Position numbers and translations under genes: made by a program. 64,000 nucleotides of DNA, taken from the NCBI GenBank assembly GCA_012518215.1, contig JAAYSV010000020.1, positions 1 to 64,000 of the forward strand. The letters are read 5' to 3'. Under the pieces are notes generated by a model, which saw only the letters and a list, made by a program, of their open reading frames with translations, ran no database searches and was not told where the DNA came from. This document shows, one piece after another, positions 1-64,000 of the stretch. How positions within the stretch are numbered: the first letter of the stretch is position 1; each line of letters opens with the position of its first letter. The stretch is from Bacillota bacterium. GTDB lineage: Bacteria > Bacillota > Dethiobacteria > DTU022 > PWGO01.

Positions 1-4
1 GCGA

Positions 5-117
5 AACGGGACTGCCGACGTGATGTCGGCAGCCGGATACTTCACAGGACGTGAAGATTGGAGGTGTTCCCGTTGAGCCCGAGCCTGAACCGTTCTTTTG
101 CTATGGCCCATGAACGG
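5..117. other. Hairpin-rich segment, possible structured RNA
   Basis: Several exact inverted repeats nest here. AACGGGA (5-11) pairs with TCCCGTT (68-74). Inside that closing stem lie TGCCGAC/GTCGGCA (13-19 with 25-31, 5-base loop) and TTCAC/GTGAA (41-45 with 51-55, 5-base loop), giving a three-way junction on paper. CCGTTC (90-95) pairs with GAACGG (112-117). This looks like the end of a structured RNA that may start before the window, but I cannot match it to a known family and the strand is unknown. Frame 2 is also open from base 2 to a TGA at 74-76, so the tail of an upstream gene is possible. Confidence 0.35.
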
Positions 118-556
118 CCCAGTCGCCAAGCCAACATATAAAAAAAGATTCCACGCTGTGCTATGCCTACCAATTCAGGTTGGCATTTTAGCATTACTTT
201 CCCCCTAGGGCATAGTGCTTGTGTATTTGCGAGAAACCGCTTGCTCTGAATGGCAACGTAAAAGCATTCTTCATTGCGCACCGTAGTAAAAAACCGCACT
301 ACCTGTCATTCACAGGAAACCGCAGGCGACCGAAGAATCCCCTCCTCGAACACCACTTACCACCTGCCTAAACTGGTTCCTGGTTTTGTTTTTCCCCGTC
401 CCGTTGCCCATGGTTTTCGAGAGTCAAAAAAAACTGACTGTCCGGCAAGCCCATGCTGAAGGTGCCAGGGGTTGGTGATGGTTCCCTTGAATTTTTTGGG
501 AACGATTGGCACAGAATATGTCCTGAAGCCAATTAACAGCGGAAGGGGGAAGATGG
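118..556. other. Non-coding stretch, no supported gene
   Basis: No ORF here has a credible start, ribosome site or recognisable protein. Much of 200-420 is pyrimidine-rich on the + strand, unlike the purine-rich coding DNA that follows. CTATGCCTA (161-169) and TAGGGCATAG (206-215) form an imperfect inverted repeat around CCAA/TTGG. The heptamer AAACCGC occurs at 234, 291 and 317. I see no function. Confidence 0.4.
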
Positions 557-721
557 ATGGCAGAACTGATCACCAACCTTGGACGACTGCGCGATAATTT
601 GCTACGCGAGTATATGCTGGCTCGGGGGCTGGAAAAAGCCACGGTTCTGACGAGGATAATTGATATCGATGAACAGATAGAAAATGAAAGAGAACGCCGT
701 GGTGAGAAAATTGTCCGGTAA
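557..721 (+). CDS. Spo0E-like small protein (54 aa)
   Basis: This short ORF starts at ATG 557 behind the purine-rich site GGAAGGGGGAAG. The product is a predicted two-helix protein: a first helix around LGRLRDNLL, a GLEKATVL turn, then a second helix with IDIDEQIENE. That layout resembles the Spo0E family of aspartyl-phosphate phosphatases, which dephosphorylate Spo0A~P and delay sporulation; their usual signature is a helix with SxxLD. Here the equivalent stretch reads TRIIDID, so the serine is threonine and the match is imperfect. A GGCGGG/CCCGCC hairpin follows the stop. It could instead be an unrelated helical-hairpin peptide. Confidence 0.5.
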   Translation: MAELITNLGRLRDNLLREYMLARGLEKATVLTRIIDIDEQIENERERRGEKIVR

Positions 722-759
722 AATGACACATGATGGATATACAATGAAAAAATTTTATT

Positions 760-783
760 GGCGGGGAATTTCCCGCCTGTTTG
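760..783 (+). terminator. Hairpin after the Spo0E-like gene
   Basis: GGCGGG (760-765) and CCCGCC (772-777) pair around a 6-base loop. The following T tract is weak (TGTTTG), so this may be an inefficient intrinsic terminator separating the small ORF from the moxR operon. Confidence 0.45.
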
Positions 784-827
784 CTGAAGGGGGATAATTT
801 CGAATAATGGTAATTTAGTATATTTTA

Positions 828-857
828 TTGGTTTTAATACAAGGAAGATGTTATCAT
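828..857 (+). promoter_or_regulatory. Possible promoter of the moxR-VWA-cooC operon
   Basis: TTGGTT (828-833) and TATCAT (852-857) are separated by 18 bases, a fair sigma-A match. The transcript would start near 864, on the ribosome site of the TTG-initiated gene at 881, so the leader would be very short. Confidence 0.35.
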
Positions 858-880
858 ATTGAAGAAAGGGGTGCATTTGT

Positions 881-1768
881 TTGCAGTTGGATATGCGGGG
901 CTTGTACCGCCGCCTGGAAGAAATCAATTATATCGGTGAAGAAGAAAATATTTTTACTGTCTTTCTGGCCCTGAGGCTGCAGAAGCCTTTGCTGATAGAA
1001 GGTGCGCCTGGGGTGGGAAAAACAGAGATGGGCAAGGCTCTGGCAGAGGTTTTTGGAGCCGAACTGATCCGGTTGCAGTGCTACGAGGGTCTTGATGAGA
1101 ACAAGGCACTCTACGAATGGAATTATCAGAAGCAATTGCTGGCCATACAGATGAGCAAGGAACTGGGTGTGCAGGATCTGGACACCGCGGATCTGTTTAC
1201 CATGGATTATCTGTTGCAGAGACCCCTTTTGAAGGCAATCAGATCTACCGAAAAGGCGGTACTGCTCATCGATGAGGTTGACAAATGCGACCATGAATTC
1301 GAGGCGTTTTTGTTCGAGGTTTTATCCGATTTCCAGGTATCGATTCCCGAATTGGGCACGATCAAAGCCCGGCAAATACCGATCGTCGTGCTGACCAGTA
1401 ACAGTGAACGGGAGCTTTCTGATGGGTTGAGGAGGCGCTGTATCTATCTCTATCTTGATTTCCCCAGTGTGGAAAGGGAGATCAAGATCATCAACAGGAG
1501 GGTTCCGGAAGCGAGGGGGAGGTTGGCCGAGGAAATCGCCCGAACGATCAGTGTCCTGCGGGAAAATGGGCATATCCAGAAGAAACCTTCCATTGCTGAA
1601 ACAATTGACTGGGCAAGGGCCCTGGTTTCGCTGGGACATGATCGTCTGGATGCCACCCTGATACAGAATTCATTGGGGGTGCTGTTGAAGTCCAAGCGGG
1701 ACCAGCAGATCTTCAAGGAAGAAGTGGATGTGGAGATGCTCTGGCGCAGGGTGGGTGAACGATCCTGA
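881..1768 (+). CDS. MoxR-family AAA+ ATPase
   Basis: The gene starts at TTG 881 behind GAAAGGGG. The 295-residue product has a Walker A motif GAPGVGKT at 41-48, Walker B VLLIDE near 127-132, a sensor-1 asparagine in VVLTSN, and the LRRRC arginine-finger region, followed by a helical lid. MoxR ATPases act as chaperones that help build cofactors or complexes, usually with a VWA-domain partner; CoxD of the aerobic CO dehydrogenase system is a studied relative. The next gene is such a VWA protein and the third encodes a CooC-type ATPase. I infer a maturation role; the client is unknown. Confidence 0.9.
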   Translation: MQLDMRGLYRRLEEINYIGEEENIFTVFLALRLQKPLLIEGAPGVGKTEMGKALAEVFGAELIRLQCYEGLDENKALYEWNYQKQLLAIQMSKELGVQDLDTADLFTMDYLLQRPLLKAIRSTEKAVLLIDEVDKCDHEFEAFLFEVLSDFQVSIPELGTIKARQIPIVVLTSNSERELSDGLRRRCIYLYLDFPSVEREIKIINRRVPEARGRLAEEIARTISVLRENGHIQKKPSIAETIDWARALVSLGHDRLDATLIQNSLGVLLKSKRDQQIFKEEVDVEMLWRRVGERS

Positions 1769-1815
1769 ACAGTTGTTTGTTCTGAAGGGGGTGCCGGACA
1801 GGCGCGGGGGACGGG

Positions 1816-3138
1816 ATGGTCAAGAACAGTTTTGAGATACATATCGTTAATTTTGCCTCCTTGCTTCGCAGGCAGGGGGTACTGATCGGAACCGCTGAAC
1901 TTCTGGATGCGCTGGAGGCAATCATGATCACCGGGCTGGATGACCGGCGCAAGTTCAAAGCTGCCCTCAGGGCAACCATGGTCAAGAAGGCTGCCGATTT
2001 TGATCTTTTTGAGCGGAATTTTGAACATTATTTTGCCTCGCCGGGTGAGGCTGCGGAACAGTGGCATCAGGGTAAGAAGCTGGAGAAGAGGTACCAGAGG
2101 TATCTGGACCAGGCCGATGAGGAATTGGTTTTTATGGGGGAACAGCTGGATCTGGAGGAATCAGAGAAAGTTGTTTTTTCTGCTTTGCCTGAAAAAGAGA
2201 GGGCCAGGATAAGGCATTTTGTCAGGGAAACGGAAGAGGGGAACAAGATCAGCCCAACCTTCAAACCCATGCTGGAATCGATTGTCAAGGGTTCGCTTCG
2301 TTACTGGCGAAGCCGCCATGGATTGTCGATGCAGAGGCCGCCCGCGGTTACCGGTGATTCTTGCCGGGATTGGGCTCTGGCTGCTTCGGGGGAGGGCAGT
2401 TCGACAGGGTTGAAGATGCAGGACATGAGTATGATTTCCGGGAAGGATGTGGCTGCCGCCACCGAGATCATGCGCAAGATGTCACGCAAACTCGCCGTTT
2501 CGCTTTCTCGCCGTTACAAGATGGGCGGACAGCGGTGGCGGTTTGACCCGCGCCGGACAATGAGGAATAATATGAGCCATGGCGGTTATATTTACGAATT
2601 GAAATATGTCCAAAGGAAAAAGCATAAATTACGACTTCTGCTTCTGTGTGATGTTTCAGGTTCCATGATCCGCTATACGGGTTTCATTCTTCCGTTTATC
2701 TATGGCCTGAATGCCGTGGTTGGGGATATAGAGAGTTTTGTATTTGCCGAGGGGCTGGAAAGGATCACGCCATTCCTGGCCCGGGGCCTCTCCTTTGAGG
2801 AGACGATACGGGAAGTCATGAAAGACAATAAACAGTGGGGTGGGGGCACAAGACTCGGGGTGGCTCTGGATGGGATTCTGTGCAGATATGAAAGCCTGTT
2901 GACTCCCCGCACGATCGTGTTGATAATCAGCGATACCAAGACTACCTCTTTGCAGCATGCTCTGGAAAATGTGAACGCCTTGAAGGCGAAGGTCAAAGAT
3001 GTTATCTGGCTGAATACGCTTCCCAAGCCTGAATGGGAGCGGTTTCGTTCTGTCCAATCTTTTGGCAGGGTTACGCGTATGTTTCCCTGCAATCGGCTTA
3101 TTGATCTGGAGAGAATCGTCGAGAAAAAAATAATCTAG
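1816..3138 (+). CDS. VWA-domain protein, CoxE-like
   Basis: This 440-residue protein is the usual partner of MoxR ATPases. The first ~250 residues are helical and rich in charge; the C-terminal half is a von Willebrand A fold with an intact MIDAS signature DVSGS beginning at D279, a GGGTRLG loop for the MIDAS threonine, and ISDT further on. There is no signal peptide or membrane segment, so it should be cytoplasmic. The ATG at 1816 follows GCGGGGGACGGG. It lies 47 bases after moxR and 20 before cooC, which suggests one transcript. CoxE-type proteins act with CoxD-type ATPases in metal-centre assembly; that function is inferred here. Confidence 0.87.
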   Translation: MVKNSFEIHIVNFASLLRRQGVLIGTAELLDALEAIMITGLDDRRKFKAALRATMVKKAADFDLFERNFEHYFASPGEAAEQWHQGKKLEKRYQRYLDQADEELVFMGEQLDLEESEKVVFSALPEKERARIRHFVRETEEGNKISPTFKPMLESIVKGSLRYWRSRHGLSMQRPPAVTGDSCRDWALAASGEGSSTGLKMQDMSMISGKDVAAATEIMRKMSRKLAVSLSRRYKMGGQRWRFDPRRTMRNNMSHGGYIYELKYVQRKKHKLRLLLLCDVSGSMIRYTGFILPFIYGLNAVVGDIESFVFAEGLERITPFLARGLSFEETIREVMKDNKQWGGGTRLGVALDGILCRYESLLTPRTIVLIISDTKTTSLQHALENVNALKAKVKDVIWLNTLPKPEWERFRSVQSFGRVTRMFPCNRLIDLERIVEKKII

Positions 3139-3158
3139 GAGAAGGAGGAGATCTTGTC

Positions 3159-3914
3159 ATGACTGTAAAGATTGCCATAGCCGGGAAAGGGGGAACCGGG
3201 AAAACGACGCTTTCAGCACTACTGATACAATATCTGGCCAAAAACCATCCCGGCAAATCCATATTTGCTGTCGATGCCGATGCCAATGCCAATCTCAACG
3301 AGGTGCTCGGGCTGGAGGTAGAAGAGACGATCAGCGATATTCTGGATTCTATCAAGGATCCCAAGGCCGTGCCTGCAGGGATGACCAAGGATATGTTCGT
3401 GCAATATGGCATCAGCAGGGCGATAGTGGAGATGGATGCCTATGACCTTCTGGTCATGGGGAACCCGCAGGGGCCGGGATGTTACTGTTTTCCCCTGGAC
3501 CTGCTGAGCAAATATCTTGAAAGAATGGCCAAAAATTATGATTACATGGTTACCGACAACGAGGCGGGACTGGAACATCTCAGCCGGAAGGTTATTCCGT
3601 CGATGGATTATCTGTTGATTGTCAGTGATGCCACCGTCAGGGGCATTAGATCGGCCGGCAGGGTAAGGGAGATAGCCGAAAGGGTCAAAATTGACATAGG
3701 CAAGACATTTCTGATCGTATCTCGCGGAGACGATGAACAGTTGGCTACATTGAAAGGCGAGATTGACAGGACAGGCTTGACCTTGCTGGGAGTGGTTCCC
3801 TATGACAGCCTGATTCCCCAGTATGATCTTGAAGGCCGTGCGCTGGTGGATCTTCCCGCCGATTCCGTGTCCTTGAAAGCTTCGGAGGGATTGTTCCGCA
3901 AGCTGGGGTTTTAG
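3159..3914 (+). CDS. cooC: CooC-type nickel-insertion/maturation ATPase (first copy)
   Basis: The 251-residue protein has the deviant Walker A motif GKGGTGKTT at 9-17, the VDADANANLNE switch region typical of the CooC/MinD/NifH class, and the CYC motif (C108, C110) that in CooC binds metal at the dimer interface. CooC ATPases insert nickel into carbon monoxide dehydrogenase or, as AcsF, help mature acetyl-CoA synthase. A strong AGGAGAAGGAGG site precedes ATG 3159. This copy sits with MoxR and VWA genes rather than with a CODH gene; a second CooC lies at 51508 at the head of the CODH/ACS operon. Which client this copy serves cannot be read from sequence. Confidence 0.88.
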   Translation: MTVKIAIAGKGGTGKTTLSALLIQYLAKNHPGKSIFAVDADANANLNEVLGLEVEETISDILDSIKDPKAVPAGMTKDMFVQYGISRAIVEMDAYDLLVMGNPQGPGCYCFPLDLLSKYLERMAKNYDYMVTDNEAGLEHLSRKVIPSMDYLLIVSDATVRGIRSAGRVREIAERVKIDIGKTFLIVSRGDDEQLATLKGEIDRTGLTLLGVVPYDSLIPQYDLEGRALVDLPADSVSLKASEGLFRKLGF

Positions 3915-4089
3915 GATGAGCCATGCTTTGTTTTCCGGGGGGACTGCATAACCGGAATCGGGATGAAGGATGTACAGGAGTCGCGTTCAATCATGGCCAT
4001 GGGTGGCACGGGCTTCAACATGTGGGGGTATGGATCCCGAGTCAAAGTGTATAATTTTGGGCCGGACAGGGCCGCAAGGGGGAAGCAGA

Positions 4090-4749
4090 ATGTTCGTGGA
4101 CCGGGAGGATGCCGGTAAGCAACTGGCGGCAAAGATGTTGCCTCATGGTTGGTACAATCCTCTGATCCTCGGTGTGCCCCGGGGCGGTGTGGTTGTTGCC
4201 CGTTTTCTGTGGGAGCGGTTGGGAGGGGAACTGGATCTGTACATCACGCGCAAGATAGGGGCGCCGACCCAACCCGAACTGGCCGTGGGTGCCGTTTCTG
4301 CTGACGGCAGTATCACGCTTAACCACGAGGTTGTTTCGGGGTTGGGCATCTCTTCCACCTATATCGAGAGGGAGGCGGCCAGGGAACAGGAAGAAATCAG
4401 GAGGCGCCTCGAGGTGTACAGGGGGGAGAGGCCCCTGCCCCGATTGGCGGGAAGGCAGATTATCCTGGTCGATGATGGGGTGGCCACCGGCTCTACCCTG
4501 TTGGCCGCGCTCAAGGGGTTACGCGAGAGTGGCACGGGTGAGATTGTCCTTGCCGTTCCGGTCGGTCCGCCGGATACAATTTATCGCCTGGAAGCGGAGG
4601 TGGACAGGTTGTTCCATCTGGCAGCGCCTCCGCATTTTTCGGCCGTGGGGCAGTTTTACAGCCGTTTTGAACAGGTGGAAGACGACGAGGTCACAAGGAT
4701 ATTGAATGAGATATGGGGGAAGACAGATGGCGGAATTGAACATCGATGA
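4090..4749 (+). CDS. Phosphoribosyltransferase-domain protein
   Basis: A 219-residue protein of the type I phosphoribosyltransferase fold. Visible features are the N-terminal FVDREDAG start common to this subfamily, GVPRGGV, the TRKIGAP segment, and the PRPP-binding loop ILVDDGVATGST. Members are usually annotated only as predicted phosphoribosyltransferases and their substrate is unknown. The frame is open from ATG 3970, but I prefer ATG 4090 because AAGGGGGAAG lies just upstream and the extra 40 residues look non-conserved. It overlaps fabZ by 23 bases, suggesting translational coupling, with no evident metabolic link. Confidence 0.82.
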   Translation: MFVDREDAGKQLAAKMLPHGWYNPLILGVPRGGVVVARFLWERLGGELDLYITRKIGAPTQPELAVGAVSADGSITLNHEVVSGLGISSTYIEREAAREQEEIRRRLEVYRGERPLPRLAGRQIILVDDGVATGSTLLAALKGLRESGTGEIVLAVPVGPPDTIYRLEAEVDRLFHLAAPPHFSAVGQFYSRFEQVEDDEVTRILNEIWGKTDGGIEHR

Positions 4750-5158
4750 AATTCTGGGGATGATCCCGCATCGTTATCCGTTTCTGCTGGTTGACAGGAT
4801 CCTGGAGATTGTTCCGGGGGAGAAGGCGACAGGCTTGAAAAATGTCAGCATCAACGAGCCTTTTTTCCAGGGGCATTTTCCCGGAGACCCCATCATGCCG
4901 GGGGTTCTCCAGGCAGAAGCTCTGGCCCAGGTGGGGGCGGTGACCCTTCTGGTACAACCGGAGTACAGGAACAGATTGATCCTTTTTGCCGGAATTGACA
5001 AATTTCGTTTCCGTGGAGTGGTACGCCCCGGGGATCAGATGATCATGCGGTTGGAGGTTCTCGGAATGAGGAAGGGTGCCGGGAAAGCCCAGGGTGAAAT
5101 CACTGTGGATGGCAAGGTGGTTTCGGGGGGACAGATCATGTTTGCGGTTATGGAATGA
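4727..5158 (+). CDS. fabZ: 3-hydroxyacyl-ACP dehydratase FabZ
   Basis: FabZ removes water from 3-hydroxyacyl-ACP in fatty acid elongation. The 143-residue protein shows the hot-dog fold signature: IPHRYPFLLVDR near the N-terminus and GHFPGDPIMPGVLQAEA, with catalytic His50 and Glu64. Length is normal for the family. I chose ATG 4727, seven codons inside the longest frame, because GGGGGAAG is then well placed. No other fatty acid genes are nearby, so it is separated from any fab cluster. Confidence 0.93.
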   Translation: MAELNIDEILGMIPHRYPFLLVDRILEIVPGEKATGLKNVSINEPFFQGHFPGDPIMPGVLQAEALAQVGAVTLLVQPEYRNRLILFAGIDKFRFRGVVRPGDQMIMRLEVLGMRKGAGKAQGEITVDGKVVSGGQIMFAVME

Positions 5159-5285
5159 TGGCGGGTCGGTAATAGCGACATTGTTCTGATAATCGTGCGG
5201 TGTTGTTTTGCCAGATGCCTTCCGATCCTGTTCCGGATGGAACGGTCAACGACCCCGTTTTTCAGGGAAGAACGGTTTATCTACA

Positions 5286-5314
5286 TTGACTTTAAAATTT
5301 TTATACGATATGAT
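5286..5314 (+). promoter_or_regulatory. sigma-A promoter for metK
   Basis: TTGACT (5286-5291), a 17-base spacer and TATGAT (5309-5314) form a near-consensus promoter immediately upstream of the SAM riboswitch, in AT-rich DNA. Confidence 0.75.
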
Positions 5315-5341
5315 TTGATACAAAATCACAATATATTTACT

Positions 5342-5455
5342 CTTATCCAGAGTGGAGGAGGGACGGGCCCGATGAATCCCGGCAACCAGGCTTCACTGCC
5401 AATGGTGCCAATTCCCGTGGAGGCCTTTCTGCAACCGGGGCCCCCGTTAGATAAG
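5342..5455 (+). promoter_or_regulatory. SAM-I (S-box) riboswitch
   Basis: The aptamer is recognisable from its P1 strands (CTTATCC at 5342 and AGATAAG ending at 5455) and its core, including GAGGGAC, GCCCGATGAA, CCCGGCAACC and GGTGCCAATTCC. S-box RNAs bind S-adenosylmethionine and switch off transcription. It precedes metK, the enzyme that makes SAM, so this is product feedback. Confidence 0.95.
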
Positions 5456-5466
5456 AGGTTATGTGC

Positions 5467-5499
5467 AACCTCTTTGAGCTGATGAGAGGTTTTTATTTT
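5467..5499 (+). terminator. Riboswitch-controlled intrinsic terminator (metK leader)
   Basis: AACCTCT (5467-5473) pairs with AGAGGTT (5485-5491), followed by TTTATTTT. The same AACCTCTT can instead pair with AAGAGGTT at 5453-5460, which overlaps the 3' strand of aptamer P1. SAM binding should hold P1 and free the terminator; without SAM the antiterminator forms. Confidence 0.88.
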
Positions 5500-5528
5500 G
5501 CACAAATTCCAACCTGGGAGGGAAGAAG

Positions 5529-6725
5529 ATGAACGAAGAACGTAGATTATTTACCTCGGAATCGGTCACGGAAGGACATCCCGACAAGGTCGCCGACCAG
5601 ATTTCCGATGCCATTCTGGATGCCATTCTCAAGGATGATGAAAATGGGAGGGTGGCGGTAGAAACCCTTGTTACCACCGGGTTGGCTCTGATAAGCGGGG
5701 AAATAACCACCAGATGTTATGTCGATATTCCCCGTATTGTCCGGAACAAGATCAAAGAGGTTGGCTACACGCGTGCCAAATATGGTTTTGACGGGGACAC
5801 ATGCGCGGTGCTCTGTTCAATAGACGAGCAATCGCCGGATATAGCCATCGGGGTGAACAAGTCCCGGGAATACAAACTCGAGCAGGACGGGGAGAATGAA
5901 TACGACAGGTTCGGGGCCGGTGATCAGGGGATGGTATTCGGCTTTGCTTGCAACGAAACTCCGGAATTGATGCCCCTGCCCATCGCCCTGGCCCACAAAC
6001 TGGCCCAGAGACTGGCTCTGGTCCGCAGGGAGAGGATTATAAAATACCTCAGGCCCGATGGCAAGACCCAGGTTACGGTTGAATATGAAGGTGATAAACC
6101 TCTCCGGGTAGATACCATCGTGGTGGCAGCACAACATCGGGATGATATCGAGTCGGGCCGGATTTACGAGGACATCCTGAACGATGTGATCGGGGAGATC
6201 GTGCCCCCGGGACTGATCGATGAACGTACTCGTATTCTGGTCAACCCGACGGGTCGATTCGTGGTCGGCGGGCCTCTTGGTGATGCCGGGTTGACGGGAC
6301 GGAAAATCATCGTGGATACATATGGTGGTCATGCCCGCCATGGCGGGGGGGCCTTCTCGGGCAAGGATCCGACCAAGGTCGACCGTTCGGGAGCGTATGC
6401 TGCACGCTATATCGCCAAGAACATCGTGGCAGCCGGGTTGGCTGACAGGTGTGAAATCCAGGTGGCCTATGCCATCGGAGTGGCCAGGCCCGTTTCCATG
6501 TCCGTGGATACTTTTGGAACCAACAGGATTTCCGAAAGAAAAATCGAGGCCATGATACGGGAACATTTTGATTTGAGGCCCGGGGCCATAATCGACCACT
6601 TGAACCTGAAGAATCCTATCTATCAAAGCCTGGCTGCCTATGGCCATTTTGGACGCCCGGAATTGGATCTTCCCTGGGAGAAAACGGACAAAGCTGCTGT
6701 CATCAGGAAAGAAGTCGGTCTGTAA
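5529..6725 (+). CDS. metK: S-adenosylmethionine synthetase
   Basis: MetK joins methionine and ATP to form SAM, releasing phosphate and diphosphate. The 398-residue product is full length and shows [16 protein letters not shown] near residue 16, the GAGDQG motif of the methionine/ATP site, and the glycine-rich [16 protein letters not shown] loop. ATG 5529 follows GGGAGGGAAGAAG. Expression is evidently controlled by the SAM riboswitch and terminator just upstream. Confidence 0.97.
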
Positions 6726-6762
6726 TTGCAATTGCCAGCAGGGCAAAAAGGAGCCTTCAAGG

Positions 6763-7482
6763 ATGCCGGCCACCTGGTTGGAAAGTTTTCTGGATTTATT
6801 TTTCCCCCCGGCCTGCCTTCTCTGCCGGGTACGGATAAGCCCCGGTGCAGCAAGTTTCCCGTTCTGCAGTTCCTGTCTTCCGGAAGTGAAACTTGCAGGT
6901 CGATATTGCCTGAAATGTAATAGCAGCGGGACCAGTAAATTGCCTTGCCGCTGTGGCCGGGATGGCCTGTTGCCCGGAGGACTTTACGGGCTGGCCTGGT
7001 ACGAGGGAGCATGGAGAAAACTGTTGCTGGATCTGAAATACGGGGACAAGCCTTATCTGGCCCGCAACATCGGCAGGTTGCTGGGGGAATCGTTGCAGGG
7101 CCTCGAGGAGTGGCCTGCACCGGAACTGGTAACGGCAATTCCACTTTTCCCTGCAAAAAAGAGGGAGAGGGGATACAACCAGGCGGCTCTTCTGGCCCGA
7201 AGGGTGGGAAGTGAACTGGGCATCCCTTACATACCGCTTCTGGCCAGGGTACGTAGCACATTGCCGCAAACCTCCCTGTCCCGGAAAGAAAGAAGGGAGA
7301 ATGTCAAGGGTGCGTTTTCCTGCATTGAAGGAGCCCGGCTGCAGGGGAAGAGGATCCTGCTTGTCGATGATATCTTCACCACGGGATCGACCATGAGGGA
7401 GGCCTCAAGGGTGCTGGCGACGGCAGGGGCCGGGGAGATTGTTGGCGCGGTGGCAGCGATTCAAAGAAAAACCGAATGGTAG
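6763..7482 (+). CDS. comF: ComF-family phosphoribosyltransferase-like protein
   Basis: A 239-residue ComF homologue. The N-terminal part carries cysteine pairs (CLLC, CSSC, CLKC) expected to bind zinc, and the C-terminal part has a phosphoribosyltransferase fold with LVDDIFTTGST. In naturally competent bacteria ComF supports uptake of transforming DNA; outside them its role is unclear. The ATG at 6763 has AAAAAGGAG at good spacing. The longer frame starting inside metK is unlikely. The order comF-hpf-secA-prfB is common in Firmicutes. Confidence 0.85.
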   Translation: MPATWLESFLDLFFPPACLLCRVRISPGAASFPFCSSCLPEVKLAGRYCLKCNSSGTSKLPCRCGRDGLLPGGLYGLAWYEGAWRKLLLDLKYGDKPYLARNIGRLLGESLQGLEEWPAPELVTAIPLFPAKKRERGYNQAALLARRVGSELGIPYIPLLARVRSTLPQTSLSRKERRENVKGAFSCIEGARLQGKRILLVDDIFTTGSTMREASRVLATAGAGEIVGAVAAIQRKTEW

Positions 7483-7593
7483 GGGAACGGTGTTTTACCT
7501 GTTCCGGCTACCCGGAATTGAGCAGGATTTTTCCGGTATTTGGGGAATAGTATTGTTAAGCAAGAATTATATTTTGAAGGGGGTAAGAGCCAT

Positions 7594-8133
7594 ATGAAAA
7601 TTTATATCAGAGGGAAAAATATTGATGTTACCCCGGCTTTGGAAGAATATGCGGAAAAAAAATTGTCCAAGCTGTACAAATTTTTTGAGGATAATACGGA
7701 AACCCAGGTTGTTTTTTCCATCACCCGGCAGGAACATACGGTCGAGGTAACGGTGCTTTTCAACAGTCTGATCCTGCGCTCGGAGGAGACCACCGATGAT
7801 ATGTACGCATCCATCGATCTGGTCGTGGATAAACTTGAAAAACAGGTGATCAAGTACCGTAAAAAATTGAAACGCCGTCTGCGCCTGGGAGACCGCCAGT
7901 TGAATGAGCAATTGATGCTTCAAAGCGAAGATAAGGATAAAGAGGAAGACGAACCCAGGATAGTCAGAACCAAACAGTTTATTCTCAAGCCCATGCCTGT
8001 CGAGGAAGCTATTTTGCAGATGAATCTTCTCAGCCATGATTTTTTTGTGTTCAACAGTGCGGAGACCGATGCTATCAGTGTCCTCTACCGCCGGAAGGAT
8101 GGCAATTACGGGCTGATCGAACCGGAATTTTGA
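7594..8133 (+). CDS. hpf: Ribosome hibernation promoting factor, long form
   Basis: The 179-residue length and two-domain layout mark a long HPF. The N-terminal YfiA-like domain (about 1-100) opens with MKIYIRGKNIDVT and binds the decoding centre; the C-terminal domain (about 120-179) contains RTKQFILKPM and dimerises to pair 70S ribosomes into 100S particles in stationary phase. ATG 7594 lies behind GAAGGGGGTAAG. It is followed within 6 bases by an uncharacterised gene that is probably co-transcribed. Confidence 0.93.
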   Translation: MKIYIRGKNIDVTPALEEYAEKKLSKLYKFFEDNTETQVVFSITRQEHTVEVTVLFNSLILRSEETTDDMYASIDLVVDKLEKQVIKYRKKLKRRLRLGDRQLNEQLMLQSEDKDKEEDEPRIVRTKQFILKPMPVEEAILQMNLLSHDFFVFNSAETDAISVLYRRKDGNYGLIEPEF

Positions 8134-8139
8134 AGAGAT

Positions 8140-9264
8140 ATGAACATAATCGATGATGGTGTTACCGCAGCTGTTTTTGAAGGGGGTTACCCGGCAAGCG
8201 ATATTGAAAAAATGTTGGTCAGGGTCCGCGATGCCGTCCTTCTTGATAACCTGCAGAAGATGGTGAAGGTGGATGCGCTTCATGAAGTTATCTTTGTCAC
8301 CAACTATACCCATTTGATCGTCGAGGTCGAAAAAATGGGTCTGGACAAGGTGAAAATTCATGAAGTGAAGGGAAATGATTTTCATTTCGGGCGGGAACTC
8401 AAAGAAGTGATTTCCAGATACAGGCCCCGCCGCGTGTTTTACATCGGCGGAGCCGGTTTTCCGTTGCTCGGGGAGGACGAAATCGGGGGGATTGCCTCTT
8501 CCCTGTTGTTTCGCCGCAATGCCGTGCTCACCAACAATCCACAATCTTCGGATCTTGTGGCTTTCTCCCCTGCCGAAGCCATCAACAGCATCGAGCCGCC
8601 GCCCGATGACAATTCACTGGCGATATCGTTGCGAGACCAGGCCGGGCTGGAAATGGAGCTTGTGCCCTACACGGCGGGGATTCTCTTTGATCTGGATACG
8701 CCGACTGATTATCTGATACTGGGGGGCAGCCCTTTTGCCGGGGAACGGGCCCGGGAGGCTCTGGAGGCTCTTCCACTGGACTTTGAATTGCTGGAGAGGG
8801 CCAAGGAGGTGTTGCGCGGTTATTACCGCGAGACAGTACTGATCGGCAGGGTCGGGGCCCCGCTTATCGCGCATCTGAATTGCAATCTCCAGTTGCGCTT
8901 GCGGATATTCTCGGAAGAGAGAGGGATGAAAGCCCTGGGCCGGGAATCGGCCGGGGTAGTGGAGTCCATTCTGGCTCATCTCATAGATGAAGTGGGTATC
9001 AATAAATTTTTTTCCTATCTGGAAAAGGTAGCAGAGGTGGCATTTATTGATACGCGGGTTCTGTTTGCCCATTTCAAGTTGAAGTTATCGGCGGAGGAGA
9101 GGTTTCTCTCCGACATGGGACGCTGGCAAGAGATAAAAAACCCCTGGCTGAAGGAGTTCACGAGAGCGGCAGCCGAGAGCACCATTCCCATTGTCCTGGG
9201 GGGGCATTCATTGGTTTCCGGGGGAATATGGGTTCTGGCCGAGGAGATAATGCTTGAAAGATAG
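8140..9264 (+). CDS. Uncharacterised protein, MobA/CofC-like nucleotidyltransferase fold
   Basis: I do not recognise the function of this 374-residue protein. The first ~200 residues resemble a GT-A nucleotidyltransferase: a DNLQKM segment after the first strand, EVIFVTNY, a YIGGAGFPLL stretch in the position of the usual GGDxPLL, and DLDTPTDYLIL matching the DIDTPEDL motif of MobA and CofC proteins. The normal N-terminal LAAGxSxRMG loop is missing, so catalysis is doubtful. The last ~170 residues are mainly helical and end with a glycine-rich GGHSLVSGG segment. It sits between hpf and secA, and the ATG follows hpf by six bases. Confidence 0.6.
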   Translation: MNIIDDGVTAAVFEGGYPASDIEKMLVRVRDAVLLDNLQKMVKVDALHEVIFVTNYTHLIVEVEKMGLDKVKIHEVKGNDFHFGRELKEVISRYRPRRVFYIGGAGFPLLGEDEIGGIASSLLFRRNAVLTNNPQSSDLVAFSPAEAINSIEPPPDDNSLAISLRDQAGLEMELVPYTAGILFDLDTPTDYLILGGSPFAGERAREALEALPLDFELLERAKEVLRGYYRETVLIGRVGAPLIAHLNCNLQLRLRIFSEERGMKALGRESAGVVESILAHLIDEVGINKFFSYLEKVAEVAFIDTRVLFAHFKLKLSAEERFLSDMGRWQEIKNPWLKEFTRAAAESTIPIVLGGHSLVSGGIWVLAEEIMLER

Positions 9265-9320
9265 TATGTTTTTCGGCTGTTTTGCACGGCTGGATTTTGT
9301 TTTTGTGGAGGGCAGATGAT

Positions 9321-12300
9321 TTGATCGATTGGTTCAGAAAACGTTTTGCGGGACGTAGCAACGCCCGGGAAATAAGGAAACTCGAGGATATGGTCGCCGA
9401 GGTCAACGCCCTGAAGGAGGAGATGTCCGCTCTCACTGCCGGGGAGATGGCAGCCAGGACGGAGGAGTTCAGAAGGCGGTTGGCCGGAGGTGAAACCGAG
9501 GATGATCTTCTGCCGGAAGCTTTTGCCCTGGCAAGGGAGGCCGCCGGGAGGACCACGGGCATGTTTCCCTTCGACGTTCAGGTTCTGGGGGGGATTGTCC
9601 TTCATCAGGGGCGTATTGCGGAGATGAAAACCGGTGAAGGTAAAACCCTGGTGGCCACGATGCCGGCCTACCTGAATGCCATCAGTGGCCGGGGGGTGCA
9701 TATCGTGACGGTGAACGATTACCTGGCCAGACGTGATAGTGAATGGATGGGCCCTATCTACCGCCTGCTCGGCCTGAAGGTGGGCCTGGTGGTTCATGAT
9801 ATGGATCCCGAAGAGAAGAAGAACGCTTACAATGCGGACATTGTCTATGGAACCAACAATGAATTGGGGTTTGACTACCTGCGTGACAACATGGTCATTT
9901 ACAGGGATCAGTTGATGCAGCGGGAACTCAATTTTGCAATCGTGGACGAGGTGGACAGCATCCTCATCGACGAAGCCCGCACTCCGTTGATCATCAGCAG
10001 CAGGATCAAGGCCGAGCAGGGTTACGAGCGCTGGAACAAGGTCGTCTCCACGCTCATGAAAAAGCAGTGGCAGATGGTCAACGATGCCCTCAACCGTGCC
10101 CGGGAACATCTGGACAGGGGAGAGAACGAGGAGGCCGGTGAGCTGATCCTCATGGCGCGGCGCGGTGCCCCCAGGAACAAGAAGTTGTTGAAGATGCTGA
10201 AAGAACCCGGCATAGAAAAACTGGTGGAAAGAGTGAAACACCGCCTCATGTCCGAGAAGAGCCTCCATCTCCTTGATGGGGAACTTTTCTTCAGTATCGA
10301 TGAGATTACCAGGAACGTCGATATATCGCCCCGGGGGTACGACAAACTGGCCGGGGAAGATCGGGAACTGAAGGAATTTCTGGGTTACGGGCAGGATAAA
10401 GACAAAGATGAGGATGCCGGAATCGGCGGGGAAGAGGAAGAGTCAGGGGAAGGAGAGGAAGGGGCCGAGGAGGAAGAAATGGCCCGTCAACGGGGCGGAG
10501 AGCATGAGTTCACGATCCGTGCCCTGTTCAAGGGTTACTCGCTCTACGAGAGAGATGTCGATTATGTGATCAAGGACAACCAGGTGATCATCGTTGATGA
10601 ATTCACGGGACGGCTCATGCCCGGGAGAAGGTACTCGGAAGGCCTTCACCAGGCACTGGAGGCCAAGGAGAATGTGGCCATCCAGGATGAGACGCGTACC
10701 GTGGCCTCGATCACCTTCCAGAATTTTTTCCGGATGTACAACAAACTGTCGGGGATGACCGGTACTGCTGCCACGGAGGAGAAGGAATTCCGGGATATCT
10801 ACGGTATGGATGTGGTGACTGTTCCAACCAACATGCCCATGATCCGGGGTGACCATCCCGATGTGATTTACAAGACGGAGGAAGCCAAATTCAATGCTGT
10901 TGTCGAGGAAATAATCGAGTTCAACAGCACCGGGCAGCCCCTTCTGGTGGGGACCATCTCCGTGGAAAAATCGGAGAGGCTCAGCCGGATGCTCAAGCGG
11001 CGCGGGGTGCGGCACAATGTTCTCAATGCGGTCAATCATGCGCGGGAAGCCGAGATCATCTCCCAGGCAGGGCAGAAGGGAGCGGTGACCATTTCCACGA
11101 ACATGGCCGGAAGGGGGACCGATATTGTCCTGGGGGGAAACTACGAATACCTGGCCAGGGAGAAAGTACACAGGGAATTGGCGGCCATGGAGGAAGAAAG
11201 TCCACAGGAATATGACCTGAAATTTGCCGCACGCCTCCGGGAAATTCTTCCCGGATTCAAAGCGAGGTGGGAGGAGGAACACGAGGAGGTCATAAGGCTC
11301 GGCGGCCTGCACGTTATCGGTACCGAAAGACACGAGAGCCGGAGGATCGACAATCAGCTGCGGGGGCGGGCGGGAAGGCAGGGTGACCCCGGTTCATCGC
11401 AATTCTTCATCTCCCTGGAAGATGATCTGATGCGCCTGTTCGGGGGGGGTAACATCGCCCCCATCATGGACCGGCTGGGGATGGAAGAAGATATGCCCAT
11501 AGATCATCCGCTCATCAGCCGGGCGATCGAAAATGCCCAGAAGAAGGTGGAATATCGAAATTTTGAAATCAGGAAACATCTGCTCGAGTATGACCTGGTC
11601 CTGAACGAGCAGAGAAAAGTGATATATGAATCGCGGCATCGGGCATTGCAAGAAGAAAATATCAAAGATTCGATCCTGGAGATGATACGGGAGGTGGTTT
11701 CTTCATCGTTTGATCGTTTTTGCGACGGCAGGCCTTACCTTGGAGAGGAGGCAGCCCGGGAACTGCTCGGATATGCCCAGACCACTTTTCTGTATCCCGG
11801 TGCGGTCTCCCTGCAGGATCTGAAGGAGAGAGAAGGGCCGCAGGCAAAGGAATACCTGCTGGACAGAGTGCTCCGGAATTACGAGAACAGGGAGAAGGAG
11901 ATCGAAAGCAATTTCGGGCCGGGCAGCATGCGTGAACTGGAACGGGTGGTATTGCTGCGCACTGTTGATCGGCACTGGGTCGAGCATATAGATGCCATGC
12001 ACGACCTGCGTCATGAGGTGGGGAACCGTGCCTATGCGCAGAGAGATCCGCTGGTGGAGTACCGTATCGAAGCTTCGCGGGCCTACGAATTCATGTTGAA
12101 TGAGATCCAGGAAAATGTTGTACGGGGGATTTTCATGACCCGCATCGGAAGATTGCCCCGGCGGGAGAGGATCGTTTCCTCACCCACGGAGGTCCGGCCC
12201 GGTGCGGGTGGGTCGAGGCCAGGAAGTTTCCGTGATGATGCGGGAGCCGATGCCCCGGATAGAGAAGAGGGGAAACCACAGCCGATCAAGGTGGGGAAAA

Positions 12301-12374
12301 AAGTAGGCAGGAACGAACCTTGCCCCTGTGGCAGTGGTAAAAAATACAAGAAGTGCTGTGGAAGGAACGGATAG
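9321..12374 (+). CDS. secA: Protein translocase ATPase SecA
   Basis: SecA drives post-translational export through SecYEG. Visible motifs are MKTGEGKT (Walker A), VDEVDSILIDEARTPL (DEAD-like Walker B), the TISVEKSE segment of the second motor domain, and a C-terminal zinc-binding tail with CPCGSGKKYKKCCG. At 1017 residues it is longer than the roughly 840 of Bacillus subtilis SecA; the excess lies between ARTPLIIS and DYVIKDNQ and includes a very acidic stretch near residues 355-390. TTG 9321 is chosen because GGAGG ends eight bases upstream. The next gene, prfB, is a common neighbour. Confidence 0.96.
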   Translation: MIDWFRKRFAGRSNAREIRKLEDMVAEVNALKEEMSALTAGEMAARTEEFRRRLAGGETEDDLLPEAFALAREAAGRTTGMFPFDVQVLGGIVLHQGRIAEMKTGEGKTLVATMPAYLNAISGRGVHIVTVNDYLARRDSEWMGPIYRLLGLKVGLVVHDMDPEEKKNAYNADIVYGTNNELGFDYLRDNMVIYRDQLMQRELNFAIVDEVDSILIDEARTPLIISSRIKAEQGYERWNKVVSTLMKKQWQMVNDALNRAREHLDRGENEEAGELILMARRGAPRNKKLLKMLKEPGIEKLVERVKHRLMSEKSLHLLDGELFFSIDEITRNVDISPRGYDKLAGEDRELKEFLGYGQDKDKDEDAGIGGEEEESGEGEEGAEEEEMARQRGGEHEFTIRALFKGYSLYERDVDYVIKDNQVIIVDEFTGRLMPGRRYSEGLHQALEAKENVAIQDETRTVASITFQNFFRMYNKLSGMTGTAATEEKEFRDIYGMDVVTVPTNMPMIRGDHPDVIYKTEEAKFNAVVEEIIEFNSTGQPLLVGTISVEKSERLSRMLKRRGVRHNVLNAVNHAREAEIISQAGQKGAVTISTNMAGRGTDIVLGGNYEYLAREKVHRELAAMEEESPQEYDLKFAARLREILPGFKARWEEEHEEVIRLGGLHVIGTERHESRRIDNQLRGRAGRQGDPGSSQFFISLEDDLMRLFGGGNIAPIMDRLGMEEDMPIDHPLISRAIENAQKKVEYRNFEIRKHLLEYDLVLNEQRKVIYESRHRALQEENIKDSILEMIREVVSSSFDRFCDGRPYLGEEAARELLGYAQTTFLYPGAVSLQDLKEREGPQAKEYLLDRVLRNYENREKEIESNFGPGSMRELERVVLLRTVDRHWVEHIDAMHDLRHEVGNRAYAQRDPLVEYRIEASRAYEFMLNEIQENVVRGIFMTRIGRLPRRERIVSSPTEVRPGAGGSRPGSFRDDAGADAPDREEGKPQPIKVGKKVGRNEPCPCGSGKKYKKCCGRNG

Positions 12375-12424
12375 CGGCGAAGATTGAAGGCCGCGGCAAT
12401 GGGCAGGAACGGGAGGCGAAAAAA

Positions 12425-13550
12425 ATGGTGCCGATATTCAAAGATTTGTCCGCAGAATTGGCGGCATTGAACAGCCGTTATGGAGAATTGAGGGATTCAC
12501 TTTGAACTTGAAAAGAAGAAGGATCTGCTGGTAACACTGAATCGGAAATCTGCAGATCCGTCTCTCTGGGAAGACGGCGGAAGTGCAAAGGGGATTCTTC
12601 AGCAGATCAGCACCCTGCAGGAAGATATCGAACAGGATCAGCTTATTTGCAAAAATATAGAAGAGGCCGAGGTGCTGCTGCAGCTTGTTGAAGAGGGTGG
12701 GGAGGCAGGGGAAATTGAAGAACTTCTTGTCGAGGCCGAAAAACAGATAACAGCCCTGAAAAAGACCCTCGATGGCCTGGAGATAAAACTGCTCTTCCCC
12801 TCTCCTTACGATGACAAAAAAGCGATGTTATCCATTCACCCCGGGGCCGGCGGAACAGAGTCTCAGGACTGGGCGGAGATGCTGATGAGGATGTACATGC
12901 GCTGGGCGGAGAAGGAGGGCATGGAAGCGGAAGTACTGGATCTTCTGACCGGTGAGGAGGCCGGCATCAAGAGTGTAACCCTGTCCATAAACGGGAAATA
13001 TGCTTACGGCTTGCTGCAATCAGAGAAAGGGGTCCATCGCATGGTGCGGATTTCCCCGTTCGATGCCGCAAGGCGGAGGCATACTTCCTTTGCATCTGTC
13101 GATGTTATACCGGAAGTCGAAGGTGAGGAATTTGCCATTGCTGCCGAAGAGCTGCGGGTGGATACATTCAGGGCCCGGGGTGCGGGGGGGCAGCATGTCA
13201 ACACCACGGACTCTGCGGTGAGGGTGACACACCTGCCTACCGGCATCGTGGCCCAATGCCAGAGTGATCGTTCACAGCATAGCAACCGCCAGCAGGCCAT
13301 GCGTATCCTCCAGGCCCGCGTGGCCGAATTTTATCGCCAGCAGCAATCGGAAGAACTGGAAGCGATCAGGGGGGAACAGAAATCGATTGCCTGGGGCAAC
13401 CAGATACGTTCCTACGTTTTTCATCCTTTTACCCTGGTCAAGGATCACCGCACCGACACGGAAATTGGCAACATCGGCGAGGTTATGGACGGGGAGATCG
13501 ATCTTCTCCAGGAAAGATATCTGCGCTGGAAAGCCGGCAGCAAGTCATAA
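12425..13550 (+). CDS. prfB: Peptide chain release factor 2, with programmed +1 frameshift
   Basis: RF2 reads UAA and UGA. The first 26 codons run from ATG 12425 (site GGGAGG) to an in-frame TGA at 12503-12505; skipping one base there opens a frame that continues to 13550. The joined product of 374 residues reads LRDSL then ELEKKK across the junction, as in other RF2 proteins. It has the SPF tripeptide (RISPFD) that recognises UGA and the catalytic GGQ in RGAGGQHVN. Low RF2 lets ribosomes pause at the UGA and slip, so the protein controls its own synthesis. Reading this as two genes or a pseudogene would be wrong. Confidence 0.96.
12490..12505 (+). other. prfB programmed frameshift site
   Basis: The site has the internal Shine-Dalgarno-like GAGGG (12490-12494), a five-base gap, then CTT (12500-12502) followed by TGA (12503-12505). 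Peptidyl-tRNA-Leu slips from CTT to TTT and the UGA becomes part of the next codon, GAA. Confidence 0.92.
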
Positions 13551-13560
13551 AGCGGGTTAG

Positions 13561-13616
13561 TTCATACCAAATTACAGATACTATACCAAAGATGTTTAAC
13601 GGCGGGATGGTATGAA
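13561..13616 (+). promoter_or_regulatory. Inverted repeat covering the yitT start codon
   Basis: TTCATACC (13561-13568) is an exact inverted match to GGTATGAA (13609-13616), which contains the ATG start of the next gene. ATACCAAA is also directly repeated at 13564 and 13583. The stem could hide the start codon in the mRNA, or the repeats could be operators. Neither is established. Confidence 0.35.
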
Positions 13617-14496
13617 GAAACCCAGGCGGCGTTGGAAAAGAATATTGCTGGAAATAGCCGGTTTGATAGCGGGGACAGCGATCATGGCCGTGAGCCTGAA
13701 TATGCTTCTTGTACCCAACCGCCTGGCTGCCGGCGGAACCAGCGGGTTGGCCGTGATTTTATTTCACCTGTGGAATGTGCCCGTGGGGCTGACCATATTC
13801 CTGACCAATATTCCTCTGTTCGTCTCTTCCTATTTTCTGCTGGGGCGTAAAATGATACAGAATAGCTTCCTCGGCATGATCCTGTTCTCTTTGTTCTCCG
13901 AACTGTTTCTTTTTCTGCCCACGTTCACCTCCGATCTGCTGCTTGCTTCCATTTACGGGGGAATTCTTCTCGGGTTCGGCATGTGGATTGTTTTCGGGGT
14001 TGGCGGATCCACCGGGGGGACCGCGCTGGCTTCACTTCTGCTCAACCGGGTCAAGGGTATATCCCTCGGTCAAGGCCTGCTGGGAACCGATCTGCTCATC
14101 ATCGTTCTGGCCGCCCTGGTTTTCGGTGTGGAGACTGCCATGTATGCAACCATTTCTTTATTTGTGAGCAGCTGGTTTGTTGATCTTCTCCAGGATGGTT
14201 TCAGCCTGGTCAAGGTGGCGCTGGTGATCACGAAGGAGAAGGAGATGATTACCCGCAAGATTTTTGAAGACCTGAAACGCGGGGTAACTTTTCTGGAGGG
14301 CGAGGGCGGCTTCACAGGGGAAAAAAGGGAGATGATCTTCTGTGTTGTAACCCGTCCCCAGGTGGCCCGCCTGAAAAATATTGTTTACGAGAGCGACCCG
14401 GGGGCATTCGTGATCATCGGCAACGCCGGGGAGACGATCGGGGAGGGTTTCAAGGAAAAGGAATATCTGAAGCAGGAAACCGGTAAAGTTTTATAG
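13612..14496 (+). CDS. YitT-family membrane protein
   Basis: The 294-residue protein starts with a basic segment, then has about five hydrophobic membrane segments within residues 10-200, including the characteristic AVSLNMLLVPNRLAAGGTSG and GGSTGGT segments. A soluble C-terminal domain (about 210-294, with VVTRPQVARLKNIV) corresponds to DUF2179. YitT proteins are abundant in Firmicutes but their transport substrate is unknown. The ribosome site is weak. An inverted repeat overlaps the start codon. Confidence 0.88.
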   Translation: MKKPRRRWKRILLEIAGLIAGTAIMAVSLNMLLVPNRLAAGGTSGLAVILFHLWNVPVGLTIFLTNIPLFVSSYFLLGRKMIQNSFLGMILFSLFSELFLFLPTFTSDLLLASIYGGILLGFGMWIVFGVGGSTGGTALASLLLNRVKGISLGQGLLGTDLLIIVLAALVFGVETAMYATISLFVSSWFVDLLQDGFSLVKVALVITKEKEMITRKIFEDLKRGVTFLEGEGGFTGEKREMIFCVVTRPQVARLKNIVYESDPGAFVIIGNAGETIGEGFKEKEYLKQETGKVL

Positions 14497-14559
14497 AAAA
14501 TTAGATGAGTACCAAAAAGTGATAATGGGGTTAAAATCTATGTACAACAGGAGGTATTT

Positions 14560-15564
14560 ATGATGGTCAAAGCTTATTACGAACAGGATGCTGATCTGGG
14601 GATGCTGGAAGGGAAAAAAATAGCTATCCTGGGTTACGGCAGCCAGGGGCATGCACAGGCACTCAATCTCAAGGATAGCGGGGTGGATGTGGTCGTGGGA
14701 TTGTACAAAGAAAGTAGCAGCCGCAAGAAGGCTGCAGACGCCGGGTTGGAGGTCAGGACAGTCTCCGAGGCCGCGGAAGAAGCCGATATCATCATGTTTC
14801 TGATTCCGGACAGCATCCAGCCTGCCGTTTATCGCCGTGAGGTGAAACCCCATCTGAAAGCGGGCAAGGCGCTGGGCTTTTCACATGGTTTCAATATCCT
14901 TTACCGGCAGATCATTCCTTCCGGGGAGGTCGATGTTTTCATGATTGCCCCCAAGAGCCCCGGCCACCTGCTGAGGAGAATGTACGAGGAAGGCAGGGGT
15001 GTGCCGGCCCTCCTGGCGGTTCATCAGGATTACAGCGGTAAAACCAAACCCCTGGCTCTGGCCTATGCCAAGGGGATCGGCTCCACGCGAGCCGGGGTTA
15101 TCGAGACCACATTCCAGGAAGAGACGGAGACGGATCTTTTCGGGGAGCAGGTGGTTCTCTGCGGCGGGGTTACGGCGTTGATAAAGGCCTCTTTTGATAT
15201 GCTGGTTGAAGCCGGTTATCAGCCCGAGGTGGCCTATTTCGAGTGTCTGCATGAGCTCAAATTGATCGTGGATCTGATCTATGAAGGGGGAATTTCCCGG
15301 ATGAGATATTCGGTCAGCGATACAGCCGAGTATGGAGACCTTACTCGCGGTCCGCGCATCATCGATGAAGGCCGGAAAGAAGAGATGCGCAAGATTCTTC
15401 AGGAAATCCAATCCGGTGCATTCGCTCGCGAATGGATCCTGGAAAATCAGGCCGGATTGCCCATGTTCCAGATGCTGAGGGATATTGAAAGCCGCCATTT
15501 GCTGGAAAAGGTAGGGCGGGAACTCCGCGATATGATGCCCTGGATAAGCAAGGAAGAAGGATGA
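14560..15564 (+). CDS. ilvC: Ketol-acid reductoisomerase
   Basis: IlvC converts acetolactate or acetohydroxybutyrate to the dihydroxy acid with NADPH and magnesium, in valine, leucine and isoleucine synthesis. The 334-residue class I enzyme shows the Rossmann motif [10 protein letters not shown], the FSHGFN segment, APKSPGH, and ETDLFGEQ with metal-binding acids in the knotted domain. ACAGGAGG precedes the start; ATG 14560 and 14563 are both possible. It stands alone, with no ilvB, ilvN, ilvD or leu genes next to it, and I see no T-box leader in the 63-base gap upstream. Confidence 0.96.
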
Positions 15565-15602
15565 TCGCGTTCTTCCGTTGGTTCCCGATCATTATGCAAA
15601 TA

Positions 15603-15632
15603 TTGTTGGGTGTTAACAAAACTTCATATATT
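15603..15632 (+). promoter_or_regulatory. Possible promoter upstream of ftsE
   Basis: TTGTTG (15603-15608) and TATATT (15627-15632) are 18 bases apart within the 180-base gap between ilvC and ftsE. The match is moderate. Confidence 0.4.
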
Positions 15633-15744
15633 TTGGAGGAATCGGATTTTAAATTGTCGAATATGCTAGAGTACAATGGCCCATTTGTTTCCGGAGGTAG
15701 TTCCCTGGGGAGTGAAACATTCTGCACAGAGGGTTTGCTGATCA

Positions 15745-16428
15745 ATGATAGAGGCTTACAATTTAACAAAGAAATATAACGGAAAAACAGCACTATCACA
15801 GGTGAACTTGACGATAAACAGGGGGGAATTTGTTTTTATCGTCGGGCCGAGCGGCGCCGGTAAATCAACCTTGTTGAAATTGATCATCAGGGAAATCCAG
15901 CCCACAGCCGGTATTCTGAAGGTTTTTGGACGTAATATAAGCCGCTTGCGCCGTAGCCAGGTTTCAATGCTGAGACGGAACGTGGGAATGGTCTTCCAGG
16001 ATTTTCGCCTGCTGGAAGGAAAAACGGTATTTGAAAATGTAGCTTTTGCCATGCGGGTAACGGGTGTGTCCGGCCGGGAAATCAACAAGAGAGTGCCCCT
16101 GGCGCTTGATCTTGTGGGACTGGAACATAAAAGAAAGTCTCTGGTTACGGATCTTTCAGGAGGTGAACAGCAGAGAGTAGGCCTGGCCCGTGCCATAGTG
16201 AACAAGCCATCGATGATCCTTGCCGATGAACCCACGGGCAATCTCGACCCCGACAATTCCGCCGAATTGATGAATTTATTGCGCAGTATCAACAGTTACG
16301 GAACGACGATTATCGTTGCCACTCATGATCGGGATGCCGTTGACAGGCTGCAAAAAAGGGTAGTCTACCTTGACAAAAGCATTGTCATCGGCGACGAGGC
16401 AAGGGGGGCCTATCTACGTGCTCCTTAG
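15745..16428 (+). CDS. ftsE: Cell division ATP-binding protein FtsE
   Basis: FtsE is the ATPase of the FtsEX complex, which sits at the membrane and activates peptidoglycan hydrolases. The 227-residue protein contains GPSGAGKST (Walker A), the VGMVFQDFRLL Q-loop, signature LSGGEQQRVGLARA, and ILADEPTGNLD (Walker B). It overlaps ftsX by 11 bases and the gene two places downstream encodes a hydrolase of the type FtsEX controls. Confidence 0.96.
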   Translation: MIEAYNLTKKYNGKTALSQVNLTINRGEFVFIVGPSGAGKSTLLKLIIREIQPTAGILKVFGRNISRLRRSQVSMLRRNVGMVFQDFRLLEGKTVFENVAFAMRVTGVSGREINKRVPLALDLVGLEHKRKSLVTDLSGGEQQRVGLARAIVNKPSMILADEPTGNLDPDNSAELMNLLRSINSYGTTIIVATHDRDAVDRLQKRVVYLDKSIVIGDEARGAYLRAP

Positions 16429-17296
16429 AAATATTTACTACTTTATCAGTGAGGCTATCAAGGGTTTGTTCAGGAATGGATGGATGAGCCTGGCGTCCAT
16501 CGGTGTTGTGGCCATAGCCCTGTTGATATTCGGAATTTTTGTTCTATTGAACATGAACGTGGAACACTGGTCGGGCACCCTGCTGGAGCAGATCGAGATC
16601 GTCGTTTTTATCGACGACGATGCCTCTGCTCTTGAAAGAAGAAATCTGAAGAATAGCCTTGATGAACACGAGTTGATCAGGGAGGCCGATTATGTTACCA
16701 AGGAGGTAGCCCTCGAAGAACTTAAAGACATGCTCGGCCCGGAATATGTGGAGGGCATCGAAGAGAATCCGCTACAGGATTCCTACATCATCAGGGTCTG
16801 GAAGCCGGAGATGGTTTCCGCCTTGATCAAGGACCTGGAAAAAATATCGGCAATAGAAGACATTGTCTGCCATCAGGAGATGGTCGAGAAGCTGACCAAG
16901 TTCACCAGGGCCTTGCAGTACGCGGCGTTGACCTTGATGATTCTGCTGGCGGTAACGGCCACATTCCTGATCTCTCACAGCATACGCATGACGGTGATGT
17001 TGCGCAGCGAAGAGATCATGATCATGAAATATGTGGGGGCCACGGATTCGTTTATCCGGTTGCCGTTTGTTTTTGAAGGTTTGTTTCTGGGGTTGCTGGG
17101 CACGATAATACCCTTGATCTGCCTTTATTTTGGTTACCAGTTGCTTCTGGAGGGTATCGAAACCGAACTTGCGTTTTTGCCGATGGTCCCTTTTCATACG
17201 GCCATGAACGAAGTTGCCAGGTTGGTTTTTCCCATGGGCATCGGGCTGGGGATCGTGGGCAGTGTGTTGTCTATTCGACGTTACTTGAAGGTGTAG
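16418..17296 (+). CDS. ftsX: Cell division protein FtsX
   Basis: FtsX is the permease-like partner of FtsE. The 292-residue protein has one N-terminal membrane helix (about 20-45), an extracytoplasmic domain (about 50-170, with EQIEVVFIDDDAS), and three C-terminal helices. GTG 16418 follows AGGGGGGC at good spacing and lies inside the end of ftsE, implying translational coupling. The extracytoplasmic domain would transmit ATP hydrolysis to the cell-wall hydrolase encoded next. Confidence 0.94.
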   Translation: MLLRNIYYFISEAIKGLFRNGWMSLASIGVVAIALLIFGIFVLLNMNVEHWSGTLLEQIEIVVFIDDDASALERRNLKNSLDEHELIREADYVTKEVALEELKDMLGPEYVEGIEENPLQDSYIIRVWKPEMVSALIKDLEKISAIEDIVCHQEMVEKLTKFTRALQYAALTLMILLAVTATFLISHSIRMTVMLRSEEIMIMKYVGATDSFIRLPFVFEGLFLGLLGTIIPLICLYFGYQLLLEGIETELAFLPMVPFHTAMNEVARLVFPMGIGLGIVGSVLSIRRYLKV

Positions 17297-17322
17297 GGAT
17301 GTTTGGCAGGAGGTGACAGGGG

Positions 17323-18483
17323 ATGACCGGATCCGGATGGAACTACAGATTGAACCGCACAGGTACAAAAGCGGTGGTAATCTTGCTGGTCATGATTCTG
17401 GCCACCTGTTTGCTGGTTTCGTCGGTATGGGCCAATGAATACAAAAGTATCGGTGAAGCCCGGCAGGAACAGGAGAAGATCGAGTCGCAGAAGGCGGCGC
17501 AGGAGGAGAAACTCAAAGCCAAGCGGAGCCGGGAAGAGGAACTCAAGGAAGAACTGAATGATCTGGACCGGGAGTTGCGCCAGATCAGGATAGAATTGAG
17601 CAGGCTGAACCGGGAGATCCGTACGACGGAAAAAGACATCAAGATCACCGAAAATGATTTGAGAGAGGCCGAAAAAAGGCTGAAGTACCAGGAAGGCTTA
17701 CTTGTCAAACGCTTGCGTGTAATTTACAAACGGGGCAATATCAGCTATCTGGAGGCTTTGCTGGAGTCTTCATCCTTTGCCGACATGTTGACCAGGTTTT
17801 ATTATCTGAAGGTCCTGGCCGATAACGATCTGATGCTTATCGAGAAAGTCGAGGAGGAAAAAGCGGTCATCACGGCCAAGAAAGAAGAACTGGAGGAGAA
17901 AAAAGGTGAACTGGAGGTCACCCGCCGCTCGGTGGCTGACAAGAAGGAAGAAGCTGACCGCAATGTGGCAGCCCGTTCCCGTGTTCTTAATGAACTTAAC
18001 AAGGAAATACAGAAGATAGTCCAGCATCTTTCTGATCTTGAAGAAGCAAGTAAAAAAATTGAAGATGAAATAAGGCGGATGAACATCAGCGGGGGGCAAC
18101 GCCCCTCGGGAGCGCTGCTCTGGCCGGTGGAGGGTCATTCATATCTTACCTCGCCTTTCGGTATGCGCTGGGGAGTGCCTCATACGGGGATAGATATAGG
18201 AACCGGCGGACAGCCCAATCGCATTCTGGCAGCGGAAAGCGGTGAGGTGTTCAAGGTAGTGCACAGCTCGCAAGGGTACGGGAATTATGTTATGGTTAAC
18301 CATGGCGGGGGGATGACCACGCTCTACGCACATTTAAGTTCCATCAGCGTAAGGTTGGGGCAGACTGTTAACCGGGGTGACCCGCTCGGGAAGGCCGGAA
18401 ATACTGGCCATAGCTTCGGGGTGCATTTGCATTTCGAGGTGCGGATTGATGGTGTGCCGGTGGATCCATACGGTTACCTATGA
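17323..18483 (+). CDS. Coiled-coil M23 murein hydrolase (FtsEX partner)
   Basis: The 386-residue protein has an N-terminal signal segment (about 18-38, VVILLVMILATCLLVSSVWA), a long charged coiled coil (about 40-260), and a C-terminal M23/LytM peptidase domain. The zinc ligands are visible in HTGIDIG and HLHFEVR, so the peptidase looks active rather than degenerate as in EnvC. Its position right after ftsEX and its architecture match PcsB/CwlO-type hydrolases controlled by FtsEX. An AGGAGG site precedes ATG 17323. Confidence 0.9.
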   Translation: MTGSGWNYRLNRTGTKAVVILLVMILATCLLVSSVWANEYKSIGEARQEQEKIESQKAAQEEKLKAKRSREEELKEELNDLDRELRQIRIELSRLNREIRTTEKDIKITENDLREAEKRLKYQEGLLVKRLRVIYKRGNISYLEALLESSSFADMLTRFYYLKVLADNDLMLIEKVEEEKAVITAKKEELEEKKGELEVTRRSVADKKEEADRNVAARSRVLNELNKEIQKIVQHLSDLEEASKKIEDEIRRMNISGGQRPSGALLWPVEGHSYLTSPFGMRWGVPHTGIDIGTGGQPNRILAAESGEVFKVVHSSQGYGNYVMVNHGGGMTTLYAHLSSISVRLGQTVNRGDPLGKAGNTGHSFGVHLHFEVRIDGVPVDPYGYL

Positions 18484-18615
18484 TTTGGGTTTGTTCCGGC
18501 CGGGGGCAGACAATATTGGTTGGAAACCGGATCGATTGAGTTATCGGGAAGACACTCAGCAAGGATCCGGCTTTTTTTTAAATTATCAGGGTACAACAGC
18601 AGGCGGTGTTGCGAA

Positions 18616-20046
18616 TTGAAAGAGAACAGGTTTTTTTATACGGTGCTTTTTCTGGTGGCGCTGCTACTCATCAGCAACTTTGTAACCTACAAGGTTGTTG
18701 GTAGGCAAGAATCAACACGTCCGGTGGAAACGGACGGGTCCCTGCAAGGCAACGAAAAATACAGCGAATATGGCTTGTTGTTCAGGATCGTAGGTATCCT
18801 GGAAGAGGGGTACATCGATGAACTTGATCAGCAAGAACTGCTTGAGGGAGCGATCGAGGGGATGCTCGGAGCGCTGAATGATCCCCAGACTACCTTTCTG
18901 GGCCACGAGGAAACAGAGGATCTCCTCTCCTTGCTGAAGGGTTCTTTCGGGGGCGTGGGAGTGCGTATCGTGGACACGGGGGAGGGGATCACGGTGGTGG
19001 AGGTTCTGCCGGAGTCCCCCGCTCTGAAGGCCGGGGTACACCCGGGTGACCGTATCCGCCATGTTGATCAGATTGACATCAAAAACAGGGATGTTGATAA
19101 GGTTGTACAACTTATACGTGGCAGGGCAGGGTCAAAAATTGTCATCGGGATCGAACGGCCCGGATCCGAGAAAGAGATCGAGTTTTCCATGGAACGGGAA
19201 GAGATATCTTTCCGGACGGTTACGGGCGAACTGGTGGATAACGATATCGCCTGCATCAGGGTCAGTCAGTTTGACGGGGGTACCGGACATGAGTTTGTAA
19301 CCATGCTGGAAAAATTCGAGGCGCATGGGTTGCGAGGGCTGGTTCTTGATCTGCGCGACAATCCCGGGGGGCTCTTCATGGAAGCACTGAAAATTGCACG
19401 AGTGCTGGTTCCCGAGGGAGAGATCGTCCGGATCGTGGAAAGGGATGGGACAGTCAAAGAAATTTATTATTCCGATGCGGAGCCGAGGGGCTATCCGATG
19501 GTTGTGCTGATCAATAGCGGTTCAGCAAGCGGTGCAGAAATCATCGCCGGTGCGTTGAAGGACCGCGAGGCGGCGCTTCTGGTGGGAAAACCGACCTACG
19601 GGAAGGCTACTGTTCAGAACTTCGAAACATTCGAGGAAGGGCAGGGCTTGCGCTACACGGTGGCCAAATATGTGACTCCCTCCGGGTTTGACCTGCACGG
19701 CGAGGGGTTGACGCCCGATTTTGATGTCGATCTGCCACCCATTTACCAATACTATTATCATCTGCCGCCCGGCAAACTTGAAAAAGGGGATTTTGGCACC
19801 TCGGTTTATCTGCTGCAGGAGATGCTCGTTACTCTGGGTTACAAAATAAAATTGTCCGGCTTCTTTGACGGGGCTACCGAGGAGGAATTGAAAAAGTTTC
19901 AACGGGGGCATGACCTCTCCCCGCACGGAAAATTTGATGATACCACGTGGGTCTATTTGCGCCGGGATCTGGATAAAGTTATTAAAGACAGAGATAGCCA
20001 GTTTGAAAAAGCGGTACAGATCGTAAAAGACAGGAGTCGGGGCTGA
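18616..20046 (+). CDS. S41 C-terminal processing peptidase (CtpA/CtpB type)
   Basis: A 476-residue membrane-anchored serine protease. An N-terminal anchor (about 6-24) is followed by an N-terminal helical domain, a PDZ domain around FGGVGVRI...PALKAGVHPGDRI, and the S41 protease core with the nucleophile in NSGSASGAE and the lysine in TYGKATVQ. A peptidoglycan-binding-like repeat (GDFGTSVYLLQEML...FQRGHDL) closes the protein. TTG 18616 has a ribosome site and gives a proper anchor; the frame is open further upstream. In B. subtilis the equivalent neighbour of ftsEX is ctpB, which acts in sporulation signalling. Confidence 0.91.
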   Translation: MKENRFFYTVLFLVALLLISNFVTYKVVGRQESTRPVETDGSLQGNEKYSEYGLLFRIVGILEEGYIDELDQQELLEGAIEGMLGALNDPQTTFLGHEETEDLLSLLKGSFGGVGVRIVDTGEGITVVEVLPESPALKAGVHPGDRIRHVDQIDIKNRDVDKVVQLIRGRAGSKIVIGIERPGSEKEIEFSMEREEISFRTVTGELVDNDIACIRVSQFDGGTGHEFVTMLEKFEAHGLRGLVLDLRDNPGGLFMEALKIARVLVPEGEIVRIVERDGTVKEIYYSDAEPRGYPMVVLINSGSASGAEIIAGALKDREAALLVGKPTYGKATVQNFETFEEGQGLRYTVAKYVTPSGFDLHGEGLTPDFDVDLPPIYQYYYHLPPGKLEKGDFGTSVYLLQEMLVTLGYKIKLSGFFDGATEEELKKFQRGHDLSPHGKFDDTTWVYLRRDLDKVIKDRDSQFEKAVQIVKDRSRG

Positions 20047-21368
20047 TGTTTCCTTTCGGGGATGTAATCATGATGTTGATCAGGACTTTCTTTTATTTTT
20101 TGTTCAATCCTCTTTTCTGGCTGGTCATGGTCATTGTCTATTTTCAATATCGCCGCACGGCCAGGATGGAGGAACGCCTTTTTGGCAGGCCTTTGAACAA
20201 TATATGGGAACAGGTTGCGAGGTCCCTGCTTCTGGGTTGCGGGGGCGGGTTTCTGGCCAGCGTAGTGCTGCTGGTGCTGGGGCTTTCTCTCGACAGTATC
20301 GGTATCGAATATATCTGGCCGGTGGCGATCCTGCTGTTGTTGGTCAACCCTCGCTTTCTGTGTTTTGCCTATGCGGGGGGAATCGTATCGGTCGGGGTGC
20401 TGATAGCCGATTTCATTACCCGTCACTTTGCTTTATTCACAGATAATGCTTTCGTGTCCTCCTTGCTGGAGATCAATCTGACCGGTCTGCTCATCCTCGT
20501 TGGTGTCCTGCATCTGGTAGAATCCCTGCTGATCTACATAGGGGGCCATTGGGGCAACAGCCCCGTGTATTTCAAAGCGCCCTCGGGACAGGTCGTGGGG
20601 GGGTTTTCTTTGCAGCGTTTCTGGCCCGTCCCCCTGGTGGGCATGGTTGCCAGCCTGCAACCGGACACCTCGGAACTGATGAGCAATTCGATTCAGATGC
20701 CCGACTGGTGGCCCATATTGAGTGCAGGGATAGAACCGGGGATGGCGGAAACTCTCCTGTTTTTGCTCATTCCGGTAATGGCCGGGCTGGGCTACGCCGA
20801 TCTGACCATCTCCTCGACCCCCCGGGAGAAGAGCATCGTCTCCGGCCGTCTTCTGGGTGTCTACAGTGTTGCCCTGATGGCCATGGCCCTGGCCGCCGAA
20901 TATTTTCCGGCATTTATTGTACCTGCTTGCCTGTTTGCACCGCTCGGCCATGAACTCGTGGTTTTCCTGGGGCATCGTCTGGAGTTTTTCAGGACGGCGC
21001 GTTTCAGCTTGCCGGAAAGGGGAACGATGGTGCTGGCTGTCTATCCCGGTTCGGCGGCATCCAGGGCGGGATTGCTTACAGAGGATATTATCGAGGAGGT
21101 AAACGGGGAGAGGGTGGAAGACAGCCGACACCTGATACGGCTTATCGATGAAAGTTATTTTCTGGTGCATCTTACGGTGAGAAGGGAATCACGAGTCATT
21201 ACCGTCGTTCTGAAAAAAGACAGAGTGGAAGGAACCCGCCCCGGCCGGGCATCTCCACGGTGGGGTTTGATACCGGTACCCGATACCCGTACCACCATTT
21301 TCATGGAAGCTCGAAAACCAAAACTGGTGCAGAAGATCAGAAAATATTTTTCAAGGGAAAGAAAATGA
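20046..21368 (+). CDS. Polytopic membrane protein with C-terminal PDZ domain, MinJ-like
   Basis: The 440-residue protein has about seven to eight hydrophobic segments across residues 10-310, then a cytoplasmic PDZ domain (about 325-400; VYPGSAASRAGLLTEDIIEEVNGE). The ATG overlaps the stop of the protease gene (TGATG). Topology and the order ftsE-ftsX-ctp-this gene-uvrB-uvrA resemble B. subtilis, where MinJ lies between ctpB and uvrBA and links DivIVA to MinD at the division site. Sequence similarity to MinJ cannot be judged by eye, so the name is a contextual inference. Confidence 0.65.
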   Translation: MFPFGDVIMMLIRTFFYFLFNPLFWLVMVIVYFQYRRTARMEERLFGRPLNNIWEQVARSLLLGCGGGFLASVVLLVLGLSLDSIGIEYIWPVAILLLLVNPRFLCFAYAGGIVSVGVLIADFITRHFALFTDNAFVSSLLEINLTGLLILVGVLHLVESLLIYIGGHWGNSPVYFKAPSGQVVGGFSLQRFWPVPLVGMVASLQPDTSELMSNSIQMPDWWPILSAGIEPGMAETLLFLLIPVMAGLGYADLTISSTPREKSIVSGRLLGVYSVALMAMALAAEYFPAFIVPACLFAPLGHELVVFLGHRLEFFRTARFSLPERGTMVLAVYPGSAASRAGLLTEDIIEEVNGERVEDSRHLIRLIDESYFLVHLTVRRESRVITVVLKKDRVEGTRPGRASPRWGLIPVPDTRTTIFMEARKPKLVQKIRKYFSRERK

Positions 21369-21422
21369 ACTGACCGTATTTTTTGCTGCCGGGGGTAATG
21401 GAAATGTGGAGGAATGGTGTCG

Positions 21423-21992
21423 ATGTTGGCTGTTTTTTTCACTTCATTTACAAGCATCTTTCTGGCGGAATTTGGAGACAAGACCCAGCTTATCTCCATG
21501 AATCTGGCCTGTCGCTATCCACCATTGCAGGTTCTGGCCGGGGTGATGGTGGGCCTGGCCGCTGTCCAGGCTATGGCCGTCGGGGCCGGCGGGGTTATCT
21601 ACAGGTACATTCCCCTGGAAGTTATCATCATCTTCTCCGGGGCATTCTTTATCTGTATCGGGTTGTGGACTGCCCTGGTGCCCGTACGTTCGGTTGATCA
21701 CGCCACCGAAAAGAAGTCGGGATTCTGGCCCGCCGTGGGGCTTATCTTTATCTCGGAACTTGGCGACAAAACCCAGATCACGGCGATGCTTCTGGCTGCC
21801 AGTTTTGGCCGTCCCCTGGTGGTTCTGGCCGGTGCCATCCTGGCCATGCTGGCCAATCACCTGATTGCCATATTCTTCGGGGCTCGCTTTCTTTCGCGGC
21901 TTCCCGACAGGTGGCTGCGTTTCATATCCGCGGCGGTGTTTCTGGTGGTGGGTATTGCCGTGCTCTCCCTGGGCGCGAGGGCGCAGGTATAA
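21423..21992 (+). CDS. GDT1/TMEM165 (UPF0016) family cation transporter
   Basis: A roughly 189-residue membrane protein made of two homologous halves, each with the family signature: EFGDKTQLISM near the N-terminus and ELGDKTQITAM about 100 residues later. The acidic residues in these motifs line the path for manganese or calcium export in studied members. Six to seven membrane helices are expected. I prefer ATG 21423 to ATG 21414 because GGAGG ends ten bases before it. No metal-sensing element is obvious upstream. Confidence 0.85.
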   Translation: MLAVFFTSFTSIFLAEFGDKTQLISMNLACRYPPLQVLAGVMVGLAAVQAMAVGAGGVIYRYIPLEVIIIFSGAFFICIGLWTALVPVRSVDHATEKKSGFWPAVGLIFISELGDKTQITAMLLAASFGRPLVVLAGAILAMLANHLIAIFFGARFLSRLPDRWLRFISAAVFLVVGIAVLSLGARAQV

Positions 21993-22050
21993 ATTGGCTT
22001 CCCATTGGTAAAAGATAAAGGTATCAGCTTCAAGAATGGAGGGATTGGTA

Positions 22051-22260
22051 ATGCCTTCCAAGGATACGGGGAGCCTGTTCCTGGATATTCAAAAAGAGAA
22101 AATGAAGATGGTCAATCTTCTCCTGGCGCAAAGCCTGAGCTTTCTTGACCAGGCCAGGAAGATTCTCAACAGTGTCAATGATGATTTGAATCTGCCGGGC
22201 AAGGCCCGGACACTTCCCCAAAAAGAGATTTACACCCTGGATGACCTCCGCAAAAAATAG
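22051..22260 (+). CDS. Small hypothetical protein (69 aa)
   Basis: I do not recognise this ORF. It starts at ATG 22051 with GGAGGG seven bases upstream, and is predicted to be helical, with heptad-like hydrophobic spacing in the middle (MVNLLLAQSLSFLDQARKIL) and no membrane segment or cysteine. It could encode a small coiled-coil protein. It follows the transporter gene by 58 bases and may be on the same transcript. Confidence 0.55.
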   Translation: MPSKDTGSLFLDIQKEKMKMVNLLLAQSLSFLDQARKILNSVNDDLNLPGKARTLPQKEIYTLDDLRKK

Positions 22261-22616
22261 CAATGCCCTTCACCTTCCGTGAACATCCGGCTGCGACATC
22301 ACATCGTCAGTCCCGTTCATGTTTCCCCGTCTTCGTCGGCCATGGCATTCATTCACCCGCCGTTGCCCATCCACGCTCACGATTTCTCTTTTCCCCGTTG
22401 TCGCCATGGGAACAAAGCGTTTACAATCGCTTCTTGCCCTTCCCTGCAAGGATAGCCTTCCCCTGTTGGAATCAAGGTACGCTGTACCGTCCGGGTTACA
22501 TCGCACTATCTATTATTTTTTGGCGAAGCCATGGAACCGGTTGTCCCGACCTGAAAATGGTAGCGGAGTTGATTTTGCTCGCAGCAGGGTGGTTAATATT
22601 TTTGGCGTTTTTATGT
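22261..22616. other. Non-coding stretch before uvrB
   Basis: No gene is supported. The + strand is pyrimidine-rich from about 22261 to 22470, the opposite of the surrounding coding DNA, but the only reverse-strand ORF (22506 down to 22270, 78 codons) lacks a ribosome site and resembles nothing I know. It could be a decayed gene. Confidence 0.4.
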
Positions 22617-22622
22617 TATAAT
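22593..22622 (+). promoter_or_regulatory. Promoter for uvrB (extended -10)
   Basis: TATAAT at 22617-22622 is preceded by TG at 22614-22615, forming an extended -10 element. The -35 region is poor (TTAATA at 22593). I see no obvious LexA box beside it. Confidence 0.5.
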
Positions 22623-22659
22623 CAGGGGATGGATAGACAGGTGATGGAAGAAGGGGGAT

Positions 22660-24657
22660 TTGTCCGGGGTGAAGGGAACTTTCAAGCTCAAATCTGATTA
22701 CCTGCCCAGCGGTGATCAACCTCGGGCCGTGGCCGAATTGGCCCTGGGTTTGCAGAACGGCGATCGATACCAGACACTGCTGGGGGTTACCGGTTCGGGA
22801 AAAACTTTCACGATGGCCAACATCATCCAGAAGGTACAACGTCCGACCCTGGTGATGGCTCCCAACAAGACATTGGCTGCCCAGCTCTGCAGTGAATTCA
22901 AGGTTTATTTTCCCGACAATGCCGTGGAATTTTTTATCAGTTATTATGATTATTATCAGCCCGAGGCTTATATACCGCAGACCGACACCTACATCGAGAA
23001 AGATTCTTCGATCAACGAGGAGATCGACAAGCTCAGACATTCGGCTACCGCTGCGGTACTGGAAAGAAGGGATGTTATCGTCGTGGCCAGCGTTTCTTGC
23101 ATATACGGACTCGGTTCACCTGCCGAATATCGCGATCACGTCATCTCCTTGCGGCGCGGGATGTCTGGAAGCCGTGAGGAAATATTGCGGCGCCTGGTGG
23201 AAAACCAGTACATTCGCAATGATCTGGATTTTCAGCGGGGCAGTTTCCGTGTCCGTGGGGATGTCATCGAAATAATTCCGGCTTCTTTTCAGGAGGCGGC
23301 GATCAGGATTGAGTTGTTCGGCGATGAGATCGAGCGCCTTCGTGAGGTGGACATCCTTACCGGGCGTGTGCTTGGCGAACGCGATCACGTGGCTATCTTT
23401 CCGGCCAGCCATTACGTGACTTCCCGTGACAGGATGAAGGCGGCAGTAGGGTCCATCGAGGAAGAATTGCAGGAGAGGCTGGCCTATTACCGGGAAAAGG
23501 AACTTTTTCTGGAGGCGCAACGGATCCAGCAGCGTACGCTCTTCGATCTGGAGATGATGATGGAGGCCGGTTACTGCAGTGGTGTCGAGAATTACTCACG
23601 GCATCTTGACGGGCGCCCTCCGGGGAGCAGGCCAAATACCCTGATGGACTATTTCCCGCCGGATTTTCTTTTGTTTATCGATGAATCGCATATCTCCATA
23701 CCCCAGATCAGGGGGATGTTTGCCGGTGACTATTCACGGAAGAAAACCCTCGTGGAACATGGATTCCGGCTGCCCTCGGCTCTGGACAACCGTCCCCTTC
23801 AATTTGATGAGTTTGAAAACCTGGTCGGTCAGGCTATCTTCGTGTCGGCCACGCCCGGCCCTTTCGAGCTTCAGGAAAGTACGCAGATCGTGGAGCAGAT
23901 CATCCGCCCCACCGGCCTGGTCGATCCGCAAGTGGAGGTTCGCCCCGTTGACGGGCAGGTTGATGATCTGTACGGGGAGATAAAGAAAAGAGTCCAACGT
24001 CATGAACGGGTACTGGTAACGACCCTGACCAAGAGAATGGCCGAGGATCTGGCTGACTATTACAGTGATCTGAAGCTGCGGGTTCGTTATATGCATTCGG
24101 AGATAAATGCTCTGGAGAGGATGGAGATCATCAGGGGGCTCAGAATGGGGGAGTTCGATGTCCTGATCGGTATCAACCTGCTGCGGGAGGGGCTGGACCT
24201 GCCGGAAGTGTCACTGGTAGCCATACTGGATGCCGATAAAGAAGGTTTTCTCAGGTCGGAACGATCCCTGGTCCAGACTTTCGGGAGGGCGGCGCGAAAT
24301 ATTGACGGGCAGGTAATCATGTACGCGCGGGAGATCACCGCTTCGATGGAAAGAGCGATTGCAGAGACAGAGCGGCGCCGGAAAATACAGGAGAACCATA
24401 ACCGCAAATACGGGATCAAACCCCGGACCATCAAGAAGGCGGTACATGGGCTCATTGAAGCCACGCACCTGGCCGAAACGGAAGGGGGCCTCGCCTATCT
24501 GCCGACCAGGGACGAACTGAAATCCGGCAACAGAAAACAACTGATAAAAGATCTACGCCGGAAGATGAACACGGCTGCCCGCGATCTCGAGTTTGAAAAG
24601 GCAGCCGAGATCAGGGATTTGATTTTCGAGCTGGAGGAAGGAGCGATACTGGGTTGA
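22660..24657 (+). CDS. uvrB: UvrABC excinuclease subunit B
   Basis: UvrB is the damage-verifying helicase-like subunit of nucleotide excision repair. The 665-residue protein shows GVTGSGKT (Walker A), the beta-hairpin region [21 protein letters not shown], the later helicase motifs including [14 protein letters not shown], and a C-terminal UVR domain that binds UvrC. The start is TTG 22660 behind AAGGGGG. The last codons overlap uvrA. Confidence 0.97.
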
Positions 24658-27530
24658 ACAACAGAAAGATTATCATCAGGGGAGCCCGGGAACACAACTT
24701 GAAAAACATAGATCTGGACCTGCCCCGTAACAAATTGATCGTGTTCACGGGGGTGAGCGGTTCGGGAAAATCATCTCTGGCATTTGATACGATCTATGCG
24801 GAGGGACAGAGGCGGTATGTCGAATCTCTATCCGCCTATGCCCGCCAATTTCTGGGGCAGCTCAACAAGCCGGATGTCGATCTTCTGGAAGGCCTCTCGC
24901 CATCCATCTCCATCGACCAGAAGGCGGCATCGCGCAACCCGCGTTCGACTGTGGGAACGGTTACCGAGTTGTACGATTTCATGCGGTTGCTGTACGCCCG
25001 CATCGGCAGGCCTCACTGCCCGCATTGTCATAAACCAATCACTCCCCAGACCGTGGAGCAGATTGTCGATCAGCTTCTTGATCATATGGAGGAGGGGACC
25101 AAGCTGCAGATATTGGCGCCACTGGTGCGCAGCAAAAAGGGCGAGTACGCGCAGCTACTCGAGGATGTGCGGCGCAAGGGGTACGTGCGGGTCAGGATCA
25201 ACGGTGAGATAAAAGATCTGGAAGAAGATATTGTTCTGGACAGGAACAAGCGCCATACCATCGATGTGGTTGTTGACCGGATTGTCATGCGCAAGGGGAT
25301 CGAGACACGACTGGCCGATTCCCTGGAGACGGCACTCAAACTCTCCGATGGACTGGTCAAGGTCCAGGTGGTCGGAGGGGAGGAGAGTCTTTATCACGAG
25401 AAGTTTGCCTGTGTTGACTGCGGTTTCAGTTTCGAGGAGATCAGCCCGCGGGCATTTTCTTTCAACAGCCCGTACGGGGCTTGCCCCGAATGCAGCGGCC
25501 TGGGTGTGAAGATGGAATTTGATCCCGAAAAGGTGGTACCCAACGAGGAACTCACCGTCGCCGAAGGGGCGCTGCACCCGTGGAACTGGGGATCACGATA
25601 TTATTCGCGGCTTCTAAAAGCGGCGATGCACCATTTCAATATAGACGAGAATACACCTTTCAGTTCACTCTCCGACGAGGAGAGGGAGATCATATTGTAC
25701 GGTTCCGCGGAGCCGATCAGTTTCCGCTATGTGAATACCTACGGGCGGACCAGGAATTACCGCATGGCCTTCCAGGGGGTCATCAACATTCTTTCCACAC
25801 GTTACCGGGAGACCACTTCCGAAGAGATCCGGGAGGAACTCGGCCAGTACATGAGCACCCACCTTTGCCCCGGTTGCGGGGGAAGGCGCCTGAAAGAATC
25901 AAGTTTGGCAGTAACCATAAATGGAAAGAATATCTCCGAGGTTGCTGCCTGTGCGGTCAATGAAGCGGATGCCTTTTTCAGATCACTGGTTCTTGATGAG
26001 AGGGAGGCGAAAATTGCGCGTCAGGTGTTGAAGGAGATCACTTCCCGGTTGAATTTCCTGCGCAATGTCGGGCTTGATTATCTAAATCTGGACCGGGCGG
26101 CGGCTACCCTTTCCGGGGGTGAGGCGCAGAGGATACGCCTGGCCACGCAGATAGGTTCTGGATTGACGGGGGTGATCTATATCCTTGACGAACCCAGTAT
26201 CGGCCTGCACCAGCGTGACAACATGCGCCTGTTGCAGACACTCATGGATCTGCGAGATCTGGATAACACGGTCATAATAGTGGAGCACGATGAAGAGACG
26301 ATCAGGACGGCTGACCATGTCGTCGATATAGGACCGGGAGCGGGTGCGGACGGGGGGGAAATCGTGGCTGCGGGGCCGCTGAAAAAGATCATGGAGACAC
26401 CGCGTTCGGTAACCGGGGATTATCTGGCCGGGAGAAGCCGCATCGAGGTGCCCGGAAGCCGCCGCGACAAGGATGGCCGGTGGCTGGTTGTGGAGGGTGC
26501 CCGGGCCCACAATCTGAAAAATATAAATGTGAGGATTCCCCTCGGTTTGTTTACCTGTGTAACCGGCGTGTCGGGCTCGGGGAAGAGTACGCTCATCAAC
26601 GATATCCTGGCACGCGAACTGGCACGGCGATTGCACCACGCCAGGGAGCGCGGGGCAGAGCATGACAACCTGCTGGGCCTGGAACATCTGGACAAAGTGG
26701 TAGAAATAGATCAATCGCCTATCGGAAGGACGCCGCGCTCAAACCCGGCTACCTACACGGGGTTGTTCGATGGGGTTCGTACCTTATTCTCCCAGATGCC
26801 TGAATCCCGGGTGAGGGGATACCGTCCCGGCCGATTCAGTTTCAATGTCCAGGGGGGCCGCTGCGAAGCATGCCGCGGTGATGGGATCCTGAAAATCGAG
26901 ATGCATTTTTTGCCCGATGTCTATGTTCCCTGTGAAGTATGCCGCGGGAAGAGATACAACCGCGAGACCCTGGAGGTATATTTCAAAGGCCACAACATTG
27001 CCGATGTTCTCAACTTGACCGTGGAGGAGGCTCTGGAACTTTTCAAGACAATACCCCGTGTGCAGCGCCGATTGCAATCGCTTGATGATGTTGGACTGGG
27101 GTATATCCGTCTGGGGCAGCCGGCCACGACTCTTTCCGGGGGCGAGGCACAGAGGGTCAAACTGGCCACGGAGCTTTCCCGCCGCAGCAATGGCCGTACC
27201 ATCTATATTCTTGATGAGCCCACCACGGGGTTGCATATCGATGATATACGCAAATTGTTGATGGTCCTTGAAAAGCTGGTCGATTCCGGCAATACCGTGG
27301 TGGTAATCGAGCATAACATGGAAGTAATCAAAAGGGCGGATCATCTGATTGACCTTGGCCCGGAAGGAGGCGCCGAGGGGGGAGAGATCGTGGCCGAGGG
27401 GACCCCCGAGGAAGTAGCCGACCTGGATCATTCTCATACCGGGCGTTACCTGCGCCGGGTCCTTTATGCGGGTGAAACTTCTTCATCCCCGGGGTCGATG
27501 GACAGGCGGGTGATCGACCGTGAGCGATGA
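24654..27530 (+). CDS. uvrA: UvrABC excinuclease subunit A
   Basis: UvrA is the dimeric ABC ATPase that finds bulky DNA damage. The 958-residue protein has two ATPase modules, with Walker [10 protein letters not shown] near residue 32 and GVSGSGKST in the second half, two LSGGEAQR signatures, and zinc-binding CxxC pairs, including CPHCHK. The TTG start at 24654 overlaps the uvrB stop codon, so translation is coupled. Confidence 0.97.
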
Positions 27531-29394
27531 ACGGCAGGCGGCGAGGCTCCCGCTGCTCGAGAAGATAAAACAGTTCCCCACCCTTCCCGGCGTCTATCTG
27601 ATGAAGGACAGGGCGGGCCGGGTGATTTACGTGGGCAAGGCACGGAATCTCCGTGCCAGGGTAAATTCGTACTTCAGGCGCAACATCGGTGCCCGTCAGC
27701 AACTGCTTGTTTCCCGGATAGAGGAGATCGATTACATCTTGACTTCCACGGAGATGGAGGCCCTGATCACGGAAAATCAGATTATCAAGGAGTACCAGCC
27801 CCGCTACAATATCAGCCTGAAGGACGACAAGTCTTACCCCTACGCCCGGATTACACCGGAGCTTTACCCGCGGTTGGAAATGGTAAGATTACCCCTGGAA
27901 GACGAGAAGCGGCATGGCGCATATGAGCCCATCTATTTCGGCCCTTATACCGAAGCCCGCGCCCTTCGCCGTACGTTGCGTTTTCTGGATAAAATATTTC
28001 CTCTGCGCAGTTGCCGCCAGGACCTGGATGGGACTGAACGAGGCCGCCCCTGTTTGAATTACCAGATGAAACGTTGCCTCGGCCCTTGCCGTGGGAACGA
28101 AGCTGTACCCCCCGAAGAATATCGGGCTCTGGTCAACCAGGTCATTCTTTTCATGGAGGGGAAGCAGGGCGATCTGCTGGGAAGGATCGAGGCGCAGATG
28201 CACGATGCCGCCGCCAGGTTGGATTTCGAGACGGCCATGGTCCATCGTGACCGCCTCCATGACCTGCGCCGGGCTCTCGACAATCAGAAAGTGCTGGCTC
28301 TGCCTTCGGGCGATTATGATATCCTGGCTCTGATAAATATGGAAGAGGCAGCGGGGGCAGAGCCGGCATCCACGATTTCGGTTTACATGTTCCGTATCCG
28401 TGAGGGGCGTATGAAGGAGCGTGAACATTTCGTGTTGAAGGGGGCCGGGGGGATGCCCGAAGCGGAAATAATGGGCGGGTTCATCAAAAATTATTACAGC
28501 CGTGGGGTGCTTCTGCCCGCGGAGATCATCGTTTCGCACCGGCCCGACGATATGGAACTTCTGGAACAATGGCTTCACCGGATATACGATCTGAAAGTAA
28601 AAATAGTCCTTCCCCGGCGCGGTTTCCGCCGGGATCTACTGGAAAGATGCGTTCACGAGGGGTATCTTCTTGCCAGGGAGAAAGCCCGGAAAGGCGTACG
28701 GCCGGAGAGGGAGGAGGAAAGGCGGCGGTCCCTGGCTGCATTGGGCAAAATAGTGCAACGGGAAAACCTGTCGCGGCTGGAGGGTTACGATATTTCACAC
28801 TTGCAGGGTGGTGGAGCTGTCGGTTCAATGGTTGTATTCCAGGAGGGGGCGCCTTTCAAAAATGGTTATCGGCGTTTCCGTTTGCGCGGTGAATACGGGG
28901 GTGACGATTGTAGATCCTTGAGGGAGGTATTGCGGCGCAGGATGGAACATGGGGAGATGCCACGACCGGATCTGATCATGGTGGATGGGGGAGCAGCCCA
29001 GCTGAATGTCTTGACGGGTATTTTGCGGGAGAAAGGGTGGGGTGATGTGTCCGCCATTGCCCTTGCAGAAAAAAAAGAAGAAATCTACCTTCCCGAGGAA
29101 AAAGAACCGCTGCACCTTCCCCTTCAAAACCCGGCGGTGAACTTGCTGCGCAAGATCAGAGACGAGGCCCACCGTTTTGCACTGGCCTACCATCGCCGGG
29201 TCCGGGGCAAGGAGGCCCTGCTTTCCTCCCTGGACCGTATTCCGGGCATCGGCAAAAAACGGAAAGCGGAACTTCTTCGCCATTTCGGGGGGATGGGAGC
29301 TTTGCTGAAGGCTTCACCGGAAGAGATCCGCAGGGTCAAGGGTTTCGGCAAGGAACTCTCCCGGGCAGTTTATGATTTCCTGCATCGGCAGTGA
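27520..29394 (+). CDS. uvrC: UvrABC excinuclease subunit C
   Basis: UvrC makes both incisions around the lesion. The 624-residue protein begins with the GIY-YIG nuclease domain ([23 protein letters not shown]), has the cysteine-containing C-rich region, a UVR domain (about 205-240), the RNase H-like domain with [15 protein letters not shown], and two C-terminal helix-hairpin-helix motifs ([13 protein letters not shown]). GTG 27520 overlaps uvrA by 11 bases, so uvrB-uvrA-uvrC form one operon. Confidence 0.97.
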
Positions 29395-29444
29395 AACGAT
29401 ATGATATAATTAATTGAATCATGAATGAAACTGGGGGTTTGGGT

Positions 29445-30248
29445 ATGGCTTATCGTCTCATAGTAATGGATCTGGATGAGACCCTCCTGGGTCAGAATTT
29501 CGAGATATCCGAAAGGAATCTTTCGGCGATAAAGAAAGCACAGGACAGAGGGATCAAGGCGACGATAGCTACGGGGAGGATGTTCAGGTCCAGCTTGCCT
29601 TACATCAAGCGGTTGAAAATCAGGGAGCCGGTGATCGTCTATCACGGAGCGATGGTCAGGGCGGTTGAAACAGGGGAGGATCTTTATCATTATCCCATCG
29701 ATTACGAGATGGCCCTGCCGATCGTGGAGGCAGCGGAGGAATTTGGTTATCATGTCAATCTCTATGCGGATGACCAGGTTCATATCAAGGAAGAGGGTCA
29801 GTTCTCGCGCCTTTACCAGAAAATCGCCGCCGTGGAAGTTAAACCGGTGGGCAGCTTGCACAGATACCTGGAAAATACCGGTACAAGCCCGACAAAACTG
29901 TCAATCATCGATTTCGATGGCAATCTGGCGCGGATGGAATCATTCCTGCAAGAAAAATATGGGCGCCGCCTGGTGGTAACCAAATCACTCGGCTATTTCC
30001 TGGAAGTTACACACCCGAGGGCAACCAAGGGGCAGGCCCTGGAATTCCTGGCAGGAAAGATGGGGATAAAAGCCGAGGAGATAGCGGCTTTTGGCAATAG
30101 TTACAATGATATAGACATGCTCGAGTATGTTGGCCTGGGGGTCGTGGTCGATAATGCGCCGCCCGTGATCAAGGAGGTGGCCGATCTGGTTACCGGATCC
30201 AACGTCGAGGACGGGGTAGCGGAAGCGATAGAGAATTATATTATCTGA
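29445..30248 (+). CDS. Cof-type HAD-IIB hydrolase
   Basis: A 267-residue phosphatase of the haloacid dehalogenase superfamily. Motif I is VMDLDETLL with the nucleophile and acid/base aspartates, motif II is TIATGRM, motif III the lysine in TKGQALEFL, and motif IV GNSYNDIDML. The alpha/beta cap between motifs II and III assigns class IIB (Cof type). Substrates of this group are diverse sugar phosphates and flavin or pyridoxal phosphates and cannot be predicted. ATG 29445 is preferred over ATG 29421 because GGGGG is then correctly spaced. Confidence 0.88.
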   Translation: MAYRLIVMDLDETLLGQNFEISERNLSAIKKAQDRGIKATIATGRMFRSSLPYIKRLKIREPVIVYHGAMVRAVETGEDLYHYPIDYEMALPIVEAAEEFGYHVNLYADDQVHIKEEGQFSRLYQKIAAVEVKPVGSLHRYLENTGTSPTKLSIIDFDGNLARMESFLQEKYGRRLVVTKSLGYFLEVTHPRATKGQALEFLAGKMGIKAEEIAAFGNSYNDIDMLEYVGLGVVVDNAPPVIKEVADLVTGSNVEDGVAEAIENYII

Positions 30249-30276
30249 CCGGTTGTGGCCAGGGGGAGACAGGCAG

Positions 30277-31026
30277 TTGGCAGAAATGAAAATTGATGCG
30301 GATCTGCATGTTCATACGGTGGCCAGTGGGCATGCATACAGCACCGTGAACGAGATATGCGCCGTGGCGGCGCGGAAAGGGCTGCAACTGGTGGCTATCA
30401 CCGATCACGGGCCGGCCATGCCCGGGGGGCCTCACCGTTACTATTTCGGGAACCTGCAAGTACTGCCGCAAAATATAGAGGGAGTTCGGGTTCTTTCCGG
30501 CGTGGAGGCCAACATCATCAACTTTGATGGGGAGCTTGACCTCTCTGTTTTTTACCTTCGGAGGCTGGATCTGGTCTGGGCAGGTTTGCATCAACCCTGT
30601 ATCCGGCCCGGCAGCCGTGCCGAAAATACCGGGGCCCTGGTTAAAGCGCTGGACAATCCCCTGGTGGACGGGGTCGTGCATCCGGGCAACCCGGAATTTG
30701 CCATCGATGCCGAAGAGTTGGTTCTGAAAGCGGGGGAAGAACGCAAGCTGATCGAGATCAACAACAATTCATTTGCGGTACGTCCCGGAAGCCGGGAAAA
30801 TTGCCTGCGGATTGCAACCCTGGCGAGAGCACAGGGCTGTCTGGTGGCAGCCAATAGCGATGCCCATTTTTCCGAAGATGTTGGCTGTCTGGACAGTGCC
30901 CTGGAATTGTTGAAAGAAGCCGGGGTACCCGGGGGACAGATTATCAATATGGATGCTGCCCGGGTTGTTGATTATGTGGAGAAACGCCGTTGCATGAAGG
31001 AACAATGGTATCAGAAGGCTTTCTGA
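30277..31026 (+). CDS. PHP-domain phosphoesterase (YcdX-like)
   Basis: A 249-residue PHP-fold protein with the metal ligands visible: DLHVHTVASGHA at the N-terminus, ITDHGP, the glutamate in GVEAN, and NSDAHF near the end. These bind three metal ions in YcdX-type phosphatases. Substrate unknown. TTG 30277 follows AGGGGGAG at good spacing; ATG 30286 is an alternative. Its position just ahead of rapZ and whiA recurs in Clostridia. Confidence 0.85.
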   Translation: MAEMKIDADLHVHTVASGHAYSTVNEICAVAARKGLQLVAITDHGPAMPGGPHRYYFGNLQVLPQNIEGVRVLSGVEANIINFDGELDLSVFYLRRLDLVWAGLHQPCIRPGSRAENTGALVKALDNPLVDGVVHPGNPEFAIDAEELVLKAGEERKLIEINNNSFAVRPGSRENCLRIATLARAQGCLVAANSDAHFSEDVGCLDSALELLKEAGVPGGQIINMDAARVVDYVEKRRCMKEQWYQKAF

Positions 31027-31246
31027 TGGCTCCTGGAGAAGGAAAGGCAGAGGCGGCACTGCATGAGTATGAATGGGGCCGATCTCTATCCCGTTGGCTG
31101 GCCCATCGGATTACGGCAAGCGGGGAAAATTTTCAAAGCGCATGTGGCTGACGGGGTTCGATAAAAACAGGGCTGGAAGCTGGTGTTGCAGTATGTATGC
31201 ATGTGGGCTTTGCGCCTGAAATCATATTGAACGGGGGGAAAGAAAG

Positions 31247-32107
31247 GTGAACGATATACAATTCGTTCTTATCACCGGCCTTTCCGGGGCTGGAAAGAGC
31301 TGCGCGGTGAATTGTTTCGAGGATCTGGGTTATTTCTGTGTGGACAATCTTCCCCCGCTCCTGATTCCCAAATTTGCGGAGATGTGCCTCCAATCGGAAG
31401 GGAAAGTAAATCGGGTTGCCCTCGTCTGTGATGTTCGTGGGCGTGACTTTTTCACACACCTCTTTGAAAGCCTGGCCGAACTGGAGGCGGACGGTTTCCG
31501 CTACAAGATACTGTTTCTCGAGTCTTCCAGTGATGTGCTGGTGCGCAGATACAAGGAGACGCGGCGACGTCATCCTTTGAAGAAGAGCACTATCCTGGAG
31601 TCAATTGGCAAAGAGGTCAAGATACTGAGTGAGATAAGGGGTAAGGCTACCAGTATCATCGATACTTCATTCCTGACTCCCAACGAACTCCGTGACAGGA
31701 TCATCTCCCTCTATGCTGAAAATCGGCGGGAGAAGAGCTTGCAGGTGACGCTTGTTTCTTTCGGGTACAAACATTCAATACCTTCAGATTGTGATCTGGT
31801 TTTTGATGTTCGCTTTCTGCCCAATCCCCATTATGTTGAACACCTCAAACCCTTGACGGGCAACGATACGGCGGTCAAGGATTATGTGTGCAAATGGCCG
31901 ATCACCAGGATTTTTTTGCAAAAACTCGGGGAGATGTTGACGTTTCTGATCCCACATTATGTCAGCGAGGGGAAGAGCCACCTGATCATCGGGATTGGCT
32001 GTACGGGGGGACGGCATCGTTCGGTGACGATTGCCAATGAACTCTTCCATTTTCTGCAGCAGGAAGGTTGTTCCCTGGCAATCGAACATCGGGATATTGA
32101 CAAATAA
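31247..32107 (+). CDS. rapZ: RNase adapter / nucleotide-binding protein RapZ (YvcJ)
   Basis: A 286-residue RapZ/YvcJ homologue. It has Walker A GLSGAGKS near residue 11, a Walker B-like region, VDNLPP, and a C-terminal domain with GIGCTGGRHRSV, which binds a sugar-phosphate or nucleotide ligand in this family. In E. coli RapZ steers RNase E to GlmZ RNA; in B. subtilis YvcJ is linked to competence and phosphate signalling. The start is GTG 31247 behind GGGGGGAAAG. It is followed 12 bases later by whiA. Confidence 0.94.
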   Translation: MNDIQFVLITGLSGAGKSCAVNCFEDLGYFCVDNLPPLLIPKFAEMCLQSEGKVNRVALVCDVRGRDFFTHLFESLAELEADGFRYKILFLESSSDVLVRRYKETRRRHPLKKSTILESIGKEVKILSEIRGKATSIIDTSFLTPNELRDRIISLYAENRREKSLQVTLVSFGYKHSIPSDCDLVFDVRFLPNPHYVEHLKPLTGNDTAVKDYVCKWPITRIFLQKLGEMLTFLIPHYVSEGKSHLIIGIGCTGGRHRSVTIANELFHFLQQEGCSLAIEHRDIDK

Positions 32108-32119
32108 AGGGTTGGTGTC

Positions 32120-33085
32120 ATGGCTGGGAAAATAACGACCTTTTCGCAGAAGGTGAAAAGTGAACTCTGTCGTACAAGGCCCCTTTTTCCATGTTGTACC
32201 CGTGCAGAATTGGGAGCCATAATCCACCTGCGTGGTTATATCACTCTCAACGAGCGGAAACCGATGTTGAATATAAGGCTGGACAGCAACGCATTGACCA
32301 GATATGTTTTCAAAACAATCAAGGAGACGGTCCATGCAGCCCCCGGGGTAATGTACCATGAAAGGGAAAAATGTGCGGGTTCATATTTTGTGATCCGCAT
32401 CCTGGATGAGGCTGTCCTGGAGAAACTGTTTTCATGTCTGGGGATGAAGAAACAGGGACAGTGGCTGGGGGTGCCCCGGGTCAATCCGCAGATGGTGCGG
32501 AACGGTTGCTGCCGGGGAAGTTACCTGCGGGGGGCATTTATGGCCGGAGGATCGATCAATTCGCCGCGGGCCGCTTACCACCTGGAAATATTTTCTGAAT
32601 ATGAAATCTACGCCCGCGAGATGCTCGAACTGATGCAAGAATTTGAAATTACCGCCTCGTTGCGCCGCCGGGAAAAAGGTTATTACGTTTATCTGAAAAA
32701 TGCGGAATCAATACTGGATTTTTTAAGACTCATCAGGGCCTATTCCCCTTTGATGCAGATGGAGGAGCAGCGGGTCTTCAAGAGTTTGCGAAACCATACA
32801 AATCGTCTGGTGAACTGCGAGACGGCCAACCTGAACAAGATCGTTGCGGCTTCCTGCAAACAGACAGAGGCCATCGAGGCTATTGCCCGGAGTATAGGAC
32901 TGGACAGGTTGCCCACCGGATTGAGGGAAGCTGCTATCTTGAGAATAGAACATCCCGAGGCTTCCCTCAAAGAATTGGGGGAGATGATGAATCCTCCGCT
33001 GAGCAAGTCGGGGATCAGTTACCGCCTTAAAAGGTTGAACAGGATAGCCGACCATATTTCGGGGCGCGGAGATAAGTCCTGTTGA
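32120..33085 (+). CDS. whiA: DNA-binding protein WhiA
   Basis: The 321-residue protein begins with TTFSQKVKSEL and contains two LAGLIDADG-like repeats followed by a helix-turn-helix (about 225-310), the layout of WhiA. It regulates division and sporulation in actinomycetes and affects division and chromosome segregation in Firmicutes. It normally lies in rapZ-yvcK-whiA; yvcK is absent here. Confidence 0.94.
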   Translation: MAGKITTFSQKVKSELCRTRPLFPCCTRAELGAIIHLRGYITLNERKPMLNIRLDSNALTRYVFKTIKETVHAAPGVMYHEREKCAGSYFVIRILDEAVLEKLFSCLGMKKQGQWLGVPRVNPQMVRNGCCRGSYLRGAFMAGGSINSPRAAYHLEIFSEYEIYAREMLELMQEFEITASLRRREKGYYVYLKNAESILDFLRLIRAYSPLMQMEEQRVFKSLRNHTNRLVNCETANLNKIVAASCKQTEAIEAIARSIGLDRLPTGLREAAILRIEHPEASLKELGEMMNPPLSKSGISYRLKRLNRIADHISGRGDKSC

Positions 33086-33110
33086 TTTTGGGAAAGATAG
33101 ATGACGGTTC

Positions 33111-33224
33111 ATGGGTAAAATAACGGTTGAACAACTTCAAAGCGGGGTTGGCACTGAAAGGAATTTGATTGTCACCGGGCGAAAAAAACAACCGGGAAGG
33201 GATGCAAAAGGGGTGGTGCGGTGA
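33111..33224 (+). CDS. Candidate 37-aa ORF overlapping the pgk start
   Basis: An ORF runs from ATG 33111 to a TGA at 33222-33224 that overlaps the GTG start of pgk (GTGA), an arrangement typical of translational coupling. The basic product (TGRKKQPGRDAKG near its end) matches nothing I know. The nearest purine run, GGGAAAG, is 14 bases upstream, which is too far for a confident ribosome site. It may be a leader peptide or chance. Confidence 0.25.
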   Translation: MGKITVEQLQSGVGTERNLIVTGRKKQPGRDAKGVVR

Positions 33225-34411
33225 AAAAGCTAACCTTGAAGGATGTGTCCGTGGAACGGAAGAGAGTACTCGTAAGAGTCGATTACAATGTCCCACTGGA
33301 TGGGGGAGTGGTAGCCGATGACGCACGGATCCGTGCATCGTTGCCAACCATTCGTTACCTTCTGGGAAAAAAAGCAAAGATCATCCTGCTCTCACATCTG
33401 GGAAGGCCGGCGGGTGAAGTCGTTGATGAATGGAGAATGGACCCTGTCGCCAGATGTCTGGAGAAGCTTCTGGGGATGAAGGTCAAGAAGATCGATTTCA
33501 CCGTGGGGCCTGAAGTGGAAAGATCTGTCCGGAACCTGGATGGCGGGGAGATCCTGCTACTCGAGAATGTGCGTTTCTTGCCCGGCGAGGAAAAGAATGA
33601 TCCGTTGCTGGCCGAAAAGATAGCTGCCCTGGCGGATATATTCGTGAATGACGCTTTCGGGACGGCACACCGTGCCCACGTTTCTACAACGGGAATAACC
33701 AGATATCTCCCGGCGGTGGCCGGGTTTCTCATGGAGAAAGAGATCACCACCCTCCGGAGATGCCTCGATCGCCCGGAAAGGCCCCTGACAGCTATCTTTG
33801 GCGGGGCCAAGGTCTCCGACAAGATCGGGGTTATCAACAAGTTCCTGGAGTTGGCCGACAATATTCTGATAGGTGGGGGGATGGCCAATACATTTTTAAG
33901 AGCCAAAGGGTACGACATGGCTTCCTCTTTTTATGAAGAGGGCAGGATTGAGAGTGCCAGGGAGTTGTTGAAAAAGATAAGGGCCGGGCGGAAACGGGTT
34001 TACCTGCCTGACGACCTGGTAATCGTTGAAGAGCTGGTCGCAGGTGCACCGTTCCGGACAGTTGCGGCGGATTCCGTAACCGGAGGATGGAAAGCCGTTG
34101 ATATCGGCCCTGGCACGATGGAGAGTTTCAGCGAGATAGTTGCCGCATCAGGAATGATAATATGGAATGGGCCGCTGGGGGTCTTCGAGTTGAGCCCTTT
34201 CGACCGCGGTACGGAAGCGGTAGCCAGGGCGGCAGTGGAAAGCAAAGCCTATCTACTGGTCGGTGGAGGAGACACTGCCGCTGCATTTGAGAGGTTTGGC
34301 ATTGCCGCGGAAGCCGACTACATATCCACGGGGGGAGGGGCTACCCTCGAATTTCTGGAAGGGAAAGAACTGCCGGGGATAGCGGCGTTGAAAGGGCTGG
34401 ATAAATACTAG
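33221..34411 (+). CDS. pgk: Phosphoglycerate kinase
   Basis: Pgk transfers phosphate between 1,3-bisphosphoglycerate and ADP in glycolysis and gluconeogenesis. The 396-residue enzyme shows RVDYNVPL, the LLSHLGRP substrate loop, FGTAHRAH, GGAKVSDKI and the ATP-binding VGGGDTAAA near the end. GTG 33221 has AAAGGGGTGG upstream. It opens a pgk-tpiA-gpmI-eno run that lacks the usual gap and cggR at its head. Confidence 0.97.
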   Translation: MKKLTLKDVSVERKRVLVRVDYNVPLDGGVVADDARIRASLPTIRYLLGKKAKIILLSHLGRPAGEVVDEWRMDPVARCLEKLLGMKVKKIDFTVGPEVERSVRNLDGGEILLLENVRFLPGEEKNDPLLAEKIAALADIFVNDAFGTAHRAHVSTTGITRYLPAVAGFLMEKEITTLRRCLDRPERPLTAIFGGAKVSDKIGVINKFLELADNILIGGGMANTFLRAKGYDMASSFYEEGRIESARELLKKIRAGRKRVYLPDDLVIVEELVAGAPFRTVAADSVTGGWKAVDIGPGTMESFSEIVAASGMIIWNGPLGVFELSPFDRGTEAVARAAVESKAYLLVGGGDTAAAFERFGIAAEADYISTGGGATLEFLEGKELPGIAALKGLDKY

Positions 34412-34429
34412 ATTGTAGGAGGTTGAATA

Positions 34430-35200
34430 ATGAACTTGATCATTGCAGCAAACTGGAAGATGCACAAGACCGTCGAGGAGACAAAGGAGTATGTGGAAAA
34501 ATTCAAGGTGTGGCAGGAGGAATTGTCCGGAAGCCAGGTAATCATCTGCCCGCCATTTACGGCCTTGTTGACTGCCAGGGAGGCGCTCTTCAAGACAGCT
34601 TTTCACCTTGGCGCCCAGAACATGATGTGGGAGAGCGAGGGGGCCTATACAGGGGAGATATCTCCGCTTATGCTGAGGGAACTGGGGGTGCGCTATGTGA
34701 TCATCGGCCATTCCGAACGACGGTGGGTCTTTGGTGAGACTGACGAGCAGATCAACAGAAAGATAAATGCGGCCCTGGAATACAATTTGATTCCCATTTT
34801 CTGCGTGGGGGAAACCATGGAGGATCACCAATCAGGGCGGATGAAGAAGGTCGTTCTGGGCCAGTTGCGGGAAGGTCTGAAGGGTATTGATACAGACAAA
34901 GTAAAAAACATGATCATTGCCTACGAGCCGGTCTGGGCTATCGGAACGGGGGTTGCCGCATCACAGGAAGATGCTGCGGCAGCGGCTGAATGTATTCTGG
35001 AAGAGATTGATCATATCTTCGAGGATAGAACCAGGGTCAAGATCCTGTATGGTGGCAGTGTCAATAAAGATAATATCGGTGATTTTGTTACCATTCCGGG
35101 CATCGAGGGCACCCTCGTCGGCGGTGCCAGCCTTCAGGCCGATGTATTTGCCGGGTTGATCAGGGCAGCCAACTCAGCGCGTGTTTACCGGGAGGTTTAG
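34430..35200 (+). CDS. tpiA: Triosephosphate isomerase
   Basis: TpiA interconverts dihydroxyacetone phosphate and glyceraldehyde 3-phosphate. The 256-residue protein has AANWKMHKT with the catalytic lysine, the catalytic histidine in IIGHSERR, the glutamate in AYEPVWAIGTG, and the phosphate loop YGGSVN. TAGGAGG precedes the ATG and pgk ends 18 bases upstream. Confidence 0.97.
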   Translation: MNLIIAANWKMHKTVEETKEYVEKFKVWQEELSGSQVIICPPFTALLTAREALFKTAFHLGAQNMMWESEGAYTGEISPLMLRELGVRYVIIGHSERRWVFGETDEQINRKINAALEYNLIPIFCVGETMEDHQSGRMKKVVLGQLREGLKGIDTDKVKNMIIAYEPVWAIGTGVAASQEDAAAAAECILEEIDHIFEDRTRVKILYGGSVNKDNIGDFVTIPGIEGTLVGGASLQADVFAGLIRAANSARVYREV

Positions 35201-35203
35201 CGA

Positions 35204-36811
35204 TTGTATCTTGCCAACAGGCCTGTAATCCTTGTTATCATGGATGGATGGGGATGCCGTGCCGAAAAAGAGGGAAATGCGATTGCCCATGCTTCAATTC
35301 CTTATTTGCGCCATCTCGGGGAATCATGCCCTTTTACCTTGCTGGGAGCTGCCGGGGAAGCTGTGGGATTACCGGAGGGCCAGATAGGCAATTCCGAGGT
35401 GGGGCATCTGAATATCGGGGCCGGGCGGATTGTTTATCAGGACCTGAGCCGCATCAACAATAGCATCGAGGCCGGTGTTTTCTTTGAAAACAAGATCATA
35501 AAGCAGACGCTGGAAACGGTGGGCAGAAAACGTTCTTCGCTTCACCTGATGGGGCTTCTTTCCGATGGGGGAGTCCACAGCCATATCGATCAATTGTTTG
35601 CCCTGTTGATAGCTGCCAGGCGTTTCGGTATGAAACAGAATGTATTTGTTCATGCCATCCTGGACGGCAGGGATGTCCCGCCGGCCAACGCTCTGAAGTA
35701 TATCAAGGAGCTCGATGAATTTTGCAGTGCAAATGCGGTGGGCCGGATTGCCAGCATTGCGGGGCGTTACTACGCAATGGATCGGGACAACCGTTGGGAA
35801 CGGACCAAAAAGGCCTACGATGCTTATGTATACGGGCAGGGGGTTCTTGCCAGGGATCCCTTCGCGGCTCTGGATGCGGCATATCGCAGGGGTGAGACCG
35901 ATGAGTTTGTTGCTCCGGTGTCCATCATTCAGCCGGGTGGGGATCCGATCAGGATAACCTCCGAAGATGCCATTCTGTTTTTCAATTTCCGGCCGGATAG
36001 GGTTCGCCAGATTGCCAGGGCTTTTCTGGAAAAGGAACTGGAGGAGTTTGACCGGGGGCCGGAAGCGGTGTTCCCTCTGGTGGTTACCATGACTGAATAC
36101 GACAAAAATTTTGATTGCCCCGTGGTTTTCCCTCCGGAATATTTGCGTGATACGTTGGGAGAATGGCTTTCCAAAAGCGGTTGCAAGCAGTATCGGCTGG
36201 CGGAAACAGAAAAATATGCTCATGTAACCTTTTTCTTCAATGGTGGCCGTGAGGAACCTTTCCCGGGGGAGGAGCGTTTCATGGTTCCTTCACCTGCCGT
36301 GGCCACCTATGATCTGCAGCCGGAGATGAGTGCACCCCGGGTGGCCCGGAAAGCCTGCCTGGAGATAGCGCGGCAGAAACATTCTTTCTTTGTTGTCAAT
36401 TTTGCCAATGCGGATATGGTCGGGCATACCGGAAACATGGAGGCCACGATCAAGGCAGTGGAAGCCGTAGATCGAGGGGTTGAATCGATTGCCGAACAGG
36501 CGTTGAAAAGTGGTTACTGGACACTCGTAACCGCCGATCACGGCAATGCCGACATGGTTCAGGATCCGGTCACGGGGAAACCGGTCACGGCGCATACCAC
36601 CAGTGCAGTTCCATTCATCTTGCTGGGAAAACAAAATATGTACAATCTGCGAAGCGGCGGTGTACTGGCGGATATCGCCCCCACGGTGCTGGAATTGATG
36701 GGGATGCCATTGCCGGAAGAGATGACGGGGAGAAGCCTGCTTCTGGAAAAAGGTTCTATCTCTACCGGGAAGCCGGACGGAAAACCGGGCACCCCCGGAA
36801 TTCCCATGTGA
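35204..36811 (+). CDS. gpmI: 2,3-bisphosphoglycerate-independent phosphoglycerate mutase
   Basis: GpmI interconverts 3- and 2-phosphoglycerate with two manganese ions. The 535-residue protein belongs to the alkaline phosphatase superfamily: VIMDGWG at the start, the nucleophile in QIGNSEVGHLNIGAGR, HAILDGRDVPP, and metal ligands in NADMVGHTG and TADHGNAD. Start TTG 35204 lies behind GGGAGG and only 3 bases after tpiA. The tail beyond residue 515 (SISTGKPDGKPGTPG) is longer than usual and looks disordered. Confidence 0.96.
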   Translation: MYLANRPVILVIMDGWGCRAEKEGNAIAHASIPYLRHLGESCPFTLLGAAGEAVGLPEGQIGNSEVGHLNIGAGRIVYQDLSRINNSIEAGVFFENKIIKQTLETVGRKRSSLHLMGLLSDGGVHSHIDQLFALLIAARRFGMKQNVFVHAILDGRDVPPANALKYIKELDEFCSANAVGRIASIAGRYYAMDRDNRWERTKKAYDAYVYGQGVLARDPFAALDAAYRRGETDEFVAPVSIIQPGGDPIRITSEDAILFFNFRPDRVRQIARAFLEKELEEFDRGPEAVFPLVVTMTEYDKNFDCPVVFPPEYLRDTLGEWLSKSGCKQYRLAETEKYAHVTFFFNGGREEPFPGEERFMVPSPAVATYDLQPEMSAPRVARKACLEIARQKHSFFVVNFANADMVGHTGNMEATIKAVEAVDRGVESIAEQALKSGYWTLVTADHGNADMVQDPVTGKPVTAHTTSAVPFILLGKQNMYNLRSGGVLADIAPTVLELMGMPLPEEMTGRSLLLEKGSISTGKPDGKPGTPGIPM

Positions 36812-36846
36812 TTGCCAGATAAACTTTCTTGATTGGCAGTCAGTAA

Positions 36847-38160
<1,314 letters not shown>

Positions 38161-38172
38161 TGAAAAAGTCGG

Positions 38173-38201
38173 TTGTTAAAAAAGTGCTACTATGTTAGAA
38201 T
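38173..38201 (+). promoter_or_regulatory. Promoter upstream of secG
   Basis: TTGTTA (38173-38178), 17 bases, then TAGAAT (38196-38201), placed 47 bases before the secG ATG. Confidence 0.6.
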
Positions 38202-38247
38202 ATCATTCGTTGGTCCGGGAAGGTTGTATCTGATGGAGGGATAGGTT

Positions 38248-38472
38248 ATGCGTATAGCCCTTACTGTTGTGCATGTATTGATCTGTGTGGCGCTGGTTGT
38301 TTCCGTGCTCCTGCAATCAGGAAGGAGTGCGGGGATATCAGGTGCTATCGGCGGAGGTGCGCAGACCCTCTTTGGCAAGAAAAAAGGCCTGGATGATCTG
38401 TTCAGCCGGATTACCACGGGGCTGGCGATAGCCTTCATGATCCTGGCCATCGTGTTGACGGTTTTGAAATAA
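38248..38472 (+). CDS. secG: Preprotein translocase subunit SecG
   Basis: A 74-residue protein with two membrane helices (about 3-22 and 53-73) and the family loop between them (VLLQSGRSAGISGAIGGGAQ, then LFGKKKGLDD). SecG is the accessory channel subunit of SecYEG. Its place between eno and an RNase R gene is a common Firmicute order. Confidence 0.94.
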   Translation: MRIALTVVHVLICVALVVSVLLQSGRSAGISGAIGGGAQTLFGKKKGLDDLFSRITTGLAIAFMILAIVLTVLK

Positions 38473-38514
38473 ATGGGCTGTTTCGAAGTATGATAGAAGT
38501 GTTTACCGGTAAAA

Positions 38515-38545
38515 TTGAAGTATTTCAAGAAATTTCGGGTATAAT
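38515..38545 (+). promoter_or_regulatory. Possible promoter in front of the secG-rnr terminator
   Basis: TTGAAG (38515-38520) and TATAAT (38540-38545) are 19 bases apart. A transcript from here would run straight into the hairpin at 38562, so it may be an attenuated promoter for the exonuclease gene, or the match may be chance. Confidence 0.35.
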
Positions 38546-38561
38546 ACAGGAAAAATAAGGC

Positions 38562-38587
38562 GGAGCAGGGAGGTCCTGCTCCTTTTT
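38562..38587 (+). terminator. Intrinsic terminator between secG and rnr
   Basis: GGAGCAGG (38562-38569) pairs perfectly with CCTGCTCC (38575-38582) around a 5-base loop, followed by TTTTT. It lies immediately before, and at its T tract overlaps, the first possible start of the next gene. Confidence 0.85.
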
Positions 38588-40412
38588 GCTAAGATCCGGA
38601 CATGGAAGGGGAATCAAGATCAATAAAAGAGAGCGCAAAAAGAAAATCGGAGGAAGGCATGCAGTTCCTCGACACGGGAGGGGCCGGAGAAAAAAGAAGG
38701 GTACCTTGACCGGAACCTTTCAGGGTACACGCCGGGGCTACGCGTTTCTGATTCCCGATTCAAGGGAAGAAGCGGACATTTTTATTCCGGCGAACAAGAT
38801 CGGCGAGGCGGCTGAAGGTGATCGTGTTTCAGTCAAGATTCTGCCCGGGGGATCAGGGAAAAACCGTAAAGGCGAAGTCATCTCGGTTATCCGGTCGGCA
38901 GGGGCGAAAATGATAGACAGGGAGAAGTTCCCTTCCCGGGTGATGAAGGAGTTACGCAACCTTCCCGGGGAGAAAGACATAGCATCAATTGCACTCCAGG
39001 AAGGAAGAGCCGATTTGCGAGATGAGTTGATTGTTACCGTGGACCCGGCGGACGCCAGGGACATGGATGACGGTATTTCTCTCGGGGTGCGTGATGTCGG
39101 CGGATACCGACTCGGTGTCCATATTGCCGATGTGAGCTATTATGTCCGCGAGGGAACGGCTCTTCACCGGGAGGCTCTCAAACGGGGAACAAGTGTTTAT
39201 TTGACCGACAGGGTTATCCATATGTTACCGCCCCTGCTTTCCCAGAAACTGTGCAGCCTTCAGGAGAATAAAGACCGCCTGGCTATCAGTGTCATCATAG
39301 AACTCGATGTGCGGGGGAGAGTGGAAAAATATGATATTTTCCCCAGCCTGGTCAGGGTAAAACGGAAGCTAAGTTATGAACAGGCAGAGGAGATGCTCTC
39401 TGCAGGGGGAGAATCGGCGGAAATAGGGGCCATGCTCAAAAGCATGGATGAGTTGGCGTCCATGCTTAAAAAGAACCGTCTGCGAAACGGGGCACTCTTC
39501 CTCAATCTTCCCGAAACAAAGATTACCGTTGATGACGAAGGAAAACCCCTGACCATAGAACGCAAATTTCCGGGGAGGGCTGAATCGATCATCGAGGAAT
39601 TCATGTTGCTGGCCAACGTTTCCGTATGTGAGCATTTTGGTGTAAAGGATCTGCCCTTCATTTACCGGGTGCATCCTCCCCCCACAGAAGAGAAGATGAT
39701 CATGTTCAGGAACATCCTGTCGCTGATGAACATCAGGATCAGCGGCGATTTGCGCAAGATCAAACCCCGGGCCATACAGTCGGTGCTCGACAATGTAAGA
39801 GGGACGCCTCTTGAAAGAACGGTCAATTATCTTCTGTTGCGTTCGCTGCCCCATGCTTATTACAGCGTTAACAACGAAAGGCATTTCGGGCTTGCTTTGC
39901 AAAAATATACGCACTTCACTTCGCCCATACGGCGTTTTCCCGATCTGCAGGTTCACGCTATGATAAAAGATCAACTTGCAGGGAACATGGATGAGGGAAG
40001 GATTGCTTTTCTGAAGAAACAACTTCCCGGGCGGGCCGAACATGCTTCCTGCATGGAAAGAAAAGCCATGGAGGCGGAAAGGGAGAGTGTTCAACAAAAA
40101 AAAGTTGAATACATGGAGGGAAAGGAAGGCGAATCTTTTCCGGGCATCATCTGTGGTGTGACTTCTTTTGGAATCTTTGTAGAACTGCAAAATACGGTCG
40201 AGGGGTTGGTTTTGCTGGAAAGCCTGCGGGATGATTATTACCGGTATCATGAGGAGATGATGGCTGTGATCGGCAGGCGCACCCGTAAAAAATACTGCCT
40301 TGGTGATCCTGTAAATATTGAAGTTGCCAGGGTGGATCTGCAGAAAAAGGTTGTTTATTTTTATCTGCTTTCCAGGGGTGAAACCGGGGATTTCCCCTCT
40401 CCCGAATCATAA
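38586..40412 (+). CDS. rnr: RNase R-type 3'-5' exoribonuclease (VacB/RNB family), short N-terminus
   Basis: The protein (up to 608 residues) has a cold-shock domain (TGTFQGTRRGYAFLIPD, DIFIPANKI), the RNB catalytic core (TVDPADARDMDDGISL with the metal-binding aspartates), LALQKYTHFTSPIRRFPDLQVH, and a C-terminal S1 domain (FPGIICGVTSFGIFVEL). It degrades structured RNA from the 3' end. The usual N-terminal helix-turn-helix and first part are missing; instead there is a lysine/arginine-rich segment. The start is uncertain: TTG 38586 lies in the terminator T tract, ATC 38619 has the best ribosome site (GGAAGGGG), and a TTG near 38706 would remove the basic segment. Confidence 0.85.
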   Translation: MLRSGHGRGIKINKRERKKKIGGRHAVPRHGRGRRKKKGTLTGTFQGTRRGYAFLIPDSREEADIFIPANKIGEAAEGDRVSVKILPGGSGKNRKGEVISVIRSAGAKMIDREKFPSRVMKELRNLPGEKDIASIALQEGRADLRDELIVTVDPADARDMDDGISLGVRDVGGYRLGVHIADVSYYVREGTALHREALKRGTSVYLTDRVIHMLPPLLSQKLCSLQENKDRLAISVIIELDVRGRVEKYDIFPSLVRVKRKLSYEQAEEMLSAGGESAEIGAMLKSMDELASMLKKNRLRNGALFLNLPETKITVDDEGKPLTIERKFPGRAESIIEEFMLLANVSVCEHFGVKDLPFIYRVHPPPTEEKMIMFRNILSLMNIRISGDLRKIKPRAIQSVLDNVRGTPLERTVNYLLLRSLPHAYYSVNNERHFGLALQKYTHFTSPIRRFPDLQVHAMIKDQLAGNMDEGRIAFLKKQLPGRAEHASCMERKAMEAERESVQQKKVEYMEGKEGESFPGIICGVTSFGIFVELQNTVEGLVLLESLRDDYYRYHEEMMAVIGRRTRKKYCLGDPVNIEVARVDLQKKVVYFYLLSRGETGDFPSPES

Positions 40413-40610
40413 CCGCGATGGCCCGCCTGTGTTATAACCCGGTAACAAAGGGGAAGATTTCATATTACCAGGATTTTTCCATCCGGAGCAGCAGCCTGCT
40501 TGAAACAGGATGAGCAGGAAAGATCGAGCCATGAAAAAAGTCATGGGAGTACATGCAATATCTTTCCGTGCAGCGGCGAAAATTTGTACAATCATGTTTT
40601 ATTCCGATAA
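40413..40610. other. Intergenic region after rnr
   Basis: No gene is seen; in particular there is no smpB or tmRNA, which often follow rnr. Two small hairpins are present, including CCATGA/TCATGG (40529-40534 with 40541-40546), without a T tract. Confidence 0.4.
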
Positions 40611-40639
40611 TTGACAATGTTGATCTATTTGTTCATAAT
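40611..40639 (+). promoter_or_regulatory. Promoter upstream of nadA
   Basis: TTGACA (40611-40616) is a perfect -35 element, 17 bases before CATAAT (40634-40639). The nadA start codon follows 35 bases later. Confidence 0.65.
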
Positions 40640-40674
40640 AAATGATAAGTTCCGGGCACGTGGAGGTAATACTG

Positions 40675-41592
40675 TTGCAGCAAGGAAACACAGATGCTTT
40701 GAAAGACAGGATCCAGCAACTTAAAAAGCAGCGGAATGCTGTAATATTGGCTCATAATTACCAGATTGGCGAGGTACAGGATATAGCCGATTTCGTGGGT
40801 GATTCCCTTGATCTGAGTCACAGGGCAGCAGAGGCAGATGCGGAGACGATAGTTTTTTGCGGGGTTCATTTCATGGCTGAAAGTGCGGCTATGCTCGCTC
40901 CGGAAAAAACGGTGCTCCTGCCGGAGGCGCTTGCGGATTGCCCTCTGGCCAACATGGTTACCGGGCCGCAGTTGAAGAAAGTGCGGCAGCGCTACCCGGG
41001 TGTTCCCGTGGTAACCTACATCAATTCCACGGCCGAGGTCAAAGCGGAAAGCGATATCTGCTGTACTTCTGCAAATGCAATTGAAGTTGTCAATTCTTTG
41101 CGGGAAGAGCGGGTTCTGTTCGTACCGGACAAGAATCTGGGCGGATACGTTTCTCGTTTCACTTCCAAAGAGGTTATTCTATGGCATGGATACTGTATCA
41201 CGCATCACAGGGTAACTTTGCGGGATATCGAAAAAGCCCGCCGCGATCATCCAGGTGCCCCGATTATCGTTCATCCCGAATGTCCGCCTGAAGTGAGCAT
41301 CAATGCCGATCAGGTTTTATCGACGGGAGGCATGGTAGATTTTGTAGCCCGGACGGGAGAGAAGAAATTGGTCATCGGCACGGAAGTGGGCTTGCTTTAC
41401 CGTTTGAAGAAAGAAAACCCGGAAAAAGAATTTTATCTTCTCTCGCCGGGCCTGCTCTGCCCCAACATGAAATACACCACGCTGCACAAAGTGGCTCATG
41501 CACTGGAACACATGGAAACGGTAATCTCCGTTCCGGAGGAAATCCGCAAGGAGGCTGTCGTCTCCCTGGCGCGCATGCTTGAGGTCAGATGA
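40675..41592 (+). CDS. nadA: Quinolinate synthase A
   Basis: NadA condenses iminoaspartate with dihydroxyacetone phosphate to quinolinate and needs a [4Fe-4S] cluster. The 305-residue protein shows ILAHNYQ, the cysteines in VFCGVHFMAES, DICCTSANA and LCPNMKYTTL, and GTEVGLLYRL. I take TTG 40675, after GGAGG with eight-base spacing; ATG 40642 would place the ribosome site inside the gene. nadC follows after 153 bases, but nadB, which supplies iminoaspartate, is absent from the window. Confidence 0.94.
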   Translation: MQQGNTDALKDRIQQLKKQRNAVILAHNYQIGEVQDIADFVGDSLDLSHRAAEADAETIVFCGVHFMAESAAMLAPEKTVLLPEALADCPLANMVTGPQLKKVRQRYPGVPVVTYINSTAEVKAESDICCTSANAIEVVNSLREERVLFVPDKNLGGYVSRFTSKEVILWHGYCITHHRVTLRDIEKARRDHPGAPIIVHPECPPEVSINADQVLSTGGMVDFVARTGEKKLVIGTEVGLLYRLKKENPEKEFYLLSPGLLCPNMKYTTLHKVAHALEHMETVISVPEEIRKEAVVSLARMLEVR

Positions 41593-41745
41593 GGGTTCAC
41601 CGATCTGGCATCTGCATGTTGCAAGGCGGTTGTTCCGGGGAACGGAAAGGTTTGATGGAGGGGCAGTTTTTTTGTATGTATGCTGATGTAAAAGCATGAC
41701 AATGTTGATTCATGATACATTTTTTGTTTGGAGGAGCAGAAGAAA

Positions 41746-42594
41746 ATGATTCTTACCCCATGGGCCAGAGAGATAATGGAGCTTGCCTTGAAGGAAGATA
41801 TCGGGGGCGGAGATTATACCACCTCGCTTATCGTGCCTCCAGAAAAAGTGGGCGATGCAGAGATAATCACCCGCGAGGACGGTGTTATTGCCGGGCTGGA
41901 AGTTTGCAAAGGAGTTTTCAAAATGGTGGACGAGAGAATTGATTTCAATTCCCGTGTTACCGATGGGGATTCCGTGAGCAGGGGAGCGGTGATTGCCGAG
42001 ATTGACGGCCCGGTGCAACCGATAATGATGGCGGAAAGAACGGCATTGAATTTTCTGCAGCGTCTCTCGGGCATTGCCACATTGACGAGGATATGGACCG
42101 AGAGGATCAAGAATCATGCTGTCTTTCTTCTGGATACCCGCAAAACATCCCCCGGTCTGCGCTATCTTGAAAAATATGCGGTCATGGTGGGCGGGGGACG
42201 GAACCATCGCCTGGGTCTTTCAGGGGGGATCGTCATCAAGGAAAATCATATTGCCGCTGCCGGGGGAATCAGTGCTGCCGTGAAGAGAGCAGTGATGAAG
42301 GCCCCGATAACGCTGAAGATAGAAGTCGAGGTTACCGATCTGGATGAATTTCGTGAAGCCCTGGATGCCGGGGCAGACCTGATCATGCTAGACAATATGG
42401 ATCCGGAAACGATCAGGGAGGCGGTCAAGATAAATGCCGGGCGCGTCCTTCTGGAAGCCTCGGGTGATATCTCCGAAGCACGACTGGAAGAATATGCCCG
42501 GACCGGGGTTGATTTTATCTCCAGCGGAGCACTCACACATTCCTTCAAATCTTTGAATCTTAGCCTTCTGACTAAAAACATCGATCAAGGTTAA
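41746..42594 (+). CDS. nadC: Quinolinate phosphoribosyltransferase (nicotinate-nucleotide diphosphorylase)
   Basis: NadC turns quinolinate and PRPP into nicotinate mononucleotide. The 282-residue protein has EDIGGGDYTT near the N-terminus, ERTALNFLQRLSGIAT, LDTRKTSPGLRYLEKYAV, GGGRNHRLGLS, and the C-terminal barrel segments LIMLDNMDP and EASGDIS. ATG 41746 is preferred because GGAGGAG lies nine bases upstream, inside the longer TTG frame. Confidence 0.95.
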   Translation: MILTPWAREIMELALKEDIGGGDYTTSLIVPPEKVGDAEIITREDGVIAGLEVCKGVFKMVDERIDFNSRVTDGDSVSRGAVIAEIDGPVQPIMMAERTALNFLQRLSGIATLTRIWTERIKNHAVFLLDTRKTSPGLRYLEKYAVMVGGGRNHRLGLSGGIVIKENHIAAAGGISAAVKRAVMKAPITLKIEVEVTDLDEFREALDAGADLIMLDNMDPETIREAVKINAGRVLLEASGDISEARLEEYARTGVDFISSGALTHSFKSLNLSLLTKNIDQG

Positions 42595-42740
42595 ACTTAA
42601 ATATAGCGCGAACCGAATCATACGGTGTGGCCCGTGACAACATGGGCGAATTCCGTATTTCGGGGATCGCTATATTTTGCTTTGTGGGGGCTTCCCCCCG
42701 GGATTGAATGTAAACTTCAATGAACAAAGGAGTGTTTGTA

Positions 42741-43559
42741 GTGCGCCCGCTGTGGAAAGGATCGATCAGTTTCGGATTGGTCAATATACCCGTAAAGCTA
42801 TATACTGCAACCCGGAAAAAAACGGTGCAATTCAGGCAACTTCACGAAAAATGTCTGACCCCCCTGGAATACAAAAGATTTTGCCCCCGCTGCCAGAAGG
42901 AAGCTGCTTACGGGGAGATCGTCAAGGGTTATGAATACGACCGGGATCGGTTCGTGATCATCAAAGAGGAAGATCTGGCCAAAATACCGGACAAAACCAC
43001 AAAAACAATCGACATCGTGGATTTTGTTGAATTGTCGGAAATTGATCCCTTGTATTATAACCAGGCTTATTATTTGACACCAACGGAGATGGGAGAAAAA
43101 GCATACAACCTTCTGCAGGAGTCAATGAGGGAGACGGGGAAAATTGCCGTTGCGCGCCTGACCATCAGGTCGAAGCATTCTCTGGCCGTGATCCGTACTT
43201 ACGAGGATATTCTCTCCCTGGAGACAATGTTTTACCCGGATGAGGTGCGTGACACGGCAGAGTTGCCATCGTGGAACCGGGAGATTGAAATTCACGAACA
43301 AGAATTGAAGATGGCCAGGGAATTGATTGAAAAGCTTACCGCTCCTTTTGATCCGGGACAGTATGTGGATGAATACAGGAAGGCCTTGCTGGAAATCATC
43401 GAAGCCAAGGTTGCCGGCGAGGAAATTGCCATCGTGGAATCTGCCGAAGGAGGGCGTGTTACCGATCTGGTCGAAGCCCTTCAGGCCAGTTTGGAAGTTG
43501 CGGCCGGAGAAGAGGAGGAGGCTGGCAAAAAGGAACCGACGGGGGTGGGCCGTGCTTGA
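42741..43559 (+). CDS. ku: DNA end-binding protein Ku
   Basis: Ku forms a homodimeric ring on double-strand ends and recruits the ligase in bacterial non-homologous end joining. The 272-residue protein starts MRPLWKGSISFGLVNIPVKLY, as bacterial Ku proteins do, and has the beta-barrel and bridge regions plus an acidic, lysine-ended tail (EEEEAGKKEPTG). GTG 42741 follows AAAGGAG at ten bases. It overlaps the ligase gene by eight bases. Confidence 0.94.
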   Translation: MRPLWKGSISFGLVNIPVKLYTATRKKTVQFRQLHEKCLTPLEYKRFCPRCQKEAAYGEIVKGYEYDRDRFVIIKEEDLAKIPDKTTKTIDIVDFVELSEIDPLYYNQAYYLTPTEMGEKAYNLLQESMRETGKIAVARLTIRSKHSLAVIRTYEDILSLETMFYPDEVRDTAELPSWNREIEIHEQELKMARELIEKLTAPFDPGQYVDEYRKALLEIIEAKVAGEEIAIVESAEGGRVTDLVEALQASLEVAAGEEEEAGKKEPTGVGRA

Positions 43560-44514
43560 TCTTTGTTCTCCCTTGCAGCAGTTCTTTCCCCGGGTCAGGC
43601 CGATGGAACCGACCAGCGCTTCGCGGCCTGTCAAGGAGCCCGGCTATGTATCACAGATCAAATGGGATGGTGTACGTATCCTGGCTTTTGTAACTGCTGA
43701 CGGAGTCAGGTTGCAAAACCGCGGAGGAGGGGAACGTACGCGGCAATACCCTGAATTCCAGATTCTGAAGGAGGTGGTGGGGTCGGGGGAGGCACTGATT
43801 GATGGGGAGGCGGTGGCCCTGGAAGCGGGTTATCCACGTTTTTCACGCATCATGGAAAGGGATTCCCTTCAGCATGAGAACAGGATCAAACGGCTTTCCC
43901 GCCACCGCCCATGTACCTACTGCATCTTCGATCTCCTTTTCTGGAGGGGGGAAGACCTGACCGGTTTCCCGTTAAACCACCGTCAGGATGTGTTGAACGA
44001 GGCTTTCGGAAGCCTGCAGGGAGAACCGACAGTTTATTTGAATGAAAACTATGAAGATGGGGAGTTGTTGTTCCAACAGGTGTCCGACCGGAATCTGGAA
44101 GGTATAGTGGCCAAGGATATTCACAGCCCTTACCTGATCGGGCGCAAATCTTCAAGCTGGCGGAAGGTCAAACCCAGGCGCAGGCAGCTTTCCGTGGTGG
44201 TGGGTCTGGCCTTCAGGGGAGGGTTGGTGAGTTCTCTATTGCTGGGGGCTTACCATGATGGGGAGTTGCGCTATATAGGCCGGGCGGGGTCAGGTTTAAA
44301 TACGGAAATGGCCAGGGAATTGCGCAAGGCCGGGGAGATACTCGGTGTCCCCGAACCTTTATTTGTCAACCCGCCCTGCCCGGGGGAAGTGGCCTGGCTC
44401 AGGCCCTTCCTGACCGTCGAAATTGAATTCATGGAATGGACGGAAAACTTGAAAATGAGGGCACCGGTTGTCATTGGATTTTCAAAATCCAGGCCTGAAG
44501 AAGCAATCTATTGA
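43552..44514 (+). CDS. ATP-dependent DNA ligase (LigD ligase domain, stand-alone)
   Basis: A 320-residue ligase. Motif I is SQIKWDGVR, with the lysine that takes AMP; motif III is YCIFDLLFW; motif IV EGIVAKD; motif V SWRKVKP; and an OB-fold follows (LLLGAYHDGELRYIGRAGSGL). It corresponds to the ligase module of LigD alone, with no polymerase or phosphoesterase module attached. GTG 43552 lies within the end of ku. It would seal ends that Ku has bridged. Confidence 0.92.
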   Translation: MLDLCSPLQQFFPRVRPMEPTSASRPVKEPGYVSQIKWDGVRILAFVTADGVRLQNRGGGERTRQYPEFQILKEVVGSGEALIDGEAVALEAGYPRFSRIMERDSLQHENRIKRLSRHRPCTYCIFDLLFWRGEDLTGFPLNHRQDVLNEAFGSLQGEPTVYLNENYEDGELLFQQVSDRNLEGIVAKDIHSPYLIGRKSSSWRKVKPRRRQLSVVVGLAFRGGLVSSLLLGAYHDGELRYIGRAGSGLNTEMARELRKAGEILGVPEPLFVNPPCPGEVAWLRPFLTVEIEFMEWTENLKMRAPVVIGFSKSRPEEAIY

Positions 44515-44568
44515 AATTCCGCGTTTCCTTGCCGGAGTTGGGGGGAGGGAGTAGATATATCATCGACT

Positions 44569-45447
44569 TTGAAGGTAGGCAGACGCCTGGTCAGAGTCAG
44601 CAATCTGGAAAGAATGCTCTGGCCGGAGTCGGGGCTTACCAAGTATGATCTGATCTCCTACCTGATCTCCATTGCCCCATTCATGATTCCATATTTGAGG
44701 AACCGCCCCCTGGTTCTGCGTCGTTTCCCCGCAGGTATTGACAAAAAGGGCTTTTATCAGAAAAATTGCCCCCCCGGTGCACCCCGCTGGGTTGAAACAT
44801 TCCGGGTTTTGCATCGAGGTGACAGGATCACCGATTATATCATGGTTGACAATGTGGAGACACTGGTCTGGATAGGCAATCAGGCTGCAATAGAAATCCA
44901 TCCCTGGCTTTCGGAACGGGATCGCCTTGACAGTCCCGATTTTGCTGTCTTTGATCTCGATCCCATGGAAAAATCCACTTTCACCGATGTATTGGAAGTG
45001 GCCCGGGCATTGCATGAATGTCTGGCTGATTTTCAAATGCGGGGATACCCAAAAACTTCGGGCGCCACGGGAGTACAGGTGTTTGTTCCTGTTTACCCGC
45101 TATATTCCTACGAAACGGTGCGGAATTTTGTCAAGGGCGTTTGCAAGCAGATAAACAGGGCCTACCCTGAAAAGACAACCCTGGAACGGAAAATAGAGAA
45201 ACGTGAAGGCAAGCTCTACCTCGATTATCTCCAGAATGGGAAGGGCAAAACCCTGGTCTCTCCATACAGCCCCCGCCCCCTTCCCGGAGCTCCCGTGTCC
45301 ATGCCCCTGTCCTGGGATGAAATCGAGGAAGGAAGGGTTCTTCCCGGGGATTTCACGATCGGCAACTGCTTCGAGACTGTGAGGGAACGAGCTGAATATT
45401 TTGCGGGTTCGTTGACCGACCGTCAGTTTTTGCCACAGATTTCCTGA
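44569..45447 (+). CDS. LigD-type polymerase/primase domain protein
   Basis: A 292-residue protein of the archaeo-eukaryotic primase superfamily, matching the polymerase module of LigD. Visible are SNLERMLWPESGLTKYDLI, the metal-binding FDLDP, the SGATGVQVFVP segment, and TLVSPYSPRPLPGAPVS. It fills gaps at broken ends, preferring ribonucleotides in studied cases. The start is unsure: TTG 44569 is the first initiator in frame, but the strong GGGGGGAGGG lies about 18 bases further up. Confidence 0.9.
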   Translation: MKVGRRLVRVSNLERMLWPESGLTKYDLISYLISIAPFMIPYLRNRPLVLRRFPAGIDKKGFYQKNCPPGAPRWVETFRVLHRGDRITDYIMVDNVETLVWIGNQAAIEIHPWLSERDRLDSPDFAVFDLDPMEKSTFTDVLEVARALHECLADFQMRGYPKTSGATGVQVFVPVYPLYSYETVRNFVKGVCKQINRAYPEKTTLERKIEKREGKLYLDYLQNGKGKTLVSPYSPRPLPGAPVSMPLSWDEIEEGRVLPGDFTIGNCFETVRERAEYFAGSLTDRQFLPQIS

Positions 45448-45522
45448 TTCAGCAGATTTTTATTATCAGAACGGCTGAAGAAAGTAATAATCGTCCGCCC
45501 GTTCAATATCAATTTAATACAA

Positions 45523-45558
45523 TTCATTTTACCGGCCGGCTGTGATATAATTATCACA
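45523..45558 (+). promoter_or_regulatory. Promoter with overlapping palindromic operator, mgtC gene
   Basis: TTCATT (45523-45528) and TATAAT (45546-45551) are 17 bases apart. The -10 lies inside a perfect palindrome, TGTGATA-TAAT-TATCACA (45541-45558). A protein bound there would block RNA polymerase. The half-site resembles CRP-family sites but the spacing differs. Confidence 0.6.
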
Positions 45559-45586
45559 ATAACCAATTTTAGAAGGAGGGCAGCAA

Positions 45587-46336
45587 ATGATTCCTGAATT
45601 GAGTATTTTTGAAATAGCCCTCAGGCTATTTATTGCTGTCCTTATGGGTGGCCTGATCGGATTTGAAAGGGAAATAAGCAACCGACCCGCAGGTTTCCGG
45701 ACGCATATTCTGGTTTGTGTAGGTTCGGCACTGATCATGATGGTCTCGGTTTACGGTTTCTACTGTCCGGGGGTCGAAAACCTATTTTTACGGCAGGATC
45801 CCGGGAGAATGGCAGCCGGCGTGGTTACTGGCATCGGGTTTCTGGGCGCAGGGACGATCATTCAACATCGTGGTAATATCAAGGGGTTGACGACTGCAGC
45901 CGGAATATGGGTGGTTTCCGGGATCGGATTGGCTATTGGGGTTGGTTACTGGAAGGCGGCAATGGTGGCCACGATTTTTGTGCTACTGAGCCTTTATGTA
46001 CTCAACAAGGTTGACAATGTCTATCTTTCGCGTCACAAGTACAAGATCCTTTCTATCAAAGCTATAGATCAGATTGCGCTGCTTAGCAAAATTAGCGGTG
46101 TTCTCGGGGAACACCATATGAATATCAAGAAAATCAATATTTCCCAGGCCGAATTCATCAAGACATACAATTCCGATGTGATCATGATCGATTTCACTCT
46201 TGAAGCTCCCGTTTACATTGATTATCAGGAGTTTTATCGTCGCCTGGTGGCCATCAACGGTGTTCTGGAAATATCCTGGCAAGGCGAAGATGTGTTTGTT
46301 TCATCGTCATCATCAGCATCATCACTTTTCAGCTGA
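45587..46336 (+). CDS. MgtC/SapB-family membrane protein
   Basis: The 249-residue protein has four to five N-terminal membrane helices with the family motifs GGLIGFERE, GFRTHILVCVGSA and TGIGFLGAGTI, then a cytoplasmic ACT-like domain (about 155-235). MgtC proteins affect magnesium homeostasis and survival under low magnesium in several bacteria; direct transport is doubtful. A strong AGAAGGAGGG precedes the ATG. The C-terminus ends in a serine run. Confidence 0.87.
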   Translation: MIPELSIFEIALRLFIAVLMGGLIGFEREISNRPAGFRTHILVCVGSALIMMVSVYGFYCPGVENLFLRQDPGRMAAGVVTGIGFLGAGTIIQHRGNIKGLTTAAGIWVVSGIGLAIGVGYWKAAMVATIFVLLSLYVLNKVDNVYLSRHKYKILSIKAIDQIALLSKISGVLGEHHMNIKKINISQAEFIKTYNSDVIMIDFTLEAPVYIDYQEFYRRLVAINGVLEISWQGEDVFVSSSSSASSLFS

Positions 46337-46517
46337 GAAGGATGCCCCTTTTGAATCATTTATCTTTCTACAACCTGACATCAACATTGCCAACTGTCAA
46401 TTTTTGATCCCAGGATGAAATGAAGAGATATTTGCAGCAAATCAAGGAAATACGAGCTTAAAGCCGCCAGTACGGTAACCTCGGTTGATGTGATGCTTCA
46501 GGTAGTTCAAAAAAAAC

Positions 46518-46573
46518 TTGTGTAAATTGATCTGTTTTGGGGTATAATAAAGTGAAGGTCAGTAAAGGTCAAA
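46518..46573 (+). promoter_or_regulatory. ctsR operon promoter and CtsR operator
   Basis: TATAAT is at 46543-46548, with TTGTGT (46518) as a loose -35 at 19 bases. The CtsR heptad repeat follows at 46557-46573: GGTCAGT, AAA, GGTCAAA, against the consensus RGTCAAA-NAN-RGTCAAA; only the first heptad deviates. The box overlaps the likely start of transcription, as expected of a repressor site controlling the ctsR operon. Confidence 0.72.
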
Positions 46574-46596
46574 CGGGAAAGTAGGGTGCATAATCT

Positions 46597-47061
46597 ATGC
46601 TTACCATAGCGGATTATATCGAGGATTATATAAAAAAACTACTCTCTCTCAGTGTTGGCCAATGGGTCATTATCCAGAGGGGAGAATTGGCAGGAAAATT
46701 TAACTGTGTTCCTTCGCAGATAAATTATGTATTGTCAACAAGATTTACACCGGAGAGAGGATACATGGTTGAAAGCAGGAGAGGGGGACGGGGTTACATC
46801 AGGATCATGAAGGTAAAACCTCTTTCCCGGGACTGGGTCAGCAGTTTTGAAAGGGAAGGTCTTGATTTTCGTCAAGCTGGTGACCTGTTGAAACGGTGGC
46901 ATGATGAAAAATTTATCTCGCGCCGCGAGGCGGCCATGATTGACAGTGTAATGAAAGATGAAATATTCAGCGGCCTTCCCATCGATGAACGACAGAAAAA
47001 AATAATGGTCAAAAGATTGCTGAAGAACATGATCATGGCCATTTTGAAAGATGATCAATAG
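46597..47061 (+). CDS. ctsR: Heat-shock repressor CtsR
   Basis: CtsR represses clp genes and is released on heat stress. The 154-residue protein has the N-terminal winged helix-turn-helix (IADYIEDYIKKLL...FNCVPSQINYVLSTRFTPERGYMVESRRGGRGYI), including the glycine-rich wing that senses temperature, and a C-terminal helical dimer domain. It heads ctsR-mcsA-mcsB-clpC and a CtsR box lies upstream, so the operon should be autoregulated. Confidence 0.95.
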   Translation: MLTIADYIEDYIKKLLSLSVGQWVIIQRGELAGKFNCVPSQINYVLSTRFTPERGYMVESRRGGRGYIRIMKVKPLSRDWVSSFEREGLDFRQAGDLLKRWHDEKFISRREAAMIDSVMKDEIFSGLPIDERQKKIMVKRLLKNMIMAILKDDQ

Positions 47062-47076
47062 TGAAGGAGGGTTATC

Positions 47077-47631
47077 ATGCTCTGTCAGGAATGCAACCAG
47101 CAGAAAGCAACGGTTTTCATCACCAGGATCGTCAATGGTCTTAGAACAGATCTGCATCTTTGTGAACGATGTGCCCGCGCCAAGGGGGATCTTGATTTTT
47201 CTTTTGAACCAAAATTCACGCTGAAAAACTTTTTTGCCAGTTTTCTGAGTGAACCGTGGGCAGCCAAAAAAGATAAAGAGGCAGTGCATCCGGCCAAAGT
47301 ACAGTGTTCAAATTGCGCTTTGACTTTTGCCCAATTCAGCCAGATCGGCAGGTTCGGTTGTAGCAGTTGTTACCATTCCTTCGGGGATGAGAAGCTCCAA
47401 CCGTTATTCCGTCGGATCCATGGCAATATAGATCATGTAGGTAAAGTTCCCCGCCGCATAGGGGGAACGACCAGAATCAAGCGGGAAATCGGTGATCTCA
47501 GAAAACAGCTGCAACAGTTCATCCACCTGGAGGAATATGAAAAAGCAGCTGCCATACGGGATCAGATACGGGTTCTGGAAAATGCATTGCAAAAAAAAGA
47601 GCAGGAAAGGGGTGATGGCCATGAAGAATGA
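47077..47631 (+). CDS. mcsA: McsA, zinc-finger activator of McsB
   Basis: A 184-residue protein with four CxxC pairs (CQEC, CERC, CSNC, CSSC) expected to bind zinc, and a C-terminal UVR motif (LRKQLQQFIHLEEYEKAAAIRDQI). McsA activates the arginine kinase McsB and modulates CtsR. GAAGGAGGG precedes the ATG. The gene overlaps mcsB by 11 bases. Confidence 0.93.
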   Translation: MLCQECNQQKATVFITRIVNGLRTDLHLCERCARAKGDLDFSFEPKFTLKNFFASFLSEPWAAKKDKEAVHPAKVQCSNCALTFAQFSQIGRFGCSSCYHSFGDEKLQPLFRRIHGNIDHVGKVPRRIGGTTRIKREIGDLRKQLQQFIHLEEYEKAAAIRDQIRVLENALQKKEQERGDGHEE

Positions 47632-48679
47632 GAAGACGCAATTTGTCAGCCATTGGATGGAGGGCAATGGCCCTTACGCCGAGGCGGCAATAAGTTCGCG
47701 TGTACGATTGGCCAGAAATATCAAAAATACTCCTTTTCCCTATCTGGCTTCCGATGCCCAGACACTTGAAGTCCAGGGGTTGGTTGTCGATGCGGTCAAG
47801 GATCAGGACGATTTCAAAGATTTTCTCCTGATCAAGATGGATGAAGTGAGCACCCTGGTGAAACAGGTTATGGTCGAAAAACATCTTATCAGCCCGCTTC
47901 TGGCCAAGGAATCTCACAACAGTGCATTATTTTTGCGCAAGGATGAGGCTGTAGGGGTAATGATCAATGAAGAGGACCATGTTCGCATTCAGAGTGTTTT
48001 CCCCGGGCTTCAGCTGGAAAGGGCATGGGAAGAAGCTGATTTGTATGACAATGCTCTCGAGGAGAAGTTGAATTATTCCTTCCACGAGCGCTATGGTTAT
48101 CTGACTTCCTGCCCTACCAACGTGGGAACCGGTTTGAGGGCCTCGGTCATGCTACATCTGCCAGCCTTGATTATCACCAAACAGTTTAACCGGATCCTGG
48201 GAGCTCTTTCCCAGGTGGGCCTGGCGGTAAGGGGGCTGTACGGGGAGGGTACCGAAATTATTGGCAACCTGGTGCAGTTGTCCAACCAGATAACCCTCGG
48301 CCAATCAGAACAGGAGATAATCAGAAATCTGTTCAGTGTTACCCGCCAGGTTATCGAACAGGAGAATGCTGCCTGCCAGTCGTTGTTGAATCATAACCGG
48401 GAGAAAATTGCTGATCGCGGTTCAAGGGCGCTGGGGATTTTGAAGCATGCCCGTATCATCAGCAGTCAGGAAGCGATGCAGCTTATTTCTGATATCAGGC
48501 TGGGATACGAACTGGGCCTCATATCGGGGGGGATCAATCGCAAATTGCTCAACGAGCTGCTTATTGTGATCAGGCCTGCCTGTTTGCAGATCATTGCTGA
48601 CGGGGAACTGAATGCCCGGGAAAGGGATGAGGAGAGGGCAAAGCAGCTGAGAGAACGGTTGAAGGAAATCAAGGTATAA
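47621..48679 (+). CDS. mcsB: Protein arginine kinase McsB
   Basis: McsB phosphorylates arginines, marking proteins for ClpCP and inactivating CtsR. The 352-residue protein is a phosphagen-kinase homologue with SSRVRLARN near the N-terminus, CPTNVGTGLRASV, and RGLYGEGTE. ATG 47621 is preferred: AGGAAAGGGG is spaced eight bases from it, whereas the longer frame would overlap far into mcsA. Confidence 0.95.
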   Translation: MKNEKTQFVSHWMEGNGPYAEAAISSRVRLARNIKNTPFPYLASDAQTLEVQGLVVDAVKDQDDFKDFLLIKMDEVSTLVKQVMVEKHLISPLLAKESHNSALFLRKDEAVGVMINEEDHVRIQSVFPGLQLERAWEEADLYDNALEEKLNYSFHERYGYLTSCPTNVGTGLRASVMLHLPALIITKQFNRILGALSQVGLAVRGLYGEGTEIIGNLVQLSNQITLGQSEQEIIRNLFSVTRQVIEQENAACQSLLNHNREKIADRGSRALGILKHARIISSQEAMQLISDIRLGYELGLISGGINRKLLNELLIVIRPACLQIIADGELNARERDEERAKQLRERLKEIKV

Positions 48680-48779
48680 AAGGAATGAATATAGATTGTC
48701 AACTTGCATTTCTGGTTGTCCAGGCATGGGCCCGGGAATCTTGCAAATAAAAAAATATATTACAGGGGAGTGAAAAAAT

Positions 48780-51212
48780 ATGTTTATGTTCGGACGTTTT
48801 ACCGAGCGGGCGCAGCAGGTTCTGGTGCTTGCCCAGGATGAGGCCCGCAGGCTCAATCATAATTTTATTGGAACGGAACACCTTTTACTGGGTCTGGTAA
48901 AAGAAGGGGCGGGGATTGCTGCTCGTGTATTGACGAATGCGGGCATCGATCTGAACAGGTTACGGCAGGAAGTTGAAAAGATCATCCCCAAGGGTGAGAA
49001 GTCCCTTTCACAGTCTATAAGTTATACACCGAGGGCAAAGAGGGTCGTGGAACTTTCCATCGAGGAGAGCCAGAATCTGGGCCACAATTATGTCGGGACA
49101 GAGCATCTGTTGCTGGGACTGCTCCGGGAAGGGGAAGGCATCGCCGCGCAGGTTCTTGCGAATATCGGCATCGATCTCAAACATGCTCGCAAGGAAGTTA
49201 TCCAGTTGCTCGGTGGCGAGGAGGGCGGCGGTGGCGGATTCCGTGGCACAAAAACGGGTCAGCAAACTCCAACGGTCGACGCCTACGGGCGTGACCTTAC
49301 CAAATTGGCCCGTGAAGGCAAACTTGATCCGGTTATCGGCAGGGATAATGAAATCGAGAGGGTGGTTCAGGTTCTGAGCCGCCGTACAAAAAACAATCCC
49401 TGCCTGATTGGAGAACCTGGGGTGGGCAAGACGGCTATCGCCGAGGGGCTTGCCCAGAGAATAATGGAGGGCACCACACCGGAAATATTGAACGGTAAAC
49501 GAGTTGTAACCATTGAACTTTCCGCCATAGTTGCCGGCACAAAATATCGTGGTGAGTTTGAAGAACGCCTGCGCAAATTGATACAGGAACTTCGGCAGGC
49601 GGGAAATATCATCATGTTCATTGATGAATTGCATACCATTATCGGTGCTGGCGCGGCTGAAGGAGCCATCGATGCTTCCAATATTCTCAAGCCGGCTCTG
49701 GCGCGGGGGGAACTGCAATGTATCGGTGCCACAACGATCGATGAATATCGTAAACATGTGGAGAGGGATCCGGCACTGGAACGCCGTTTTCAACCCATCC
49801 AGGTGGGTGAACCCACCAAAGAAGAGAGTGTAGCCATCCTCAAGGGGCTGAGAGATCGTTACGAGGCCCATCACAAGGTAAAGATCACCGATGAAGCACT
49901 CGAGGCGGCGGTCAATCTTTCGGACCGTTATATCGCTGACAGATTTCTTCCCGACAAGGCCATTGATCTTATCGATGAAGCTGCCTCAAGGGTCAGGATT
50001 CGCAATTACACCACGCCACCGGATCTGAAGGAGGTCAAGGACAAGGTCGAAACCCTCAGGAACGAGAAGGAAGCGGCGGTCAGAAATCAGGAGTTTGAAC
50101 TTGCAGCCAAGCTCAGGGACAAGGAGCACAAACTCAAGGAAGAACTGGGTGAGCTGTTAAAAGAATGGGAGCAGAAAAAAGGGATTTCCGACCAGGTCGT
50201 GGTATCGGAAGAGGATGTTTCCCATATTGTGGCCAGCTGGACGGGTGTTCCGGTCAAACGGTTGGTGGAAGAGGAATCGGAACGGCTTATGAAACTGGAA
50301 GATATATTGCATCAACGAGTAATCGGCCAGGATGAAGCGGTCACCGCTGTATCCAAAGCCGTGCGGAGGGCTCATACCGGATTGAAAGACCCCAACAGGC
50401 CCATCGGTTCATTCGTTTTCCTTGGTCCCACGGGAGTAGGCAAGACAGAGCTGGCCAGGGCCCTGGCGGAGGCTCTTTTTGGTGATGAGAAAGCGATGAT
50501 CAGACTGGATATGTCCGAGTTCATGGAAAAGCATACCGTCGCCCGCCTCATCGGTGCTCCGCCGGGCTATGTCGGCTATGACGAGGGGGGGCAATTGACC
50601 GAAAAGGTACGCAGAAAACCTTATTCGGTGATTCTATTCGACGAGATCGAGAAGGCGCACCCGGATGTGTACAATGCATTGCTGCAAATTCTTGAAGATG
50701 GAAGGCTGACTGACGGGAAGGGCAGGACGGTTGATTTCAGAAATACAGTCGTGGTGATGACCTCCAATGTCGGGGCCACGTTTATCAAGAAACAGGCAAG
50801 AATGGGTTTCCGTTCTGATGATGAACAGGCTTCCTATGAGCAGATGAAGGAGAGGGTCCTTGATGAATTGAAGAAGACTTTTCGTCCGGAATTTCTCAAT
50901 CGTCTGGATGAAGTTACGGTTTTCCACAACCTCAACAAGGATCACATCGTCGAGATCCTCGATATCATGCTCGAGGAATTGAACAGCCGCCTGGAGGAAT
51001 ATAGCATGGCTCTGGAAGTATCACAGGCGGCCAAGGATCAGCTGATCAACGAAGGGTTCGATCCCCTCTTCGGGGCACGGCCACTGCGAAGGACGTTGCA
51101 GAGGCGTCTGGAGGATGGCATCTCCGAAGAGATGCTCCAGGGAAGGATCGTTGCCGGCGACAGTATCCTTGTTGACGTCAAGGATGAAAAATATCTATTC
51201 AAAAAAAAATAA
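48780..51212 (+). CDS. clpC: ClpC AAA+ unfoldase
   Basis: ClpC unfolds substrates for ClpP. The 810-residue protein has two N-terminal Clp_N repeats (about 1-145), a first AAA+ domain with GEPGVGKT, a middle coiled-coil M domain containing a UVR-like segment ([19 protein letters not shown]), a second AAA+ domain with GPTGVGKT, and a C-terminal domain with [15 protein letters not shown]. The M domain marks it as ClpC, needing an adaptor such as McsB or MecA. A 100-base gap separates it from mcsB and a strong terminator follows. Confidence 0.96.
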
Positions 51213-51282
51213 AACCGCAGCCTGTTGAAAGTCACGGGACGGGTCCGTGAATGGTGTACGGGAAAACAAGAAGTATTTACGG

Positions 51283-51310
51283 GGGGTACCCCCGCGAGGG
51301 TACCCCTTTT
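51283..51310 (+). terminator. Intrinsic terminator after clpC
   Basis: GGGGTACCC (51283-51291) pairs perfectly with GGGTACCCC (51298-51306), loop CCGCGA, followed by TTTT. It closes the ctsR operon and isolates it from the CODH/ACS operon. Confidence 0.9.
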
Positions 51311-51370
51311 CTGCATGAAAAAACATGGTATCGCTGGCATTTATCACCAAACAAGGCAGTTTTGTATTAA

Positions 51371-51388
51371 TTGTGTATACACTCACAA
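51371..51388 (+). promoter_or_regulatory. TTGTG-N8-CACAA operator ahead of the CODH/ACS operon
   Basis: An 18-base site has exact outer arms TTGTG (51371) and CACAA (ending 51388). Length and arms match the Rex operator TTGTGAA-N4-TTCACAA, with the inner positions deviating; read as TGTGT-N6-TCACA it also matches a CRP-family site at 9 of 10 positions. A TATAAT lies downstream at 51419-51424 with no good -35, which would suit a regulated promoter. Rex would tie the operon to the NADH/NAD+ ratio. Confidence 0.5.
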
Positions 51389-51507
51389 TATACCCAAAAT
51401 TGAGAATAGAGCAACTTTTATAATGGAAAAGGAATTATCAAAAACTTCGTCGAATATAGGAACGATTAAAAGATAAAAGAATTGTCAGATTAGAGGGACA
51501 AAGAATC

Positions 51508-52260
51508 ATGAAGATCGCGGTCTCAGGAAAAGGTGGCGTGGGTAAAACTACATTGTCTTCAGGTTTGGTAAAGTGTTTTGCCAATACAGGCGTTCCCGTG
51601 TATGCAATTGATGCCGATCCGGATACAAGTTTGGGGATAACCCTGGGGTTGGATCCGGAAAAGCTGGATCAGCTCGTACCTCTCATCGATATGAAGGATG
51701 TGATCGAGAAGAAGAATGCCGGTGGGGGGCTGCTGGTGGACTTGAACCCGGATGTGGAAGATGTGATTGAAGATTATTGCTTGAAGGAGGGAGAAATTCT
51801 TTTTTTCAAAATGGGGGGCATAAAGCAAGGAGGCTCCGCATGTTATTGTAAAGAAAACTCATTTCTCCAATCGATTCTCAATTCGCTCCTGCTGGATAAA
51901 AGTGACCCCGTGATCATCGACATGAGCGCCGGCATAGAACATTTGACCCGGGGAACTGCCCGCGGGGTGGACCTGATACTGGTGGTCACCGAACCATCCG
52001 TGACCAGTGTCAAAACCTCCATGATCGTGAAAAAATTGGCGGAGGAAATAGGCGTCAAAAAAGTAATGTTCGTTGGCAACAAGATCGCCGGGCAGGAAGA
52101 CAGTGACTTCTTGTATGATCATCTGCCACGGGACGATTTTGCTGGTATGATTCCTTTTAACCGAGATATCTTGCGGCAGTCGCGGGAGCAAAATTCCGCA
52201 GATAGGTCAATCATTATTCAAGAAATAGAAGATATCTTCAACAATTTTCTGGGGAGGTGA
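51508..52260 (+). CDS. cooC: CooC-type CODH/ACS maturation ATPase (second copy)
   Basis: The 250-residue protein has the Walker A motif GKGGVGKTT at 7-15, IDADPDTSLG in the switch region, the CYC metal motif (C112, C114), and VGNKIAGQEDSDFL later. CooC/AcsF ATPases insert nickel into CODH or ACS. It is the first gene of the CODH/ACS operon and so the likely maturase for it. It is clearly different from the copy at 3159, for instance in VDADANANLN versus IDADPDTSLG. Confidence 0.93.
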   Translation: MKIAVSGKGGVGKTTLSSGLVKCFANTGVPVYAIDADPDTSLGITLGLDPEKLDQLVPLIDMKDVIEKKNAGGGLLVDLNPDVEDVIEDYCLKEGEILFFKMGGIKQGGSACYCKENSFLQSILNSLLLDKSDPVIIDMSAGIEHLTRGTARGVDLILVVTEPSVTSVKTSMIVKKLAEEIGVKKVMFVGNKIAGQEDSDFLYDHLPRDDFAGMIPFNRDILRQSREQNSADRSIIIQEIEDIFNNFLGR

Positions 52261-52287
52261 ATTTTGGGGTAGGTTATACCGGTTCAG

Positions 52288-52306
52288 AACACTTGGTTCA
52301 AGTGTT
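52288..52306 (+). other. Hairpin between cooC and acsA
   Basis: AACACTTG (52288-52295) and CAAGTGTT (52299-52306) pair perfectly around a 3-base loop. The downstream T content is scattered (ATTTTGTTG), so it may be an mRNA processing or stability element rather than a terminator. Confidence 0.45.
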
Positions 52307-52369
52307 TATCATGTATTTTGTTGTAGCATCGTATTTTTGCCATGTAAATGTATACAAGGAGGTTAGAAA

Positions 52370-54349
52370 ATGTCCGCAGGAGATAAAAAAGAGAAAAAAA
52401 AACCTGATTCCAAAAGGACTATTGACCCGGCAGCACTAGCGATATTGGATAAGAATGACGGGCAGATCGAGACGGCTTATGATCGTTATGTCAAGATGCA
52501 ACCGCAGTGCAATTATGGCCGGACGGGGATCTGCTGTCGAATTTGCCTGCAAGGGCCTTGCCGTATTACCAGGAAAGCATCAAAAGGTATTTGCGGGGCT
52601 CATGGCTACACCATCGTCGCCCGCAATCTGATCAGGGCCATCAACGGCGGATGTGGTGCACATGCTGACCACAGCCGTCATATGCTTCTGACCCTGACGG
52701 AGATGTTTGCGGGGAAAGCTCCGGATTATACCATCACCGACACGAAGAAGCTTTACCGGGTGGCCGATCGGCTGGGGCTTTCCAGGGAAGGCAAGAGTGA
52801 TGATGATCTGTTGAAAGAAGTATATGACGTCGCGCTAAGTGATTTTACGAAGATTGACGATACACCGTGCCGCTGGCTGGAGACAACGGTGGTTCCGGAT
52901 CGCCTGAAAAAATTCATCGAATGCAACATTTCTCCCCGTGGTATCCATACGACTATCTCCGAAACCATGGGGCAGACGCACATTGGTGTCGACTCCGATC
53001 CGGTCAACCTGGTATTCCAGGGTTTGAAAACATCTCTGGCCGATTATATCTGCATGCATATTGCTACTGATATTTCCGACATTCTGTTCGGAACCCCCAA
53101 GCCGGTTACTTCCGAAGCCAATATGGGGATAATCGATCCGGAGATGGTCAACATTGCTTTACATGGTCATAACCCGTTGCTGAGCGAGATGATCGTGCGT
53201 GTGGCCAGGGAGATGACCGATGAGGCAGAGGCAGCAGGCGCAAAAGGGATCAAGTGCATGGGAATCTGTTGCACCGGTAACGAGGTGCTGATGCGTCAGG
53301 GAGTCCCCGTTTTGACCAACTTCCTCTCCCAGGAACTGCCAATAATGACCGGGGCCATCGATGCCATGGTCGTGGATGTTCAATGTATCATGCCCGGCAT
53401 ACAGGCGGTGTCGGAATGTTTCAATACCAAGATCATAACGACCATGTCCCATTCCAAGATCGCCGGAGCCCACCACGTGGATTTTGTGGAAGAGAAGGCT
53501 GTGGAGAAAGCCAAAGAGGTGGTCCGGATAGCAATTCAGGGTTTCAAGGATAGGGATTCCTCGAAGGTAGATATTCCCGATATCAAACACAAGGTGACCG
53601 CCGGTTTCAGTTACGAGGCGATGGAAGACCTGTTCAGGGCGGTCAATCCCGAGGAACCGATCAAGGTTCTGACCGATGCCATCGAAACGGGGCAGTTGCG
53701 GGGGGTAATCCTTCTTTGCGGCTGCAACAACCTCAGGGTGATACATGACCTGAGCGCTTCCCATATAATCAAGGAACTGGCCAAGAATGACGTCCTCATG
53801 GTGGCTACCGGTTGCATCGCGGGTGCAGCGGCCAAACTGGGCTTGATGAATGACGAGGCTGTTGAGGAGTACGCCGGCGACGGCTTGAAGTCTTTCATCC
53901 ATCAGCTCAACGAGGCCAATGCCGATCAGCTCAACGGTCAGAAACTGCCCCTGGTATTCCACATGGGTTCCTGTGTGGACAACAGCCGTGCTTACAATCT
54001 ATCCAATGCAATGGCAGAACAGTGGGGGGTCGACACTCCCAAGGTGCCTTTCATGGCCTCGGCTCCCGAAGCCATGAGTGAGAAGGCGATATCTATCGGC
54101 AGCTGGTGCGTTACACTGGGCATGCCCACCCACGTGGGTGTGATACCCGAGATCACCGGAAGTGCCCTGGTCAACGGAATTGCGCTGCAGATTGCGCATG
54201 ATGTTTACGGAGGGTATTTCATCTGGGAAGAAGATATAGAGAAATCGGTGGAGAAAATCATGGGAGCACTTGATGAGCGGACCTGGAAACTGAGGGTTCA
54301 CCAGAGAACTGCCGAAAAATTTGAAACGGAACTGACCAAAACCTGGTAG
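52370..54349 (+). CDS. acsA: Ni-Fe carbon monoxide dehydrogenase catalytic subunit
   Basis: This subunit interconverts CO2 and CO. The 659-residue protein shows all cluster ligands: C47 and C55 for the intersubunit D-cluster, C56, C59, C64 and C75 for the B-cluster, then C-cluster segments HADHSRH, ALHGHNPLLSE, CTGNEV, DVQCIMPGIQ, LLCGCNNLR, TGCIAGAAAKLG and HMGSCVDNSR. Next to acsB it should be the ACS-bound form, passing CO through an internal tunnel. AAGGAGG precedes ATG 52370, and acsB starts 28 bases after the stop. Confidence 0.97.
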   Translation: MSAGDKKEKKKPDSKRTIDPAALAILDKNDGQIETAYDRYVKMQPQCNYGRTGICCRICLQGPCRITRKASKGICGAHGYTIVARNLIRAINGGCGAHADHSRHMLLTLTEMFAGKAPDYTITDTKKLYRVADRLGLSREGKSDDDLLKEVYDVALSDFTKIDDTPCRWLETTVVPDRLKKFIECNISPRGIHTTISETMGQTHIGVDSDPVNLVFQGLKTSLADYICMHIATDISDILFGTPKPVTSEANMGIIDPEMVNIALHGHNPLLSEMIVRVAREMTDEAEAAGAKGIKCMGICCTGNEVLMRQGVPVLTNFLSQELPIMTGAIDAMVVDVQCIMPGIQAVSECFNTKIITTMSHSKIAGAHHVDFVEEKAVEKAKEVVRIAIQGFKDRDSSKVDIPDIKHKVTAGFSYEAMEDLFRAVNPEEPIKVLTDAIETGQLRGVILLCGCNNLRVIHDLSASHIIKELAKNDVLMVATGCIAGAAAKLGLMNDEAVEEYAGDGLKSFIHQLNEANADQLNGQKLPLVFHMGSCVDNSRAYNLSNAMAEQWGVDTPKVPFMASAPEAMSEKAISIGSWCVTLGMPTHVGVIPEITGSALVNGIALQIAHDVYGGYFIWEEDIEKSVEKIMGALDERTWKLRVHQRTAEKFETELTKTW

Positions 54350-54377
54350 ATCGATCCGAAGAAAAGGAGGAGAGAAA

Positions 54378-56594
54378 ATGAGCGAAGCCAGTGGTGTGTT
54401 ATCCAGAGAATGGAAAGAGTCATTTGACGAAATATTTGATGGCGCTGTGGACGAGAACAATCCGCCGCTAGCGCTGTTTGAAAAAGCATACGACGGGGCG
54501 GTTATCGCCACCAGTTATGCCGAGATACTGATGAACCAGGCTATTCGCCGCTATGGGCCGGATCAGGAGGTGAAGTATCCGGATACCGGTTATTACCTCC
54601 CCGTGATCAGGGCATTGAGCGGTGAGGCCGTTACCACATTGGGGCAACTCCCCCCCATACTTAACCGCATGAGGGATCAGATCAGCGAGGAGCTTAATTT
54701 CGAAAATGCCCGTCTCTGCGGTGAATCTACCGCGTACGCAGCAGAGATTATCGAAGCAATCAATTATCTTGATCCCGAGAAAGCCCATGTAACACCCTGG
54801 ACCGGTTTTCTGGGTGACCCGGTCGTGCGCCGTTACGGTATTCTTCTGGTGGACTGGACCATCCCCGGCCAGGCGGTGATTGTCGGCAAGGCCAAGTCAA
54901 CCGAAGCTCTGGCCGAAATCATCAAAGATCTGCAATCCAAAGGATTCATGATCTTTCTCAGCTACGAGGTGGTCGACCAGGCCATCGAGGCCGATTTGAA
55001 ACTGGGGATCGATTTTATCGCTTTCCCCACCGGTAACTTTACCCAGGTAGTTCATGCCGTGAACTATGCCCTGCGTGCCGGGATGGCTTTCGGAGGGATT
55101 CCCCCGGGAGAGCGGCAGAATACGCGTGACTACCAGCGCCGGAGGGTGCGTGCCTTTGTTCTTCATTTCGGAGAACGTGATGAGGTTCAGGTGGCGGCCC
55201 ATTTCGCGGCAATCTTTCTGGGATTTCCTGTTATCCTCGATCAGGAGTTACCCGAGGACGAGCAGATCCCCAACTGGTATGTTTCCAACCCTGACTACGA
55301 TACCATGGTTCAGGTGGCGATGGAGATCAGGGGTATCAAATTGAAGATTGTCGACATCCCCGTTCCCATTACCGTGGGGCCTGCCTTCGAGGGCGAAGCC
55401 ATCCGCAAGGGCGACATGTACGTCGAGTTTGGCGGTCCCAAGAATACCGGTTTTGAGCTGGTGGAGATGGTGGGCGAGGGTGATATAGAAGACGGCAAGA
55501 TCGAGGTCATCGGGCCGGAGATTGATGATGTCGAGGAAGGCGCCTCGCTTCCCGTGGGGCTGATAGTCAAGATTTTCGGCCGGAAGATGCAGAAAGACTT
55601 CGAAGGGGTTCTTGAAAGGCGCCTCCACTATTTTGTCAACTACGGCGAAGGTTTGTGGCATATGGCGCAGCGGGATACCATCTGGATGCGGATCAGCAAG
55701 GATGCCGCGGCCAAGGGTTTCAAGTTCCATCATTTTGGCGACCTGATCATCGCCAAGTTCAAGGATGAATTTCCCGCGATCGTTGACCGTGTGCAGGTTA
55801 CGTTCATTACAGATCCGGAAAAGGTGGAAGAAGGACTCCTTCATGCCCGGGAACTTTATGGTGAGCGTGATGAGCGGCTCAGCGGGCTTACGGATGAGGC
55901 CGTGGAACTTTTCTATTCCTGCATTCTGTGTCAGTCATTTGCACCCAACCACTGCTGTGTGGTAACCCCGGAGCGTCTGGGCCTGTGTGGTGCGGTGAGC
56001 TGGCTGGATTCCAAGGCTTCCTATGAGATCGATCCCAACGGCCCCTGCCGACCGATCGAAAAGAAAGGCCTTCTTGATGAAAGGATCGGGATGTGGGAAT
56101 CTGTCAATGAATACGTTTACAACAACACCAACCGTACCATCGAGAAATGTTCCATGTACAGTTTCATGGAGGACCCGATGACTTCCTGTGGCTGCTTCGA
56201 ATGTATCATGGCAATCTTCCCCGAGGCCAACGGGGTCATGATTACCACCCGTGAATACAGCGGGGACACTCCATGTGGAATGAGCTTCTCCACCCTGGCC
56301 GGATCATGCGGCGGGGGAATACAGACCCCGGGTTTCATGGGGCATGGCAGGCAATATGTATTGAGCCGCAAATTTATCAGTGCCGATGGAGGGTTGGGAC
56401 GGTTGGCATGGATGCCTACAGAGCTGAAGGAAGCTCTCGGTGATGAACTGCGGCAGCGTGCCGAAGAAGAAGGACTGGGTGCGGACTTCGTGGACAAGAT
56501 TGCCGATGAGACGGTGGGAGTTACCGCCGAGGAAGTCCTTCCCTTCCTCGAGGAAAAAGGACATCCGGCTCTGGCCATGGATCCGTTGATGTAG
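54378..56594 (+). CDS. acsB: Acetyl-CoA synthase (CODH/ACS A-cluster subunit)
   Basis: ACS joins a methyl group from the corrinoid Fe-S protein, CO and CoA into acetyl-CoA. The 738-residue protein has the A-cluster ligands with the spacing of the Moorella enzyme: C515, C518, C527 and C537 for the [4Fe-4S] cluster and the C604-G-C606 motif (TSCGCFEC) for the distal nickel. The long N-terminal CODH-binding domain is present, so this is the bacterial, full-length type. AAGGAGGAG precedes the start. A terminator-like hairpin lies right after the stop. Confidence 0.97.
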   Translation: MSEASGVLSREWKESFDEIFDGAVDENNPPLALFEKAYDGAVIATSYAEILMNQAIRRYGPDQEVKYPDTGYYLPVIRALSGEAVTTLGQLPPILNRMRDQISEELNFENARLCGESTAYAAEIIEAINYLDPEKAHVTPWTGFLGDPVVRRYGILLVDWTIPGQAVIVGKAKSTEALAEIIKDLQSKGFMIFLSYEVVDQAIEADLKLGIDFIAFPTGNFTQVVHAVNYALRAGMAFGGIPPGERQNTRDYQRRRVRAFVLHFGERDEVQVAAHFAAIFLGFPVILDQELPEDEQIPNWYVSNPDYDTMVQVAMEIRGIKLKIVDIPVPITVGPAFEGEAIRKGDMYVEFGGPKNTGFELVEMVGEGDIEDGKIEVIGPEIDDVEEGASLPVGLIVKIFGRKMQKDFEGVLERRLHYFVNYGEGLWHMAQRDTIWMRISKDAAAKGFKFHHFGDLIIAKFKDEFPAIVDRVQVTFITDPEKVEEGLLHARELYGERDERLSGLTDEAVELFYSCILCQSFAPNHCCVVTPERLGLCGAVSWLDSKASYEIDPNGPCRPIEKKGLLDERIGMWESVNEYVYNNTNRTIEKCSMYSFMEDPMTSCGCFECIMAIFPEANGVMITTREYSGDTPCGMSFSTLAGSCGGGIQTPGFMGHGRQYVLSRKFISADGGLGRLAWMPTELKEALGDELRQRAEEEGLGADFVDKIADETVGVTAEEVLPFLEEKGHPALAMDPLM

Positions 56595-56607
56595 GAGCTG
56601 CATGAAA

Positions 56608-56641
56608 AACAGCAGCACCGGAAACGGTGAGGCTGTTTTTC
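56608..56641 (+). terminator. Terminator-like hairpin between acsB and acsC
   Basis: A two-part stem, ACAGC/GCTGT enclosing CACCG/CGGTG around a GAAA tetraloop, is followed by TTTTC. It has all the marks of an intrinsic terminator inside what otherwise looks like one operon, so it may lower transcription of acsCDE and metVF relative to acsAB. Confidence 0.75.
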
Positions 56642-56695
56642 TTTGGTTTATCAACTTGTAATCTATAAAGTAAAGGTATGAAAGGAGTAGAGGAG

Positions 56696-58024
56696 ATGGC
56701 GTTAACTGGTTTAGAGATCTTCAAACATCTGCCCAAGACCAATTGCAAGGAGTGTGGGATGCCCACTTGCCTGGCTTTTGCAATGGCCCTGGCTGGCGGG
56801 AAAACCTCGCTGGACAAATGTCCTCATGTGACCGAGGAAGCCAAGGCGGCATTGGATTCTGCCGCCGCACCTCCGATTGCTTTGGTGGAGGTCGGTGTAG
56901 GAGATCATGTGGTGCAGTTGGGTGATGAAACGGAAATTTTCCGGCATGACAGGCGTTTCTATCATCCGACCGGCGTGGCGGTAACCATCAGTGACAATGA
57001 AGATGTGGCGGCCAAGGCGGAGAAATTCGAGGCCCTGGAGTTTGATCGGGTGGGGCTTCACTACGTGACCGATATGGTGGCGGTCAAGTGTGATTCGGGA
57101 GATGCAGCCAAATTCAAGGCCGCTGTGGAAATCGTGGCTGGCAAGACGCAGAAAGCGATGATCCTGATGTGTGAGGATCCGGCAATCATGGAAGGGGCCC
57201 TGAACGTGGTGGCTGACCGTCGCCCACTCGTCTATGCAGCCACAGCAGACAACTACGAGAAAATGACCGAATTGGCGAAAAGCAAGGAATGCCCCCTGGT
57301 CGTCCGTGGGGATGGGCTTGATGATACTGCCTCCCTGGTGGAGAAGGTCGTGGCCCTGGATTACAAGGAATTGGTTATCGACACGGGTAGCAGGGATACC
57401 AGCAAGGTGCTGGCTGATATGACCGTGATCCGCCGTCTGGCGGTGAGGAAGAAGTATCGCCCCTTTGGATACCCGACCATTGCTTTTACCAACAAGGAGG
57501 ACCCCCAGGAAGAGATCATGCAGGCGGGCGTCTACATGAGCAAGTATGCGGGCATCGTGGTGATCAAGGCAGCGGAGAAACAACAATTATTGCCGTTGCT
57601 ATCATGGCGCCAGAACCTGTTCACGGATCCGCAGAAACCCATTGCTGTTGAACCTATGCTTTACGAAGTAGGTGACGTACAGGCGGATTCTCCCGTCTAC
57701 TGCACCACGAATTTCTCCCTCACTTACTTTATTGTCGAGGGTGAGGTCGAGGCCACTCGCATTCCCGCTTATATTCTGGCGGTGGATACCGGTGGTGTCT
57801 CCGTTCTCACTGCTTATGCGGATAACAAATTTTCAGGCGAGACTATCGCTGAAGCGATGAAGCAGGCTGGCCTGGAGGAGAAGGTCAACCACAAGAAAAT
57901 AATTATCCCCGGACACGTTGCCGTTCTCAAGGGTTCGCTGGAGGAAGAGTCGGGCTGGGATGTACATGTGGGGCCCAGGGAGGCTTCCGGCATCAACAAG
58001 TATATCAAGGAAGTTTATGCCTAG
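56696..58024 (+). CDS. acsC: Corrinoid iron-sulfur protein large subunit
   Basis: AcsC carries the [4Fe-4S] cluster and, with AcsD, the cobamide that shuttles methyl from AcsE to ACS. The 442-residue protein begins with the cluster motif C17, C20, C25 and C42 (TNCKECGMPTC, DKCP), has a TIM barrel in the middle and the C-terminal cobamide-binding domain. ATG 56696 is chosen because AAAGGAG lies eight bases upstream; ATG 56678 would precede the ribosome site. Confidence 0.96.
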   Translation: MALTGLEIFKHLPKTNCKECGMPTCLAFAMALAGGKTSLDKCPHVTEEAKAALDSAAAPPIALVEVGVGDHVVQLGDETEIFRHDRRFYHPTGVAVTISDNEDVAAKAEKFEALEFDRVGLHYVTDMVAVKCDSGDAAKFKAAVEIVAGKTQKAMILMCEDPAIMEGALNVVADRRPLVYAATADNYEKMTELAKSKECPLVVRGDGLDDTASLVEKVVALDYKELVIDTGSRDTSKVLADMTVIRRLAVRKKYRPFGYPTIAFTNKEDPQEEIMQAGVYMSKYAGIVVIKAAEKQQLLPLLSWRQNLFTDPQKPIAVEPMLYEVGDVQADSPVYCTTNFSLTYFIVEGEVEATRIPAYILAVDTGGVSVLTAYADNKFSGETIAEAMKQAGLEEKVNHKKIIIPGHVAVLKGSLEEESGWDVHVGPREASGINKYIKEVYA

Positions 58025-58089
58025 GAGAGTGGCAGGGGCCCGGAAAACCCGGGCATTGTGATTATATACTGTAAGAAAGGGGCGTTAAT

Positions 58090-59064
58090 ATGGCTGTCGA
58101 GATCCTTAAGGAAAAATATAGAAGCAAGGTAGGCGAAGTGGTGTTGGGAGCAACCAAGGAAGAAGGCGGGACCCGCTCCCACACCATCACGGTGGGCGGT
58201 GAATCCGCGTTGCCATACTTGCATTTCGAAGGGGAGGTTGCTAACCGTCCCGTCGTGGCGCTGGAGATATGGGACACCGTTCCAGATTGGAGCCCGGTAT
58301 TCGACAATTACTACGGTGATGTATACGAAGATGTGGCCGCATGGGCAAAAAAATGCATCGATGAATACGGGGCAGATCTTCTCACCCTGCGCCTTAAAAG
58401 TGCCGATCCGGATTTGAAAGATGCTTCCCCGGAAGAATGTGCGGCCAATGTTAAGAAAGTGCTTGAAGCAGTGGGCGTTCCCCTGATTGTCATCGGTTGC
58501 GGCAACGCGGAGAAAGACAACCTTGTTTACCCCGTTGTTGCCGAGGCTGCCGAGGGCGAAAATCTGCTTATGGGCGTGGCCGAGCAGGACAACTACAAAG
58601 CGATCACGAGCGCATGCATGGCCAACAAGCACTGTATCATTGCCCAATCTCCCATCGATATCAATATCTGCAAACAGTTGAACATCCTCATTCTGGAGAT
58701 GAGTCAGGCCCTGGACGGGAAAATCATTATCGATCCCACAATTGCAGCCCTTGGTTATGGTATCGAGTACTCCTATTCGATCATGGAAAGGGCGCGTAAC
58801 GGAGCCCTTCAAGGTGATCGGATGCTGGCCATGCCGGTTATCGGCAATATTGGCTTTGAGGCCTGGAGGGCCAAGGAGGCCAATATAGCGGCTGAAGAAG
58901 AGCCGGGTTGGGGCGAGCAGGAAGAAAGGGGTATCATGTGGGAGGCGACGACGGCGATGGCTTACATCCAGGCAGGAATGAATATCCTGGTAATGAGGCA
59001 TCCCCGCGCGGCAGAGCTGGTAAAGAAGAATATCGACGACCTGTTGCAGGACAACAGTTATTAG
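58090..59064 (+). CDS. acsD: Corrinoid iron-sulfur protein small subunit
   Basis: The 324-residue AcsD is a TIM-barrel protein that, with AcsC, cradles the cobamide. The start [14 protein letters not shown] and the segments [24 protein letters not shown] and [19 protein letters not shown] are typical of the family. AGAAAGGGGCG precedes the ATG. AcsC ends 65 bases upstream. No acsV gene separates acsC and acsD, unlike in Moorella-type clusters. Confidence 0.95.
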
Positions 59065-59077
59065 ATTTTGATCGGCA

Positions 59078-59104
59078 GGGAGGGCGGGGAATGACCTCCC
59101 TCCC
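59078..59104 (+). other. Hairpin between acsD and acsE
   Basis: GGGAGGG (59078-59084) can pair with CCCTCCC (59098-59104) across a 13-base loop. No T tract follows directly. Possibly an mRNA stability or processing element. Confidence 0.3.
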
Positions 59105-59188
59105 ATGATGTCTGTTTACCCGTTTGGATGCTTTCTTTTTTGTTCAAGTTGATTCTGTACGGGAAAAAAATGCAAGGAGGTTGGGTAG

Positions 59189-59983
<795 letters not shown>

Positions 59984-60018
59984 CTCGGGTTGTTGAAATA
60001 TGGGAGGAAGGTGAGAAA

Positions 60019-60699
60019 ATGATTATTGCCGAGAGGAAGCCTTTACCGCAGATAATGGAGATGCTCGCTCCTTTCAAAAATATCTGTGTGCTGGGTTGCG
60101 GGACATGCGTTACTGTTTGCCTGGCAGGAGGGCAGAAGGAGGCCGAGGAGACAGCTGCTGCAATCAGCATTGCCCGTAAAGAGGAGAAAAAAGATGCAAA
60201 AGTTGAGGCCTTCACCATCGAGCGCCAATGCGAATACGAATTTATTGAAGAAGCCATAAAACGGCTGAGAAGCTATGATGTGATCCTGTCCATGGGATGT
60301 GGTGTGGGGGTACAGACACTGGTTGAATATGCACCGGATCTGATCGTTATGCCGGGCCTTAACACCCAATTCTACGGGTATCCCGTGGAACAGGGAGTCT
60401 GGAAAGAAAATTGTCTGGGATGCGGCGACTGTGTTCTGCATCTGACGATGGGCATCTGTCCTATCACCAGATGCTCAAAAAGCATGCTGAATGGCCCTTG
60501 TGGCGGATCCCAGGATGGCGTTTGTGAGGTTGACAAGGATATCCCTTGTGCATGGCACCTGATTCATGAGCGTCTATCCAAGCTGGGCAAGCTGGACCTC
60601 TTGAAGGAGATACAGCCCCCCAAAGATTGGTCCAAAGCTCATCATGGCGGGGTTAGAACTTTAGTAAGGGAGGATGTCAGAATTGATCGCGGGGAGTAA
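60019..60699 (+). CDS. metV: MetV, iron-sulfur partner of methylene-THF reductase
   Basis: The 226-residue protein has cysteine clusters at both ends, LGCGTCVTVC near residue 25 and CLGCGDC...GICPITRCSKSMLNGPCGG near 133-165, enough for [4Fe-4S] clusters. MetV is the non-flavin subunit that pairs with MetF in acetogen methylene-THF reductases and passes electrons to it. GGGAGGAAGG precedes the ATG. It overlaps metF by 26 bases. The HdrABC/MvhD or RnfC2 partners known from other acetogens are not nearby. Confidence 0.93.
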   Translation: MIIAERKPLPQIMEMLAPFKNICVLGCGTCVTVCLAGGQKEAEETAAAISIARKEEKKDAKVEAFTIERQCEYEFIEEAIKRLRSYDVILSMGCGVGVQTLVEYAPDLIVMPGLNTQFYGYPVEQGVWKENCLGCGDCVLHLTMGICPITRCSKSMLNGPCGGSQDGVCEVDKDIPCAWHLIHERLSKLGKLDLLKEIQPPKDWSKAHHGGVRTLVREDVRIDRGE

Positions 60700-61600
60700 C
60701 TTGGAAAAGGTTATAAAAAGTGGAGAATTTGCTGTTACCGGCGAACTGGGCCCTCCCAAAAGTGCAGACGGAGAATTTATCAGACACCACGGGGAACTGT
60801 TGAGAAACCACGTTGATGCGTTCAATATTACAGATAACCAGACCGCCATCGTGCGTACATCCAGTATTGCTTGCGGTGCCATTCTGGTGCAGATGGGCCT
60901 GGAACCTGTTGTGCAGATGACCACGCGTGACAGAAACCGCATTGCCATCCAGGGTGATATTCTGGGTGCTTCGGCCCTGGGGGTAAAAAACCTGCTCTGC
61001 CTTGCCGGGGACCATGTCAAATTTGGCAATGAACCCGGGGCGAAAAACGTTTTTGATATCGATTCGATGCAACTGATCAGAGCGGTCAAAAACATGCGCG
61101 ACGAGAACAAGTTCATCGGCGGGGACGAGCTGGAACATCCCTTCACCATGTTCATCGGTGCTGTGGCGAACCCCTTTGCCGATCCTTTCGAGTACAGGGT
61201 GGATCGGTTGGAGAAGAAGATCGAAGCCGGTGCCGATTTTATCCAGACCCAGTGTGTCTTCGATCTGGATCGTTTCAAGGAATGGATGAAACGGGTGGTT
61301 GATCGTGGGCTGCATGAAAGATGCGCAATCATGGCCGGTTTTACCCCGGTAAAATCGTTGGGGGCAGCTCGTTACATGAAAAACAATGTGGCCGGTATAA
61401 CCATTCCTGATTCACTCATTGAAAGGCTCAAGGGCGCGGAGGATAAGAAAGCCGAGGGGATCAAGATCTGTGTTGAATCGATCCAGGAGTGCCGCGAGAT
61501 CGAAGGGGTTGCCGGGGTGCATATCATGGCCGTAGCCTGGGAGGAAAAAGTGCCTGAAATTGTTGAAAAAGCGGGTCTGTATCCTCGTCCCAAACTATGA
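60674..61600 (+). CDS. metF: 5,10-methylenetetrahydrofolate reductase
   Basis: MetF reduces methylene-THF to methyl-THF with FAD. The 308-residue TIM-barrel protein has FAVTGELGPPKSAD, VQMTTRDRNRIAIQGDILGA, LCLAGDH, ADFIQTQCVFD and IMAGFTPVKS. ATG 60674 directly abuts AAGGGAGG, so TTG 60683, nine bases from that site, may be the true start. It is the last gene before a strong terminator. Confidence 0.95.
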   Translation: MSELIAGSNLEKVIKSGEFAVTGELGPPKSADGEFIRHHGELLRNHVDAFNITDNQTAIVRTSSIACGAILVQMGLEPVVQMTTRDRNRIAIQGDILGASALGVKNLLCLAGDHVKFGNEPGAKNVFDIDSMQLIRAVKNMRDENKFIGGDELEHPFTMFIGAVANPFADPFEYRVDRLEKKIEAGADFIQTQCVFDLDRFKEWMKRVVDRGLHERCAIMAGFTPVKSLGAARYMKNNVAGITIPDSLIERLKGAEDKKAEGIKICVESIQECREIEGVAGVHIMAVAWEEKVPEIVEKAGLYPRPKL

Positions 61601-61707
61601 GCATCCAGGACAACGGCTTTTTGAGGTATTTACCCGATCGTGAAAAATATGGCTTTTTCCACATTGCAAGTATTCATGGAAACGGAATTTGGACCGATCG
61701 CGGATTC

Positions 61708-61743
61708 AAGGACAGGCTAGGTCAATCTGGTCTGTCCTTTTTT
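61708..61743 (+). terminator. Intrinsic terminator ending the CODH/ACS-metVF operon
   Basis: AAGGACAG (61708-61715) pairs with CTGTCCTT (61731-61738), followed by a run of T to 61743. It separates the Wood-Ljungdahl genes from the thiolase gene. Confidence 0.85.
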
Positions 61744-61783
61744 CTTGAAATCATTGATAATCAAGGTAAAGGGGGGACCCCGT

Positions 61784-62965
61784 ATGAACAGAAAAGAGGT
61801 TGTTATTGTTGGCGCAGCCCGGACGCCGATCGGGGACTTTGGCGGGGCATTCAGGGATGTAAGCCCCGGCAATCTGGCCAAAATTGCGGTGGAGGAAGCG
61901 CTGAGAAGGGCGACGGTCGGGAAGGATCGGGTCGATGAAGTAATTCTGGGGAACTGCATGCAACCTACGGATGAACCGAACATGGGCCGCCATGTGGCTC
62001 AGATCTGCGGGATGCCCGATCAGACGACGGGGATGACCATACAGCGGCAATGCAGCTCGGCGATGCAGGCAATTGTCTGCGGCTATCAGGAAATAATTTT
62101 CGGGGATGTCGAGATCGTGGTTGCCGGGGGAGTGGAATCGATGAGCACGGCTCCCTACCTGCTCAAAAATGCACGGTGGGGGAAAAGATTGCAACACGGA
62201 GAGATGACGGATGCACTGTGGGAAATGTTGATGGATCCCGTCCACAAAATCATGATGGGCGTGACGGCTGAAAACCTGGCCGAGAAATACGATATTTCCC
62301 GTGAGGAACAAGATGAGATTGCTTACCGCAGTCACAAGAATGCCCTGGACGCCATTGATGAGGGACGGTTCAAGGATGAGATCGTCCCCGTAACGGTTCA
62401 GAAGAGAAAGATGGAAGTGGTGGTCGACACCGACGAACACCCCCGACGGGATATCTCCCTGGAAGGTTTGGCTTCGTTGAGGCCGGCTTTCCGCAAGGGA
62501 GGGACGGTAACGGCTGGAAATGCTTCGGGGTTGAACGATGGGGCAGCGGCAGTTGTTCTCATGAGCGCCGACAAGGCCCGGGAGGTGGGGATAGAACCTC
62601 TGGGGCGTATCGTTTCCTATGCCTGGGCAGGGGTGGAGCCCGAGTTGATGGGATATGGCCCTGTCCCGGCAACCAGAAAGGCTCTGGAAAGGGCGGGAAT
62701 GAGCCTGGAGGAAATGGAGCTTATCGAATTGAACGAAGCTTTTGCTGCCCAGTATCTGGCCTGCGAGAAACTGCTCGGACTCAACCGTGATATCGTCAAT
62801 GTCAACGGTAGCGGAGTGGGGCTTGGACATCCCGTAGGTTGCACGGGAGCGCGGATTGTCATAACCCTGATTTACGAGATGGTGCGCCGCGGACTGAAAA
62901 TGGGCCTGGCATCACTCTGTGTCGGCGGGGGTATGGGAATGTCAATCATCATCGAACGGGACTGA
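61784..62965 (+). CDS. thlA: Acetyl-CoA acetyltransferase (thiolase)
   Basis: The thiolase condenses two acetyl-CoA to acetoacetyl-CoA, or cleaves it. The 393-residue enzyme has the nucleophilic cysteine in [54 protein letters not shown], and the final catalytic cysteine in [12 protein letters not shown] 61784 follows AAAGGGGGG; the longer frame lacks a ribosome site. It is followed by crotonase and 3-hydroxyacyl-CoA dehydrogenase genes. Confidence 0.95.
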
Positions 62966-63028
62966 AAATCTCCGGGGTATCGGGGCAAAGTGGCTTCAAT
63001 GGTAACAAAGAACAGGAGGTAATCAAAA

Positions 63029-63793
63029 ATGAGCCTTGTTCAGGTTGAGAAAGAAGGGAAACTGGTTGTTCTGACGATCAACAACCCCCCGGTCAATGCT
63101 TTGAATTCATCATTGCTGGGAGAGCTGGAGAACACTGTTGATGAGTTGGCCGCAACAGATATTGCCGTTCTGATAATTACCGGGGCCGGTGAAAAGGCTT
63201 TTGTGGCGGGGGCTGATATCAGTGAATTTCCCCAGCTAAATCGTGCCAATGGGGAGAAACTTGCTCGCCGCGGGCAGTTGATTTTCCAGAAGATCGCCGA
63301 TTTCCCGGTACCGGTGATCGCCGCGGTAAACGGTATCGCCCTGGGAGGGGGCCTGGAACTGGCCCTGGCTTGCGACATCAGGGTCATGGCCCTGGGTGCC
63401 AGGTTTGGCCTTCCCGAGGTAACGCTGGCAATTTTCCCCGGCTACGGGGGAACACAGCGACTGCCGCGCCTGATCTCCCCGGGCAAAGCCAGGGAACTGA
63501 TCTTTACCGGGGATCTTGTCGATGCAGAAGATGCCGTCCGGTTGGGTCTGGCCGAATATGTAACGGATGATGTTCTCTCCAAGGCCAAAATGATCGCTCA
63601 GACCATAATGAAACGCGGCCCCGTTGCGATTCGTCAGGCCAAGAAGGCCATAAACCGCGGCCTGGAAGTTTCTTTGGGGGAAGGGATGAAGATAGAAGCG
63701 GCCCTGTTTGGCGAGCTCTGCGACACCGAGGATCAGAAGGAAGGGGCCCGGGCGTTTCTGGAAAAAAGGAAACCTATCTATAAAGGCAAATAG
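63029..63793 (+). CDS. crt: Enoyl-CoA hydratase (crotonase)
   Basis: The 254-residue crotonase hydrates crotonyl-CoA to 3-hydroxybutyryl-CoA. The oxyanion-hole and catalytic segments are visible: NNPPVNALNSSL, AFVAGADISEF, NGIALGGGLELALACDIR, GLPEVTLAIFPGYGGTQRLPR. Both catalytic glutamates appear to be present. AACAGGAGG precedes the ATG. Neighbours make short-chain C4 substrates likely. Confidence 0.93.
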   Translation: MSLVQVEKEGKLVVLTINNPPVNALNSSLLGELENTVDELAATDIAVLIITGAGEKAFVAGADISEFPQLNRANGEKLARRGQLIFQKIADFPVPVIAAVNGIALGGGLELALACDIRVMALGARFGLPEVTLAIFPGYGGTQRLPRLISPGKARELIFTGDLVDAEDAVRLGLAEYVTDDVLSKAKMIAQTIMKRGPVAIRQAKKAINRGLEVSLGEGMKIEAALFGELCDTEDQKEGARAFLEKRKPIYKGK

Positions 63794-63829
63794 AAGGTGT
63801 TCCACGACAATGATGGGGAGGGATAAAAC

Positions 63830-64000
63830 ATGGAAATAAAGTCTATCGGGGTGGTAGGTGCCGGAACGATGGGTAACGGCATCGCACAGGTAGCTGCGGA
63901 AAGCGGTTTCAACGTGATCATGAGGGATATCGAGGATTCCTTTGTCGAGAGAGGGCTCAAGACAATCGAAAAAAACCTGCGCCGGGCCCTCGAGAAAGGG
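63830..64000 (+). CDS. hbd: 3-hydroxybutyryl-CoA dehydrogenase, N-terminal part (cut by window end)
   Basis: The first 57 codons are present and the gene runs off the window. The Rossmann fingerprint IGVVGAGTMGNGIAQVAA, the acidic residue at the end of the second strand (IMRDIED) and the ERGLKTIEKNL helix identify an NAD(P)-binding 3-hydroxyacyl-CoA dehydrogenase. GGGGAGGG precedes ATG 63830. With thlA and crt it completes the steps between acetyl-CoA and crotonyl-CoA. Confidence 0.9.
   Translation, partial: MEIKSIGVVGAGTMGNGIAQVAAESGFNVIMRDIEDSFVERGLKTIEKNLRRALEKG

Follow-up and report, generated by a model that had tools for sequence, protein, structure and literature searches.

Both MoxR-VWA metal chaperones and ATPases of the CooC/AcsF kind were already known. 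For NorQ-NorD, the proposal is that it twists nitric oxide reductase open so that iron can be inserted, acting via its VWA protein (PMC13036017), and CoxD-CoxE serves maturation of the Mo-Cu cluster of aerobic CO dehydrogenase (PMC4240915). Among nickel ATPases, CooC1 (PDB 3kje) is the nickel maturase of the anaerobic Ni-Fe CO dehydrogenase (CODH). A second ATPase, denoted X in the gene orders below, is encoded in acs operons; its gene in M. thermoacetica has been noted as an unannotated isoform of acsF (PMC8671834), and a paper on Acetobacterium wieringae uses acsF as the name of one gene in its CODH/ACS cluster. Clostridium-type clusters in the present analysis carry X as well. X is likely what Gregg et al. 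2016 (cited in PMC10134865) called AcsF, which reportedly carries out ATP-dependent nickel insertion into acetyl-CoA synthase (ACS). No earlier link of MoxR-VWA with Ni-CODH/ACS or with CooC/AcsF ATPases was found in the open-access literature; open-access papers on CODH genome context named only CooC, CooT and CooJ.

The window, meaning the whole 64-kb stretch of DNA analysed, is contig C20 of a 2.14-Mb genome. Near its start, genes for a MoxR-type ATPase, a VWA protein and a CooC-like ATPase stand in a row, separated by 47 bases (MoxR/VWA) and 20 bases (VWA/ATPase). ORF coordinates and strand agreed exactly with the row as it had first been described:

864-873, + strand: putative RBS-like GAAAGGGGTG upstream of the MoxR gene, read from sequence
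881-1768, + strand: MoxR-type AAA+ ATPase, 295 aa; TTG start, or in-frame ATG at 893; aligned with 30 relatives
1816-3138, + strand: CoxE-type VWA protein, 440 aa; helical N-terminal half, C-terminal VWA domain
3159-3914, + strand: SIMIBI/MinD-type ATPase, 251 aa; by sequence, orthologue of the acs-operon ATPase adjoining acsD (AcsF-like)

The original prediction also held that no structural gene accompanies the trio. This was correct for the locus itself but not for the window, which contains a complete Wood-Ljungdahl operon at 51508-61600, with CooC-CODH-ACS followed by acsC-, acsD-, acsE-, metV- and metF-like genes. The last five were assigned from operon position and similarity to acs genes elsewhere:

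51508-52260, + strand: CODH-type CooC of the acs operon, grouping with CooC1
52370-54349, + strand: anaerobic Ni-Fe CO dehydrogenase catalytic subunit, part of the probable client complex (TIGR01702, 713.9 bits, cut-off 478)
54378-56594, + strand: acetyl-CoA synthase, probable client (NF040764, 1062.6 bits)
56678-58024, + strand: acsC-like, corrinoid iron-sulfur protein large subunit
58025-58089, no strand: acsC-acsD junction; RACo and the AcsF-like ATPase, found here in most other Moorella-type operons, are both missing
58090-59064, + strand: acsD-like, corrinoid iron-sulfur protein small subunit
59189-59983, + strand: acsE-like methyltransferase
60019-61600, + strand: metV-like (60019-60699) and metF-like (60674-61600)

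The A-cluster cysteines of the window's ACS are present (C515, C518, C527, C537 and C604-G-C606).

The MoxR protein matched Pfam AAA_5 (45.5 bits, cut-off 22). Its Walker A (GAPGVGKT) and Walker B (LIDEVD) motifs are intact, and the AAA+ core (Walker A, Walker B, sensor) is kept across the 30 aligned relatives. Its neighbour matched Pfam VWA_CoxE (124.9 bits, cut-off 26.4), and the two matches together bore out the expected CoxE-type VWA protein beside MoxR. The MIDAS of the VWA protein is complete (D279-x-S281-x-S283, T345, D373) and invariant in 34 aligned sequences. An AlphaFold2 model (pLDDT 84.9, pTM 0.57) matched the folds of the midasin MIDAS and NorD, with a target TM of 0.54 over 245 columns at 16% identity in a monomer comparison with NorD chain 9qhe_G. 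A profile search with the VWA protein against PDB sequences gave no match. The best NCBIfam matches were the MadB ATPase for MoxR and the MadC VWA protein for its partner; membership in these families was ruled out, with 269.8 bits against a cut-off of 475 and 90.4 bits against 600, respectively.

The trio resembles NorQ-NorD in placing a MoxR AAA+ protein beside a VWA partner with a complete MIDAS and a VWA model that gives a fold match (9qhe). It differs in having a third, nickel-type ATPase and a VWA N-terminal half that is not closely related in sequence. The NorQ-NorD client is a haem/non-haem iron oxidase, whereas that of the trio would be nickel CODH/ACS. With CoxD-CoxE the trio shares the AAA+ plus VWA_CoxE combination, and it would share a part in metal-cluster maturation of a CO-handling enzyme (PMC4240915); however, enzyme and metals are unrelated, and the CoxF partner is not a MinD-type ATPase. 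No Mo-Cu CODH genes (coxLMS) were present in the ORF lists around the trio, whose links are to Ni-CODH and ACS.

The third protein matched the CbiA/MinD type in Pfam (55.8 bits, cut-off 25.4) and has features expected of CooC: a MinD-type fold, a deviant Walker A with the signature lysine (GKGGTGKTT) and a CxC motif (C108, C110). This motif is invariant among the relatives aligned and aligns with the CxC nickel site of CooC1, which is both the closest solved structure (3kje) and the best match of the ATPase model. CooC1 nevertheless belongs to another clade. In a maximum-likelihood tree (quick search, SH-aLRT support), Carboxydothermus CooC1 grouped with the CooC found at the start of acs operons (99), including that at 51508-52260, while the trio ATPases formed one clade (97) nested with 13 in-operon copies of X (97). 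Identity of the trio ATPase was 41-58% to X, compared with about 30% to its paralogue, the CODH-type CooC of the same genome. Calling the third gene CooC was therefore right as to superfamily (fold, CxC, 3kje) but not subfamily, since the tree rules out a CODH-type CooC. On tree and identity, the trio ATPase is orthologous to the other ATPase that acs operons encode, the one adjoining acsD (AcsF-like). Both fall in the orthologous clade, with acsD as neighbour elsewhere, the CxC and a near-perfect co-occurrence with ACS; the difference is that in the window's class the gene lies outside the acs operon, beside MoxR-VWA.

CODH/ACS loci from about 110 genomes, labelled using all ORFs, showed two operon types. 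The Moorella-type order is CooC-CODH-ACS-AcsC-RACo-X-AcsD-AcsE, and the Clostridium-type order is X-AcsD-AcsC-AcsE-ACS-RACo, sometimes with CODH and CooC in front. Genomes of the window's class have a Moorella-type operon without X, acsC leading to acsD directly or via RACo, and X sits in the trio. The simplest reading is that the acs ATPase gene probably left the operon once in this class and joined the MoxR-VWA pair. MoxR and VWA genes are side by side in nearly all loci. The class was sampled with 98 genomes, whose 66 strong VWA matches were compared with ATPase matches. In 59 of the 66 the orthologous ATPase followed VWA on the same strand, mostly 20-150 bases off, which rules out a chance neighbourhood within the class. 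In family f8 (L205, L206) a metallo-hydrolase-like gene separates the VWA and ATPase units, which are divergently oriented. Adjacency within the class may stem from a single inherited event.

The survey of genomes proposed in the original prediction was carried out on 398 Firmicutes genomes, with MoxR-VWA presence judged by the VWA profile. Matches confined to the C-terminal half (about residues 196-438), mostly from a second MoxR/VWA paralogue, were not counted; split or partial full-length cases (G127, G177, G206) were kept. Raw counts gave X in 118 genomes and ACS, by Pfam, in 115. Of the five genomes with X but no ACS match, four (G320, G340, G399 and G478), apparent cases of pair and ATPase without ACS, were artefacts of an ACS split into fragments over contig ends and were recounted as ACS-positive. 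After correction, 117 genomes had both X and ACS, one had X only (G356, a draft MAG), two had ACS only (G050, G058) and 278 had neither. MoxR-VWA was found in 76 genomes, and X was present in all 76. The trio or parts of it without detected nickel CODH or ACS, a combination that would speak against a nickel client, was seen only in G356 and G039; G032 had CODH without detected ACS, and all three are MAGs or drafts. The trio is tied to CODH/ACS and more exactly to ACS-bearing genomes; X and MoxR-VWA alike share the inheritance of ACS.

With families as the unit of counting, so that descent weighs less, ACS was present in 29/29 pair-bearing families versus 10/115 others (p 3e-22, family counts made by hand). 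By operon type, read by eye and for G143 and G213 taken from congeners, the pair occurred in 71/95 Moorella-type and 0/20 Clostridium-type genomes. The split recurs inside one family of the window's class, f6: where the operon is Clostridium-type (G071-G074, G082, G083), the genera gave no VWA match and had X in or near that operon at 45-48%, and the trio was present in most other genera. MoxR-VWA is optional rather than generally required, because 43 of 118 genomes with both CODH and ACS were without it.

Outside the class the pair is mostly apart, among unrelated genes, and the ATPase stays in the acs operon. Linkage was nonetheless found in separate lineages. In L073 the pair lies within the acs operon (ACS-AcsC-RACo-X-AcsD-AcsE-CooC-MoxR-VWA-MetV-MetF); in L149 MoxR-VWA is shortly upstream of CooC-CODH-ACS; L148 reads CODH-MoxR-VWA; and in L068, L087 and L099 the pair adjoins CODH-CooC-ACS, divergent from it. 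G140 carries both the pair and X, and in G453 X lies ahead of the VWA gene on one contig, where the coordinates leave room for MoxR between them.

Natural loss was also informative. Genus g26 (G050, G052) has kept ACS and acsC, G050 also acsD and acsE, but showed no CODH over the cut-off, no CooC, no X and at most weak VWA matches. The distal nickel of ACS is bound by a CGC motif, which in this genus reads CGF or CRF. Both CGC cysteines were present in 116 of 117 aligned ACS sequences, G050 being the sole exception. Counter-cases exist: G044 (87% complete) keeps CGC, with CODH, X and VWA not found, and G058 and G059 (90 and 79% complete) keep CGC, with X not found.

Taken together, co-occurrence, linkage in unrelated lineages and correlated natural loss strongly support the original suggestion of nickel-enzyme maturation with CODH or ACS as client. 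Since they are near-exclusive with CODH/ACS across Firmicutes, the three proteins have probably been overlooked as helpers in installing or repairing its nickel centre. We consider the trio an accessory maturation or repair module for CODH/ACS, and probably one whose target is the dinickel A-cluster of ACS.

An unlikely alternative is that the module serves the CODH C-cluster or CODH-ACS assembly instead of the A-cluster, the motor helping to dock or open CODH and the ATPase supplying nickel. It would account for the presence of CODH in 75 of the 76 VWA-positive genomes, for L148, where the pair adjoins CODH with no ACS beside it, and for the missing ATPase of G044, with ACS and an intact CGC but no CODH found, and likewise of g26, where CODH was lost. 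Yet among the 163 CODH-positive genomes the pair occurred in 75/118 with ACS and 0/45 without (Fisher p 9e-16, descent ignored; as the genomes are related, neither this nor the family-level p-value is an independent test), and CODH genomes without ACS had no acs-type ATPase. The client thus leans to ACS or the CODH-ACS complex. Moreover, a CooC from the CODH clade is already encoded in the acs operon, and in most operons the acs-type ATPase adjoins acsD or ACS, not CODH.

It is highly improbable that AcsCD, the corrinoid iron-sulfur protein, is the target of the module, which would then help in cobalamin loading or activation alongside RACo. The ATPase gene does adjoin acsD in both operon types, often after RACo, but G050 and G052 keep acsC (G050 also acsD and acsE) and have lost the ATPase and the pair along with CODH and an A-cluster ligand; the CxC of the ATPase also resembles the CooC1 nickel site. 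Least probable is a coincidence of lifestyle, in which MoxR-VWA has another role (membrane or stress, like RavA-ViaA) and shares hosts and neighbourhood with the ATPase: the unrelated genes mostly around the pair outside the class and a neighbourhood perhaps inherited only once within it would suit this, but VWA never occurs without the ATPase, the association spans 29 families, linkage to acs/CODH genes arose in several unrelated lineages and the f6 genera with a Clostridium-type operon are without the pair.

For ACS as client, a working scheme can be drawn. By analogy with NorQ-NorD, a MoxR hexamer, coupled via the VWA protein, would spend ATP on opening or remodelling ACS, or CODH-ACS as a complex. 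The AcsF-like ATPase would then deliver nickel via its CxC site, or swap out a wrong metal such as zinc. The C-cluster of CODH would be left to the CooC encoded within the acs operon itself (51508-52260). This division of labour, in which AAA+ and VWA proteins remodel and the ATPase delivers nickel, is drawn from the known systems. ACS has closed and open forms and zinc may replace its nickel; recombinant C. hydrogenoformans CODH-ACS, made in CooC1-containing cells, was then reconstituted with NiCl2 for five days (PMC12289521). An ACS-opening motor that lets the ATPase load or correct nickel would fit this picture. That MoxR-VWA and the AcsF-like ATPase form one ATP-driven device, opening ACS and loading or correcting its dinickel A-cluster, is about evenly balanced in our judgement. 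Presence of the pair in only some Moorella-type genomes might, as a guess, reflect repair after metal mis-loading or high CO flux.

CODH/ACS, an ancient carbon-fixing enzyme, is the core enzyme of the Wood-Ljungdahl pathway, and little is understood of how cells assemble its A-cluster. An efficient native nickel loader would be useful, given the five-day reconstitution of the recombinant complex. Two distinct families, the acs-type and the CODH-type ATPases, share the annotation CooC, and MoxR-VWA marks off one bacterial type of CODH/ACS operon from the other. If the proposed role is true, the trio would supply a so far missing component of CODH/ACS maturation in Moorella-type systems and be the first case of MoxR-VWA machinery acting on a nickel client.

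The trio and its acs-type ATPase were also encountered elsewhere. A contig labelled Desulfovibrio (JAGVAS010000149.1, locus L057) carries the trio, with MoxR and ATPase proteins 60–72% identical to those of the window, flanked by the same neighbour genes as in Dethiobacteria. This contig was probably assigned to the wrong bin. Within the class, genome G025 harbours an archaeal-type cdh operon (L191) encoding a CdhA-like protein of 766 aa and a short CdhC-like protein of 414 aa. An acs-type ATPase, 56% identical to the trio ATPase, is encoded inside this operon. A second MoxR/VWA pair, separate from that of the trio, was observed at loci L154, L181, L223 and L042. In some genomes it is close to acs or CODH genes, or else a few kb separate it from the trio's pair. 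Its VWA protein comprises ~470 aa, of which only the C-terminal half is matched by the VWA profile.

In genomes G050 and G052 of genus g26, CGF or CRF replaces the CGC nickel motif of ACS (L230, L320 and L321). Both genomes lack CODH, the CooC-CODH stretch apparently having been lost by deletion between the clpC-like and ACS genes. In genomes G320, G340, G399 and G478, several ACS copies are interrupted at contig ends, and family searches consequently score ACS as absent. These breaks probably reflect assembly collapse of near-identical duplicates.

Further features of the window and of the same genome are as follows.

5340–5457: SAM riboswitch (Rfam RF00162, 81.1 bits)
5529–6725: S-adenosylmethionine synthetase gene, downstream of the riboswitch
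61745–63793: thiolase-like and enoyl-CoA hydratase-like genes, after the acs operon
Outside the window, contig C8 of the same genome, genome positions about 38598–44202 (L182): cluster around a short ACS-like protein; related loci L200–L204

The L182 ACS-like protein (243 aa) matches only ACS residues 346–519 (Pfam CdhC, E 2e-14), and bears FxCxxCxYxxxC at its C-terminus, with no CGC motif. Encoded alongside it are two ASKHA-type activases, two HgdB/BcrB-like proteins and a CooC-like ATPase of its own, which shares 31% identity with that of the trio. Five further genomes contain parts of this gene set. Within the window, the thiolase-like and enoyl-CoA hydratase-like genes beyond the acs operon would be in keeping with a fatty-acid or syntrophic metabolism.
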